Source: Massariosphaeria phaeospora (taxonomy: Eukaryota; Ascomycota; Dothideomycetes; Pleosporales). Taken from it: a DNA stretch of 64,000 nt. Positions 1 to 64,000 of this stretch are shown one piece after another. The stretch is from positions 868,001 to 932,000 of the forward strand of contig JAADJZ010000011.1 in assembly GCA_011032825.1 (NCBI GenBank). The letters run 5' to 3'. A program made the position numbers and the translations under genes. The notes below the pieces were generated by a model. It was given only the letters and a program-made list of their open reading frames with translations, was not told the DNA's origin and did not search any database. Position 1 is the stretch's first letter; every line of letters begins with the position of its first letter.

Positions 1-3000
1 AACTAAATGAGCGGTTAGGAATCGACCACACCGGTGATGGTGGTTGTGATGAGGTGAAGGCTTTCATTATCCCCGCTACTCCGGCACCCGAGCGGAAGTA
101 AGAAAGCCGATGGCGAGTCGCGAACCGCGGTGTGGGAGAGATGACGCAGAACTGCATGCAAGGTGCAAATAACAATGCCAGAAGAGGCGACACCCAGGAA
201 GGACAAGGCTGGGCTGTAGGCATCAAAGCAGCTGAAGGATGAAAAGACTGCTGAGGTGAGACGGCTCACCACCTTCTCGAATATCGGGCAAGCGCTTAGA
301 GCGCGATGGTGACAGGACGTCGGATCAGGTGAGTCAGGGACCGGGTGGATGAGATGAGAGAGAGGCGGAGGCTTGAAAGGAGAAGACTGGCGGCGCGCAT
401 GCGTGGGGAGTCGACGACGACGACGACGACGCACCTGCAGTCTTGTTGAGGGACAGACTCGCGTCATGCTCCCAGTCCAGATGGAAAGTGTCGCGAAAGG
501 GAATCGCGGGCGGGGTTCTTTCTCGCGCAACTCTGTGGTTGGGCCGAGAGTTGAGCTTGGAGGTTTGCCTTTTTGCCTTCTTTTCGGTCTGCGAATGCTA
601 CAGCTCCACCCCGCAAGAACTATAGTCTAACGTGGACTGTGGACTGTCGAATTGCATGTCCAAGGTCGCGTCGCAACAATCGACGGGGTGCGATTATTGC
701 TGGCGAGGCAGATTCCCGCGGCCTCACGGCGGACGGCGGAAGGTGCGATCAGCCTCAACCATGTGACTAAGCCGCGTAGCTACCTTGGAGCAGTTGAAGA
801 GGGACATGTGACCGGCTAAACATAGAAGCGGAAGGCGCTTGGCGGATCCTTCGCTGCGCTAACGCCCAGAGTGGACTGTGCCCCGTTCTCCCCGCATCCT
901 CGACAAGACGCTTCACGACGCTTCGCGGTGGGGACGACGCAGCACTGGCGACGAGGCTGTACACGGCGGGCGCGTAGAGAGAACGCCTGACGCGCGCAAT
1001 TATTGTGAGAAGCATTGCATGCTTCTATACTCTTTTTGTTTGACTGGCGCCGTCTTGCTGCGCTTGCTGCCCGGGATATGTATCGCGCAGACAGTATTTG
1101 TAGCCATGCAAGTATGTGGCACGTGAGGGATGAAGAAGGTTGAATTATTTTGATTTTGATCCCTCCGATGCGACGTGACCAGGACGGCCGTGCCCTCGGA
1201 AACGATGGATGCGATCGCCGGCCATCAAAAGCAATCCGCCTCGACTGTGCGGCGTGCGTGCATCTATCAAACCATCTCCGTACTACTTGGTAGACATGCT
1301 TCTCTAGGCTAACCATGCAGCCTCTTCAGGTGAAAGTGGTGCAGCATGCGCGAGGGAGCATCGTCGCAGCCACCTGCACCTGCTACCGTCGTCTCAATCA
1401 GCTGCTGCAGCAGATCGAAACGACGTGACTCGCGACCAACCCGTAGCTTTGAGTTCGCTAGCGCCGCCATTACGCGGTTGCGGAGCCCTATCGCACCGCA
1501 GCCCGACGAGGCAACTGCCTCCGCAGAGCCTCTTTTCCCCTCCACCCTCCTCTCTGCGTCACCGTACGACCAGCAGCCCGGCTCTCTGGAGACACCAAAA
1601 CCACCCGCAGCATCTCGTGACGTGACGCCTGGCTGAAAGAGAAAAGGAGAGGCAAGTGCGCTCGGAGTTCGTCCCCTTCTCTAACCTCGACGACGCAACA
1701 GTGCGGCGCCCAGAATCGCAGCGTGCAGTGGTCTGGACTGTGATCTTCACCACCCGAGTGATGAGTCCCGAACCCGATGGACTCATTCTTGCGTCCACCG
1801 CCTCTGCCTCTAGGCGCGATTGACAGTTGCACTCTCCGCTGTAGCGACAACATCCAAGTCCGTTTCATCCGAGGTCAGCGGTGCTGGATTGGATATGTCT
1901 CAGCGCACAGGTGTTGGACTAACCCACAGCTTGTGGCATTTTGAGCATCGGCAATTGTTATGCTAGCCACTCAACGGCTTTAATCCTGCCGGAGATATTG
2001 CAACTGCTACAGGGCGTCGACATGGAGCTTCTTTCCTCGCCACCCTACTGCACCACACCCATGTCACATATCTCAGTCGAATCTCGATTCGCTCTCCAGC
2101 AATGATCAGCCCACAATACTGTCCACCAGCATGCAATACATACGCGTGCCGACATACGCAAGGATCACGGTGCCGGATTGATAAGTTTGCATTGAGCTCT
2201 TGTCCTGTCTCAGTCATGGCTTCAACAGACGTGCCAGCTGGGAGCATCAAATTTGAGATGTCCGCAATGTGGCAACGGAACCGCAAGATAGATGGCGAGC
2301 TCTTTCAGCACACCCTGGTCGGTATCGGCACCCAGTGATTGAGTTCTCACCATGTCAGCCTCGAGGTGCTTCGAGAAGATTGCGCTGCAAGGTGCGCTGC
2401 ACGTTGAATCCCGCAACCCATGCACGCAGGTCACAATTTCTACCTAAGTGTCAGAAGCTCAGAAGTTTGTCATCACGGCGATGGCGGTCCCAGCGGCTTC
2501 GTAGCGTTCCTACAATCGACGTCGCCATGGCGGTAAACGGGAACGCTTGTATTGAAGGAGCAAAAGTATACCCCAGGTATATGTCGTAATACAGGCTTTG
2601 CGAGTCAGGAATCGCTATCACACCTAAACGTCAATGGCCGGGTATCAACGGACAAGAAGCGCTTCGATATGTGACGGTAGAGGAGTCGTTGGCGAGTGCG
2701 GCATGTACTCGACCATGTGCTGGCATTCGTATTACCCGCCCAGTCCACTCGATTTGATCTCATCTCACCAGGTCTCAGGAGTTGGGAGCCCGCAGAACAT
2801 ACTGTTAATGGCAGTGAGCATCAGTTTTGCACGTGTGCTGGAACCCCTATCCTCAGACCAAGCCCATTCACAGCAAGATGTGTAAGAGAGGTGGCGAGCC
2901 TGGGTCCCTGGCTGTGGAGATCGATGGGATTTCCGACCGTTTGGGAGGCCGCGCCCGTTTCTGACGGCTGGCGAGTGTTGACGGCCCAAAACGTCGATAG

Positions 3001-5461
3001 GATCGCGAGCAGTTTAGAACAGCACGGCAAGCCAAGCCTCTTCATCAATCTGAGAGCGGCTCCTCCGGTTCAGTCCCGCGAATCCCGAGTCCCGAGTGCC
3101 CGCGCCGATAGAGGGTGCAGCGATTACCTAGCAGCCAGCCAAAGGCCGTTGCGGCGTGGTGCAGACGGACGGTGGTGCATGGCGACGCTCGAGCCTCACA
3201 AACCGGTGAAGATAGATCCCTTCTGACGTGTGGTGTGCAGCAGTCGACAGCACAGCTGGTCCGAGGCCGAGGACAGCGCGGTAAGCGTTCACCAACAAGT
3301 CGCGTCCCGCAGCTGGTCGTCGTAGCGTGCAGATGTGCGCGCACTATTGGCGGCGCCGTTGCTGGCTGGCAGGCATCTGATGAGTCGTCGACGTCGTCGC
3401 GCCGCGCCCTAGAGGGCTGATAGCGGCGGCGGCGCAGGGACCGTCGACGGGACGCTTGGTGGATGTGTTCCCCAAGGTTTTGCTGCTGCTCAGGCTTTCA
3501 GGCTGGCCACCACGAGCAGCGCGGCGGTCCCAGCGCGAGCAGCAGCCCTGGCGATTAATTCACCCATCCCGCATGTGGAAATTTGCTGGGCTTGGGCGAC
3601 TGGGGCCCCCATTAATAGCCGCATGCCGTGGGAGCGGAGCGTCTGCACGCCGATGCTGACACGCCCAGCCCGGCGCGTTTCAATCTGATATTCGACGGCG
3701 GGCGAATCAGACGCGCTCGCCGGCCTGTTTCAGCGCGGCTGCAGCTGGCATTCCAAATGGGCGTGTGCGGTTGCAGACTCGCAGCGCGGGCGACGACGTC
3801 TTCTTGTTGCGTGCGTCCCAGGTCACAGGTGTGGTTGTGCCGTGCGCCCCGCAAGGCTGCCAGCGAGCACCGCACTCGCACTCCCCATCTGCCGCACACC
3901 CTCACACGCACACCCACCCTACCCTCACGCGTCCCGCGGCGCCCTCATTCGCAGCCGCCGCCAATGGGCGCGCGCCCGCCGTCGACGCCTGTCAAACAGT
4001 CGGGCATTATCTGGAGACTCGTCTGCAGGGGCAGTCAGCAGCAGCACCACGCTCCCAGCGAAACGGTCCCCGATTGCTGCACCGCACCCCTCGTGCGGCG
4101 TCATGGTTTCCCCTTCGTTCATTCAGCTCGGCCATCGCACACAGGCTCGACGCTCGTTCTGGAGCGCGCTGCCAGACGCTGCTGCTGCTGCTGCTGCTGC
4201 TGCCATCATGACGGCAGCGCGCTCTGGCTCTCCAGCGCGGTCGTGATCCTTCGGCGGTAAGCGGCAGGCGGTGGTGCAGAAAGGCTGAGGGCGCAACCAC
4301 TCACGCTGCCGTTATTCTTGGGCCCACGCCATGCTCCGCTCCCTAGAGCCTACGTACATTATTACATGCCCCTCGACCGCGACCATGCCTAAGCCACGCT
4401 GCTCTTAGTAACAGCGCGCAGTGGGCGCAGAGCGGTTTGCCGCGGGAACGGTCCGCCGCCTGGCGGTGCTGAGCCCTCCTCAACGACCGACCAGACCGTG
4501 ACACGACCGCTCATCTGCTCTGCTTGCCATGCCGGCTGCGGGCTGGGCTGGGCTGGCCGGCGCGCTGGGGCATGGCTGCATGGCTGCACAAGGCGGTGGG
4601 TTCGCCAGGCTCGCGCACCCAAGTCCCCCCCAAGAGCCCCCTCCAGTGCTGGTGCGCGGATGGCTCCCTGTCCTCTGCGGCTGCTTGGAACCGTTCGCTT
4701 GCACGCCGCCAGCCATGCCCGTGGGCTCAAGCTTTTCGACGGCTACACTGCTTACCGTCCCATCGTCCTGCCGTCCTGCCGCGCTCCTCCTCCCCCTCGA
4801 CCTCCCCCCGGCGCCGTCGCTGTCATGGCCCGCTGCTGCAGCACTGCCATTGGCGTCCCTGTCCCCTGTTTTGGCGTCCTCCCCCCTGTTTTGGCGTCCT
4901 CCCCCCTGCCCATGCCCATGCCATATCTCCCACCCTCCGCAGACACAGGGCTTCGCGGACCTTGCAGCCTGCTGCACCTCATCTGCCTCACCCTCCTCTG
5001 CCCATCTTGCTGCTCCCGTCCCCTCTCCTCCTGCCACTAACGCTGCTGGGCTTGGCCAAGGCACAGCCCGTTGGTATTTCAGTCTCGCTCTACAGAGGCT
5101 CGCGGGCGCAGCACTGCTCTGCATCTCCACATCGTCAGATCCTACTTTTGGAACCGCCCTGGAGCCCATTAGGGATCGCTGTCTCTCGTTTCGCATCTGC
5201 CCCTGGTCGACCGTTGTCTTTATTCTTGCGCTTCGTCCGACGAGTCCGCCTATGTTTCCCTGTCCACTCCGCCGCGCCTCTGCCATACCTACATGAACCT
5301 TAGCCCATAGCCATCTGCTGTACTACCGGATCTGGATCGGTTGCCGCTACTGCCTCTGATCCCAATCAAGTCCGACGTCTCCACTCTGAGCCTCGAGAAA
5401 GATCCTTCCCGCCCCCGAACGCTGTTGGGATATATACCCCCTCTCGCCGCCTCAGTCAGCT
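1..5461. other. Gene-poor region upstream of the first regulator gene
   Basis: No reading frame here has convincing family similarity, codon texture or splice context. Frames of up to about 270 codons exist on both strands between 4480 and 5303, but they overlap each other in a C/T-rich stretch and look compositional. Simple repeats include a short CGA run near 411-431, a run of eight GCT units at 4178-4201, and an exact 20-bp tandem duplication at 4867-4906. The last kilobase probably holds the promoter and leader of the gene starting at 5462. Confidence 0.5.
4867..4906. repeat. Exact 20-bp tandem duplication
   Basis: The unit TGTTTTGGCGTCCTCCCCCC occurs twice head to tail, about 0.55 kb upstream of the regulator gene, in pyrimidine-rich DNA. 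It is probably replication slippage; no function is implied. Confidence 0.85.
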
Positions 5462-8400
5462 ATGTCGGATCCTAGTGAGACAGGCGGCCGCCCATTGGCC
5501 TCGAACATCCAGCAACCTGAAGGCAGCACTCGAACATCCTCTCTCCGTCGCCACGCTCGCAGCAACTCGCAGTCATCGGATGAACGTATCGGCGGCACCA
5601 CGTCGTCTTCACCTCGTCGTCGTCTAGGAAGCAAGAAAGAGGCAATGCTCAGCCCCCACATCGGTTCCTCCCGCGGTGACAGTTCCACTATGCAACGATC
5701 CCTCAGCCCTACCCAGATGTCGCCAGAGAGCGCATCCGTCCACTACACTAGGACTGGTCGCATCAGCAAAGCAAAGAAGGGCTTGAAGGTGCACAACTGC
5801 GAGTGCGGAAGGGTACGTGATATGTCACCTCAACCTCTTCCCTCTCTGCTCGCCACCAATCGCCGCTGTGCGAGCACCTATTGCTTCAAGAATTTAGGCA
5901 CTGACATCTCATGCAGTCATATACGCGCGCTGAGCATTTGAGGCAAGTCGTGACTGCAACCGTGTATCTAGCACGTCGATGTTAACTCGTATTCTACAGA
6001 CGACATCAGAAGAACCACGCGCAAGATGCTCTAGTATGCGAGTTTCCAGAATGCGGAAAGACATTCTATAGAGTAGATCTTCTGCAGCGACACCAGGAAC
6101 GACAGTAAGCACTCACTCTGCATAATACACTAAATAGGAATATGCTGAGTGATGACAGCAACGAGATCGGGCCAGACTCTCGTCAGCCCTCGCTGTATGA
6201 GAGAGACACTGCAGAGCCAGAACCTCGAGACGCTGTTCCCGTCTCGTTGGCAACGCCTATCGGGACTACAATTTCCCACACCGCGCCCTATTATCCACAA
6301 ACCCTTTCGCCCTTGCCAGAGGCTACCCAAGACCCAAGGTATACTTCAGACCAGTTTCGTACTCCTCAGATTCCTTCTTCAAATTTTGGTCACATCCTTC
6401 GCTCGTCTCCACATTCCAAGTCTGGTTCCAAGTGAGTTTTCAACTGCACGTCATACATCCTATCTACTTTGTTTTCTTTCAAGATCCTCAACATCGACAT
6501 TGCGTTGCACAGCTGCTTACAACTGTTACAGTCAAAAGCAAGCGCCATACACCCACAGGCAGTCTAGAGCAGCAATCGGGGTCCAAGTCGGCGATCTGCA
6601 ACCTAGCATTGCGTGGAACGATCCTTTCACGCACTCGCCTGAGTACTCCTCGTCGGATGGGTACGCGTCTCCAATACCGATTGCGGGCGACCACGCAAAC
6701 TTGTTCGCGAATTTCCCATACGGTCCTGGGCCAAATCGCACTCGCACTCCCTCAAACGCATCCTTTATCGAGCCGCCTTGGGGATACCCCTCGCGGTCAC
6801 CTACCTCAGCTACCTCGACCATGGCCTACACATGGACTTCGAACGAGAAAAGTCCCGCACCATCAAGCCTAGCATACATGGCTAGCTCCTACTCGATGAC
6901 AAGCGCACCCATGGCAGCGGGGGTTGACCCAATGACTGCTTATGGGCACTTCGGGCCCAAGACGATGGCACAAAGGGATGAAGAGGAACAGGCGTTTCTC
7001 TTCCCAGAACAGTCCTACGGTATGGGCCAACTTGCAAACCACTACCCGTTTGAGCAATATCTTGACAATTACTGGAGACACTTTCACCCCTCATTTCCCG
7101 TCGTCCATCGGTCTACCATTGGCGGCATAAGCCCGTCCCCGATGCTCCACGCAGCGATGACCGCAGTCGGCGGTCAATACTCCAACGATGCTAGCGTTAA
7201 ACGAAAGTCACGAATCCTCCACGACCGATGCCTAAAACTACTCGAAAAGGTATGTGCATGGCCCAGTTACTTCGAGTTCGACTAACACGAACCAGCGCGA
7301 ACTCGATCTCATGACGGAAGAGGAACGGCTATGTGATTACCAAGCCCTATTTCTCGTCGAAGTGCTGTCTCAGTACCGTGCCCGACGCGCCGCCAAGACC
7401 CTTTCGCCGCGGTTCGAGAATGTATACCACAAGGTAAACAAAGTGCCGAAACCAACAATGTCTTGTGCTGATCGTCCTACCAGTTCTGCGACAACTATAG
7501 AGGTGTGACTTCCGACATTATAGATCACATCAACGCCCTTGGACAACCCGAGAACGCCACATACGACCGTTGGAGCCAATGGGTCGAGCTTAATAGTCGA
7601 CAGCGTTTACTACTATGTTGCTATATCTTGGAATACCAACAATCTGTGTTCCTCAGTCGCGAGCCCCGCCACTCGCTCATACAACCCTCTGGTTTCGATC
7701 TCCCCTTCCCTGCACATTCGGCTCTGTGGGACGCCCAGGATTCTTCCGAATGGGCCCTAACCGCACAGCAATATCTTCATATGCCAACATACGTTTATGA
7801 GGTCAACCCAGATTTGAACATGGGTCCCTTCGACTCCTTCCAATCAGCCCTGCTCATCGCAGCGAACTATCATCACTTCGGCAGCACGCTGCCATATCCG
7901 GCTCCCCAGTCACTTCCAGCGATGGATCATCTTCTTGACGACTCTCCAATGACTAAACATCAGCTTCTCACCGCAAAACTCCTTCAATACACGCCCATCC
8001 GTGCCATGCTAGCCGTCTCGGGTGAATCTTGGATTCTCTCCGAAAAGGTCCCCTCCCCTCAGGCCTTCTCTGGGCACAAGGCCACTCTGAGGACATGGGT
8101 GAGCGGTCTATGGGCCGCGACAAGCGACATCCATGGCCCCGCCGTCAAGGACGCACTCAAGCTGGCAATTGAAATCCTTCAACACGCTATGATCATACCG
8201 CCTCATGCCCTCCGTCTTGAACTTGGTGCTGATATGGGTCTCTATTTCGCCGCATTGACCATCTGGACTGTTACGGTCGCTGCCAACACCCGCATTAACG
8301 CGCCTCAGGCATCGGCTCAACCACAACGATACCAGTCCCACTCCCCTCTCCCCACCAACCGCAACCACAACCAGTATCCTTCCCCTTCAATGCATCTCTC

Positions 8401-8809
8401 AACTAGCACGTCCCCGAATCCAACACATGCAGCAGCGATTGGTCTCTTGCCTCATTCCCATACCTCTGTGGTGCCGGCTCCTACTTCCCACAGCATGCTT
8501 CATACGGACATCACTATGACATCGATACACTTCCTCAACCAAGCTATCCTTGAACTCGACCTTCTCGGTATGATCCCGCAGTGGCCTCGAGAGATCGCTC
8601 AATGGCAACAAGGCTGCTCGGCTCTGATGCGATGGGTCAAGATGCGCCTTCGCAACGGCGCACTGGAAGGGCGCGACAGTGCTGTTGGCATGGGGCCTAC
8701 CAGCGCTGGTACCGGCCGTGGAGGCGATGGCCTCGGCGAGCTGCTCGACGGAGTCATCGGCGTCTTGGAGAAGACCATGGGCCGCGGCTGGGAGGGGTGG
8801 GGCGTCTAG
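5462..8809 (+). CDS. C2H2 zinc-finger / Fungal_trans transcription factor
   Basis: Predicted nuclear DNA-binding regulator of about 994 residues. Inferred exons: 5462-5812, 5917-5942, 6000-6104, 6159-6431, 6484-7249, 7296-7433, 7484-8809. Joining exons 1-4 gives two tandem fingers near residues 112-160: the first contains SYTRAEHLRRHQKNH but has Cys-x-Cys rather than Cys-x2-Cys, and the second reads CEFPECGKTFYRVDLLQRH. A Ser/Pro-rich linker follows. The C-terminal half begins with FEQYLDNYWRHFHPSFPVVH, typical of the fungal-specific transcription factor domain (PF04082). Intron 2 (5943-5999) has a GC donor, GCAAGT. The acceptor at 6158 was preferred over the one at 6136 because it restores the last His of finger 2 and avoids a 33-bp intron. 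The gene lies 1.7 kb from the metabolic cluster; whether it controls the cluster is unknown. Confidence 0.85.
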
Positions 8810-10542
8810 ATCCCACACGCTCCCCCAGCACAAGATGTTAGACACGAGAAGTCTTTTCGTTTGACGATGATGGATACACGCACGGGTTTTTCACGACGCT
8901 TTTTCACGTACTTGATATCTGTTTTCTCCTTTCGCAATTTCTTCACGATTTTGCGCCGTCGCTTGTTTGTTTCGGTTTTCACACGTTCCTTTTTTCCCGC
9001 CATTGTTGGATAGTGCATCGGCATAGCGTGGGTTTCGCGGCTCCTCACATCTTCTCGAGAGAAAAATTCGGCACCGTCATGGGGCATGACAGGACAGGAC
9101 TGGACGGCATGGCTTGGAAACGGCCTGCTGGGGATAATTCTTTTCTTTTTACGACTGCACGGAAAGGAAACTCTTTGGGATACCCGTCTTCTTTCATCAT
9201 CGCTTTTCTTCGTTCGCACGCTGTTTTTGCGCTTCGTTCTGAGATCCATCTGCGCCTTGCGGTGGATCTGGCTGTTGTTGTTGTTGTATTTGTACACTTG
9301 TGTCATGGACTCGTCGTCGTCGTGCGCTTGTTTGTTTGGTGGGGCCCCTGGTCTTTTGTAGTGCTCTTCGGAGTGCCTGTATCACTAGTTTTTTAGCTGT
9401 CTTTATTCTTCATCTTGTTGTGTTTCGACCTTGATTTTATCCTTTTTGGAATTTGGTCATGTTTGCGTTGTGCTGGAGTGGGATTTAGCGTGCATATAGA
9501 GCGTAAAGCGTACGGACATAGACGTAGATAGCGTAGTAAGAATATATACTAGATGCTAGATACTCACTTTGTCTCTGAGCGGGCTGTTCCGGCCTTTTGC
9601 TTCTTGTGCATTCGTCGTGTTTTCTTAAGGCTGGGCTGGGGCCTGGCCTGTGCATGGTTTTTTGGGGGGTCGTTTAGTCTAGGTAGGTAGGTACGTGAGA
9701 ACGGGATTGGGATTGGGCTTGGGCTTGGGCTGCTGGATGCTGGATGCTCGATGCTCGATGCGATGCGATGCGATGCGATGCGATGCGATGCGATGCTATC
9801 TAGGCAGTTCTACTAACTGACTACTTTAGAGGTTTGCGCGGCGCGACGTTGTAGAGCGGGAAGTGAGTGTGGTGTGGCAAGCAAAGGAATGGTGTGGAGA
9901 GTGCAAGCAGTGCTTGCTAGAGCAAGGTGGGTTTGTCTGTCTGTCTTTTTCTGGCGGTAGTGAGAAAGTAAGCAGGGAATGTGGGGAATGGGGGAAATGG
10001 GGTGTGCTGCACTGTTTACATAGATCAGACTGGACTGGACTGGACTACTGTAGACGGGATTACTGATTTTGGCGGCGGATCGAGGTTTAGGTTGGGCGGC
10101 GGATTGAGGGGTGTGCGGGATCGGGGTGCTGGGCGGGGGATGGGGGATGTTAGGGGTGCTGGCGATATATTCATGTTTTCTAGCTAGGTACGTATACGGT
10201 GGGTGCAGACAGATAGATAAATAGTGCGGCGAAATCCAAAACACGAAATCCATAACCCAAGGCCCAACGGAGGTAGGTAGGTAGTCAGTGTACATCAACG
10301 AGGGCGATAGTGTAGATAGACTCGCATGTGAGAAGTGAGTAGAAACGAACAAATCGCGTGCGTGATATTACTTGGTAGGTCTCGGACCTACCGCGTATAC
10401 TTACTATATGTATATATATATCGAGTCGAGCCAGGCAGGCAGGCAGATACTTAGTCTATGGGTCGCCTGGATGGATGGATACTAGAGCATCAGCCTAGCT
10501 GGACCGACGACATAAAAGACGCATTATCCACGCCCATCCCAC
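8810..10542. other. Spacer rich in simple repeats
   Basis: This 1.7-kb spacer lies between the converging 3' ends of the regulator gene and hydrolase 1. It has T-rich tracts after the stop, G-rich short repeats near 9700-9735 (GGGATT/GGGCTT units), eight CGATG units, GGACT repeats near 10030-10046 and GTAG-type repeats. No supportable gene was seen. Confidence 0.6.
9756..9795. repeat. Pentanucleotide microsatellite (CGATG)8
   Basis: Eight uninterrupted copies of CGATG, preceded by degenerate GGATGCT/CGATGCT units. This is a typical slippage microsatellite in non-coding DNA and probably polymorphic between strains. Confidence 0.95.
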
Positions 10543-11535
10543 TCACAGCCTCCCGGGCCAAAACCTCCCCCTATTCCCCTCCCGCCAAACCCCATCATGC
10601 GCCACCACAACCTCAACCCGCACCTCCCTCCCCCCCTCCTCCCTCACGCGCCCCTGCTTCATCAACCGCGCAATGCGCGCCACCGTCCCCGCCGCCACCT
10701 CCGTATCCGCATGCACACTCCGCAAGCCGCCGCGCCCATCCCCATACAGCGCAATACCCTTCTCGCCCGACAAAATGCGCGCGTCGTGGCAACAATCACC
10801 CCCCAGATAGACCCATTTCCCCGGCGCCGTGCGCGCCAGCACGTTGACGTGGCCGACGAGGTGGCCCGGCGCATCGACGACGTAGACGCTGCCGTCGCCG
10901 TAGAAGTCGACGACAGCGGGGAACCCCGCGAGCGGCGTCCACGCATGGCGCGTCTGGCATGCAGAGGCGTGCGCCGCGTCGCTGGCCCGCACGGGCGGCA
11001 GTTCGCGCGTGCGGTCGGAGGGGAGCTCGTCGGGGTTGAATATGTCGGCCGGGTAGAGCGGCCCGCCGCCGTGCGCGAGGAGGTGCTGCGTGCCGCTGCC
11101 GACGACGAACTCGGCGTTTGGGAAGTCGGCCGGCGTGCCGACGTGGTCCCAGTGCACGTGGCTGAGGATCACTGTGTTGATGTCTGTGGGCTCGAGACCG
11201 CCGGCTCGGAGACTGGCGGCGGCATCGGGAGATGCGGTCGTGGGTTGGCGCTGGGCGATGTGGTCTTGTTGCGCGGCGCGGTAGCCCGAGACGTCGCGTT
11301 TGAGGCCGAGGTCGAAGACTAGGTTTGTGGGGGTGGTTTTGGGATGCTGTGAGGGGTGTTGGATGAGGAAGGATAGGGAGGGGACGGTCGCGCGCTTGTC
11401 GGGGTCGGCGTCTGTGACGAAGAGTTTCTCGGGGAGGGTTAGGTGGCCGGCGTCGAGGGCGGATATGCTAACGTAGTTTTGATTGGGAGCCGGGGCTGGC
11501 AATGTTATGGTTTCGTGGTCGTCTAAGGATGACAT
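10543..11535 (-). CDS. Metallo-beta-lactamase-fold hydrolase 1 (lactonase-like)
   Basis: Intronless, 330 residues, ATG at 11535. It carries the dinuclear-zinc signature HVHWDH at residues 126-131. Further candidate ligands are a His in the APGHLVGH stretch near 225-229, the Asp in LGGDCCHD near 247, and a late His in VVVAHDG. This HxHxDH...H...D...H order is that of the AHL/gamma-butyrolactone lactonase branch (AiiA, AttM) and of fungal members such as MBL1 of the Fusarium benzoxazolinone cluster. The likely reaction is hydrolysis of a cyclic ester or amide; the substrate cannot be read from sequence. No signal peptide is evident, so it is probably cytosolic. It is divergently transcribed from the zinc ADH across a 332-bp spacer with two GTTGGAGA sites. 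A paralogue lies at 18541-19609. Confidence 0.85.
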   Translation of the reverse strand: MSSLDDHETITLPAPAPNQNYVSISALDAGHLTLPEKLFVTDADPDKRATVPSLSFLIQHPSQHPKTTPTNLVFDLGLKRDVSGYRAAQQDHIAQRQPTTASPDAAASLRAGGLEPTDINTVILSHVHWDHVGTPADFPNAEFVVGSGTQHLLAHGGGPLYPADIFNPDELPSDRTRELPPVRASDAAHASACQTRHAWTPLAGFPAVVDFYGDGSVYVVDAPGHLVGHVNVLARTAPGKWVYLGGDCCHDARILSGEKGIALYGDGRGGLRSVHADTEVAAGTVARIARLMKQGRVREEGGREVRVEVVVAHDGVWREGNRGRFWPGRL

Positions 11536-11867
11536 TGTGGAGGTAATGAGATAGTGTGAATGCTGCTATAAGGTGTTGGGAAGGAGAGTTGTCAAAAAAA
11601 TGGTGGAGTTTGGTTAGGCAAAGACCAATGTTTACAGATGGTTGATGTGATGATTTGTTGGAGAATGTTGGAGAAGCATTCGGACTTAACAGAATAGACA
11701 GCCCCACCTGAAGCTTGCTTACTACCCCGCAGCGGGGTCCTGCTAGATCGATGCGTACGGTTGTTTGAAAGAGCTGGGGGTTCGACTGTGATGATACCGC
11801 GTCTCCAATTTGATATATCTCATCTGTTGGGTTGCATCGTCTTCCTAAACCTCTTCGTTCATCAGCA
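11536..11867. promoter_or_regulatory. Bidirectional promoter of hydrolase 1 and alcohol dehydrogenase
   Basis: This 332-bp spacer separates two divergent cluster genes. Exact GTTGGAGAA copies start at 11657 and 11667, so they sit one helical turn apart on the same strand. A further CTCCAA lies at 11803-11808, and a perfect palindrome is at 11724-11738. The GTTGGAGA element matches the TTGG(A/G)G site known for yeast ADR1 and recurs in other promoters of this cluster. Binding by the ADR1-like regulator at 13087-15754 is inferred. Confidence 0.65.
11724..11738. promoter_or_regulatory. Palindrome ACCCCGC-A-GCGGGGT
   Basis: Two perfect 7-bp arms around a single A, in the divergent hydrolase/ADH promoter. 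It could bind a dimeric factor, or a CCCCGC-type (C2H2) factor on both strands. Only the symmetry is seen; the role is inferred. Confidence 0.4.
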
Positions 11868-12998
11868 ATGGCTACAAACCTTCCCAAGACAATGCGGGGC
11901 CAATTCCTCGAGGCCTTTCACAAACCATACGCACTTCAGTCAGTTTCCTTGCCGGAGCCTTCTGGACCTCACGACATCCTCATCAAAGTCGACGCCGCCT
12001 CGTACTGCCACACCGACTACGTGCTAGGCGAGGGCCAGATGCCGGGGTTCCCGAAAAAGTTCCCACATGTTGGTTGCCACGAATTTGCGGGGACAGTGGT
12101 ATCGCATTACGAATCTCCGAGTTCTCAATCGAGCGCATTCAAGACTGGAGATAGAGTCGGTGTACCGGGACGCGCTTTCCATGCGTGTGGGGCGTGCTTC
12201 GAGTGCGATGGATCCAAGGATCCAGTTAGCCAGGACGACCAGGGATATTCGGCATACTGTGTACACGCGGAAAATAACGGGATTAGTAGGGACGGTGGAT
12301 TTGCCGAATATGCTGTCGTCGATGCGAGGCAGCTTGCGCCTATACCGACTTCCATGACGGCGGTTGAAACCGCACCGCTGATGTGTGCGGGCATAACGAT
12401 CTATGCGGCCTTAAAGCGATGTCAGCTAGAGTCCGGCCAGCGCGTTGGTATCATGGGAGCTGGCGGTGGTTTGGGACACCTTGGTGTACAATACGCAGTC
12501 AAGATGTCGTTCAAGGTCCTTGCTGTAGACGCCGCGGATGGTCCCTTGGAGCTTGTCGAGAGCTTAAAGGTCGGTGCAAGGATTGCTGATGCTAGAGCAG
12601 AGAAGGCCGCCGACATCGTACAGCAGCTGGGAGCTGAAGACGGGAAGAAAGATAGGGGCGAAATGGGACTCGACGCCGTGATCGTGCTGCCGGAAAGCCA
12701 GGCAGCCTTCGATTACGCCATGACGCTGCTTAAAACTCATGGCAAGTGCGTAGTTGTATCATTTCCGGAGAAAGGGTTCCATATTTCCGCACACGACCTA
12801 GTTTTCCGGGATATATCCATAATCGGGAGTTTGGTAGGGAGTAACAGGATGTTGCGGGAAATGATGAATTTCTCTGCAAAGCACAACGTTCGAGCTATCG
12901 CCAAATCATTCCCACTTTCAAAGCTGAATGATCTTGTAGTTGACTATCATAAAGGAGGAGGAGGAAAGCTTGTTGTGGATATGTCGCTAGAGGATTAG
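11868..12998 (+). CDS. Zinc-dependent medium-chain alcohol dehydrogenase
   Basis: Single exon, 376 residues. The ATG at 11868 was chosen because homologues begin shortly before a GQFLEAF-like segment; the frame stays open upstream. Catalytic zinc ligands are expected at Cys47 (SYCHTDY), His71/Glu72 (GCHEFAG) and Cys173 (APLMCAGITIY). Structural zinc cysteines are at 107, 110, 113 and 131, with an unusually long gap before the last. The NAD(P)-binding motif GAGGGLGHLGVQ is at 198-208. The family interconverts alcohols and aldehydes or ketones. In this cluster the likely substrate is a hydroxyacid or alcohol released after lactone opening, but that is inference. It converges on the regulator gene with only 88 bp between stop codons. 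Confidence 0.9.
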   Translation: MATNLPKTMRGQFLEAFHKPYALQSVSLPEPSGPHDILIKVDAASYCHTDYVLGEGQMPGFPKKFPHVGCHEFAGTVVSHYESPSSQSSAFKTGDRVGVPGRAFHACGACFECDGSKDPVSQDDQGYSAYCVHAENNGISRDGGFAEYAVVDARQLAPIPTSMTAVETAPLMCAGITIYAALKRCQLESGQRVGIMGAGGGLGHLGVQYAVKMSFKVLAVDAADGPLELVESLKVGARIADARAEKAADIVQQLGAEDGKKDRGEMGLDAVIVLPESQAAFDYAMTLLKTHGKCVVVSFPEKGFHISAHDLVFRDISIIGSLVGSNRMLREMMNFSAKHNVRAIAKSFPLSKLNDLVVDYHKGGGGKLVVDMSLED

Positions 12999-13086
12999 TT
13001 TGAAATGTAATCGACGCCCATGTATCTGCGCCTTTCAAAAGCGAGACTAAACCCCGCGAGAGCGTTCTCTGAGCAATTGATTTATC

Positions 13087-15754
13087 CTATCCTGATTCCA
13101 ACATGTCAGCGTACAAATTTAATGCACTACCAATCACGTCGACGATTGCCCAAGTTTGTGCGCCTTTGAAGATCGTTGCCCAGACGCGCAATACACCAGC
13201 ACTCAGATACTTGGTATATGATGGAGAGTCAACAGCAACCTCTGGCGGAAGCGCAAACTCAGTCTCATCCAGCATGCTATTAACAATTGCGATTATCCTT
13301 TGCTCGTCTTCAGTGATCGGAGGTTCGGGATTAGGGACAGAAAGGGCTTCAAGCCACTTGCTCATAAGATATGCACACTCCAGTGTGCAAAGTGAATGTT
13401 GAATTGACCAAATGAAAGATTGTGTTTTTGCCACCAGGCGGTAACCAATTTTAATAGGTATGCTCAGCGCATGCGCTGAGTGAAGAACTGCTCTTGTAAT
13501 CTTTGGGGAGCGTTTGATTGTGGGACCGGCGCGGAAGGCATTTGCAATCAGCACCGGATCCCGAGTCTCGAGGGCCCGACCTGCGGTATCAACATATAAC
13601 CTGATATAAGCTAAACGAAGCAACGCGGTCGAGTTGAACGCAACTGGGCCATTAGGGCTCATGGGATCGAGTGAGGACTCAGGATTTCGTTTCCAGCCGA
13701 TTTGCCAATTTCTCAAAGCATTCTCGAGCGAGGCAACATCATCGTTGCTCAGGTCCCCAGGCCCGTCGAAACGGCATCTTGCGACTTGACGAACAAAGAA
13801 AATGTGCTGGATCAAAGCGTGGATAAGAGCATAATTTCCAGCACTGGATCCGTTCCAAGCAGTCACATCTCGCCCGTTTTTCGAGAACAGTCGCTGCAAC
13901 GCATCCTGGAACTGGATCTCAGGAATGCTTTGCTCCCTCGCTTCTCGCCACTCAGCTTCAGTGGATGCTTTGAACTCGATAGCACTGCATGGTAGAGTCA
14001 GCTTGACTTCGGACGTCAAGATAAAGGGGGGGATGTTGTAGACGATGCAATGAAGGTTGGAGAATCCGTAGACTATGAACTTCGTCCTTTTGGTTGTTTC
14101 TCGACGGACCCATTCTGCCCATGGAAGTTCTTCCCGCAACGGCTCGTTTTGAAGGCCATCGTCTCTTATCAGTGTGGCGAGAATACTCTGTATCGCAAGC
14201 GCTTCACGAAGGATCTCTTTGTGTTTTGCCCATGTACACAGCGCCATGAGCAATAGTAGCGCCTGTGCTGTCTGCATAAGGTCCTCGCCAAGGGGAGAAC
14301 AATCTACCTCAGAGGGGAGCCCAAGTGGTCCAACGGTTGAACAAGTTCGCGGTGGACTTCGTGCCATCCATGCAGCGTCGAATTCGTGAGAGGCCCAACG
14401 CTCCGAGTCTGCCCTGCGATGGCATTCTACGAGACGATTGTCCCGACGTCTGATCCGATATGTGGCGATGGCGCGGCTTGCATTGAACAGTTCTACGCCT
14501 TTCTCGCCTTCAAAGGTATATTGTGCCCCTATAGCAGCAATAGCTAGAACAAGCTCCACCGAAGATGTATTGACAGACATAGTGGGGATATGCAGGAAAG
14601 GCATGTGCTCATGAAAACCGTTGACATATGCTCCAATATATCTGCAAAGGGCCAATCGACTGGGTAGCTTAAAGTTGCTGGGCATAACACTCGAAAATTC
14701 GCCCAGGTCATCGGCAAGTTTCTGGCGGTCGTCCATGGATATGTCTGCCAAAGATTGCCGTCCTCGACTGTCGTTTTGTGTCAGATCTTCCGGCTGTAGT
14801 GAAGGTAGTCTAGACCCAAATCTTGAGAACGAATTGGGCTCCTCAGCATGCGTGTTTCCGTGGCCATTCGCAGATGCTGCTTGAGTTTCGACCGGTTGTA
14901 ACAGATCGTGGCCATAACTGAACGACTCGGGAGAGAAAAACGGCATAGGTTGCTCAGTGTTTATCAGGGATGCAAAGTGGTATGAACTCAGGGGTTCGTT
15001 GTCGAGAAAGGCAGCCAGGCTGTCTAGAGATTCACCAAAACTCGGTGCATGCATGTGCATGTTCAAGGAGGGCGAATGTGTTATTGTATGCTCCATTGTT
15101 TGGGTAATGCTTTCATCCTGTAACGCGACTGGACCTGGGATTTCGTGGTGAGTCGGACCGTTGGACATAGCCCCATGCAATGCTTGATATTCGGCAGCCA
15201 TGGAGAGCGCTGTTAGAGAGAACTCGTCGTTTTGTCCAGACATTGGGCCTATGTGCGGTTGCTGTAGTGGTGGTGGGTGGATATCAACGACGGCTGATGG
15301 CGCAGGGGACATCATGCCGGGAATTTCGGGGACAGGTCTCCCTGCATCGACACTGGTCCGCATACGCTTGTTTGGTCGCGAATCTTGCGGCGCAAAGCTA
15401 TCGTTCGGACTCTGGACCTTCTGACTGCTTTCTTTATGGTGAGTCAACCGCTCGTGTCGAACAAGAAGGTCGCTGTTGACATTAGCAAGCTCTTCTAGAA
15501 GCCTGATGTTGACGGTGTCCATACCTGCGGGTAAATGAGTAGCTACATTCAGAACAGCTGAAGGGCTTGATTCCACTGTCTGCCGGATATCAGAGGTCAG
15601 GCCGAAGAATGGGCAAATGGGAGGACGCACGGATGCGTTCATGACGCTGCAAGTGTTCAAGGCGAGCGAACAGGCGTTGGCAGTGTTGGCATTGGAAACG
15701 CTTCTCCTTCTTCCCCGCTGAAGGGAGCTGCTCAGGGCCAGTGCTTGACTCCAT
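13087..15754 (-). CDS. ADR1-like C2H2 / Fungal_trans regulator inside the metabolic cluster
   Basis: About 854 residues from inferred exons 15754-15631, 15579-15525 and 15472-13087. Splicing the two small introns creates two fingers: finger 1 with FQCQHCQRLFARLEHLQRH (C22, C25, H38, H42) and finger 2 with FSCSECSYSFTRSDLLVRH (C50, C53, H66, H71), joined by ERIHSGIKP. The helices R-x-E-H-L-x-R and R-x-D-L-L-x-R are those of yeast ADR1, whose site is TTGG(A/G)G. A disordered Ser/Pro region is followed by a PF04082-type domain (ADDLGEF...LALCRYIGAYVNGFHEHMPF, then many helices). The gene sits mid-cluster and is the obvious candidate pathway regulator. Its upstream region has TTGGGG at 15851 and 15885, allowing autoregulation. 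Without the splicing, the large open frame would look like a finger-less protein. Confidence 0.88.
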
Positions 15755-16307
15755 TCGAGCTAGAAGATGGTCGTTGAGCGTGTTGGTCCAAGCATGATTG
15801 GCCAGAAGGGGCCTGACAGGTCGGAGTAGCACGAGGGATTCGATGGAAGTTTGGGGACAAGACCAGAGCAAGGCAAAATGGGGATTGGGGAGCAGGCTCA
15901 AGAAAAGTGCGGAGAGGGCTGGCAGTCCATCTGGGGTGGACTGCGGAGACGGAACCAGATCACATGTGGGGGCGCCACCAACCGACGGCGCGGCTTGGCG
16001 GAGAGGACGCCAATCGCGGGCGCACCTCACGCGTCATGGCACGAAGAGGAAGTCTGTCACGCATGCCGAAGGGGGTGAGTTGATGATAGATGATGAACTG
16101 TGACTCTGATGTTTAGGTAGAGTGATGCATGTATTGTGTGTGGGGCGCGCCTTCCCCCTGACTGCACCTCGCTTGGGCCAGGCGACGCGTCGTGCCTGCC
16201 TGCCCCCTGCCTCCCGGTGCTCCCCCGAGCAACGGCCGAAGTGGTCTGTCGCCGTGCCAGGCACCACCCACTCTACCTCTCCCCGTGTCACCATCACACT
16301 CGGCCAC
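15755..16307. other. Upstream region of the ADR1-like regulator
   Basis: This 553-bp spacer contains the regulator promoter and the 3' flank of the small CMD gene. TTGGGG occurs at 15851-15856 and 15885-15890, possible weak ADR1-type sites. The regulator frame stays open upstream to about 16030, but nothing conserved appears there, so the ATG at 15754 is preferred. Confidence 0.45.
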
Positions 16308-16760
16308 CTACGCCCGCTCGCTCCTATCGCCCATCTCGCGCGGCGCCTCGCCCTTCTCCGCCATCTCGTTGAGCACCTTCTCGGCAGTTTTCATCGCGTC
16401 GACGCCCGCCGGCACGCCGCAGTAGGTGGTCGCGTGGATGATGGCTTCGCGGATCTCGAGCTCCGAGAGGCCGTTGTTGCGGGCGCCGCGGACGTGCACC
16501 GCCAGCTCCGGCGCGCGGTTGAGGGCCATGAGCATGCCGATGTTGATCAAGCTGCGTTGCTGCTTGCTGAGGCCCGGCCGCGTCCACGCGTAGCCCCAGC
16601 ACCACTCCGTCACGATTTCCTGGCCCGCCCGCGAGAACTCGGTGGAGCCGTTTTCCAGGGCGCGGTTCACGTATTCGTCCCCGACCACGCTCCGTCGCAT
16701 CTTCAGCCCCTCGTCGAACAGCTGCTTGTGGAGGTCATCGTATTTGGGATCGCTTGACAT
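16308..16760 (-). CDS. Carboxymuconolactone decarboxylase-family protein (single domain)
   Basis: Single exon, 150 residues, ATG at 16760. It shows the CMD/AhpD-like helical pattern: an N-terminal GDEYVNRAL region (residues 27-35), EWCWGYAW near 53-60, then the core HVRGARNNGLSELEIREAI near 88-106 and TTYCGVPAG. Length and motifs fit 4-carboxymuconolactone decarboxylases, which remove CO2 from gamma-carboxymuconolactone in the bacterial protocatechuate pathway. The AhpD Cys-x2-Cys peroxidase motif is absent. Fungal paralogues are often unassigned, so a lactone or beta-keto-acid substrate is inference supported by the two neighbouring lactonase-like hydrolases. Upstream spacer 16761-17115 contains GTTGGAGA and GTTGGGGA on this gene's strand. 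Confidence 0.85.
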   Translation of the reverse strand: MSSDPKYDDLHKQLFDEGLKMRRSVVGDEYVNRALENGSTEFSRAGQEIVTEWCWGYAWTRPGLSKQQRSLINIGMLMALNRAPELAVHVRGARNNGLSELEIREAIIHATTYCGVPAGVDAMKTAEKVLNEMAEKGEAPREMGDRSERA

Positions 16761-17115
16761 CTTGTTTGGCGGCGATTGGTGGACAATTGCTGTTCGGCTC
16801 AGGGGTGCGTGGAGTGGTATTGATGCTGAGATTGATGTTGAGATGAATGAATTCAGGCAAGAGGATGATTGAGGGATGTTTCAAGGGCAATATGGACTCC
16901 AGTGCAAGAACGTCTCCGAAGACCTTCACTCTTCTACCCCGCCGTGTGGGCCACCCACCTCGGTCTTTGGGGCTTGCTACCCCTCTTCTCCAACTTCCCC
17001 AACGATACCCCGCCGTTGCCTCACGCAGACTCAATGCGGGCTGGTTTGCACAGAGCAGAGGCCGAGGCGTGTAGCTTGTTTCAATATGGGAATGCTAATG
17101 TACAGTAGAAGCGTA
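16761..17115 (-). promoter_or_regulatory. Promoter of the small CMD gene with tandem GTTGGRGA sites
   Basis: Read on the minus strand, GTTGGGGA (17003-16996) and GTTGGAGA (16994-16987) lie head to tail with 9-bp spacing, about 230 bp upstream of the CMD start. The arrangement echoes the tandem pair in the hydrolase 1/ADH promoter. Regulator binding is inferred. Confidence 0.55.
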
Positions 17116-18144
17116 TTACGAGCCGTTTGTATGGTCCTGCCAATCTTCCTGGCCACCCAGATAGCGGTACACCACACGCGAATCGAGATCTCGGCAACGG
17201 TCATCCTTACTTGCGCCGTCATACGTCGCAAGGCCTACTTCGCCGAGCACGTTATTTGATCCAACAAGTTTCGCCATGTCAACTGCCAACGAGAAGTCTT
17301 TGCGCATCAGTTGCACCTTGAAGCCCTCCTTGTATCCTCCAGACGAGGGCGCCTCGGGGTATACATCCGGGACCGGACAGAATCGGTCGCAGATGGTGTT
17401 TTGTGCTGTGCCAGCGGCGTACACTTTCGCCAAAGTGCGTGGGTCTAATCCAGATCGCATGCCCATATCGAAGGCTTCAGAGCACGCTATTGCAATGATC
17501 CCAGACAGATAGTTGTTCGAAAGCTTCGCTGCAAGACCCAGTGAAGGACCCCCGCATGGGATGATATTTTCCCGCTTTCCCATAAGGCTCATCAAATGCG
17601 TGAGGCGGTCCACATTCGGATCAGTTTCTGCGCATCCTAGGAAAAATGCTATTGTCCCCTTCACAGCTCCCACCACGCCTCCGCTGACGGGCGAGTCGTA
17701 GAAAGAGGCCGCCGGGAAGTTCTGTGTAATGTGGTCCTTCACTGCCAGGCTCGTCGCCGTATCTATGGTAGAACAGTCGATGAGTAGCTTGTTCGAGATG
17801 TCGGTGCTACAGACGCCGTTGCGGGGGTCGAGATAGACGGATCGAACGTGAGCGCCTTCGGGGACCATGGTCATAATTGTTTCCTGGAGAGCCTTCAGCT
17901 AACTGTAAAACTTGTGACGCGGCATCTAACTCACCACCTGCTGCGCGACGTCTCTCGCACTTGAAGCTTTGTGCACCCTGTTGGGGAATTGCGCACAAAC
18001 TTCGTCTACCACCTTCTCTGCAACGTCAAAAACGTAAATCTGCGACTCCGAGGGCAATTTGTTTGCCAGATGGGTAAGCATGGGCTTTCCCATCGCCCCC
18101 AGGCCAATGAAACCCAATGTCTTGAACTCGAATGGTGCGCTCAT
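17116..18144 (-). CDS. Beta-hydroxyacid dehydrogenase 1 (3-hydroxyisobutyrate dehydrogenase-like)
   Basis: About 325 residues from exons 18144-17935 and 17883-17116; an acceptor 9 bp earlier is possible. The N-terminal Rossmann motif is GFIGLGAMGKPM (residues 11-22). The substrate-binding segment DSPVSGGVVGA and the catalytic-Lys segment GLAAKLSNNYLSG are both present. The family uses NAD(P) to oxidise 3-hydroxyacids, or in the reductive direction to reduce succinic or glyoxylic semialdehyde. It is divergent from hydrolase 2, sharing the 18145-18540 spacer. A homologue of nearly equal length (326 residues) lies at 24078-25142 with an intron at a different position, so the two are old paralogues rather than a recent tandem copy. 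The substrate is unknown. Confidence 0.88.
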
Positions 18145-18540
18145 ATTGCAGACTGTCGAGCGAGAGAAGATGCTACGGAAATGCAATCTTAATCGAGAGA
18201 TGTTGATGTCGCAAAGTTCCTCGCGCGTCAAATAGCGGAGATCGATCTTAACTCCATGCAGAGCTAGCCGGTCCGTCGAAGACGACTCCAATTCCACCCC
18301 ACCCGCAGTAGTGTGGGGTAAAGATCCCTCCAAGCTTCAACATCTTTGTGCAGTTGCCTCGCAACTTACCCCAAAGCGGCGGCATGAAACCACGTAGGTG
18401 CTCTTACCAAGAAACGTCCGTAAAGTAATGTCCTCCATACATTCTCCACTCCCAGCTGCATCTGCGAGGATGCCGTAGCCTGACAATCCTCTTTGACCTT
18501 GTATTGGCCGCCTTTTGTCGTCTTCTCGCGCACCTGTGCA
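18145..18540. promoter_or_regulatory. Bidirectional promoter of beta-hydroxyacid dehydrogenase 1 and hydrolase 2
   Basis: 396 bp between divergent starts. It contains core TTGG(A/G)G sites as CTCCAA at 18286-18291 and 18328-18333 and CCCCAA at 18369-18374. A degenerate relative of the cluster element, GTGGAGAATGTATGGAG on the minus strand, lies near 18436-18452. No exact 8-mer GTTGGAGA was seen here. Regulation with the rest of the cluster is inferred. Confidence 0.45.
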
Positions 18541-19609
18541 ATGTCTTCTACAGTCTATGTTAGTCAAACGGGCCCGCCCTCACCGCCACTCGAAATTGCA
18601 ACTGTGTCAGTCCACGCGCTTTCCGGGGGACACTTCTCACTTCCTGAATATCAATTTGTTCATCCCGTGTCCCGAGAGGCGCGGAAGACTGTTCCTTCGC
18701 TTTCATTCCTCATACAACACCACAATGTCACAAATGGGAAGGTGACGCGGATCGTGTTCGACTTAGGGTTGAGGAGAGATATAACAAGATATGCGCCAGC
18801 CATACAAAAGCATGTGGAGACACGGCAGCCAATGTGCACAGATCCAGACGTTGTAAAGAGCCTGGCTAATGGTGGGTTGGCGCCAGATGATATTGACTAC
18901 GTTTTATACTCGCATGTAAGTCAACATGAGCAATACCACAGTAGCTTGCTTAGGGTCTATAGTAACTCCTGTGTAGGTACATTGGGATCATATTGGCGAA
19001 CCGCGAGACTTTCCCACCTCTACCTTTCTCGTCGGCCATGGAGCACTCGCGCTCTTAAACGGTTCATCGTCGTCTCTTCGCGGCGGACACTCGTTCTTTG
19101 AACACGATCTTCTCCCCGAGGGCCGCACCATCGAGCTCTCCAATCCTTCCCATAACTCAAACAAACCCAGACCATTCACAATACCCCAAGAACTGGGTAA
19201 TATCAATCTGGAGCAGCCCTGGGCACAGTATGGCCACCTCCCAGAAACCCTCGACGTGTTCAACGACGGCTCGCTCTTTATCGTGAATGCGCCCGGCCAC
19301 CTCCCTGGCCATGTCAACATCCTCGCCAGAGTGGCCCAGGACCATTACGTATACTTGGCTGGAGACGCCTGCCACGATAGACGGTTGTTGACGGGCGAGA
19401 AGGAGATTGGCGAGTGGGAGGATGCGCACGGTCACGTCTGCTGCATACATGCGGACCGAAAGCAAGCGGAAGAGACTATCAGGCGTATCAAAGCGCTGGA
19501 GATGGATGGCGTTGAGGTCATATTTGCGCATGACGTAGAATGGGAGACTAGACCCGCAAACAGCTCTCGGTTCTTTGGGGTGGAAGCAGAGTATTTCGAT
19601 CGATCATGA
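18541..19609 (+). CDS. Metallo-beta-lactamase-fold hydrolase 2 (lactonase-like)
   Basis: 335 residues from exons 18541-18915 and 18977-19609. The intron falls inside the metal motif, after the first His of HVHWDH (residues 125-130). Other candidate ligands are in NAPGHLPGHVN, AGDACHD and IFAHDVEW. It aligns along its length with hydrolase 1: shared blocks include TVPSLSFLIQH, VFDLGL and GHVN. It has an insertion of roughly 30-40 residues before the INLEQPWAQYGHLPETL region. A lactonase-type reaction is likely, in the cytosol; two paralogues may handle different ring sizes or successive intermediates, which is inference. The CMD gene downstream is on the same strand with its own promoter. Confidence 0.87.
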
Positions 19610-20037
19610 TTTCACTATTTTGTAACCATCCAACTCTAGCATCTCAGCATTTTAGATACTCTGTTAGCAAGGCCAGAAGTACCATTTCGCATGTAGTTCT
19701 TTTACCCGCAACACAGCATTTCCCTCCTCAACCCCGCCAATCTCGCGGCTTTGCCCACAATTAAACCGTTGGAGAATGTGGGGCAAGTTTCCGCCAATCA
19801 CGTCGAAGTCACATCTCCAACTTCCCTCTCCAACCTCAGTTCTGGCCCGAGGCACAGTGGCTGTTACTCACTCACCACAATGCACATAGGTACAGAACTG
19901 CAGACCTAGACTAGCCCCAATCGAAACAGCTTCCACTTCAATTCCACTCAAGACCATCCGCAACACCCCAAGAGCACACACGCACACACACACACACAAC
20001 GGACCCGCTCCCACCAGCATCCAGCATCCTCACCAAC
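19610..20037 (+). promoter_or_regulatory. Promoter of the two-domain CMD gene with three GTTGGAGA sites
   Basis: GTTGGAGA lies at 19768-19775 (+), inside GTTGGAGAATGTGGGG. Two inverted copies, TCTCCAAC, lie at 19814-19821 and 19827-19834. A CA-rich simple repeat at about 19980-20000 precedes the ATG. The mix of forward and inverted half-sites recalls the dyad UAS1 known for ADR1 at yeast ADH2. Binding is inferred. Confidence 0.6.
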
Positions 20038-20949
20038 ATGACCCTCGCCACGGAACAACAATCGCTGAAAGAGCGCTTCGACGCCGAACTCGGCCCCGCC
20101 GCCTTCGACTCCTCATGGCAGCGCCTCCTCAAACACAGCCCGGAGATGTTCGCCGCCAGCCTCCGCCTGACCAGCATCCCCCTCACGAAACGCCACCTCC
20201 CCCCCAAACTCCAATCCCTCATCTCCCTCGCCGTAGCCTCCGCCTCCACCCACCTACACACCCCCTCCATCCACCAGCACACCGCCGCGGCGCTCTCGCA
20301 CGGCGCCTCCGCCGCCGAAATCGTCGAAGTGCTGTGCCTCACGTCAACGCTCGGCATCCACGCGTGCAACATCGGCGTGCCGCTGCTGTGCGAGGTGCTG
20401 CGCGAAGCGGGGCGCGAGATGCCGAGCGGCATGGAGGGTATGAGTAAAGAGCAGTGGGCGCTGAAGAAGGAGTTCGAGGATAAGAGGGGGTATTGGCATG
20501 GGTTTTGGGAGGACTTTTTGAGGGCGAGTCCGGAGTTTTTTGGCGCGTATGTGGAGTTTTCGGGGGTGCCGTGGACGAATGAGGGGGGGAGGGGGGTGCT
20601 GGAACCGAAGGTACGCAGACATGTTTTCCCTTCGTTCGTTTACACTTATTCTATTCTATTGCATGCACGCATTCTCCTTCGAATCTCCCGCTAACTCCCG
20701 CCTTTCTTTCCATCCACCCAGGTCAAAGAACTCATCTACTGCGCCTTCGACGCCGCCGCCACGCACCTCTACCAGCCCGGCCTGAAACTGCACATGAAGA
20801 ACGTGCTGGGCTATGGCGGCACGCCAGAGGAGATCATGGAGGTGCTGGAGCTGGCCACGTTGTTGTCTATTAGCACGATGCATGTTGGGTTGCCGATTCT
20901 GGAGGAGGAGTTGGCGGCGGCGGGGGCGGCGGGGGCGGCGGGGACGTAG
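20038..20949 (+). CDS. Two-domain carboxymuconolactone decarboxylase-like protein
   Basis: 266 residues from exons 20038-20610 and 20722-20949. The protein is an internal duplication. Repeat 1 (about residues 33-125) and repeat 2 (about 160-258) share in order SPE(M/F)F, a (S/G)(I/V)P segment, (A/S)xxTHL, a His about 8-9 residues later, a (G/S)xxxEE/AEI(M/V)EVL stretch and (I/L)xxxxxVGLP(I/L)L-type endings. This is the CMD/AhpD helical fold twice, giving a built-in pseudo-dimer. No Cys-x2-Cys is present, so peroxidase activity is unlikely. The THL...H histidines are candidate active-site residues. The single-domain CMD at 16308-16760 is a distant relative. A lactone or keto-acid substrate is inferred from the neighbours. 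The C-terminus ends in an Ala/Gly-rich tail. Confidence 0.8.
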
Positions 20950-21681
20950 GTGGTGGTTGGTGAGGGTGAGGGATGAGTGTGGAGGGGGTGGGGAGGGATG
21001 GATGGGTATGTGAGGTGGTTTTTGAGTGTTATGTATGTATGATTTTACGATATTTTCCCGTCTGAGAAATTTGAAAGTATTAGCAAACGGGAGATGAGAT
21101 CAAAGCCCCTCCCTCGTATTCTAGAAGACTGATCACGTGGGTGTGTATGTGTATGTGCCCTTAGGCGTGCAGTTAGGAGAGTTGGAGATGAGATGGTATG
21201 ATGGGGAAGTGGGTGGGTTTTGGTACTAGTGTTAGTGTTGCAATGTATATGTGCTTAGTTTCAGTGCAGAGGGGGTAGAAGGTCAGTGGGCGTTTTGAGA
21301 ATGCCAGAGAACGATGAGAGAGTTGCGTGGGCTAGGTATGTGTGCTGGGGTGTTTGATAAAGATATGCAACTGGAACAGTTCCTAGGAAATCATCCATAC
21401 CAAGAGAAACCCCGAACAGCCAAGTCCCTTATGCACGACTACAGTTTGCAACTCTCTCTGCCGAGTCGACATCCAATCCCGTGCTATACATACGAGGATT
21501 TGCAATAAACCCGTTTCACGGCCTGGAAAGCTCACGAAAGCGTACGACAAGGACTTCAATCTGCTCAAGCGAACAAGCCAACTTTATTACTAACTAAGCC
21601 CATACCAACGAGTCCCCACCGGCCTTCCCAGCGCCTCACGTAAACACCCCCACCCCCCATCACAGCCACAGCCACTCCCCT
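20950..21681. other. Tail-to-tail spacer between two-domain CMD and MFS genes
   Basis: This 732-bp spacer lies between convergent genes. It has GT-rich runs after the CMD stop and one exact GTTGGAGA at 21181-21188, away from any recognised promoter. No coding sequence is supported. Confidence 0.5.
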
Positions 21682-23364
21682 CTAGATCTGATACCTAAAA
21701 TCCGGCTCGCGATCCGTATACATCTGTCCCGGCGGCATGACATACCCCTCCGCAATCTTCCTATCCTTGCCCTTCTCCCTCCTCCGATAAATAAACCTAA
21801 TAACCCACCACCCACACCACGCAACCGCCAAACAACCCAGTGACCACGCATGCCCAAGCGTAAACGCGGGCGCAGCCTTCGTCTGATAGATCTGGCCGCT
21901 GACGACGCCGCCGATATTGGTGAGCGTCAGCAGGATGCCGAGCGAGGCGGCGCGCTTGCCGTCGCCGGCGCAGTTGCCGGACAGCCAGGTGATGTTGCCG
22001 CCGGTGCAGAGGAAGCACGCTGTGGCGATCAGGTACGTGGCGAAGTAGCGGACGCTGGCGGGGACCGGCGAGAGCAGGATGGCGTAGCCGGCGATGCCGA
22101 TGGGCGCCATGGTGATGAGGGGCAGGAAGCGCGTTTTGTAGCGGTCGGAGAGGTAGGCGCCGAGGGCGTAGACGAGGGCGCCCCAGAGGTTGACGGGGAT
22201 GACGAGGTATTGCGCCTGGGGGGCGTTAGTGGGCGGTGTCTGCACGAAAGGATACATGTGGGGCCTTGGGATTGGTAACGTACCTGTACCGTGCTGTAGT
22301 GAAATCCGTCTCTGATGATAATCGGCAGGAACGTGCCAAAGCCGTAAAGAATAGTAACGACGCAGATCTGGATGCAGCCGTGGACCCAGCTCTTGACGTC
22401 CTTGGCTGCTGCCATGATATCCGCTTTCGAGTAGTGGCCGTCGCCGCCGGAGTAGGCCTCGGCGCGTTCGGCCCGCACCCGCATGATTTTCTTGTCTTCT
22501 TCGTTCAAGAACCAGGCAGTTTCGTAGCTCTTGGGAACAAGAAAGATGCAACAAGCGGCCCAGACAAGGGTAAGTATGCCTTCGAGCACGTAAAGCCTGA
22601 CGCATGTTAGAACTGTTCTTGTTGTAGGACGTACCGGGGAGGAGGGACTGCTCACCACCGCCATCCGGGCCACCCGCCAACCCCATCCATGTACAAAATG
22701 CCCCAAGCGATCAGGCCGCCAAACGCACCACTCAGCGCACTCGCGATGAAGAGATACGCGACTCGGATGCCCAACTCTTCTCTGCTATACCAGTTGCACA
22801 GAAACAATGTCATGGCTGGAAACAAGCATCCTTCGAAGAAGCCGAGGAAGATGCGGCAGGTAACGAGCCCGCCAAAGTTCTGAACGAAACCAGTGCAGAG
22901 ACACACAACACCCCAGCAGAAGGTGATGGTGGGAATTACGCGGTGAAACTGCAGGCGTTTGACGTAGATAGATGTAGGGAATTCGGCAATGATGTAGAAG
23001 ATGTAGAAAACCGAGACGGCGGTCTGGACTAATGTTAGCATTCATTCATTCATTGACAGGGTTTCTGAGCAGTGATGCGGAAAGAGAAGACATGACTGAC
23101 ATTCAACTGGCCGGGCTTCAACCCAATGTCTTTGGTCATCCCCTGTGTGGCCGCAAATCCGATATTACCACGGTCAAGATATGAGATCAGCATCAAAATC
23201 ATCATAACCGGAGCCACAAAACGATCCAGTTTCCTTCTCACTGCGGCCTCCTTTTTCTTGAACTCGACGCTCTCAGGCGTTTCATCCTGCTGGAGATATT
23301 CCCTCGTGATTGGTTGCTGCTTCTCATCAGCAAGAGAGAGCTCCCGCGGTGGTGAGTCTGCCAT
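21682..23364 (-). CDS. MFS organic-anion permease, allantoate/nicotinate (Dal5/Tna1) type
   Basis: About 492 residues from exons 23364-23101, 23023-22656, 22596-22284 and 22215-21682. A hydrophilic N-terminus with KLDRFVAPVM is followed by LISYLDRGNIGFA (TM1 with the family's D-R-x-N motif), FYIIAEFPTSIYVKR (TM2), CRIFLGFFEGCLFPA and GWRWLYVLEG, then six more helices. These are marks of the anion:cation symporter family, which carries carboxylates such as allantoate, nicotinate, pantothenate and phthalate. It is plausibly the plasma-membrane importer of the cluster's substrate. It shares a divergent promoter with beta-hydroxyacid dehydrogenase 2. Substrate inferred only at the level of organic anion. 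Confidence 0.88.
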
Positions 23365-24077
23365 GATGGCGAGATCCGGGAAGTGAGGGTAGGTAGGGGA
23401 TGGAAAAGATAAAGGATAGAGACGTTGGATGTGATGGAACGTAGTTAAGGATACAAATAGAGGGATAGCGGTGCCTGTTCTCCAACCAACACCAGTTCCA
23501 AACAGGATTAATTCGCTACACCAAGACGCGTCTATCCCCACGTTTCTTGTCGTTTGTCTCCGAAGCTGAAGCGGGATAAACTAGTAGGGGTATACTTTGG
23601 CACACCACCTACCCGGTTCACGTCTTCCGCTAGTGACCCAATGAACGCTGACAACAGCTTTCGCGCACTAGCTTAGGGCGTCGAATTTCGTTCCGTGACT
23701 CTGTCCATGACACTGAAATGTTGGATGGCGTCGGTGGTTAGAGCGAAAGCAGATTAGCCGAGTGCTTCGGCTGCCCTCCGGTGCTTTCCCCACATTTCTC
23801 CATCCCCAACCGCTTCTCCAACGCGGGGCGGAAATGCGGGGTTCGGGGTGCCGAGAGCTTGAAGGCTTCCATCTCCAACTTGTTCGGAACGCTTTACACA
23901 AGTTCGGAACGTAGCCTTGGGAGATTTTTGGAGTTTCAAATTGAGAGCTCCTATACCTCTGCATCTTCCGCTTGCAGGATTCTTGAGTACATAGTATCAT
24001 ACCTAGCGAAAACAATTCGAAACGGGTGACAGGGCACGCAGAATTGCAAAAGGAACTTCAATACAAATTCTTCAACA
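23365..24077. promoter_or_regulatory. Bidirectional promoter of the permease and beta-hydroxyacid dehydrogenase 2
   Basis: 713 bp between divergent starts. TCTCCAAC (GTTGGAGA on the minus strand) is at 23479-23486, 23815-23822 and 23872-23879, and TCCCCAAC at 23803-23810. A near copy of the GGAGAATGTGGGG block seen at 19772 occurs inverted at about 23789-23802. A 10-bp direct repeat, GTTCGGAACG, starts at 23882 and 23902. This is the densest concentration of the cluster element in the window. Function is inferred. Confidence 0.62.
23882..23911. repeat. Two direct copies of GTTCGGAACG, 20 bp apart
   Basis: Exact 10-mers start at 23882 and 23902, so they face the same side of the helix. They lie next to GTTGGAGA sites in the permease/dehydrogenase promoter. 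They may bind a second factor; the role is unknown. Confidence 0.6.
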
Positions 24078-25142
24078 ATGGCATCTCCAGACAAGACTAT
24101 AGCCTTCGTAGGTAAGCAATCCAGTCCATGTATATTAATAGCGAGAAAATCCCAATGTCTCGTCTACTCACACACAGTCGCTAACATTGCAACAGGACTA
24201 GGGGTGATGGGTTATCCAATGGCCCTTAATCTTCGAAAAGGCCTGGATTCGTCATACACCCTTCTTATTTGCGACGTTGTTCCAGACGCGATTACTCGGT
24301 TCCAAAAAGATGCGGAAGGACAGGGGCCAGTCGAAGTCATCAAGTCTGGATACGAGGCGATACAGAAGGCGAACATAGTCGCAACAATGCTACCGGACGC
24401 CGCCGCCGTTAAGAAAGTCTACCTCGATCCCACCAACGGCATACTCGCGGGCGCAGAGGCGACGCTCAGGGAGAAAAAAGAGAAGAAGATCATAATGGAG
24501 TGCGGAACCATAGAAACTTCGACGATCCTGGAAGTAGGAAAGGCAACTGAGGCATCAAGTGCGGCGTCGCAAGTAACTTTTGTTGACGCGCCCGTCTCGG
24601 GAGGACCAATGGGTGCCCAGGACGGCACACTGACGTTCATGGTCGGTACGAACAACAAGGACGTATTTCCGACGGTGAAGAGCACGCTGGCCCACATGGG
24701 TAAAGAAGAGTCCGTATTCCTGTGTGGAGACGTGGGAGCCGGAACAGCCTTCAAAGTAATCAACAACTATCTCTCGGCCATTACTTCCCTGGCGGCCTCG
24801 GAAGCCCTGAATATCGGCGCCAAGATGAACCTCGACCTCTCGCTCCTCACCGATGTGATCAACGTGTCCGGTGGTCAGTGCTGGGTGACATCGAAGTCGA
24901 ATCCTGTACCGGGCATTCAGGCCAACGTTCCGAGTTCGAGAGACTACGAAGGTGGATTCAGGATCGAGCTCTGCGCAAAGGTACTGAAGATGGGCAGCGA
25001 TCTGGCCGAAATGGTGGGCGCGCGGACGATCCTGGATAAGCCAACTCTGGAGGCATTTGCTGAGGCGAAGAACGACGAGAGATACAAGGGGAAGGATGCG
25101 AGAGTGGTGTACAAGTGGCTGAATGAGAGCGAGCGGAAATGA
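24078..25142 (+). CDS. Beta-hydroxyacid dehydrogenase 2 (3-hydroxyisobutyrate dehydrogenase-like)
   Basis: 326 residues from a 34-bp first exon (24078-24111) and 24196-25142. Splicing completes the Rossmann motif as IAFVGLGVMGYPM; the unspliced frame is open but breaks the motif, which supports the intron. Other marks are VDAPVSGGPMGA, the catalytic-Lys segment GAGTAFKVINNYLS, and a C-terminal KDARVVYKWL close to the RVVYRYL of paralogue 1. Likely NAD(P)-dependent oxidation of a hydroxyacid, or reduction of a semialdehyde, in the cytosol. The gene is divergent from the permease and 453 bp upstream of the co-oriented aldehyde dehydrogenase, consistent with consecutive steps. Confidence 0.88.
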   Translation: MASPDKTIAFVGKQSSPCILIARKSQCLVYSHTVANIATGLGVMGYPMALNLRKGLDSSYTLLICDVVPDAITRFQKDAEGQGPVEVIKSGYEAIQKANIVATMLPDAAAVKKVYLDPTNGILAGAEATLREKKEKKIIMECGTIETSTILEVGKATEASSAASQVTFVDAPVSGGPMGAQDGTLTFMVGTNNKDVFPTVKSTLAHMGKEESVFLCGDVGAGTAFKVINNYLSAITSLAASEALNIGAKMNLDLSLLTDVINVSGGQCWVTSKSNPVPGIQANVPSSRDYEGGFRIELCAKVLKMGSDLAEMVGARTILDKPTLEAFAEAKNDERYKGKDARVVYKWLNESERK

Positions 25143-25595
25143 GCACAGTAGTCGATAGAGGGTGGCGGACCCAAGTGCTAGAGAAGGTTGAGAAGAGTGG
25201 AGATAGGAGAAGCAAATAATAGAGATACAGTGCGGAGTAGATGTTTGTGAATGTCCCGTAGAAGGATGAAACCGAGCTGGTGTTGGCTGGGCAGTGTGCA
25301 CTGTGGCGGTGATTGAAGGTGGTGGTGGAGTCAGCACACATCGATCCCAAACAGGTCAGCAGAGCGCACGGGCCCACTTTTCTTGCGACGGAACCTCGGC
25401 TTGCGCGTCGGTGACGCCTGTGAAAGGCGATGGAAGACGGGACGACGGACGACGGACAACGGAAGACAGGCGATCAAAAGCCCTGCGTTGCTGCTTCCAC
25501 CGTCTCCATTCCAGCACTTGCCAATTGCACTTGCACCCCCATCCACCCTTGATCCCGACCAGGCCAGACCAGTCCGAAGTCCCGTACCGCGCAGC
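25143..25595 (+). other. Spacer upstream of the aldehyde dehydrogenase gene
   Basis: 453 bp with no exact GTTGGAGA copy, unlike most other cluster promoters. A run of GACGGACGACGGACAACGGAAG-like short repeats lies near 25437-25465. No gene is supported. Confidence 0.45.
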
Positions 25596-27399
25596 ATGTC
25601 GACGCTCCCCGCCTTCGAGCACACGGCGCTCGACAGCATCCCAACCACGGCGGCGCAGATTCGCGCCAGCTTCCTGTCGCACAAGACGCGGCCGTTGGAG
25701 TTCCGAATCCGGCAGCTGCGGAAGCTGTACTGGGGGTAGGCTGCCCATGGCCCCGTGTCTCGCGTCCACCACTGCGATGCTAATGCTGCATGTGCCCAGG
25801 CTGAAAGACCACGAAGACGCCATTACCGAAGCCTGCTTGAAGGACCTGGGCAAGCCGCCACTCGAGACGTACCTCAGCGAGTACGCCTGGTGCGTCAACG
25901 ATGTGCTGTTCATGGCCCAGAACCTGCACCGGTTCGCCAAAGACGAGCGCGCCGAGGACACGATTCTGATGAACAAGTTCTTTGCGCCCACGATCAGGAA
26001 AGATCCGATGGGCGCCGTGTTGATCTTAGGGTATGTGTGCTTGTGTATCCACGCTATAGACACAGAGGCGTACTGACGATGGTACATTGCAGAGCCTATA
26101 ACTTCCCCCTCCAACTCGCCATCGGGCCCTTGATTGGCGCCATTGCTGCAGGTTGCACCGCCATCCTCAAGCCCTCGGAGCAAACCCCCAACGCTGCGGT
26201 GGTGATGCAGAAGATCATTACCGAATACCTCGACCCCTCCTGCTACGCGTGCGTGCAAGGCGCCATCCCCGAGGCCACGGCGCTGCTGGACGAGAAGTGG
26301 GACAAGATCTTCTACACGGGCTCAGTCAGTGTCGCGACTATCGTTGCGAAGAAGGCCGCAGAGACGCTGACACCCGTCACGCTGGAGCTCGGAGGCCGGA
26401 ACCCTGCCATCATCACCAAGCACGCCAACGTGAAGCTGGCGGCGCGGAGGCTGCTTTGGGCCAAGACGATGAACGCGGGCCAGGTGTGCGTGAGCCACAA
26501 CTATACACTGATCGACAAGGACATGGTACAGCCGTTTATTAACGCCATGCGAGACTCGTTCCAGGAGTTTTATCCCCAGGGCGCCCGCAGCTCGCCCGAC
26601 TTTGCGAGGATTGTGAACAAGAGGCAATTTCAGCGCATCAAAAAGATGCTGGACGATTCAAACGGCAAAATTGTGTTAGGCGGCACCATGGACGAGAATG
26701 ACCTCTTCATCGAGCCCACTGTCGTCCAGCTCGACAGCGCCGACGACAGCCTGCTCCGAGACGAAAGCTTCGGGCCGCTTCTCCCCATCCTGCCGGTGGC
26801 CGACTTGGACGAGGCCATCAAGATTGCGAACGAAGTCCAAGACACCCCGCTAGGACTGTACCCGTTTGGCAACAAGCAAGAAGTGGAAAAAGGTACTCGA
26901 TGCTTCAACCCGCCGCTTTCCACACACTGACACGCAAATAGTCCTCGCGCAAACACGCTCTGGCGGCGTCTCCATCAACGATGGTTTCTGCCATGCAAGT
27001 ATCCCCACCTTGGCCTTTGGCGGCGTAGGCTCTTCCGGCCAGGGAGCCTACCGCGGCAAAGCCTCGTTCGACGTCTTCACCCATCGTCGCTCAATCGCAA
27101 AGACACCTGCCTGGATTGAGGCCCTAATGGACATCCGCTATCCTCCCTACACAGCTAACAAGCGGCGGAAATACGCTGCCCTGAACGATATTAAACCGAA
27201 CTTTGACCGTGAGGGCCGCGACCTCGGGTGGTGGTCGTGGTTGATGGGCCTTGTGGGTGTCAAGACCCTAGCTGCTGTTGTTCGTAAGTGATGCCGATAA
27301 GTGTGGGAAAGGCCGTGAATGATGGAGTGAGATGTCAACTGACGTAGCTTAGTCGCCGTTGGTGTGCGGCTCTACCTCCAGCGGCGGGCGAAATTGTAG
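25596..27399 (+). CDS. Class 3 (fatty-aldehyde type) aldehyde dehydrogenase with C-terminal membrane tail
   Basis: About 519 residues from exons 25596-25735, 25800-26030, 26093-26892, 26942-27283 and 27353-27399. Motifs in order: VLILGAYNFPLQL (cofactor entry), KPSEQTPN, TLELGGRNP with the general-base Glu, NAGQVCVSHNY with the catalytic Cys, and ESFGPLLP. The order and size match ALDH3/Hfd1-like enzymes. The last exon completes a hydrophobic C-terminus (LAAVVLAVGVRLYL) followed by QRRAKL, a likely tail anchor for ER or mitochondrial outer membrane. The usual GSTxxG after FxTG is changed to GSVSVA. It would oxidise the cluster's aldehyde or semialdehyde to an acid; a general detoxifying role is the alternative. 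Confidence 0.88.
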
Positions 27400-28219
27400 A
27401 GGTGTTGACGTATATTGTGCATCACCCCCTGGCATATTTCGTGTCTGTTGCGCACTTAGGTAATTCTACCCAGTATGCTAGATACAGCAGTGTTCTGTAA
27501 AGCCAAAGACAACATTTTTACTAACTTCTAAAATAGTCTATACTGTCGCGATGATCACCCCAGGACTGTCTCACTCGCCAGTGAATTCTGCTAGCCCGAC
27601 AATCAACCTTGCGCAATTTCTCCAACTGTCTACCAGCTTGTACAATATAGTCCTTCCCACCAAGAGGCGATGAACGAGACCTGTCTAAATCTTTCTCTTT
27701 GTGTCCAAAGTGTTGTTTTTAATGTACTATCTTACCAAACAAAGTTCTTGTTTATGCTTTTCATCTCGAGTCTGTGTTTATGCTCCGTCCATCTGAGACA
27801 TGCGAAGCAAATTCTAACTCACTCTCTCCACATGCATGCATGCATGCACTCCCAACTTCTTTAGCTTGTGCATAGTCTTTCTCGTCCAAAAATCCATGCA
27901 CGGCAAGCTTGGTCTTTTCTCGCAAGCACCCTGAGACCTTTTGGCTCAGCTGGTTTATGTAGGGAAAACAGATCAGATTATTATTGCGTTGTACGGGTCA
28001 AAGAGAAATGGGGCGATTTGGTAGGTGCAAACTAAACTGAACTGAACTGTATGGCTTCGTTGCGAATGTGCTTGCCAAACTTTTCTCTGCTGGGGAGTAG
28101 AGTAGAGGTAGGTGTATATAGATGAAGCGGTGCCAGGGAGGGAGTGAGGGCTTAATGCTTACTTACCGAGTTGCAGCTACTTTACAACCACATCACAGCC
28201 ACGCCATACACAATCAACC
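27400..28219. other. Spacer at the end of the metabolic cluster
   Basis: 820 bp of AT-richer DNA after the ALDH stop. It contains a CATG/TGCA repeat near 27832-27848. No gene or ADR1-type site cluster was seen; it probably marks the right border of the cluster. Confidence 0.5.
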
Positions 28220-28804
28220 ATGTCTCCCTCTATCGACCTCCCCCTCCCTCCCCAGCCTACCCGCCGCGTCCGCATCATCACTCCTAGCGACGCACACCAC
28301 CACCACCATAGACTCTCTACCGCCAACTACAACCACAACAACAATTATAAATACAACAATGCGGACTCACACGCACACTCACGCATCGACCTCGCGCTGC
28401 GCCGTGAGCGCCTCGCTGAAGAAAACGCACAGCTGCGCAGAGATGCTGAGAGGGATGGCGAGCTGTATGCACTGCGGCGCGAGCGGGAGTATAAGCGCGA
28501 GCGCGAGCGGCGTGAAAGTGGTGGGAGGCGCGAGGTGCTAGTGCGCGATGGGGACGAGGACAGGGTAGACAGGGCGGGTAGGATGCGCATGTTGTTGGAC
28601 GAGCGCGCGTGGCTGGGCAGGGACCGCGCGTGGGAGTGGGAGCGCACGGCAGTGGGTAGGAGGGAGAGGCGACAGCGCGAGGAGGTGTGTTTGGTAAGAA
28701 GGAAGACGGAGACGAAGGTTACGGTTACGGTGGAGAGGATTAGGAGGAGGGAGAGGGAGGAGAGGGAGGTGGAGAGCGGGTTTAGGGGGTTGAGGATTTG
28801 GTAG
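28220..28804 (+). CDS. Small Arg/Glu-rich predicted coiled-coil protein
   Basis: 194-residue single frame with a good start context (AACCATG at 28217-28223). The N-terminus is Pro-rich, with a His run and an Asn/Tyr-rich stretch around residues 27-46. From about residue 54 it is dominated by alternating Arg and Glu (LALRRERLAEENAQLRRD and REREYKRERERRES), predicting a long charged helix or coiled coil. It is not recognised as a known family. The lack of introns and the biased composition leave some doubt that it is a gene, but the frame is long for its strand and the local ATG context is sound. Confidence 0.5.
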   Translation: MSPSIDLPLPPQPTRRVRIITPSDAHHHHHRLSTANYNHNNNYKYNNADSHAHSRIDLALRRERLAEENAQLRRDAERDGELYALRREREYKRERERRESGGRREVLVRDGDEDRVDRAGRMRMLLDERAWLGRDRAWEWERTAVGRRERRQREEVCLVRRKTETKVTVTVERIRRREREEREVESGFRGLRIW

Positions 28805-29201
28805 GGAAGGGGAAGGGGGAAGGGGGAAGAGGGAAAGGGGACAGGAGAGAGAGGTGGAGTGGGAGTTTTAGATTTCTTTGGACAGTTGTAGATTTCCGAA
28901 ATCGTAAAGTCTTCAAAAGCTCCTCCTACCCCACGAACGAGTTCACTACTTCTATACAGCCAAACCTCCATGTCCTTCTTCCTGCATGTTTCCCGTCCGT
29001 TTCCATCTCATCCTTGCTTGTTCAAGTGTAGTAGTAATCCAAGTCGTGCATGGTAGAAAGGCAGCTATTGTTTAGCTTACTGTGGTGTGTTACTGTGCAT
29101 CTGCATTCGACTGAGACTACTTGCTACTTGCTAGTGATCAGGCGAATCTATGCACTTCTTCCTCTGGACCAGAGAATTGCGAGAACACCTGACAGGCTAG
29201 T
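28805..29201. other. Convergent spacer
   Basis: 397 bp between the Arg-rich gene and the 3' end of the histidine-phosphatase-family gene. It starts with a G/A-rich run (28805-28855). Nothing else was recognised. Confidence 0.5.
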
Positions 29202-30473
29202 TCACTCACCCCCCAGCCGTCGCCGTCGCCATCGCCTCACCGCCCGCCGCCGGCCCCTCACTCTCCTCCCACCCCGGCCTCCCCCTCTCCCCCCCGCACC
29301 TCTCCGCCCCCACCAACACCGGCACCACCCCCCCGTCCGCAGCCCAAACGCCCTATGCCCCACCGCCTCCAGCACACTCGCAATCGCGCCCGAGTGGCTC
29401 GTCAGCGCGAGAAACACGCCCGGGTCGCTGTCGCTGCCAAACACGTCGTCGAGCAGCTGCTGCAAGCGATACTTGCGGGCGGAGCGCGGCTCGCGGTAGT
29501 CGGGCCGCCACAGCGTGTCGGCGTCGGAGAACCCGGCTTCGAGGGTTACGTGCGGGAAGGCGGTGAGGATGGTGGAGGCGGGGCTGCGCCGGTCGCAGGT
29601 GTGGATGCCGAGGGCTTCGCGGAGGAGCTAGGGGGGAGGGGGGGGTTAGATCGGTGGGGAAGGGAGGGAGAGGGAGAGGGAGAGGCATTGGCTTGGAGAA
29701 GTAGGTAGGTAGGCGCTTACTTCTTTCACAATAGGTTTGTAGGGCTTGTCTGCAGGCAGATCCAGCCCCGCGAAGCTCAGATCCGCCGTCTCGAGCGTGC
29801 GCGTCAGTGGACTGACATAGTACGTCTCGGGCGCTGGAATACCGCTGGGGAGCAAGCGCTGCCACAGCGCGTGGACGTCTTTTGCCTGCTGCTGGCCTGT
29901 CGGCGTGAGTTTGGCGTCGGACCACGTCATGCCGTCGGCGCCGTCCAGCATGGAATAGTAGCTCTGTATGCATGCAAGATTAGACACTTGGGTTTGTATA
30001 GGGGGGAAAGAGGACGGAGACAGACAACGTACATCCCAGGCTTTCATCCCGTACTTGGCCTCCGCAACATTGTGCCACCCCTGGCCATGCCGGCCTAGGA
30101 ACAGGACTTTATACTGGACGTCTTCCGCGCTGTGGGCGTTGAGGTGTCGGACATATGTCTCGAAGCGCTGCCACTGCGTCTTATCCTTATCCTTGTCGTC
30201 GTCGTCGGTCTCGTACTTTCTGTCTACAAGTCCGAAGTTTTCTTTCGTCTGTAGGTAGGTAGTTGGTCAGCTAAGCTAAGCTTCTTTCCTTCCTTCCTTT
30301 ATTTTACTACACCAATCCAATCTAACGACTCTTGCTGCTACACGTACAAAATCGAACGTATCAGAATCCGTGCTATCGTCGGACTGCTGGAAGTAGCCAG
30401 CGACAGTCGAATACTTGAAATGGAACGCGCGGTCTGGTTCCGGGATGGGAAACGCGGTACTACTGTCGGCCAT
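29202..30473 (-). CDS. Histidine-phosphatase (phosphoglycerate mutase-like) protein with apparent C-terminal frameshift
   Basis: Inferred exons: 30473-30348, 30248-30033, 29963-29721, 29627-29202. The catalytic motif LFLGRHGQGWHN is in exon 2, the second motif region YVSPLTRTLETAD in exon 3, and the second catalytic His in LTSHSGAIASVLEAVGHR in exon 4. These mark the branch-2 histidine phosphatases of the Pmu1 type, with phosphate-ester substrates. After GHRAFGLRTGG the family normally continues with a hydrophobic VxPVLV strand. As written the frame gives WCRCWWG instead, while the next frame encodes VVPVLVGAER and ends at a stop at 29206-29208. The shift point is a run of seven C (29328-29334 on the plus strand), so a one-base assembly error or a real frameshift is likely. 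Confidence 0.82.
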
Positions 30474-31100
30474 GATGTAGCAGAAACAAACAGTATACTA
30501 TAGGAGCAAAGAAGAACGAAGATTATCAGTGCTGAATATGTGTAAGCATTTTGGTGCGCTAGGAATTGAACAGACGTCCTACATTGCTCGTACAACGTTC
30601 GCGCTTTAGACTCGTATGCCGATTGCTAAATCTTAAGAGTAGACGGGTACTGACACTTTTGCAGGAACAGCTACTGGGAGTACAGTTTGTTTATGGTGAG
30701 AATTGCATATGGGTTGAGAGAGGATGGTAGATCGACCTGGTGATGTGAAGTTGCACCCCGCTCGTCGAGCCGACCAATGAAAAGCCCCAATCTGTCCCCA
30801 ATCTGTCCCCAATCTGTCCACCCAAGTGCAAGGCTGACCGTACAGCCATGACAAGGGTAGGTATACATGATAGGGGTATGGAAATCGAGCTCGTTCGGGC
30901 TAGGAAGATGTCCAAGTTCAGATGACCACAGTAGCACGCGGTATCAGTATACTCTATGAAGCTTCTACTTTTGCTACCATTCCATTTTCGAGTTTTGAAC
31001 AAGATCGTCCCACCAGCCTCAACCCGATGAGAAACGGCACTACCGTAAAACTGTCGCCAGAACGCCGTCCCATGCATGATTCCTAAGACAGGCGGGTAAT
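30474..31100. other. Spacer between eIF3i and the histidine-phosphatase gene
   Basis: 627 bp containing the promoter of the phosphatase gene and the 3' flank of eIF3i. It includes three tandem copies of an 11-mer at 30785-30817. No gene is supported. Confidence 0.5.
30785..30817. repeat. Three tandem copies of CCCCAATCTGT
   Basis: Three exact 11-bp units followed by a partial fourth. A period close to one helical turn, upstream of the phosphatase gene, could be a regulatory array or simple slippage. Confidence 0.85.
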
Positions 31101-32333
31101 CTACAGATTGGCTTGCGCATGCTCCCGCTCCACCTCGTACATGAAGTCGAAATAGGGCTTGTCGAAATGATGCACGCGAACATAACCGTCCTCTGAACCG
31201 CTGCAATACCCGGTACCTTGAGGATGGACCGCGACGTAATTGAGAGGGCCAAAGTGGCCTCGGACACGACCGATCTCCTCTTGGAAGACCTTATGGTAGA
31301 ACCTAGCCTCGAATTTTCCTTGACGCGCGCTGGTGGTCGTGACATCCATAGCAGCTTGGCCACCACCTAGGATCACATAATCCTTGACGGGAGTGATTGC
31401 GGCGCTGTTTAGTGGGGTATCGGTGGTATAGGTCTTCAGGACCTCGAGACTGTCGGCAGCAAAGATCTGTGATTATGAGTTAATCAGGAGACTTTTTCAA
31501 TCAAGGCCTCTGCACACTGACCTTCGCAGTCTTGTCTTTCGAAGCGGTAATGAAGTATGTCCGGTCTGGTGACCACTGAAGGTCAGTTACTATCACATGT
31601 TAGCGCATGCACGTCTCTTTTGTGCTGGTTTCCTTACCCTGCATATCTGGTTCGTGTGCCTCGCTGTTGTTGTATAGAAGCTCCCCGCTTTTGGCATCGT
31701 ATTGCGAAACGCTACCATCCTCGTGCCCCGCAATAATGTAGTGGGCCAAGTAGCTGAAGCCAGCCACCGTCGCCTTGCTCTCGTCGCACACAATCCTCAA
31801 GCTTTGTTCGTCCGTCTGCTCCGCCTCGGGATCCGGGTTGATCTCGTAGACAACTATTGTGCTCAGGTGTCCCGACCGCTTTTCCGTGACGCCCAAGAGC
31901 TGCCTGCCGTCGGCCGAAAATTCGGCGCGCTTGATGGACGTGGCGAATTCCCACGTCTTCAGTAGCTTGCCAGACTTGACCTCCCACAGTCGCAGTGTGT
32001 TGTCTGCGCCGCCAGTCGCGAGGAGTGTGGAGGTAGGATCGACGTCGACGGTCCAGAGAGCGCCTTGGTGGCCGTGGTAGGTGCCCAACCGTTCGCCATT
32101 GTGCGAGACTAAGAGAGATTAACCTATGCGCTCTGTCGCAAATACGGGGGTGTGCACTTACACCACGCGCAGACTACGTGATCCTTGGACACCGAGAAGA
32201 TGATGTCGCTAGAAGCATGAGGTCAGAGAGCTGCTAGGGCAGGTGGTGGTAAGGCGCTTCATGCATACCCATCGGAGTTATATTTGACCTGGGTGAGCGC
32301 GCGCTCGTGCCCGGAAAGGAGGATAGGGCGCAT
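31101..32333 (-). CDS. TIF34: Eukaryotic translation initiation factor 3 subunit I (eIF3i/TIF34)
   Basis: 338 residues from exons 32333-32269, 32208-32162, 32108-31638, 31589-31522 and 31466-31101. It is a WD40 beta-propeller covering the whole protein. It starts [19 protein letters not shown] and contains [44 protein letters not shown] and [15 protein letters not shown], all diagnostic of eIF3i. Length is as expected. It is a cytosolic eIF3 subunit that joins eIF3b and eIF3g and supports scanning and preinitiation complex assembly. Four short introns, concentrated near the 5' end, split the gene; the second donor GTAAGTG was chosen because it restores the Phe-Ser-His-Asn-Gly segment. Confidence 0.95.
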
Positions 32334-33251
32334 GTCGAGAGTGTCTGTACGGGACCAGACGGGGTGCAGTGGTGGTGGCGGGGGAGGCGGCCGAATTCAA
32401 ATTTTGGGTGACTCCTCTGATATCGACTTGCACCGTGCTGAAGTGGGCTGTCGTCGCCGCTAGCCGAGGAAGCCCTAGCGCAAGCCAGAGCCAGCCGCGT
32501 ATTGCAGCGTCGACCAGACCTCATGCCTTCCAACACTTTCACCGTTGCGCTGCGTCGGCCGCACGGCGCCAGTCTTCACTCTTTAATGCCCTAATCTAGG
32601 CCTAATTCCCGCAACTATATGAGCGCGCTTCAACCTAGGCAGCAAATATGGTCGGTCCGCCATCGCCGCAGCAAGTTTGAGCTTTGCGAAAACTTTCTCT
32701 GGCCGAGGGCTAGCCTGGCAGGATGATCCATTGCCGTGGTAAAGTTACAGAGACTTCAGATGATCCTCTTGACAGTGGAGGGGTTTTTAGCAGTAGGGAT
32801 GTAGCTTACCTGTATCTTTGCAAAGCCCTGCTGTATCTAGCATAGTGGGTGTAGTGGGTTAGCCGGATTCCTGTTGGTAGTGATTGTTCGCCTGCGAGTG
32901 GCATTGATTAGTTTGCATTCCCATTTACTCTATCCTCACTCAGTCATGCTTCTCGTTTCTTTGAACAGTCACGGTACTATTCTGCGTCGACATGATTATG
33001 CTTCCCTCATACCTATCGGTTGTCGTCCTAGAATCGTAAACGTTTGCTATCTCTCATTGCGTATCCAACAAACTGGATAATATCATCTTTTTTGAGTCTG
33101 CCTCCCAGGTTGTCGGAAACAATGCAGGTGTTGACTGGATCGTTGTCTTGGCGCAAACAACCTTACCTCGTCGCCCTCATAACAACTTCACCAACCTCAC
33201 CCCACCCCACCTAACATTCGGGCACCTTGTCGCCGAAAGCTGAGCGTCAAC
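32334..33251. other. Divergent promoter region of eIF3i and the SH3-like gene
   Basis: 918 bp between two divergent genes, rich in short runs but without a supportable frame. The eIF3i promoter would lie in 32334-32700 and that of the SH3-like gene near 33100-33251. Confidence 0.5.
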
Positions 33252-34796
33252 ATGGCACTAACCACGCCAGCAGCGCACATCGACATCTCCGACGCCCTCA
33301 GCGCGCTGCAGCCTCTCGAACGCGATGAGTACGTCGTCGCATTCGGGCCTGGCGATAGGCAGTTCTGCGGCACCCCATACGGTTACTCGGCCTCTCATCT
33401 ACCAGCAAGCGTCATTACCGATATTATGGGGGGCGAGGTTAAGAGAATTGTGTGGGCTTCCTTTGGTAGCGATGGCAATTCGTTTTTCTTTGCATACGAA
33501 GCGAAACGGGGCGGCTACGCGTATCGTAAGTAGAGCTGCGTGCAGTTCAGTGGACAACGATTGCTGACAAACATCAAGGTGTAGGCACATCCATCGCGTA
33601 CGAGATATTTGAGATGGTCCATGATAACTCTAGTTCCTTGATACGTGTCCAGCTCGGCAACGACGGCGCATACATTATCTGGTTCGGAAGGTTTTGGATT
33701 AGCAAACGACTCCCCGCGGCTTTACTTCGACATCTTGTACAGATCAGCCAAACGAGTGTAGCGTCCAGGACTATGGGGCGAAGCTACGGCATGATGTCTG
33801 AAGGGCTTGCGAACGTAACATGGCATGCAGACGACTCATACTACGTGAAGCACTGCACACATGCCTGGAATTTCGAGTCCGAGATCATGCTCGAGAGCTG
33901 GAAAAAGCTCTGGCAGATTGAGGAGCAAGCGGGTCCTTCCGCACATGACTTAGCTGATCTGGCCGTAAGTCAGCCTAATAACTTACCATGAAACGAAGAT
34001 CATTCTCGTTAACATTAAACAGTATGTATCTATTGATACGCATTCGACTCGCGCCGAGACCTTTGTGTTCATCAAGAAACAGCCAGAGGACAAGGAAGCG
34101 GACTTCATCACGCATTTCCCGCACGAAGACGTCGTTTCTCGACTAACTCATCTAAAAGCCTCGACCGACACCGAACCGGAACAAGCTTCAAAGGAAGGTA
34201 CCGGACAGCATCTCCAGACTACGCAGAATGAACCGAACGTACCGCACACGTACCGATGGGCGCGCAGCAAAAACAAAGGTCGGCCGCATCCTGGAGAAAC
34301 TCGGGAGCTAAGCATGAAGAAGGGTGAAATGGTCAAAGTCATTCAAGAGCCTGGCAACAATTGGTACATTGTCGAGAACAAGAGGGGGGAGAAGGGTTGG
34401 GCTCATGCAATCTGGCTAGATCTTGACTCAAAAGTCTATGCCGATCCTCGTGCGGCTTACGCCCGATTCGTCGAAGAAATGGACCAACTGCTCAAGCCAG
34501 GCCGACTTCGCTCGTTTCCCGACCTGGGCCAGTATATGGACGCCTGCACCGAAACTCTCTGCCAAGAGATCAAGCAGAACGGCATCGGTATCTGTTCACA
34601 TGATCTTGCAAAGTTGCTCGGCGGTTCAGGTCGCTACTCTCGCGAATTTCTCCGGGATGAGCGAAACAAATGGCACCCCGACAAATTCGCCCGGTTCTGC
34701 CACACCGACTTCCGCGAGTATCTGAAGAAGGATGCCGAAGCCATGTTCGTCCTGCATGGTGTCTTGATTGATATTCTGGAGAACGCCCCTCAGTGA
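33252..34796 (+). CDS. Conserved-type fungal protein with SH3-like domain and C-terminal J-like helical segment
   Basis: 477 residues from exons 33252-33525, 33579-33964 and 34023-34796. The first half (FGPGDRQFCGTPYGYSASHLP, IVWASFGSDGNSFFFAYE) looks like a folded beta-rich module I cannot name. Around residues 303-351 a stretch with YRWARSKNKGRPHPGETREL, LSMKKGEMVKVIQEPGNNWY and GEKGWAHAIWLDL has the ALYDYxA-less but otherwise typical SH3 pattern of hydrophobics, a late Trp and a terminal hydrophobic strand. The C-terminus has SREFLRDERNKWHPDKF followed by DAEAMFVLHGVLIDI. The RxxWHPDKF motif resembles the J-like segment of NFKBIL1-type and other fungal proteins. It could be a cytosolic adaptor; no enzyme activity is implied. 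Confidence 0.75.
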
Positions 34797-35308
34797 GTCA
34801 GTCCCACATGGGATGGTTGACAGGTTGTATTCGGTGAAGGTGGGTTGGATGGAGCCGGATATCAGGACTGTTGCCTTCCATGCTGTCAGCAAGGCTCTCG
34901 GGTGTATGTAGTTTCTTTTGTTTGCTGAAGGTACCTTTTCAGGACCGGCCATATGCGTACGAGCTAGTCCGTATCCGGTCATGGGAGGAAATCTATGGAT
35001 CTCTTCAGAGGTACGACGGAACTTTGGAAGCCGTCCATTACCATCACCAGTCATTGTATCCTCAGGATATCAATATAATTCACAGCTCTTGACCGTGGCT
35101 TTTTGGAGACCTTGGCTGTACGTAATTGACACGCAGAGCCGAAGTTGGCAGCGGAACGCAGACGAAAGGTTCCGGGGTAGGTCATTGCGCCGCTGTGGGA
35201 GAGGCAGCCACGGAACTGCCTTGAATGAAACCTGTTCGCTGCGCGTCGTCTGTTCTTTCACACACATGAAATCCGAATTATGTCGCGACAGACTTCGCTA
35301 CTGTGAGG
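34797..35308. other. Spacer upstream of C1-THF synthase
   Basis: 512 bp containing the 3' flank of the SH3-like gene and the C1-THF synthase promoter. No gene was recognised. Confidence 0.5.
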
Positions 35309-38300
35309 ATGCATCTGATGCATAGTCGCGTCTTACCACCACTGTGGCGCGTAGAAGCTACCCCGCGGCCGAGCCTCTTCCTCCCACTTCACGCCCACGC
35401 TCGCCGGCATTTTTCACGCACAAGGTCCCTCATGACGGCCACCAAGATCGATGGTACCGCCATTGCCCGCACCATCCGTGAGCGGCTGGGCGCGCAGATC
35501 AAGCAGCGCCAGGAGACCAATTCGCGGTACCGGCCGTCGCTCAAGATTGTCCAGGGTGAGTCACTTGTTCGAGGCCACGATGGGTGTGACTGGCGACGGC
35601 TGACCTTCTGTGTGCAGTGGGAGATAGGTCCGACTCGAGTATGTTCCTCGTTCCGTGGATGGCTGCGCCCAGGTATTAATCATCTCGCTAGGCACCTATG
35701 TGCGCATGAAGCTGAAGGCCGCCGAAGAGGTTAGTCCCCCACCGTTACTTGCAGCGAAATCTATCTGACGGACGATGGACAGGCCAACATTGACTGCGAG
35801 CTCATTAAGCTTACCGAAGACGTCACCGAGGGCGAGTTGCTGCAGAGGATCTCTCAGTACAACAATACGCCCGCGATCCACGGCATCCTCGTCCAGCTGC
35901 CCCTCCCCAAGCACATCTCCGAGCACGCCATCACATCTGCGGTGGCCGACGAGAAGGATGTGGATGGCTTTGGCATCACAAGCATCGGAGAGCTGGCCAA
36001 ACGTGGCGGGACGCCGCTGTTCACCCCATGCACACCGAAGGGCGTCATGGTCCTGCTGCAGGAGGCCGGTGTTGATGTGAAAGGCAAGCACGCGGTGGTC
36101 CTGGGCCGAAGCGACATTGTCGGCAGTCCCGTCAGCTATCTGCTCAAGAACGCCGATGCCACCGTGACTGTGTGCCATTCGAAGACGGCCAACCTCCCTG
36201 ATATCGTCAAGCTGGCCGATGTAGTGGTGGCGGCGATTGGCAAGCCGGGATTTGTCAAGGGTGACTGGGTGAAACCAGGCGCCGTCATCATTGACGTGGG
36301 CACAAACTACATTCCCGACTCGAGCAAGAAATCTGGACAACGACTCGTAGGCGACGTGGACTTTGACACGGCTGCTGAAGTGGCATCGCAGATCACTCCG
36401 GTGCCCGGCGGGGTCGGCCCAATGACGGTTGCCATGCTCCTGCAGAATGTAGTGGACTCAGCAGACGCCGCTCTGGACAGACAGAAGACACGGCATATCA
36501 CCCCGCTCCCTCTCAAATTAGAAGACCCAGTACCGTCAGACATAGCCGTCTCCCGCAAACAGCACCCGAAGCCCATCACGGCCGTCGCGAAAGAGGTGGG
36601 CATATTAGCACATGAGCTGGAGCCCTATGGTGCTAGCAAGGCAAAAGTCGATCTGTCTCTCCTGAAGCGACTGGAGCATCGTCGGGACGGAAAGTACATT
36701 CTAGTCGCCGGCATAACACCAACACCGCTAGGCGAAGGCAAGTCAACTACCACAGTTGGTCTTGCACAGGCACTGGGTGGTCACCTTGGCAAAATCGCCT
36801 TCGCAAACGTCAGACAGCCTAGCATGGGCCCTACTTTTGGCATCAAGGGTGGGGCTGCAGGGGGTGGATACAGCCAGGTCATTCCCATGGATGAGTTCAA
36901 TCTCCATCTGACTGGGGACATCCACGCCATCACAGCTGCCAACAACTTGCTTGCTGCAGCTATCGAGACGCGCATGTTTCACGAAAACACACAAAAAGAT
37001 GGTCCCCTGTACAAGCGGCTAGTGCCGGTCAAGAAAGGAAAACGCGATTTTGTACCGATTATGTTCCGTCGTCTCAAAAAGCTCGGAATCGATAAGACGA
37101 ATCCTGACGACTTGACTGAGGATGAAATCCATCGATTTGCTAGACTGGATATCGACCCGGACACAATCACTTGGCGTCGCGTCTTGGATGTCAACGATAG
37201 ACATCTCCGACAGATCACTATCGGCCAAGCATCTTCTGAGAAAGGTCATACGCGCGAAACAGGATTTGATATATCCGTTGCAAGCGAATGTATGGCTATT
37301 CTCGCCCTTAGTAACAATCTTGCCGATATGCGAGAACGCCTTGGCCGTATGGTTGTGGCTAGCTCTCGTAGCGGCGACCCTGTCACTTGCGACGACATCG
37401 GAGCAGGTGGTGCTCTCACTGCTCTCTTGAAGGACGCAATCAAGCCAAATTTGATGCAAACTCTTGAGGGTACACCCGTTTTTGTCCATGCTGGACCGTT
37501 CGCGAATATAAGCATTGGAGCCTCGTCAGTCCTTGCTGACAAACTGGCACTCAAGCTGGCAGGAACAGAGCCTGATGAGGATTACGAAGAGAAAACAGGC
37601 TTTGTAGTGACTGAGTCTGGCTTCGATTTCACCATGGGTGGCGAGCGATTCTTCAATATCAAGTGCCGCTCTTCTGGCCTGGTTCCTGACACAGTAGTCA
37701 TTGTTGCCACTGTCCGAGCGCTCAAAGTTCACGGAGGAGGCCCCGACATCACTCCAGGTGCCCAGCTCCAGGAAGTCTACCGTACCGAGAACGTTGACAT
37801 CCTTAGGAAGGGGTGTGTCAATCTTAAAAAACACATCTCGAATGCAAAGCAATTCGGTGTGCCTGTTGTGGTGGCGATCAACCGATTTTCGACCGACACA
37901 CAGGCCGAAATCGACGTCATCAAGGAAGAGGCGCTTGCTGCTGGCGCGGAAGATGCTATCCCTGCTAACCACTGGGCTGAAGGCGGCAAAGGAGCCGTCG
38001 AACTTGCCAAGGGTATCATAGCCTCCAGTTCCAAATCCAAGGCTGATTTCAAACTGCTTTATGACCTTCATGGTCCAGTCCAGGAGCGCATAGAGAAGAT
38101 TGGGCAAGTAATGTACGGCGCAGAGAAGGTCGAGTTCTCAGAATTGGCACAGAAGAAGGTGGACACCTACGTCAAGCAGGGCCTCGGAAATCTTCCAATC
38201 TGCATTGCGAAAACACAATACTCTCTCAGTCACGACCCCGCACTCAAGGGCGCACCTACTGGCTTCACGGTTCCAATACGCGACGTGAGGATGGCAGCAG

Positions 38301-38422
38301 GTGCAGGGTATCTCTACGCCCTCGCCGCAGATATCCAAACCATACCGGGTCTGCCGACTGCGCCCGGATATCTCCACGTAGATGTCGACACTGAAACGGG
38401 TGAGATAGATGGCCTTTTCTAA
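35309..38422 (+). CDS. ADE3: C1-tetrahydrofolate synthase, trifunctional (ADE3/MIS1 type)
   Basis: Methylene-THF dehydrogenase/methenyl-THF cyclohydrolase (first ~300 residues) fused to formyl-THF synthetase. Exons: start-35555, 35618-35638, 35692-35729, 35783-38422. From the ATG at 35432 the product is 940 residues; from upstream in-frame ATGs at 35309 or 35318 it gains a presequence ([22 protein letters not shown]) rich in Arg and Ser and nearly free of acids, resembling a mitochondrial targeting peptide. Motifs: [10 protein letters not shown] with the catalytic Lys, [36 protein letters not shown], then the synthetase P-loop [14 protein letters not shown] and [20 protein letters not shown]. 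It feeds one-carbon units to purine, thymidylate and methionine synthesis. Both cytosolic and mitochondrial forms may be made from one gene. Confidence 0.95.
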
Positions 38423-40922
38423 GCCACGGTGTTGGTCCTGTCATTCCGGCTTTACGAGGGGCTCGGGGCTCGTTCAGATTCAACATTTACAGCATAGCGT
38501 CATGGGATCTCTTCACTCTACGTGGCTTTCTCGGTCAACTGTTTTGGGTCGCTCAGATTATTCAACAAGAGCGGGCGTGGGTAGCGCGGACATGTAGGTG
38601 GTAATGCGAATTCAGACTCGATCATCCTCCGCAGGATTGACTGACGCCATGTTGGCCTCTAAACGGTACCTCGTTTCTCATATATGAGGGGTGCGACGGT
38701 CCTTTTTCGCCATTCGTTCGGGCATCTACGCCTCTTAGCGACCGACTCACATGTGCGAACTATGCGTGGAGGCGTGTACCTTGCATGATGTGAGAGTGAA
38801 ACACCGGTCAGATCGATCCTACCACACATGTCTTGGGATTATAATGTCCTGATCGATCCTCAAGTCAGCTAGGGCTAAAGATACGTGATGGGGCTCTCAC
38901 ACCACAATAAGCGTTCGCGGCACAGCAACCAGTGAAAAGGTGCGCTGAAGCGGCTAACTCAGCCTCAGTCTGCGCTAAACGCACTCGCGGCGGCTAAGAC
39001 AACGTCTCCTCGTTTCTTTCGTGCTCTCCCACCCAGTCTGACGACTGTGCCGCCGCCCCCTCCCCAGCCGTCTCAAGGCGACACTAGACAGGCCTGATGC
39101 TTACAAACATCTGCCGAATCAGAGGGCGTTAGGAATCGTCTGATGGAGGACTGTCCTTCGAAACCACCGTATTGGCCAGTAGTTGGTTCTCGATTGCACA
39201 TGGTGGCGAACGGAAAATTCCAATTGACAAATACAGTATTCTAGCCCACCAGCGATGAACCTGCTTTGTCTAGATCGGACGTAAAGGCTCACATGCTTTG
39301 TCGCAAGGCTAGGCTACGACTGGGCAATTGCGACAACGGCAATGTTGGTGGCTGTTGTGCAGACCCTACGCTACTTCTAAGGAGCCGAAATATCTGGGTC
39401 AACTACTTACGGGTATACCGTGCAAGCAACCTGGTACTATACGATGAAATCTCTCCTGGTCTTCTGGTAACGACATAGACGATCAGCTCACACAAACGTC
39501 AAGTCGGGGTTATGTCCTTTCATGGGCATTACTTCTAAACACAATTGCGGCGAGGTACCGTGGTTCTCGGGCAAGGTGCTGACGCTCTCGCACCACCTCG
39601 GCTCCGAGCCATTCTCTAAACTTACTCTCTGCGCCTGGGTGTTGGCGCCAGTCTCAAGGCACCGTCCTTCGCCGCAAGGGCCGAGAAGCGTCCTTGCCCT
39701 ATGTACTAGGTTAGAACGGAGGGAGGGAGGAAGGGAGCGGGACGGAACGATAACCTACAGGTAGTTCGACGGGTCCTCACAACGCCGTACCGTTTCATCC
39801 TCCAATGGTCCAGGTGTACTACGAACTGTGTGCAACGTCCACAATTCATCTATCTCAATCTAAGGCCATGGGCGTACGCTGCCTTGAATCCTCGAAAGGC
39901 CAGCGTACCTCACCCAGCTTTATTTCTCGGCTACGCAATCCCCACTCAGTGCCCCAGACAGCTATGGCCACCGATCCTTCAGCATAGGCTCATGCTTAGA
40001 TGGCCCTGCATTGTGTATGCAGGACGCTTGGCATCGTGAGGGGCAGATTCTGCGCCCAAGGCACATCAAACGTCCACTGCAACTGTGTCTTCTTCTATCC
40101 CGTGCGATTAGCCAGCATGTTTGCAAGTGGGCCTCTTCTCGATTGAAGTGATTCATACGCGAACCTCTGCGTAGCTTGGTGCTTCAACAATACTTGGCGA
40201 TTGCTACGAAGGCGATCGCAAACAGCGTCCGAGGAGAAGGGAGAAGGTCGCATGCATTGTCAGATCAACTACCCATGGACGACAACGGGCGACAAACCAG
40301 TCATGTAACAACGCAATGAGCACTAGTTCTTAGGAGGGCTTGGGCTCGGGCTACGGTCGATCTCGAGGAGGCGCATTCAATGTGCTCCACTGCTGAGCCT
40401 CGTCGGCCCTACGAGAAGTTGCCATTCTGTTCTTGCCTTCACTCTCCCTCTACTAGGTTGACGCCGCTCGCCAGGCCAACTCCGAGCAACGCCCCCAACA
40501 ACATGGAAGCCCATCTATTCCCTACACTGCCCCTCTCAAGAAGAGGATGAAGGATGAATACAAGTCAGAGACAGGATCATGGATGAAGAAGAATGTTTGT
40601 ATAAAGCCTGGTGAGATCCTCTTCCATTCCATGTATCGATCCCAAACCAGATATTCCAAGCTCTACGTTCTCAGTCAACACTCTGGTCTCTGATCATCTG
40701 GTTCGCTGTCTTGTTCTACATACACAGTCCTCATCGAATTCCACCTTCGAGTGCGTGCTCATTCATGCCTTGTCCTCTCGCCCCATCTACACCAGCAGTC
40801 CTGCTCTCCTCGCCCGCTACCGTCATCCTTCTTCTCCTGCTCCTGCTTGCCAACGTCTCAGTCGCCATCTCGCTCAACAACCCGACTGACGTAGCTAATT
40901 CGCTACGTTACAGACAGGAAGC
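38423..40922. other. 2.5-kb gene-poor spacer
   Basis: No frame above about 115 codons looks coding. The 40711-41058 frame contains a Leu-rich hydrophobic stretch, but it ends without homology and overlaps the next gene. A repeated GATCGATCCT occurs near 38812-38821 and 38852-38861. The 3' end probably contains the promoter and leader of the Ser-rich gene. Confidence 0.45.
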
Positions 40923-42384
40923 ATGCAAGGCCCAGAACAGCTGCCCGCCCTCTCTGCAGCAGAGGACGCTGGACAACATGCCCTGGCAAGACAACCGTCG
41001 CAGCCGCAGCTCGAGACGAGGCAGGACCGGCGCAATGGCTCCATCTCTGCCCCTGTGAGCACCGACCAGGACGGTAAGTCGACCCGATTAATTCCAAGGC
41101 TCACACAAATCTAACGCTTTATCAGTCTCTCCCCCCCTCTACCCTCGAGCACGCAAATCCGAAAAGCGCGCCCGAAAACCCAGTCCGTCTCCAGCAGGCG
41201 CATATCTCCAGCCCCTGCCAACCATCGAAACCATCATGACCTACCCATCACTGACGCGCCCCGTCTACGACAGCCTGGTGCGCGGCGACCCGCCCGCAAA
41301 AACGTACCACACCATCGTGCGCTCGCCGAAACCGCCGGCCATGCGCGTGCTTGACAATAACTTGCTCCGCGCCGCCGAAATCCAAGCGCAGCGCCGCAGA
41401 AAGCGCGCGGGCAGTGCGCGCTCGCGGTCTAGCACTGCGTCGTCGACTGCAAGCTCGTCGTCGAATACGTCGTCGTCATCGTCCGCTGGGCGCTCTGCTG
41501 GCTCGGTTGCTGGCGAGTCGGACAGCAGTGCGTCGGACGTGTCTGAGCCGTCGACTCCGCTGAGCGCATCTGCTGCTTCAAAAAGCGCTACGGGTGCTTT
41601 GCCTCCCTCTTGGGGACTGCCGTATCCATCGCTTTCTTCGCACCCTTTGTCGCCAGCGCCAGACCAGTCACTGTATTACCCCCCCATAGTCTCCACAGAG
41701 CGCGACACCGACATGTTCATGTTCGCTTCAGACTCCGCTGCGCATTCATCCGGTGCCAGTTCGCCCGCAGAGTCTTTCCACTCGTCGTTCTCCGCCCTAT
41801 CGTCGTCCGCCAGCGACGTCGACGTCGAATCCACTGCCGCTACGCTCTCTTCGTCGCGCTCTGCGGCCCCGAGTCCAGCGAGCGCGGCGTATCCCTCGCC
41901 GCCCGCTAGCCCCCGGAGAGAGCGCCGCGAGAGCGCCAGCGCTGGGGAGGACTACTTGGCGTATCCGTCTCCGCCGCCATCGCCATCGCCAGGCGCGGGC
42001 GCCCAGCAGCAGCAGCGGCCTGTCCCTCCTCCGCACGAGCGCCTCGCCTTCACGTTTCCGCCCCCTCCAAACATCCCTTCCTTAACGGGCTTATCTGCTT
42101 CCCCAGATATCGATTCAGAGCTCGCACGTAATGCTCACGAATTCGATCTCGGCGAGCAGACGCTCGGTGGCGGTATGTTGTTCGACGACGACGACGATAG
42201 TGGCGACGACGACATGGAGTGGAGTATGAACGGTGGTACGCTGGTGTTTGCGCTGGGCGCGGCGGGCGTGGCGATGAGTCCGCGCGCGATGGAGGGCGGG
42301 TGCTGTGGGTGTAATAGGAGGAGGGGGCGCGGCTTGGGGCTGTATGTTATTGATGAGGAGGACGAAGAGGTGGGGGGGAAGTAG
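40923..42384 (+). CDS. Ser/Pro-rich disordered protein of unknown function
   Basis: About 469 residues from exons 40923-41073 and 41126-42384; the intron (GTAAGT...TATCAG) keeps the frame. A relatively ordered N-terminal part has YLQPLPTIETIMTYPSLTRP and the block PPAKTYHTIVRSPKPPAMRV. Then come long Ser/Ala/Pro-rich stretches, repeats of YPSPP, an Asp run (DDDDDSGDDD, about residue 400) and a C-terminal CCGCNRRRGRG basic/Cys patch. It is not recognised as a known family; composition suggests an intrinsically disordered nuclear or cortical protein. Possible upstream exons cannot be excluded. Confidence 0.65.
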
Positions 42385-43269
42385 GAGGGAGGATGGATGG
42401 ATGGATGGATGGATGGATGGGTTTTGTGCGCGCTGGACGTGATGGGTTTAACTGATTGGGGTGGTGCTTCCTTTCGTAACATGGGCGGCGTAGAGCGGCG
42501 TAGGTAGATGCTGGCGTGGGATGGATCGATAGAGCGTCTTTCTTCTTTCGTCCGGCACATCTCTCTCTCTCTGCGCGTCCGCTTTAAAAATAACCATGTT
42601 GATTATCTGCATTTCGCAAATAGTGCTTGCTCCACGTTTGCTCTTCTGGGCAATCTGCTCTGATCTGATCTGATCTGGGCTCTGATCGGTCTTTGAACGC
42701 AAAGACGTAATGTCACGTAGTCTCTTGTTTGCTCATTCGTTCATGCAAGGTTCGCGCTGCACCGCTCGCTCGCCCTAGGTGCTAGCCATGTACGCTAAAT
42801 AGTTAGTTGGTGCATCTTTGGACTTCGTAGAGGTATACGGCTGCTTTTGCGTTGGTTAGTTGGTTAGCTAGCTGGAAAGTACGTGTAGTTAGTTGCCTCC
42901 GTATAAGGAGGAGCCACGAGACAGTATGCACAACGTATAGGATAGGAGAGGTCCCGTTCACGGGAAACAGACGCTGTTGTAGAGTCGCACTTCTATAAGT
43001 TTGATGGCTCTTTCGCTGTCCGTCCGTGGCTATGAAATAGCCCAGCTCGGGTTGGCGAAGACGCGGACTCGGGCCGGCAAATACGTTTTCAGTAGAAATG
43101 GCCCTGTCCGCCTCCTCGCCCTGCCCTGCCCGACCCATGCCGTCGGACCAAACGCCCGCTAAACCAAAGTTCCGTGTACAGCCGTTATCTCCATCGTGGA
43201 AGCCAGCCGAACCTCACACCGCACCACCAGCAGCGCCTGCGACTTTCGAAGCCAGCATTGCGGGCCCGC
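42385..43269. other. Convergent spacer
   Basis: 885 bp between the Ser-rich gene and MBF1. A GGAT tetranucleotide run of about seven units (near 42391-42419) and a TCTGATC run near 42655-42680 were seen. No gene is supported. Confidence 0.5.
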
Positions 43270-43808
43270 TCACTTCTTGTTCGGGAACTTGGGCTGGCCC
43301 ATCTTGTCGCCGCGCAACACCACGTTCAGCACGCGCTCCATCGTGCCCAGCAGCTTCTGATCGGGCGTAGCCGTGCCGCGCTCAAAGTCCGCGATGATGG
43401 TCGGCGTGCTGTTGCACTTGGTGGCGAGCTCCTTCTGCGTCATAGTGGTGCCCTTGTCGTTTTTGGCCTCGCCGCGCGCCTTGGAAATCGCCTGGCCGAC
43501 GGCGGTGCCGACCGTTTTCGGCTTGATGATGTCGTCGGAGCGGTCGACTTTGGTGAGGCGCTGGCCTTCGGAGCCGGAGGCTGTCTGCATGGGGAAGTTA
43601 GTGGGGGTTTGTTGCTACGAGGAAGGACGTAGGGTAGGGCACTTACGGCATTCGATGAGGCGAACTTCTTCTCCGTGGCTACGACGGCGCCGCTGCGTTG
43701 CGCGGCGTTGAGGGCGCTCTTGCCCTTGACGACCGTCTCGCGCGGCCCCGCAGCTCCGCCGCGAGTGCGGGAACCGATTTTGGTAACTTGGTCCCAGTCG
43801 TCGCCCAT
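43270..43808 (-). CDS. MBF1: Multiprotein bridging factor 1
   Basis: 158 residues from exons 43808-43647 and 43584-43270. The N-terminal MBF1 domain starts [18 protein letters not shown] and continues to KKFASSNA. The C-terminal half is a Cro/C1-type helix-turn-helix: [21 protein letters not shown] and then [20 protein letters not shown]. Family length is matched. MBF1 is a coactivator linking bZIP factors (GCN4 in yeast) with TBP, and is associated with frame maintenance on collided ribosomes. The intron position near the domain border is common in filamentous ascomycetes. Confidence 0.95.
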
Positions 43809-44582
43809 ATTGTACAGTGTCGTGTGTCTTGTGGGTTGGGGTTGTGGAGTGTCGAGCTGAGGTGGGGGCGGGAGTGAGGGCGGGGTGAGGCTGGCTTTTG
43901 TAGTAGTCGCGGGTGGAAGTAAGGGCGGTGTTTGCTCGGGTGTTTGTCGGTACACAAGCGGCGGGAGATGGGTCAACGAGGTTGGAGAGAAGCACGTCGA
44001 GTCGCTGGTGGCGGTGAGAGTATTTGTATTCGCACCTGCCTGGGTGAGTGACTCGTCGGTGGCAGTGTCCCGCGCTAAACCCGATTAGGATCCGGTCCTT
44101 CTCGAAGCCAACCGAATCGTCACCGTCATCAGCCCTTCTCGACTCCGCCGCCCTTTGCTCAACCCGAGTCAATGCTCTATGACTACAAGGCACCGTTAGT
44201 AAGTGAGAGACCTTTAACCTGGCTTTTGTACAGCCAACCTTAGAATATTGTCCATGTTCGTGCGCAGTCGGGTACTTGCATCAAATGGTCACAACATCAA
44301 GCGCAAGAGTACAGCTATCTCAACTAGGCTTCATTGTATACCAGACAACAATCTACGCGATAACAATAACATCAACTAAACTATGAGTGCATGGGACCAG
44401 TCCAGATGTCTCCTCTCGCGCAGCCGACGCCTCTCTCATCGCCATTTTTCAGACGCCTTTTCAAGCAGTACAGTACCAAACCAGTGGCACGGGGAATCAC
44501 CATGCAAGAACCCTCTACCGAGTCTAATGCTCCCCATGCAGTCCGCAATTCGTTCAATCGTGATGTTGCTGAAGGGAACTTA
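43809..44582. other. Spacer between trehalase 3' end and MBF1 promoter
   Basis: 774 bp. Minus-strand frames continue upstream of MBF1 but show no conserved features, so they are read as leader sequence. No RNA gene was seen. Confidence 0.5.
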
Positions 44583-47002
44583 CTATATTCCCAACGCTGA
44601 CATGGCACTGTCAAATTTGTCCCAAGTCGTAAGTGTACCCAAAGCACGCCTCATGTGCGCACTCACTAGGGTAAGGCCGTAGATGTAACTGGCGTTGACC
44701 CAACCAAACCTATCACTGATTAGTAATGTGCCACGAAGCGAATGGACTCATCAAACTCACCCCTCACGAGGGACTCCCTTGAAATCACTCCCCTGGTTGC
44801 CATACTCTGCTTCGACTTTATGAGGATCGATAGGCCGAGTCACATCGTACTTCTCGACCACTACTCCGTTGAAGTCGACGAAAGCTTTGGTGACCATGTA
44901 CAGCCAGCGGTACGCTAAGCGCTGCGCCTCGGCGTCGTAGCCATACCGCTGGAGGCCCACCCAGGCGAGAATCTGCTGAGGCGCCCATCCGAATGGGAAG
45001 TCCCACTGCCGATTGGGACGTTCAAGCCCAACCGCGCCACGTGACTTCTCGGTTCCCGAGACAAGGCCTCCGAAGACTTCGAATTTCGGGAGTGCTCGCT
45101 CAACGAGCATCTGTGCTTGCCGGGGACTTGCAAGACCAGACCACATGGGCCAAAAAGTCGTGGCACTCTCGTACCCGGTGTGCTTTTGCTTGACAGTGTC
45201 GTAGTCAAAATACATGCCCTCCTCTTCGTCCCAGAGATACTTGTCTACGGCAACGCGACGCTTCCTGGCACGACGTTCCCACGACGCCGACGTCTCGGCC
45301 TGGTAGGGAGTCATGTTGCCGGCACAGAACTCCGGCGGCATCTCGAGCCTGTCACCGAAGTGGTTTCGGATGATACGACCAATGTCAACCTCGTACTTGT
45401 AAAGCAGAGCGTTCACGTCGACGACGGCAAGGTTGGCGGCAACCTTTTCCAAACGGTACGATGTATCGTGGCCAGACTCTCGGACCGCGCGATCGTGCAG
45501 GAAATACTCGTCGAGTACGGGCTCGCTGACGCGTCGGTGATTGTACGCGTCGACAAATTCTTCGAACGACATACCGTGCTTGTTTGCAAACGGCATGAGG
45601 ATGTGCAGGAAATGGGAAGCTTCCGTCTCAGGTGGAACTCCAAAACCGCCCGGCCTATATCGCGAAAGACCGGTCACCGGGTCCAACCGAGGGGCACTCA
45701 TCCAGACAGAGTAGTATTCCTTGATGGCGGCAAGGGTGGCTTCGCGCAGGAAATCCAGAGCACCTGGTTCATGTCGGATACGTTCGTAGACCCGCAGAGC
45801 CATGTCGGTGAGGAATGGAGGCTGAGAACGCGTAAGGTAATACGTTCGATTCGCATTGAGAATCTTGTTGTAGTGCTTGATGCAGAAACAGAAATGGATG
45901 ACCATGGATTTGACCAGGTCTACACGGTCGTTGATGAGAAGACCGAGAGACTCCATGTAACTGTCCCAGCCGTACAGCTCGTTGAAACGCCCACCAGGCA
46001 CAACAAAAGGCAGACCCCTCAGGTCCTTCTTGCCCGTAACAGGATCCGTGTGCTCTTCCATGGCAATTGCAAGCAGGCCAGGTGCCGCATTTAGGTCGCG
46101 CACGTAGGAATCATCGTCACAGTTCTTCGCCAACCACTGCACATCCAGACGCATCTCGGGATGTTCCCGAGCAATGCGCGTGTAGTACTCATGTTGTTCT
46201 GGGGCGCCTACCGGTACGTAGATGCGGGGTCGCGGGTCGTCGGTCCAATCCTTGGGGTCGCGTCCGACCTTCTCGATGTTCGAGCCGTCAATGCGGCGGG
46301 TCAGCCCGTCCCAAAATGAGTATGTGATCAATCGCGACAGACGGTTGACGGGGTTCTCGTTGAGGCGGGCTTCGTCGAGGACGATGGTCTTGCGGCCGAA
46401 GTCTTGGGCGATGGTAAGCTCCTGGAGCAGGTTCGACAGCATGTAGTTGCCGCGCACGTCGAATTTGTTGTGCGCATTGGAGGCGAGAGTGCCGAGAGAG
46501 AGTACCTGCGACCGTGTCAGTCATGTACCACTGCAAATAGCCACAGTATCGAGCCCTTGCCTTCGGACCATGGTCGTCGATGGTTATCTGGTAGTTTTCG
46601 TCCGTATCCTCACGGGAGAGCAGTGTCTTCAGGGTGGGCTCAACTTGGATGAGGAAGCGACGCGGCTGCATGGAGACCTCGTCTAAACGCCTGTTAGCCC
46701 TGTTGGTGGTACACGGGTACTTTCAGCAGAGAGCGCTCTGGCTGCTCCATGCCCTGGCGGGACGGCTCGCCCGGGTAGAGGCTGCATGGGACTCATAGGG
46801 TGTACGTACCATGACTGATGCGGCGGCCCGGAAACTTGCCGTCGGTCTTGGTGGCATTGCGGCCGCCATTCTCTACTGTGGCTGAATAGGTGCGGGAGCG
46901 GGCATGGTTGCGGGCGATGTGGTCGCTGTAGTAGATGTGCGGCGCTGCGTAGGGATCGTGGACCGTGGATAATTGGCGCGACTTCAGAGATTGCGAGGTC
47001 AT
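44583..47002 (-). CDS. NTH1: Neutral trehalase (glycoside hydrolase family 37)
   Basis: About 728 residues from exons 47002-46810, 46682-46561, 46505-44761 and 44709-44583; the last exon supplies the conserved [12 protein letters not shown] end. It hydrolyses cytosolic trehalose to two glucoses. GH37 signatures are [14 protein letters not shown] and [12 protein letters not shown]. The N-terminus carries the regulatory region of neutral trehalases: basic Ser sites ([16 protein letters not shown]) that fit PKA-type phosphorylation, and a Ca-binding-like loop [12 protein letters not shown]. There is no secretion signal, separating it from acid trehalase. Intron 2 (46560-46506) appears to use a GC donor (AAG|GCAAGG), because only that joins DHGPK to VLSLGT as in the family. 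Confidence 0.95.
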
Positions 47003-48304
47003 GCTACGAGTATGGCGAGTATGGGGACTTGGGGCCGCGCACTAGGGGCAGGGAGGGCTGCTCGAGAGTTTGATAGGAGGTTGCGAGGAGGTTCGCCGCT
47101 TTGTGTGGTGACGTCGTCACAGCTGTTTGAGAGTTAGCAGACCCTGATCGGCCCGCCTCGAGCGGCGGGGGAGAGGGGCAGCCGAGACGCACCCTGCGAG
47201 CAACTAAGATCACACGACGGGCCGGCGAGCTGTGCGGGATCGGGCTGGCGAGCAAAAGAGTGGCAACTGGACTGGGCCGGCTAGTAGGATGGCGGTGCTA
47301 AACAGTGAGAGCGGGGTCTCTAGGGGGTACACTGGTGACAATGGCTCAAAGGTAGACAATGGATGGAGGGCGGAATTGCGGGAGCAGCGGCCAGGTGCTG
47401 ATAAAGGAAAAGAAGCCACCCAGCGCGCGGCAGGCGCTCGTCGATTAGTGTCCATCGGTGGGCCGTCACCGCAGAGGAAAACAAAGGCGGCGGAAGGCGG
47501 TGAATGGGCGCTGCACCTGCGACGCAGTGCTGTTGGGGAGCACGACTGTGAGCGACACACTGGAGACGCAGCTCCCGGGTCGCGTGTGTCACCCCCGTGC
47601 CATCTCCGCCGCTGAGGTCGCGTGCCCATGCAGCCGTCCGGACAACAGACAATGGGCGGCCAGCCGTGTGCAAAACTCTTCAAATCGACCTGTTGCGGCA
47701 TCCGGTGCGCGGTATAAAGGTGTTGCCGTTGTTAATGCCGTTGGTGGCAGGGGGGCAGGTACAACTGGCCTCGGAGAGTTGTGGTTTTCTGTGCCCTGCA
47801 GCAGCTGCGGGCCGGCCACCAGCCACCGGCCACCGGCCACCGGCGTCGGTCAATGGCAGCCGCCCCCGCCCCCGCTCCACGGAAGCTTCAACCCTCTCCC
47901 AACCACCAAACGTCGCTTTCTGTCTTCACCACCACCGCACATCACGACTGCACATTGCGACACCGCTATTACTGACTTCAATACCCGCCGCTGCCTTGCG
48001 CCTCTGGCTCGTCGTCATGTGGTTGCGCCGGCGCCCTTGCCTTCTTACCAGCTGCAGCGCCCGCCTTAGTCAGTCAAGCGCCGGGGCACTGCTTCGGAGG
48101 AGTGATTATCGAGACTAGGCTAACATCTCTTTTGGGTCCTGCTGGCGCATTTTGCGCCTCTCCGCATCGAACAACACTCCGTGGTTTGTTGGGTTGGGTG
48201 GCTACCTTGGCACGTTCGAGACGCGGCGTCCACCCAGCGAAAGCAAACAATGAGTTCGACCGCCTTCGAGGCCATGGTGTTATTCTAGAATTGTACTGCT
48301 TCTG
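47003..48304. other. Upstream region of the trehalase gene
   Basis: 1.3 kb. Frames on the plus strand (47232-48118) are GC-rich, with repeats such as CCACCGGCCACCGGCCACCGG near 47822-47845, and are read as non-coding. No stress-response element array could be confirmed by eye. Confidence 0.45.
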
Positions 48305-49008
48305 TCACTTGTCTACACTACATGAGCGGGGCATCTCAGCTCCGCGTCCTCTTCCTCTGTTGTGCCCTCGAAGCCCAGTCCTCTCCCGCACCCTGGCTCC
48401 TTCCGTCCCGGTACCCGGAATCTCATGGGCTTGAGCAACCGGCAGAGTATCCGAGGAAGAAAGTAGGCTCCCCATACTGGCTTTCTGGCTCGGACCGGGA
48501 CACAGTCCGCTGGCTGCCAGTTCTGACACGAGCTTGCGTAAATGCAACGTCTCCAAATCGCCATAACCAATGCCGGCCTCGTCCATCACTTCCTGCGCCA
48601 TCCACGGCTGTGGATCTTGTGTCGGACCCATCGTTGTGAACCTATCCATTGGAGACTCTGCCGAAGGCAAGTGGCTGCTATACAGCTTGAGCGCCTCCGA
48701 AGCTCTCTGCTCGTCGACGACGTTGGTGTCAAGTTCACCCACGCTACCACCTCTTCCACGGAACATCTCCAACTCCAGTACTCTGGCTCTCTCTTCTTGG
48801 ATCAGATTGATTTGGAACTCTCCGTCATCCTACCATGACGAGAGTGAGTCAGAATGGCGACAATTTATTCAAGCGGCATGTTTCTCACCTTTGAGGGTCT
48901 GGCGTTGTGGATTCGTAAATTCTCTTCCGAGAGCTGCATCGAAAACGTTGCCCTTGTCTTCTCAAGCATCTCTAGGGCAGCATGCCCTAGAGATTCCCTT
49001 TCCACCAT
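48305..49008 (-). CDS. Small hypothetical protein with predicted N-terminal coiled coil
   Basis: Predicted 214 residues from exons 49008-48889 and 48829-48305 with a phase-0 intron (GTGAGA...GGTAG). Exon 1 reads MVERESLGHAALEMLEKT and continues through MQLSEENLRIHNARPSK. Exon 2 continues DDGEFQINLIQEERARVLELE, then a Gly/Ser-rich and acidic tail. Heptad-like hydrophobics around the junction suggest a coiled coil. No family is recognised. Exon 2 is a long open frame and the splice signals are sound, but upstream exons or an alternative start are possible. Confidence 0.42.
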
Positions 49009-52000
49009 ATTTCAGATACACTGAAATCATCAGTGTCCCTCTCACACCACCGGGCTAGTCTGTGCTTACAACACTTTCTATGCAAGGACAATGCCGAGCG
49101 AGGTACCGTCGAAGGACGCGCAGAACACGTATCGTAATGCACTCGGTGACAGCAATACGGCGACCCGGTGAAGATTGAAACTTCACATACAACTGTCAGC
49201 ACTGCTCAGAATAAGGGGAACATGCGCATATATGTACGATACAATAACACTGACACGCTCTTGAGAATTTGGAATATGGGACGGTTACCTGATCGTATCC
49301 TCTGTTCCGACCACAACGCCTGGTTGTCGTGAGATACTCTCAGTTATATTGGCAAAGAGCAGAGTCAGAAAAGCAGCAGATCAGGCGATTACGACTCTTC
49401 ATCTGGGCTCCCGCCTCCGCTCCTTTCCTTCCTCGAACCCGATCTTACCGACCGCTCGTGGCGCCACGGCCCCAAGACTAGGTATATGCACCCCCATGCC
49501 TTGCCGGGTATATCTACCAAGTCAGATCCGGGCGTCTTCCCCTCTCTGCGTTCAGCCGACGACTCGTGGCATAGGTGTGATTACCCATCCTTGGTAGCTT
49601 GAGACGCTCTACGGTCACATCTTTGGGGGCAGTGTTGGGCGGAAATTGGACCATGCAGCGCACGTTGTCAACTAGCCGTACTGGAGTATCCAAGCCCATC
49701 TTCGCCGCACGCTCTGTTGAAGGCTATTTGTCAAAGGCCATCTCCTGAACATACGTCCCCAAATCGTCTGCTACAAATGGGGAGTGGAATACTGCTTGCC
49801 GCCAATGGGTCCTCGGTGGGCGATGATATGGTGCTAGAGACTCTATGTGCAGCGAAATGCCCCTCGATACGCAGCCTATGCTGCTCGTTATCCCGCAGTA
49901 TGCAGTATGCAGAATGAAGGGGCCACACGGCAAGTTAACCAATCACGTTCAATCTACCGCCGAAGTATCGTAATCCTCCTAAAAAGCAACGATAGCTTTC
50001 AGGAATCGCCAGCAGATGCTAAACAAGGCGAAAATTGGTACTCCACCCCGCCTGCCGGCCAAACAACCGTTTGTACTCCGTACGATGATGCATAGTTCGA
50101 CCTACGCGACGATGTAGGAGCCCGATTGTGTACATAGGTGCATTTATCCGAGCCGTGTTAGCACTTGTCCCCGTTCCAGCATCGGCAGTGCATGCAAGAG
50201 GTAGAAACAGACGTGGCTGTAGCTTCACTGGGCAGCAGAAGCCGGGGTATGTCCAGCACCTCTCAAAGAAATTGTGAGATTACCAAACAGACGGACACGC
50301 TATATCAAACCTGCTTTGTGCTATCATCGCTGGTATCTTCCGTGCTGTTGCCGGCATCTCTTAATTGGCTAAGACATGTGAAGATTCAACGGGCCATCGT
50401 GGTGGAACCCGACACAGTGGCTCTTGGGTCGCAAGCGCTCGCTAAACCCAGCCTGGCGGGATTAACCCGTACTGCAAGTTCAACCTTCGTCACCATCCGT
50501 TACTCCGTTCTCCCGCTGCGGGTCCCGACTCCATTGTGGACCGCCACAGCTGGAATAGTAGCGGCTTGATGCGCGTGGAGACCAAGGCACTTGCGGACGA
50601 ACTGCCTCATTCGTATCGACCAACATGGCTGATCTCGGATCGGCGCTGGCCCCCGTTTCAGTCTCCAGTCACATAGGCCATGGGTACAACATGCAACACG
50701 AGCTCTCATCGTCTTATAATCGATTTCGGGCTGCCATTTTCGAGTCATAGCACCCATACTTTGGAGAAACATAGCATGAGCCTCTGCTTAGAGATAGGTT
50801 ACCGCCCCCGCCAAATGCTCCATCTACCCTGATCGTTGCCCAGACGAGGACAGCCGGTGGAAACCATGATAATACGGAGTACAGCAGTTGGAACTGACCG
50901 CCAGCCACCAAACCCGCTGCCTTGGTTCTGCGTTCCCCGCGTCGCAAGCGTTAGCGCTCAACGTCTGATGAGACTCCCACGTCACAGCGCCCGCCAAAAG
51001 CAAAGAAGCCTCCCTTATCACTCCCTCAGCTGTCCCGAATTCCTCATACTCGCCTCATCTGCGGCCAAGTCTTCTCGTCGAAATAAGTAAAGTCGTTCGT
51101 TTTTGAGCTTACATCTTGACGAACCATGGTTCTGGTAGCTCGGCTCGGCTCCAAAAAACAAAGATTGCACAGCACGCACACACGCACTGAGAAATCGGTG
51201 CTAGGTAGGCGCAAGAGCGGCAGCGACCTTTTACAGTATGTTGTCACATGCAGGTTCCTTGCCGCATGCATCTCACCGCAACTTTTCGCTTCTGTATGCC
51301 GCTCGCCCTTGATGCATGGTTGCGATTGCGATGCATCTTTTTGATAAGAGGGGAGGGGAGACAGCTCTGGGCCGTGACTACCATCCCTCCAGCGCATACG
51401 TTATGCGCGCTCGTGCGCTCACATGCATGCGTCCGAGGCTCCATACCCACCCACGTTATACCTACACTCACCCAGTAGATGTTGCACTGTGCCCACGTGC
51501 ATCTAAGGCGCCACGTTACTCAACAATGGCCATGAGTCTGGAAGGCTGAACCACGGTCTTAGTCGATAATACGGTATACCTACCGAACCTAACCTGGCAC
51601 TGCTTACATTTGCCTTTTGGATGGTTCGGCGCTTCGTGGATGACTAATGTTACGGCTTTGGTGCAGGTGTGCTACGGTGCAGCGGTGTATACCTACCTAC
51701 CTATCGAATGACAAAACCCAACTCAACCTGTCTGATATGCAACTGGACTTGGAAAGTACAACGTACAATCCAACTAACGCGAGCTCGGTCGAGATGCTGG
51801 TGATAGTCTCGATATGTTTCATGTGTTTAGTCGAGCGCAGTGTTACTGCTATAGCTGCTAATCCTGTCTAGGTTTGAAGTATGCAGTTTAGAAGATGGTG
51901 ATTTGATGGTCTGTGGATTGGCGACAGGCTTGCTATAACATTTTCCCTACCCTCTCTTTCCCGCAGTCTATCAGATTGGGCCATGTTCACTGGACAATCC

Positions 52001-52307
52001 CAAGGTTGGCGTTGTGGTATGGCACTCGACAGCCGACAGCTCAGCCTAGAGTAATCGGCACGAAAACGATTGCTCAGTTCGCTCGCTCGCTCCTTTGGTA
52101 CATCCCCAATCGCTAGACCACGGCTTCGGTAACGAGAGTAGAACGTTAACATTTCCCACATGTGCTGTGCGAATTTCTTTTGCGTCGTTCGTGTCTCTGT
52201 TTCTGGACCGTTTACACCACTTCACTTCACGTTTTGCATCGGCTCGCTTTTACAGTGTTTCGCCTTTATGCCGCTTCACTCTACAATACCTCACCCGTCG
52301 CGCCCCC
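49009..52307. other. 3.3-kb gene-poor region
   Basis: All frames are short (below 135 codons) and stop-rich, and none shows a family motif. The base composition is near the window average, so a strongly RIP-mutated transposon is not obvious. Part of it must be the promoter of the gene starting at 52308. Confidence 0.45.
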
Positions 52308-54411
52308 ATGTCGCAGGCCGCTTCTGGGATGGAACCAGTTCTTAGTACTAGTACTACTTACTTCCACTACCCGCACGCGCAACGCCCAGCCTACAAGTCC
52401 AGCACCGCCCCCCACTCAAAGTTAAACACAGGCGTCACTCCAAACCCGAATGCACACCACGAGCAAGAGCGCGAGCGAGAGCCCCTTCAGGACTCCATCA
52501 TCAGTTCTAAGCACCCGGACAGTGAAAAGGAGCACAGCGTGAGTCGTCCGCTGGGTGGGCAACAACCACTATATACGATTACTAACACGTACATAACAGC
52601 AACGTCCAGTACCCCAGCCAGAACCCGCCACGCCGGATACGCATAATATACTCCGGCAAGCTAACGTCCCCTCCGTAGTCGAACCGTCATCCTTGTCCCG
52701 CCGTCCCTCGCTATACCGCGCAATCACTTCCTTGAGAAATAGGTCCGCTCGACGCATGTCGTCGTCTGTTAGTTCGACGGGGACTTCGCGGCCACTGTTG
52801 GGTGCTGCGTCCCAGGGCAGGGACCACGATTCCGAGTCCGAGTCTGAGTCTGAGTCTCCAGGCCAGAATCCGGGGGACGTGGGCGTGCGCGCACTAGTGT
52901 CTATATCGTCGTCAGGCAGCGATGGCAAACCGCCGTCTGTGTTCGAGCTGCTGTATCGAAGCACTAGCAAGTCGTCGCGGGACCCGTCTGATGCGGCTCA
53001 GAAGCACAATCACGTGCGCAAGCCGATGATGCTGCAAGAGCGGAAAGGTGCTGGCAAAGCGGCCACTAGCACGGGCATGAGAAGTGATGGAGCGCGCGGA
53101 GACGGGGCGAGGTTGCCCGCCCGCACGGAGAAAGAGGAGTCGGGCATCCCGTCTATTTGGATGGGCTGTGAGACGGAAGCTGAGGTCGCGAAATGCAAGC
53201 GGTCGAGTCCCAGGACGAACCATGTTGGAGAGAGGTCGGGATTTCGGACTGGCTTGAAGACGCAAGACCGAGCAGAACACGGCGGACCGAGTGCTCCGGC
53301 AGAACGGCAGTCGCCACCACAAGCAAGACCAGCCAACACACTTGACGATGGTAGGTACCACGCGCTAACAACCGACCTGCGCGTTTTCCTCGTCCCGTAT
53401 CATTTGAAGCCGAGCGAGGTGCCTGGCAACCGCCTTTTCCTGTATGCCATCCCTGAGGGCGCGGAAACGGGGGTGTCGTTGCTTGAGGTGGTGAGAGGAG
53501 AGGGGGCAGCGCAGGTGTCGGGACTAGGAGCGGCGGACGTGGATGTGGAGACGGAGACGGAGGGGGAGTTGGAGGTAGAGGAAGAGACAGAGACAGAGAC
53601 AGGGACAGAGACAGGGACGCACCGAAGGCAACGTGAGCCAGCAGAACTGTCTCCTACACCTGCCGCCGCCGCCCCGTCTCGGCAAGCGGGCAAGATGTAC
53701 TCGTTGCACAACTTGACCTCTACGCTGGACTTGCGCGGGCCAAGCGCTGCTGGTAGTACCCGCAGACGTCGTCTGGGTTCTGGCAACCAAGACGCGATGC
53801 CACCACCACCGCACCGCCGCCCCGAAGCGCCCAAGAAGAAGCCGTCTTGGAACCAGCCTGCTACCACGCCCCGCCAGCACTTCCAGACCAAATCTCCCTC
53901 AGCCTCCTCCTTCTCTTCGCCCTCCTCTTCCGCACCACCCGCCACACCCCGCTCTCCATCATCATCATCATCAGCATCATCATCCACCCCCACCCTCATG
54001 CCCAGCCCGCCAAACGATTCCCCGCCCCCCAGGAGTAGCAGTCCCCCGCAAACCACGCCCGGAACGCCATTCCACCCTGGGTTCGGCGGCTCGCGCATAG
54101 CGTCTACGGGGAGCGCTAGCGGTAAGGGGAAGATGGCTGTGAGTGATGAGGCGCCGTCGTCGTCGCCGTTGCCGGGCCCGTTGGATTTCGATATGCTGAC
54201 TGAGAGTTTGCTTCGTGCGCGGGCGCGGCGCGACGGGGGGGCTGGCGCTGGCGCTGGGGCGCGTAGTAATAGTACTGCGAGTGCGAGTGCGGCGGTGGGA
54301 TCGAGGCTTTCGCGGCTGCGGTATCGGAGGCTGGGGAATGGTGGGGCGGATGGGGGTGGCGGTGGTAGTAGAGGAAGCGGAAAAGGGGACGGGGACGGGT
54401 TCGAGCAATAG
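52308..54411 (+). CDS. Large disordered protein with short conserved-looking core
   Basis: About 680 residues from exons 52308-52538 and 52600-54411. The N-terminal exon is Ser/Thr/His-rich. Exon 2 holds a segment LSRRPSLYRAITSLRNRSAR, a Glu/Ser repeat (SESESESES), and a compact hydrophobic stretch about residues 345-376 (HALTTDLRVFLVPYHLKPSE, NRLFLYAIPEGAETG). An acidic Glu/Thr repeat and long Ser/Pro/Arg-rich tails follow. The compact stretch is the only part likely to fold. No family is recognised. The codon-frame length and consistent splice junction support a real gene. Confidence 0.65.
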
Positions 54412-55124
54412 AAAAGGTGTATGATGGCTTTGCACCTAGAACACAGCTAACCTTAGCTGATACCTAATAGCGACAAACATCTATTGCCCCTCCAAAACCT
54501 TGTGTTGCATCTTGCGAAGAGGACATGATGCTTTGGCCCGCTGCTGGAGGAGGTCGATGGTGTGGCATGGTAGGCAGCTGAGGTGCATGGATCAAGGCTG
54601 ATGGCCATGTTCACTCGCTGCTCCTACATACAGGGACTAGTCCATGTTGCTGAACCAAAGATCAAGATGGATGGGATGGGATGGGGGATGGGATGGCAGG
54701 AGGACTGGCGCGGGTTCAGTCTCGGTTGGCCTTTCGACCCCACGCGCTCGCCCCCACACACGCGATCGCGATCTGTGGGGGGCGCATCAGCCGAAGTGCC
54801 GCACTCACGAGTCGGCCACAACAATTACTGGCCGTGGCGGAATGCTGCGAGCGCCCGCGGGGTATTAGCCGGCAGAGCTCGCCCGGAGACAGTATAGTTA
54901 TACCCACCTGCTGCTTCAGGCGCAATTCCATCGAAGCGGCTTGTGGCAGGCTTACCTCGAGCGTTTACCCCGCCATCTGTGAAAAGTGCCAGACCGCTGT
55001 GGGAAAAAGTGGACCGCGGCCGGAAGGCACAGCTCCCTCTCAACACGCCCGGCCGCCCATCTGCTGCTCTGCCTCTGCCTCTGCCTCTGTTCCCACCCGA
55101 GGCTACGCTTCCACGCTTCCGACT
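54412..55124. other. Promoter region of NADP-isocitrate dehydrogenase
   Basis: 713 bp. GGGATGGGATG short repeats lie near 54669-54695. A frame open from about 54681 into the IDP gene is leader sequence; the ATG at 55125 is the first that starts a plausible targeting peptide. Confidence 0.5.
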
Positions 55125-56795
55125 ATGAGGCCCTCTTCTTCTCCTGCCGCTGCTGCTGCTGCTCTGCGCTCTGCTACCTGCCTCCGCCTGCCTCGACCCC
55201 ACACGTGCGCCTTTGCGACTCACTACCGAGCCTCCCACACCACAGCGAGAGCCGCGCCTACCCTCCTCCACCACCGGCGAGCGCGCCCCGAGAACACTCT
55301 ACCAGCAGCGGCGACCCGCGCTTCTGTGCAGCAGGGACAGCGCAGGATGGCGTCCTCGGCCATCACGAAGATCAAGGTCAAGAACCCGGTGGTGGAGCTC
55401 GATGGCGACGAGATGACCCGCATCATCTGGCAGGACATCAAGGACAAATTCATCTTCCCCTACCTGGACATTGATCTCAAGTACTACGACCTGGTAAGCT
55501 TGCGGAGAGGCACTTGGGCGTGTTCGATGTGCTGAACAGGCACAGGGTCTGCCGTACCGCGACGAGACCAACGACCAGGTCACCCTCGATGCCGCCGAAG
55601 CGATCAAGAAGTACTCGGTCGGCGTCAAGTGCGCCACCATTACGCCCGATGAGCAGCGCGTGGAAGAGTTCAAGCTCAAAAAGAGTATGCCACATCCTCG
55701 GCGCTTGGTGGCAGGAATGCTCACGGCTTTTAGTGTGGCTATCCCCGAACGGCACTATTCGAAACCACCTGTAAGAGACCTAGCAGTAGCAAGGTGGACA
55801 CGTCGCTAATCGTCGCAGGGGCGGCACTGTGTTCCGCGCCCCAATCGTCATTCCGCGCATCCCCCGTCTCGTACCTACCTGGAAGCAGCCCATTATTATC
55901 GGCCGCCACGCCTTCGGCGACCAGTACCGCGCAAAGGACCGTATCATCGATACCGAGGGCACGCTGGAGATGGTATTCACGCCGAAGGGTGGCAAGCCGG
56001 AGACCATCAAGGTCTATGACTTCCCACCGAGTGGCGGCGTTGCGCAGACCCAATACAATACCACTGAGTCCATATCCGGCTTCGCCCACGCAAGTTTCAA
56101 GATGGCCCTCGACAAGAAGCTGCCCATGTACATGAGCACCAAGAACACCATTCTGAAAGCATACGACGGTCGTTTCAAGGATATCTTCCAGGAAATTTAC
56201 GAAAGCCAGTACAGGAAGGAGTTTGAGGGAAAGGGCATCTGGTATGAGCACCGCCTCATTGACGACATGGTTGCGCAGATGATCAAGAGCGAGGGTGGCA
56301 TGATCATCGCTATGAAGAGTATGCTGCGAGCAAGTATGCGCAGCCAGCAACGATTCTAACAATAGAATAGATTACGACGGCGACGTGCAATCCGACATCG
56401 TCGCCCAGGGCTTCGGCTCCCTCGGCCTCATGACCTCCGTGCTCATCACCCCCGACGGCAAGACCTTCGAAGCCGAAGCCGCACACGGCACCGTAACGCG
56501 TCACTTCCGCGAGCACCAGAAGGGCAACGAGACGTCGACTAACCCCATCGCTTCCATCTTCGCCTGGACACAGGGTCTCTCGAAGCGCGGCGAGCTGGAC
56601 GGCACTCCTGAGCTCGTCGTTTTTGCCGAGCAGCTCGAGAAGGCTTGTGTGGATGCTGTTGATGTTGATGGCATCATGACGAAGGATTTGGCGCTTGCGT
56701 GCGGGAAGAAGGAGAGGGAGGCGTGGGTTACGACGGGCGAGTATCTTGCGGCTGTGGAGCGGAGGTTGAAGGCTAGTTTGAGGGAGAAGCTGTGA
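55125..56795 (+). CDS. IDP1: NADP-dependent isocitrate dehydrogenase with alternative mitochondrial start
   Basis: Exons 55125-55493, 55546-55684, 55734-55770, 55819-56318 and 56371-56795 give 489 residues; an internal ATG at 55347 gives 415. The first ~74 residues are Ala/Arg/Ser-rich with no acidic residue until late ([16 protein letters not shown]), as in mitochondrial presequences. The mature part starts [20 protein letters not shown]. Motifs include [52 protein letters not shown] and [20 protein letters not shown]. The reaction is isocitrate + NADP to 2-oxoglutarate + NADPH + CO2. The C-terminus ends EKL, which is not a standard PTS1 tripeptide. Two protein forms from alternative starts are likely, as known for fungal idpA genes. 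Confidence 0.95.
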
Positions 56796-57570
56796 GGAGT
56801 CGGGTACGCGTGACGATGCGGTCGTTGGAGCCCGGCCTGCGATCGATATGTGATTGGCGATCTTCGGATTCATTTACGGTAGATATCGGACATTTCCATT
56901 TCCATCTCAACGAGGTGAGCAGCTTGTTTGGATATCCTGATTCCTGTTCTGCAGGACCTAAACGCGGGACTATCAATTGTATATACCTCAGTCAGTAACA
57001 GCAAACCCAGATTTCTCGTAACCAAATGCATCATGAACAACAATAATGTGCAGTCACCTACTATTCTATTCCATCCAATCAGGTGTGGGTGATTATACGA
57101 TAATAAGCTTGGCTTTCACAGGGACAATGTTCTTATACCGACTCTTATACCGACCGCCGGGGCAGATACTTTCACTGAGCTGAGCTGGAACCTGAACGGA
57201 CGTGTGGAAAGAAGGGCGCAACAGCGTTGCTACAGCAATACCACCGACGCGATTGTGACCTCTAAAGTATTGATAATTGGTCTCCACTCGACGTCATATA
57301 TCCACACTCGAGTATAAGAAACAAACACCATCTGCACTGCACCTGCGGAAAACAACAACACACCGCACTTCCTCAGCGCATTTTGCAGTGCCACGCAGAA
57401 CCTACGGAAGCAAACTTGATCGAGATTCGACCAGCACCTACAGAAACCACACCACACTATCTCCACGCACTCAATCGACTAGCAACCACAGTGCTACGCA
57501 GAACCTATAGAGGCAAAAGCAGATTTGATCGACCAGCAGCCTCACAGTGCAGTCCCCGCCGCTCGCAGAA
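56796..57570. other. Spacer between IDP1 and the next gene
   Basis: 775 bp. Near-direct repeats of CAGTGC(T)ACGCAGAACCTA(C/T) occur around 57387-57406 and 57488-57508, in what is probably the leader of the downstream gene. Two further ACAGTGCAGTCC-like fragments follow. No gene is supported. Confidence 0.5.
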
Positions 57571-59256
57571 ATGGACCCACGCAGTCGATCTAGCCCGGAC
57601 AAACCCGTTCTGCAGGTAGGCAATGCGGGGTTTTATTTTGTTTGCGAGTTGCCGGAGAGCAAGATCGTCGCGAAGAAGAAGAAGCTGGAGACCGCGGCTG
57701 GAGCGGGGGATGAGGGGGAGGCGCGGATTAGGTCGCCGGTGCGGAAGAGCCCAGTGAAGAAGGTCGGAGATGCCACGACACCTGTACCAGCCCAACGGAC
57801 GGGGACCCAGAGACAGAGACACAGCCCAGCGAAACACTCGAGGCCGATTACGCTCGCCAGCCCGGTAAAGGCTAAGGTCGGGACGGGGACTGGGATTGCA
57901 ACGATACCTTCATCTTTAGTTGGTGTGCAGGTTTCTGAATACACCGCAAAAGCTACGACCGCCAATGTTCCTCAGCGAGTAACGGATTCGCCGGCGCTTA
58001 CGACATCTGTAGAGCCACCACTGTCACTGTCAAAGAGCCAGTCCAGTGCTTCCAGGAGCAGAATCCCCATCCCCGCGCCCTCAACCTCAACCTCAACGTC
58101 TACCACCAAAGCGGGCACCCCAGAGCCTCCATTGCTCGCCGGAGATAACCGCGCCGACACGATAGTACCACCACGCCCTACTGTGTCGGAATTGATGGCA
58201 GCGACAGCGACTCCAGCGCGTTCGTCGCACCCCTCCAAGACGGCTGTACTTGGTAGTGCTACTCCAGCCGCCAACAAGTCATCATCATCGTCCAAAAATC
58301 GACGAGTTGATGTTCCAGCTCACAACACGCCCGAGCAGCGCGAAAAGAAAATTTGTGTGGGTACGCCGCTGCCGCTCCGCAAAGCCATCATCTACGACAT
58401 GCAAGGTATGCGGCACGCGCTGCGCGACTCCGGCGGTGCTGCAGATGCGAATGCGAAGTGGCTCGGAAACCGCAATATAGCATCATCGCCAGGCCGGCCG
58501 AGCACGACGACGGGTGGCGCCGCGTCTACTCGTCCTCCGCGCACGACGATTCCTGCAAGTCGAGCAGACGCTAAGCATACTTCGACACTGACATCCAGTT
58601 CTCCATCTACACCGAGGGGTGGTGCGCTGAAGACGCCGGCTAAGAATACGATTCGCCCAGCTCGCTCGCTTCATTTCCAGTCTACGCCAACTCGGGCGAC
58701 GACGATGACGATGACGGGTACGCCGACGCGGTACGTCCAGTCTGTTAAAGTGAGCCCGAGCACACCGAAATTCGCCTCTGCGCGCGATATCGCGCGCCAG
58801 ATTGAGCGGTGGAACAGCGAAGATGGGAAGCGCACCACAACCACTGCCACTGCCACTGCCACTGACACCACGCCGGCTCGCCCGCGTTCCCGCTTCCAAA
58901 CGCCAGCTGCAGCAGTAACGCCAGCGTCTAGATTCCGCGTTGCGAATACATTGGCTTCGAGCCCGGCTTTGTCAAGCTTATCTCCTACCACGAAAGAAGT
59001 ATCTCGCACTAATGGACAGATTTCGAAGACGGCGCGACTCACTACCACGCCATCTCCCCGGAAACCAGCTCCGGCTCGAACTCCAAATGCGCGTCCAGCT
59101 ACAGCCACGCGTCTATTAGGCGGCAAGAAGAGAGACAAAGCCGCTGTGGTGAAGCCGAGCAAAGAGGTGCAAGACGAGTTGGATCGCGCGATTGATGAGC
59201 GCATTGGGGAGGGGAGGGGGGGAGTGGGTGTGAGGGGGTGGCTTGAGGAGGAGTGA
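57571..59256 (+). CDS. Basic, Ser/Thr-Pro-rich disordered protein of unknown function
   Basis: 561 residues in one exon; the ATG at 57571 is used because the frame has no earlier ATG. After a short hydrophobic N-terminal segment (GNAGFYFVCELPESKI) the protein is basic and rich in SP/TP sites (RSPVRKSPVKK, HSPAKH, SPRKPAP, TPARPR), with a more structured stretch PLRKAIIYDMQGMRHAL near 275-295 and a Lys-rich, helical C-terminus (KEVQDELDRAIDERIGEG). Many minimal CDK sites and basic patches suggest a cell-cycle-regulated chromatin- or microtubule-associated protein, but that is inference from composition only. Confidence 0.7.
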   Translation: MDPRSRSSPDKPVLQVGNAGFYFVCELPESKIVAKKKKLETAAGAGDEGEARIRSPVRKSPVKKVGDATTPVPAQRTGTQRQRHSPAKHSRPITLASPVKAKVGTGTGIATIPSSLVGVQVSEYTAKATTANVPQRVTDSPALTTSVEPPLSLSKSQSSASRSRIPIPAPSTSTSTSTTKAGTPEPPLLAGDNRADTIVPPRPTVSELMAATATPARSSHPSKTAVLGSATPAANKSSSSSKNRRVDVPAHNTPEQREKKICVGTPLPLRKAIIYDMQGMRHALRDSGGAADANAKWLGNRNIASSPGRPSTTTGGAASTRPPRTTIPASRADAKHTSTLTSSSPSTPRGGALKTPAKNTIRPARSLHFQSTPTRATTMTMTGTPTRYVQSVKVSPSTPKFASARDIARQIERWNSEDGKRTTTTATATATDTTPARPRSRFQTPAAAVTPASRFRVANTLASSPALSSLSPTTKEVSRTNGQISKTARLTTTPSPRKPAPARTPNARPATATRLLGGKKRDKAAVVKPSKEVQDELDRAIDERIGEGRGGVGVRGWLEEE

Positions 59257-60199
59257 GTGGGTAGGGAGCGAGTGAATAAGGAGACGGGGGACGGGGGAGT
59301 GAGTGTGTAGGGGTGTGGGTGTGAGTGCTTGGGGGTGTGTTAGGAGTGTGAGTATGAGAATGGGTATGAGTTTGAGTATGAGTATGGGGAAGCGGAAAGC
59401 AGAACAACCTGACTTGTATGCTTGACAAGGCTTTTTCGCGCGCTCAGCCGTAACTTCCAGCGCGGAAGTCTTGTTTGTTTATTTGTTTTGTAGCGGGAGT
59501 TGCTTGAATGGGCGGGTGGATAGGTGTGTGTGGGTAGGCGGTTTGTTATATGGGAGTGAGTGAGAGAGCGAGCGCACTGACGTCTTAGAACGATGGTTGG
59601 GTTTGGTTTGATTTAGTTCACTTCACTTCAGTTCGTCAAGATGCGATGACATGATTCATGCATGCATATGGAAAATTCTCTTCGCTTCTTTTGGGCTTTT
59701 TTCTTGCTTACACACATACATACACACACACTGGACACAGACAAAGGGGGGAAGCATTTTGATGGTTCTTGTCCTGAGCCTGGGGGAATGGAGTTAAATG
59801 GATCGTGTTGTTATGGTCAAGGGGGCGTAGGGTAGATGGCTGGTTAGACGAAAGCACATTCTGATGATGATAGGTTGAGTTGGGTTGGGTTGATGCGGTG
59901 TCTATAGGAGTAGCTACTACATTGACTGTAGAATATTAGACGGACTAACTGACTGACTGACTGACTAACGACTAACTGCTGTAGGAGAGATACGATAACA
60001 AAACAAAACAAGCACAGTACTGAAAACACAAACACCAAACCAAACCCTTCTTTTCCACGCCTTCAACCTTCCCCAAAAACCAAAAGAAATTCAAGCCGAA
60101 TCGAATCTCCTCACACCCGCTTGCCTATCCGCACACCCTCCCGCTCCCCCTCCTTCTTATCATACCCTCCCTCCCTCCCACACACCTCCTCCCTCCCCC
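59257..60199. other. Convergent spacer
   Basis: 943 bp with GT/GAGT-rich runs at 59300-59390, a CACACA run near 59710-59730 and a GACTGACTGACTGACTAAC run at 59948-59968. A C-rich stretch precedes the gene on the minus strand. No gene is supported. Confidence 0.5.
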
Positions 60200-61380
60200 T
60201 TATCCCTCCCTCTCCCTCCCCCTCCTCATCACCTCCTCCAGCGCCTCCACCACCCCCCACAGCTCCCGCACCTCCACACCCAACTCATCCACCAGGCCCT
60301 CTAAATCCCTGATGCGGTGCCGAAGACTGCGTTCATCCTCTTCTTCATCTTCTTCCTCATCCTCTTCGTCGCCAGAGGGCGAGGAAGAGGGGGCACCGTC
60401 GTCGTCGACACTGTTTTGCCGAACGGGGAAGTTAGGGAGGGGCGGGGGCATGTTGTTGGGCGGGAGCGGAGGGGGCATGGTGGTGTGTGGGCGTGGGCGC
60501 GGGAGTGGGCCGGGGAACCTGGGCATTGGGCCGCCGTAGGAGTAGGGTGGTGAAGGGGGCGGAGGAGGCATGTTGTTGTGCGGGAGTGGGAGCGGGCGCG
60601 GGCCTGGCAACCTGGGCACTGGGCCGCCGTATGAGTAGGGTGGCCGAGGGGGCGGCATATTGTGCGGCAGCGGGCGATATCCAAGCGGAGTCATCTCGTA
60701 CAATGGTCCCCCCCTTCCAGCAGCAGCAACAACCGCGCCATTCGCCAGGACGTTGTATCCAAACGGGTTGTCCACCGCGTGCCACGAGACGGCAGCGGCC
60801 GCAGCGTGAGCGTCGCCATTCCATGCGAAGCCGTCCGGCGGGGGACGACGAGCACGCTCGATGCGCTCCGCCAGCAGCTCACGCTCCTCCGCGAGCAGCC
60901 GCCGCGCCAGCCGCTCCTGCCGCGCCTGCTCCTCCTGCCGCGCCTGCTCCTCCTGCCGCGCATCCTCCTCCTGCCGCGCATCCTCCGCCGCGTACATCCT
61001 GCGGCACCAGTTGCGCCACGCGCGTTCCTGGCGCGAGTTCGTGGCCAGGGGGGATCGCGCCGGGCCGGCGTCTTGGAGCAGAGACGGGCGCGGGCGGAGT
61101 GGGCTTTCGTGCTGGTAGCGTCGAGCGATGGCGGGCGCGGCGGCAGGTGAGAAGGTGGGGGGGTGGGGGCCGGGAATTTGGCTTCGCCTTTGGCTTCGGG
61201 CTTCCTGTTGGCGTTGGAGTTGGCGGCGACGTGCGGCTAGATCCTCGACGTCGCGGCGCTCGGGGCGAGATGGGGAGGCGCTGTAGTGCTCGGGCGACAT
61301 GGTGAGGGTGCTGGCGTAGGTTGCGGAAGGTGGCTCGCGATGGGACGGAGAGGATCTTGAAGGGGAGGATCTTGAAGACA

Positions 61381-61381
<1 letters not shown>
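60200..61381 (-). CDS. Pro-rich protein with Arg/Glu repeat helix and C-terminal coiled coil
   Basis: 393 residues, single exon, ATG at 61381. Ser/Arg-rich N-terminus; residues about 132-175 form an A-R-Q-E-E repeat (DARQEEDARQEEQARQEEQA) predicting a single alpha-helix. Then a small compact segment (AVSWHAVDNPFGYNVLANGAV) precedes a Pro-rich region with repeated PPYSYGGP(V/M)PR(L/F)PGP units. An acidic run (EEDEEEDEEEDE) leads to a C-terminal coiled coil (LRHRIRDLEGLVDELGVEVR). Not recognised as a known family. Trinucleotide repeats lie immediately upstream of the start. Confidence 0.62.
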
Positions 61382-61414
<33 letters not shown>

Positions 61415-61422
61415 GGTGGTGG
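61381..61422. repeat. Trinucleotide repeat (TAG)8(TGG)6 at the start codon
   Basis: Eight TAG units pass into six TGG units, beginning in the last base of the ATG of the minus-strand gene. In the transcript this is a leader of CCA and CTA repeats. It may be length-polymorphic. Confidence 0.85.
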
Positions 61423-63104
61423 TGCGTGCCTGTATGGTGAGAGGTGAAGACGAAACTAGAAACTCCTTTCCAGACGGGGGAATCGGGGGTATCTTTATAG
61501 CTGGCCCAGTGCGATGATTATCAATAGGGTCATTTTAGAAGGCCTCGTGGCTGGTCTCTGGCTCTGGTTGCGAGGGTTTAAAGTTTGGATTTGGTGAAAA
61601 TTTTCGAGTTTTTGTCTCTATACTTGGATTTCGGAGAAAATTTTCAGACTTGTTGCGGGAAGTGAGCACGTTTTCTTGAAAGTTGTTTCTGGAGTGTTTT
61701 GGAACGGGTAGACTAATGGATAGAGGTGTTGTTGGAGAGAGATTCGCTAGGGGGCACCTGGGTCTTCTGTGGTTTGCTGGGTTTGGTATAAGTGAAAGTT
61801 TTGTAGGCTCTGCGGAAACAGACCTAAGTGAGCCTTAGAAGACTGATATTTGTTTCGCTTGGTAATAATAGAAAGAAAGTTTCTTACATACCCCAGAGGT
61901 ATATCAGAAAACAGTATGTCGTCCCAAAAGCCCAATTCTTTGTACTCGAACTTTTTCACTCGATGTTCCACAGTTCACGTTGTTTTCTAGTAGACCTGTC
62001 TGTTGTAGGGACTAACTAAAGAGCTTGGTTAGGAAGACTATCGACTTGCGTCTTTGAGCTGCGGGAGACTAATCAATGTGCCAGATAACGGTTTCTACGA
62101 GAGAAAAAAAGATACCAAGTTGAGGAAGGTTAGCATTGGTAATGCTCAAGGTTAAGGTTTTGGGGTATCGTTTCAGATGCATAGTAGGCTACTATAGTTT
62201 CATGGTACCATACATCCGTGACGATAAGGATACTAAGATTTCGCTCTCTTCCTATCCTTATCTAGCGCGCGCTATCAAGAGACGCCCAATACAAAACTAA
62301 GGCCCATCTGTAGAACCAAGGAGAAGAAATTAGAAGTACGCGATATTCGAATGTTCGTTATTAGGTAGCTAGTTTTGGTGAGCACAACGCGTTGAGTTTG
62401 TTACTGAGTCTAATCTTCTGCAATGTCTACCAATGTGTCCAAGATCAACCTGTGCATTTTCTTTTGCCTTTTTAGACCACATGTTCCGTGTTTTCATCGT
62501 GACATTTCATTCAGTTGTGCCATGGTCTTGTGTACCGCTGGAGGATAAGAAGTATTGCATGCCATTCTCAAGGACCTTGAGATTTTGGCACTATTAAGGT
62601 CAATAGGATGTATGACGACTTGAGTGATTCGTTTGATGTACAGCGAGTTTGCCGTAGCAAGAGAAAACAGGAGAAGGAGCGAAAGCAAACGAGAAGAGAG
62701 AAAACCAGTTGGAATCGTAGCGAACGAAAGGGAGAAGATCATGCCTAGAGTCATAGCGGATTGCGTCTTCCCAATCGTGAAGCGAAGACTTAACAGACGA
62801 TACGGGGCGTTGGTCGAACGCGCGCAAACCTAAGTCACTGTGAGGTCTGACGTCGTCGTGGCAGGATTGCGGGGCGTGGTGCCTAACCGTTTAGGGTCGC
62901 CACACGTGATAGATCTTATCGATAAGACACATCACTCCAAAGCCACCGAACCTGAGAGAGACACCTCCATCTCGGCCTTCCCACACTACCTAGGTAGCGT
63001 CAAGCAAAGCTGCAACACTATACTGTTGATAGGAGGACTGGAATAGTTGATGTAAAACCTCATCTTCCGGCTCAAAAAAGCGCAGATTTGCCCAATTCAC
63101 AACG
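61423..63104. other. AT-richer spacer without genes
   Basis: 1.7 kb with visibly lower GC than the flanks, no frame above about 90 codons and many stops. A 10-bp inverted repeat (62223-62232 and 62253-62262) is followed directly by a 12-bp palindrome (62263-62274). It could be a decayed mobile element or simply a long promoter; no terminal repeats or target duplications were found. Confidence 0.45.
62223..62274. repeat. Perfect 10-bp inverted repeat next to a 12-bp palindrome
   Basis: GATAAGGATA and TATCCTTATC flank a 20-bp loop; TAGCGCGCGCTA follows immediately. The arms could form a hairpin, or be GATA-type sites. Only the symmetry is seen. Confidence 0.6.
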
Positions 63105-64000
63105 ATGGAGCGCCAAGAATCCCCACCGCATGGCCGCCACCTCTTGTCTCTGGTTGACGAGCTACTCCTTGGAATCATTGACCAGATCGACACACATGAG
63201 ACTCTCTGTTGCCTTGCTAGAACTTGCTCACGCCTGCAGAACCTCACAGAGCCTTACATTTGGCGACACCTGCTCGTTCGGAGGGGCAGCAATGCGCGCC
63301 AGGTTGCCACTGCCCTCGACAACAAAACGGAACGCACGTCGTTTGTACAGGACCTGTCTATCCGATATGCGTTCAAGGATGAGGATGAGGATGGGATTGA
63401 AAAGCTGGGCCCTCTGATACGTTTCATGGACAAGTTACGCCACCTCCGGATCGAATCGCCATGCCCCAACAACGTCGATCACAGAGGCGGAGGTGTTTTC
63501 CATAACTGGACCAAAATCGATTACACTTCGCTTTTCGAGGCGACCGTACATCCTCAAGGGCTGCCTCCCGCGTTGCCAATGCTACAGTCTCGTGAGTGCC
63601 CATCATTGTACGATCGCGGTTGTCGCCTGCTAACAGAACCAGTCCACCTTCATGGACACGGACCAGATGAAAGGAAGTTCACGTTCGGTCGTACCGCCAT
63701 CATTTTCTTCCATCCCACTCTCCGACACATCACCATATCCTGCATCAACTTCGACGCCGAGATCAGCCATGCCAATGTGCCTGCTGAAAAACTAAAGTCA
63801 ACACCGCTGCAATCGCTCACCCTGGTCGAATGCAACGTCAACGTACCATTTCTGGACGTTGTCCTCAGCCTGCCTCGGGCGCTGCAAGAACTGAACATAG
63901 GCGAAAGACTTTTCACATTCGACGACTGCCGGCCCTCGCTTGATCCGCAAACCCGGACCTCGCACCCACTCTTCCTAACAGCCCTCAATAGGCAAGCCGG
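63105..64000 (+). CDS. F-box-like / leucine-rich protein, 3' end beyond the window
   Basis: Exon 1 is 63105-63591 and exon 2 starts at 63643 and runs off the window. Residues 12-60 (HLLSLVDELLLGIIDQIDTH, LCCLARTCSRLQNLTEPYIW) fit a fungal F-box: LPxELLxxI, an aromatic-poor middle and the final Wxxxx. Following sequence has irregular leucine-rich segments (LRHLRIESP, LRHITISCINF, LQSLTLVECNV, LQELNIGERLF). Such proteins usually serve as substrate receptors of SCF ubiquitin ligases. The target is unknown, and the gene cannot be judged complete. Confidence 0.75.
   Translation, partial: MERQESPPHGRHLLSLVDELLLGIIDQIDTHETLCCLARTCSRLQNLTEPYIWRHLLVRRGSNARQVATALDNKTERTSFVQDLSIRYAFKDEDEDGIEKLGPLIRFMDKLRHLRIESPCPNNVDHRGGGVFHNWTKIDYTSLFEATVHPQGLPPALPMLQSRECPSLYDRGCRLLTEPVHLHGHGPDERKFTFGRTAIIFFHPTLRHITISCINFDAEISHANVPAEKLKSTPLQSLTLVECNVNVPFLDVVLSLPRALQELNIGERLFTFDDCRPSLDPQTRTSHPLFLTALNRQA

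What the first reader, a model, noticed from the sequence alone, without database searches (positions are those of the whole stretch)
11657..23879. Cluster spacers enriched in GTTGGAGA, the site expected for the cluster's own ADR1-like regulator
Seen: exact GTTGGAGA (either strand) occurs in cluster spacers at 11657, 11667, 16987, 19768, 19814, 19827, 21181, 23479, 23815 and 23872, with GTTGGGGA at 16996 and 23803. By eye only two other non-cluster copies appear in the window (48766 in a gene, 61731), plus one in the regulator's own coding sequence (14056). A given 8-mer is expected about twice in 64 kb counting both strands. Known: yeast ADR1 fingers (EHL and DLL helices) bind TTGG(A/G)G, and ADH2 UAS1 is a dyad of this half-site. 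Seen: the regulator at 13087-15754 has R-x-EHL-x-R and R-x-DLL-x-R helices once its two small introns are removed. Inference: a pathway-specific regulon read by its resident regulator.
Basis: partly seen in the sequence, partly recalled or inferred. Interest (0 to 1): 0.82.

Follow-up and report, generated by a model that had tools for sequence, protein, structure and literature searches.

The report
Shared switch sites across fungal cluster
A fungal cluster of breakdown-enzyme genes carries many copies of one short DNA word in its promoters, the same word that yeast's Adr1 protein binds, so the genes are probably switched together by an Adr1-like protein encoded among them; this is a good new example of a known kind of gene control.

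Summary
GTTGGAGA occurs 16 times in the window. Genome-wide, GTTGGRGA runs at 0.096 per kb (4,052 in 42.08 Mb); 14 lie in 11536-24077, 11 of them in 2,225 bp of upstream spacers (0.21 expected). GTTGGAGA is the most enriched 8-mer of the six upstream spacers. Four of the genome's 32 direct pairs (gap up to 30) lie in four different promoters here. The regulator's spliced fingers match yeast ADR1 at the recognition positions, invariant in the 42 relatives where a pattern found both fingers. The 8-mer lies in the yeast ADH2 UAS1 half-site (PMC6769490). Parts of the cluster are kept together in other ascomycetes. The regulator's own promoter and HIB1/MBL2 lack the full 8-mer. Verdict: real, well-supported candidate regulon; new member of a known kind (HxnR, Adr1). 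No binding or expression data.

The parts
5462..8809 (+). Second ADR1-type regulator (TF2): two C2H2 fingers plus Fungal_trans; rival reader of the sites (gene model after 6103 not resolved)
   Evidence: PF04082 in both large ORFs; spliced fingers CECGRSYTRAEHLRRHQKNH / CEFPECGKTFYRVDLLQRHQER
10543..11535 (-). MBL1, lactonase-like metallo-beta-lactamase-fold hydrolase
   Evidence: PF00753; best PDB match N-acylhomoserine lactonase, E 1e-8
11657..11674 (+). Direct pair GTTGGAGA-AT-GTTGGAGA in MBL1/ADH divergent promoter
11868..12998 (+). ADH, zinc alcohol dehydrogenase family
   Evidence: PF08240, PF00107
13087..15754 (-). Cluster regulator TF, 854 aa; introns 15580-15630 and 15473-15524
   Evidence: hand-made gene model; PF04082 and zinc-finger matches; relatives; helices
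15439..15697 (-). Two-finger DNA-binding region of TF (residues 20-71, spans both introns): helices RLEHLQR and RSDLLVR
   Evidence: coordinates
16308..16760 (-). CMD1, carboxymuconolactone decarboxylase-like
   Evidence: PF02627; best PDB 4g9q E 1e-22
16987..17003 (-). Direct pair GTTGGGGA-A-GTTGGAGA upstream of CMD1
17116..18144 (-). HIB1, 3-hydroxyisobutyrate-dehydrogenase-like (one small intron, exact ends chosen by hand)
   Evidence: PF03446, PF14833 in the large exon; intron candidates
18286..18374 (-). Three core-only TTGGRG sites in HIB1/MBL2 divergent promoter (no full 8-mer)
18541..19609 (+). MBL2, paralogue of MBL1 (about 42% identical)
   Evidence: the second exon alone gave no Pfam match
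19768..19775 (+). GTTGGAGA upstream of CMD2
19814..19834 (-). Direct pair GTTGGAGA-GGGAA-GTTGGAGA upstream of CMD2
20038..20949 (+). CMD2, carboxymuconolactone decarboxylase-like, 266 aa after splicing
   Evidence: PF02627; homologues
21181..21188 (+). GTTGGAGA in convergent CMD2/MFS spacer (not a promoter)
21682..23363 (-). MFS transporter (introns not fully resolved)
   Evidence: PF07690 in one exon
23479..23486 (-). GTTGGAGA in MFS/HIB2 divergent promoter, MFS-proximal
23803..23822 (-). Direct pair GTTGGAGA-AGCG-GTTGGGGA in MFS/HIB2 promoter
23872..23879 (-). GTTGGAGA in MFS/HIB2 promoter
24078..25142 (+). HIB2, 3-hydroxyisobutyrate-dehydrogenase-like
   Evidence: PF03446, PF14833; best PDB 2gf2 E 2e-47; homologues

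Best explanation
GTTGGRGA is the cis-element of a pathway-specific regulon. Shown by sequence: the sites are strongly and specifically enriched in four upstream spacers of the cluster (serving MBL1, ADH, CMD1, CMD2, MFS, HIB2), each with a direct pair 9-13 bp start to start, and the sites nearest each gene lie about 120-270 bp upstream of its start codon. Shown: the cluster encodes a two-finger C2H2 + Fungal_trans regulator whose recognition residues are those of yeast ADR1, and the 8-mer is in the yeast ADR1 half-site. Inferred: finger 1 (R-E-H-R) reads GRG and finger 2 (R-D-L-R) reads TTG; two molecules sit side by side on direct pairs about one helical turn apart; and the resident regulator induces the enzymes and the transporter for uptake and breakdown of an unidentified lactone- or carboxylic-acid-type compound. 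HIB1 and MBL2 would be driven through weaker core TTGGRG sites. GCGGGGT boxes, Mig1/CreA-like, in the same four spacers may add carbon-catabolite repression.
For: Enrichment against the whole genome and against random spacers with motif choice allowed. Top 8-mer and, extended by A, top 9-mer among words seen at least 3 times in the six spacers. 4 of 32 genome-wide direct pairs with gap up to 30 (19 for the reversed word), and 4 of the 14 with gap up to 5, are in the cluster, one in each of four promoters. No flanking similarity beyond the 8-mer apart from a mild A/T-G at positions 9-10, and no listed larger repeat or tandem array at the sites. Fingers 27 of 52 identical to ADR1 fingers (ADR1 letters recalled, checked against 2adr_A), with identical -1, 2, 3, 6 residues, which are the same in the 42 of 120 listed relatives in which the pattern found both fingers. 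UAS1 palindrome TCTCCAACTTA.TAAGTTGGAGA and half-site oligo (PMC6769490 Table 2, passage); Adr1 consensus TTGGRG (PMC3897899 Table 2, passage). TF kept next to the enzymes: fused gene models HIB1-CMD1-TF in Stemphylium (P0064) and CMD1-TF in Kalmusia (P0015), and neighbouring locus tags in 8 species.
Against: No binding, expression or mutant data. A second ADR1-type regulator with the same recognition residues ends 1.7 kb from MBL1's 3' end. No full 8-mer at the TF promoter or at HIB1/MBL2. One copy is in a 3'-3' spacer (21181). No orthologous promoter DNA could be searched, so conservation of the sites is untested. ADH2-type close dyads were not found in the cluster. A small Poisson P for some 8-mer is not in itself rare here (2.8% of draws).
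Confidence: 0.68

Rival explanations
1. The sites are real, but the neighbouring ADR1-type regulator TF2 (5462-8809), or another ADR1-type protein elsewhere in the genome, is the main reader, alone or in competition with the resident TF.
For: TF2 fingers carry R-E-H-R and R-D-L-R at -1, 2, 3, 6, as the resident TF does, and TF2 also has Fungal_trans. The recognition code cannot separate them. The resident TF's promoter lacks the full 8-mer.
Against: The resident TF lies inside the cluster and is kept near CMD1, HIB1, CMD2 or HIB2 in other genera. The 1.46 kb upstream of TF2 have one core TTGGRG.
Confidence: 0.2
2. The enrichment is not regulatory: copies spread by a repeat element or by compositional bias of these spacers.
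For: The two GTTGGRGA copies in each pair are themselves close tandem copies; some 8-mers reach similar Poisson P elsewhere (2.8% of draws).
Against: Flanks are unrelated; no larger repeat was listed with the sites (20 of 31 direct families and 25 of 44 inverted pairs were shown) and no tandem array lies there. An 8-mer with at least 9 copies over at least 4 pieces was not seen in 83,221 draws. The word is only 16% commoner genome-wide than its reversal (4,052 against 3,500).
Confidence: 0.04
3. The shared element is for a general regulator of another class (for example a carbon-catabolite regulator of the CreA type).
For: GCGGGGT co-occurs in exactly the four of six spacers that have GTTGGRGA (6 observed, 0.5 expected); the Mig1 consensus is SYGGGG (PMC3897899 Table 2, passage).
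Against: GTTGGRGA does not fit SYGGGG. Close direct pairs are rare genome-wide (32). GCGGGGT was picked after the fact and is common in this window (24 copies against 9.7 in shuffles), so its co-occurrence is weak evidence either way.
Confidence: 0.05

Closest known systems
HxnR, nicotinate regulon of Aspergillus nidulans (PMC8478523, passages read)
   Same: Pathway-specific regulator with two C2H2 fingers and PF04082, encoded among catabolic genes and an MFS transporter it controls, found across ascomycetes, with bidirectional promoters.
   Different: Different enzymes; HxnR sites there are predicted only (GHGGGG) and not determined, whereas here an enriched word emerges from the DNA itself. 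Control by the regulator is shown there and only inferred here.
Saccharomyces cerevisiae Adr1 and ADH2 UAS1 (PMC6769490; PMC2527678; passages)
   Same: Two-finger domain with the same recognition positions and the same half-site GTTGGAGA.
   Different: Adr1 activates glucose-regulated genes and binds a 22-bp palindrome at ADH2; here a cluster-resident protein and direct repeats. Orthology to Adr1 was not tested.
Mxr1 of Komagataella phaffii (search listing and start of abstract only)
   Same: Zinc-finger regulator of methanol, acetate and ethanol metabolism genes; that it is Adr1-like is recalled.
   Different: That it is not cluster-resident is recalled; not compared by any search.

Membership tests
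Pathway-specific C2H2/Fungal_trans-regulated catabolic cluster (HxnR kind) | Regulator with two C2H2 fingers plus PF04082 | tested here: met
   PF04082 E 3e-16, above cut-off; finger matches E 3e-9 (37 bits, cut-off 40) and 7e-5 (23.4 bits, cut-off 25.2), both just under Pfam's curated cut-offs; both fingers complete after splicing
Pathway-specific C2H2/Fungal_trans-regulated catabolic cluster (HxnR kind) | Regulator encoded among enzyme and transporter genes | tested here: met
   that they form one catabolic pathway is inferred
Pathway-specific C2H2/Fungal_trans-regulated catabolic cluster (HxnR kind) | Cluster kept together in other species | tested here: met
   Only TF, CMD1, HIB1, CMD2 and HIB2 were followed: fused models and close locus tags in 8 species, order partly rearranged; other species not comparable; MBL1, ADH, MBL2, MFS not followed
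Pathway-specific C2H2/Fungal_trans-regulated catabolic cluster (HxnR kind) | Expression of cluster genes depends on the regulator and an inducer | not testable with these tools
   No expression data held
ADR1-type DNA recognition | R-x-E-H-L-x-R / R-x-D-L-L-x-R helices | tested here: met
ADR1-type DNA recognition | Half-site TTGGRG / GTTGGAGA at target promoters | tested here: met
   with PMC6769490
ADR1-type DNA recognition | UAS1-type palindrome of two half-sites | tested here: not met
   No inverted or everted full-site pair with gap up to 30 in the cluster (the everted search began with TCTCCAAC only); direct pairs instead
Orthologue of yeast ADR1 | One-to-one orthology outside the fingers | not tested
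   No tree with ADR1 was built
Orthologue of yeast ADR1 | Proximal accessory region before finger 1 | not tested
   19 residues precede finger 1 in the model; not compared

The most novel reading that the evidence does not exclude
An ancient Adr1 half-site grammar has been rewired in filamentous ascomycetes from palindromes to direct repeats one helical turn apart, and is used by a family of cluster-resident C2H2/Fungal_trans regulators; here two such regulators lie in or beside one cluster and could compete for the same sites, one as activator and one as repressor or sensor of another signal.
Probability: 0.15. Interest if true: 0.55.

Novelty: new member of a known kind. Interest (0 to 1): 0.4.

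Why it matters
It gives a sequence-derived candidate binding site for a class of fungal regulators (C2H2 + Fungal_trans) of which HxnR, the nearest precedent, has only predicted sites, and ties it to a conserved set of enzymes for which I found no paper in the held library. If true, the motif can be used to find the inducer and further regulon members in Pleosporales, and to test how two-finger proteins with the same recognition residues avoid cross-talk.

Tried and rejected
Other genomic direct-pair loci as trans members of the regulon: 20 of the 28 pairs outside the cluster lie in fetched stretches (L009-L026). None of L009-L028 has more than 5 sites in about 10 kb. At 7 of the 10 loci with gaps up to 5 bp the pair lies inside a stop-to-stop frame of at least 150 codons. 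19 ORFs near these 10 loci gave no metallo-beta-lactamase, CMD or HIBADH family; they gave one short-chain dehydrogenase, and HET, CoA-ligase, DUF2237, SMI1/KNR4 and CCCH families, and a sub-threshold receptor L domain. No second regulon locus was found in this part; 8 pairs and all single sites were not examined.

Orthologous promoters: viral contigs gave nothing; metagenome scans were capped at 0 and the other collections hold bacteria, archaea, phages and plasmids, so I had no fungal DNA outside this genome. Literature: the listings (3 papers; 20 of 112; 4; 6; 1; 0) showed no paper on this cluster by title or abstract start. First permutation control was faulty (overlapping pieces counted twice) and was replaced.

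The pathway's substrate was not identified; the lactone reading rests on family names and PDB sequence matches only.
Full report
Observation. The window lies at C3:868001-932000 of a 42,079,485-bp assembly that holds 4,052 GTTGGRGA and 3,500 of the reversed word. Against that density the span 11536-24077 has 14 where 1.21 are expected, and the five upstream spacers (MBL1/ADH, CMD1, HIB1/MBL2, CMD2, MFS/HIB2; 2,225 bp) have 11 where 0.21 are expected. Core TTGGRG is up as well: 21 in the six spacers against 4.0, and 94 in the window against 68 in shuffles. In held background, DNA without long ORFs is not richer than the rest (4 in 56.7 kb against 20 in 214.4 kb, chosen sites dropped).

Motif choice. 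Among 8-mers seen at least three times in the six upstream spacers (the five plus the TF's), GTTGGAGA ranks first (9 against 0.44 expected) and GTTGGAGAA is the first 9-mer. The background there contains loci picked for carrying motif pairs, which makes the test stricter. In random draws of six spacer-sized pieces, no 8-mer with at least 9 copies over at least 4 pieces appeared (0 of 45,194 and 0 of 38,027). The Poisson P alone was matched in 2.8% of draws (1,263 and 1,050), which is why I rest the case on the spread.

Arrangement. Direct pairs (gap up to 30) exist at 32 places in the genome (19 for the reversed word), and 4 are in this cluster, one in each of four promoters: start-to-start distances 10, 9, 13 and 12 bp. 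Only 14 of the 32 have gaps up to 5 bp, and these include all four. Inverted pairs exist at 2 places and everted pairs (pattern beginning TCTCCAAC) at 1, none in the cluster. Full sites lie 125-135 bp from the MBL1 start, 197-207 from ADH, 230-239 from CMD1, 207-266 from CMD2, 119 from MFS (the nearest; the others 443-512) and 202-271 from HIB2 (the fourth at 595). The flanks are unrelated apart from A/T-G just 3', and no listed larger repeat or tandem array carries the sites, save a 21-bp match between the 16987 and 21181 neighbourhoods that is the motif pair itself. The HIB1/MBL2 spacer has three core TTGGRG but no full 8-mer; the TF promoter has two TTGGGG. No full or core site lies in the 454-bp spacer before the aldehyde dehydrogenase at about 25597-27400 (family), which suggests a right edge.

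Regulator. Removing two small introns (15580-15630, 15473-15524) gives an 854-residue protein with Fungal_trans and finger matches just under Pfam's cut-offs. Helices are RLEHLQR and RSDLLVR. Of the 120 relatives listed (of 641 found), a pattern for both fingers was met in 42, and all 42 have R-E-H-R and R-D-L-R at -1, 2, 3, 6. The other 78 were not judged; many are listed with Fungal_trans only, like the window's own predicted protein P0001 (758 aa). The fingers are 27 of 52 identical to those of ADR1 (ADR1 letters recalled, matched to 2adr_A). Table 2 of PMC6769490 (passage) gives the UAS1 palindrome CCGGCCTCTCCAACTTA.TAAGTTGGAGAGG: each half contains GTTGGAGA on one strand. PMC3897899 Table 2 (passage) lists Adr1 as TTGGRG. 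The assignment of finger 1 to GRG and finger 2 to TTG is recalled knowledge of ADR1.

At 5462-8809 (+) lies a second gene with Fungal_trans and, after splicing a GT-AG and a GC-AG intron, fingers CECGRSYTRAEHLRRHQKNH and CEFPECGKTFYRVDLLQRHQER. Its recognition residues are the same. The DNA-binding code therefore predicts the same site for both, and 'the site expected for the cluster's own regulator' is not a unique expectation. What favours the resident TF is synteny: gene models fused across HIB1-CMD1-TF in Stemphylium lycopersici and CMD1-TF in Kalmusia, and close locus tags read by eye from the best-120 listings: Kalmusia 004152/004155/004156 (TF/CMD2/HIB2), Paraconiothyrium 001781/001785/001786, Alternaria panax 07648/07652 (TF/CMD2), Plenodomus lindquistii 012032/012038 (TF/HIB2), Neocucurbitaria cava 003303/003298, Mollisiaceae 010657/010653/010660, Cadophora gregata 003189/003186, Rhinocladiella mackenziei 11251/11252. 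These are 8 species, reaching from Pleosporales to Helotiales and Chaetothyriales (lineages of Lophiotrema, a TF relative, Rhinocladiella and Cadophora looked up; the rest recalled). Other species could not be compared (tags from different strains or not shown), and in Stemphylium the listed HIB2 lies on a contig of another length (600607 against 840316). Order is partly rearranged, so the grouping rather than the exact order is conserved. Whether TF2 travels with the cluster too was not tested.

Function. MBL1 and MBL2 (lactonase-like; best PDB names N-acylhomoserine lactonase and 4-pyridoxolactonase for MBL1), two CMD proteins (for CMD1), two HIBADH-like dehydrogenases (for HIB2), an alcohol dehydrogenase and an MFS carrier read as a catabolic set for a lactone- or acid-type compound. 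This is inference; the substrate is unknown. GCGGGGT, fitting the Mig1 consensus SYGGGG, occurs in exactly the four of six spacers with GTTGGRGA (6 against 0.5 expected). It was picked after the fact, and the word is frequent in this window (24 against 9.7 in shuffles), so joint control by carbon repression and a specific activator is only a plausible design, untested.

Known or new. HxnR of A. nidulans (PMC8478523, passages) is the nearest precedent: two C2H2 fingers, PF04082, resident in and controlling catabolic clusters. Its sites are predicted, not determined, there. The present case is a new member of that kind with an unusually clear sequence-derived site, and it resembles ADR1 at the half-site level while failing the ADH2-type dyad test. 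No paper on this cluster showed in the listings, within the held open library only.

Noticed in passing
window 5462-8809 (+): Second ADR1-type C2H2/Fungal_trans regulator with a GC-AG intron between finger exons; same recognition residues as the cluster regulator.
   Followed up: partly
window 11724, 11732, 16936, 17007, 19731, 23836: GCGGGGT / ACCCCGC boxes (Mig1/CreA-like) in exactly the four spacers that carry GTTGGRGA; 11724-11738 is a near-palindrome. The word is common elsewhere in the window too (24 copies).
   Followed up: partly
window 21172-21192: The odd copy at 21181 in the 3'-3' spacer is preceded by a degenerate partner (GTTAGGAGA), so it also looks like a direct pair (pair I20).
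   Followed up: no
window 13087-15754: The database's own predicted protein for this gene (P0001, 758 aa) is listed without the fingers, as are many listed relatives, so the finger domain is easily lost in automatic gene models.
   Followed up: partly
G000:C34:349679-349726: Three GTTGGAGA in a 20-bp tandem repeat unit; an unrelated array.
   Followed up: no
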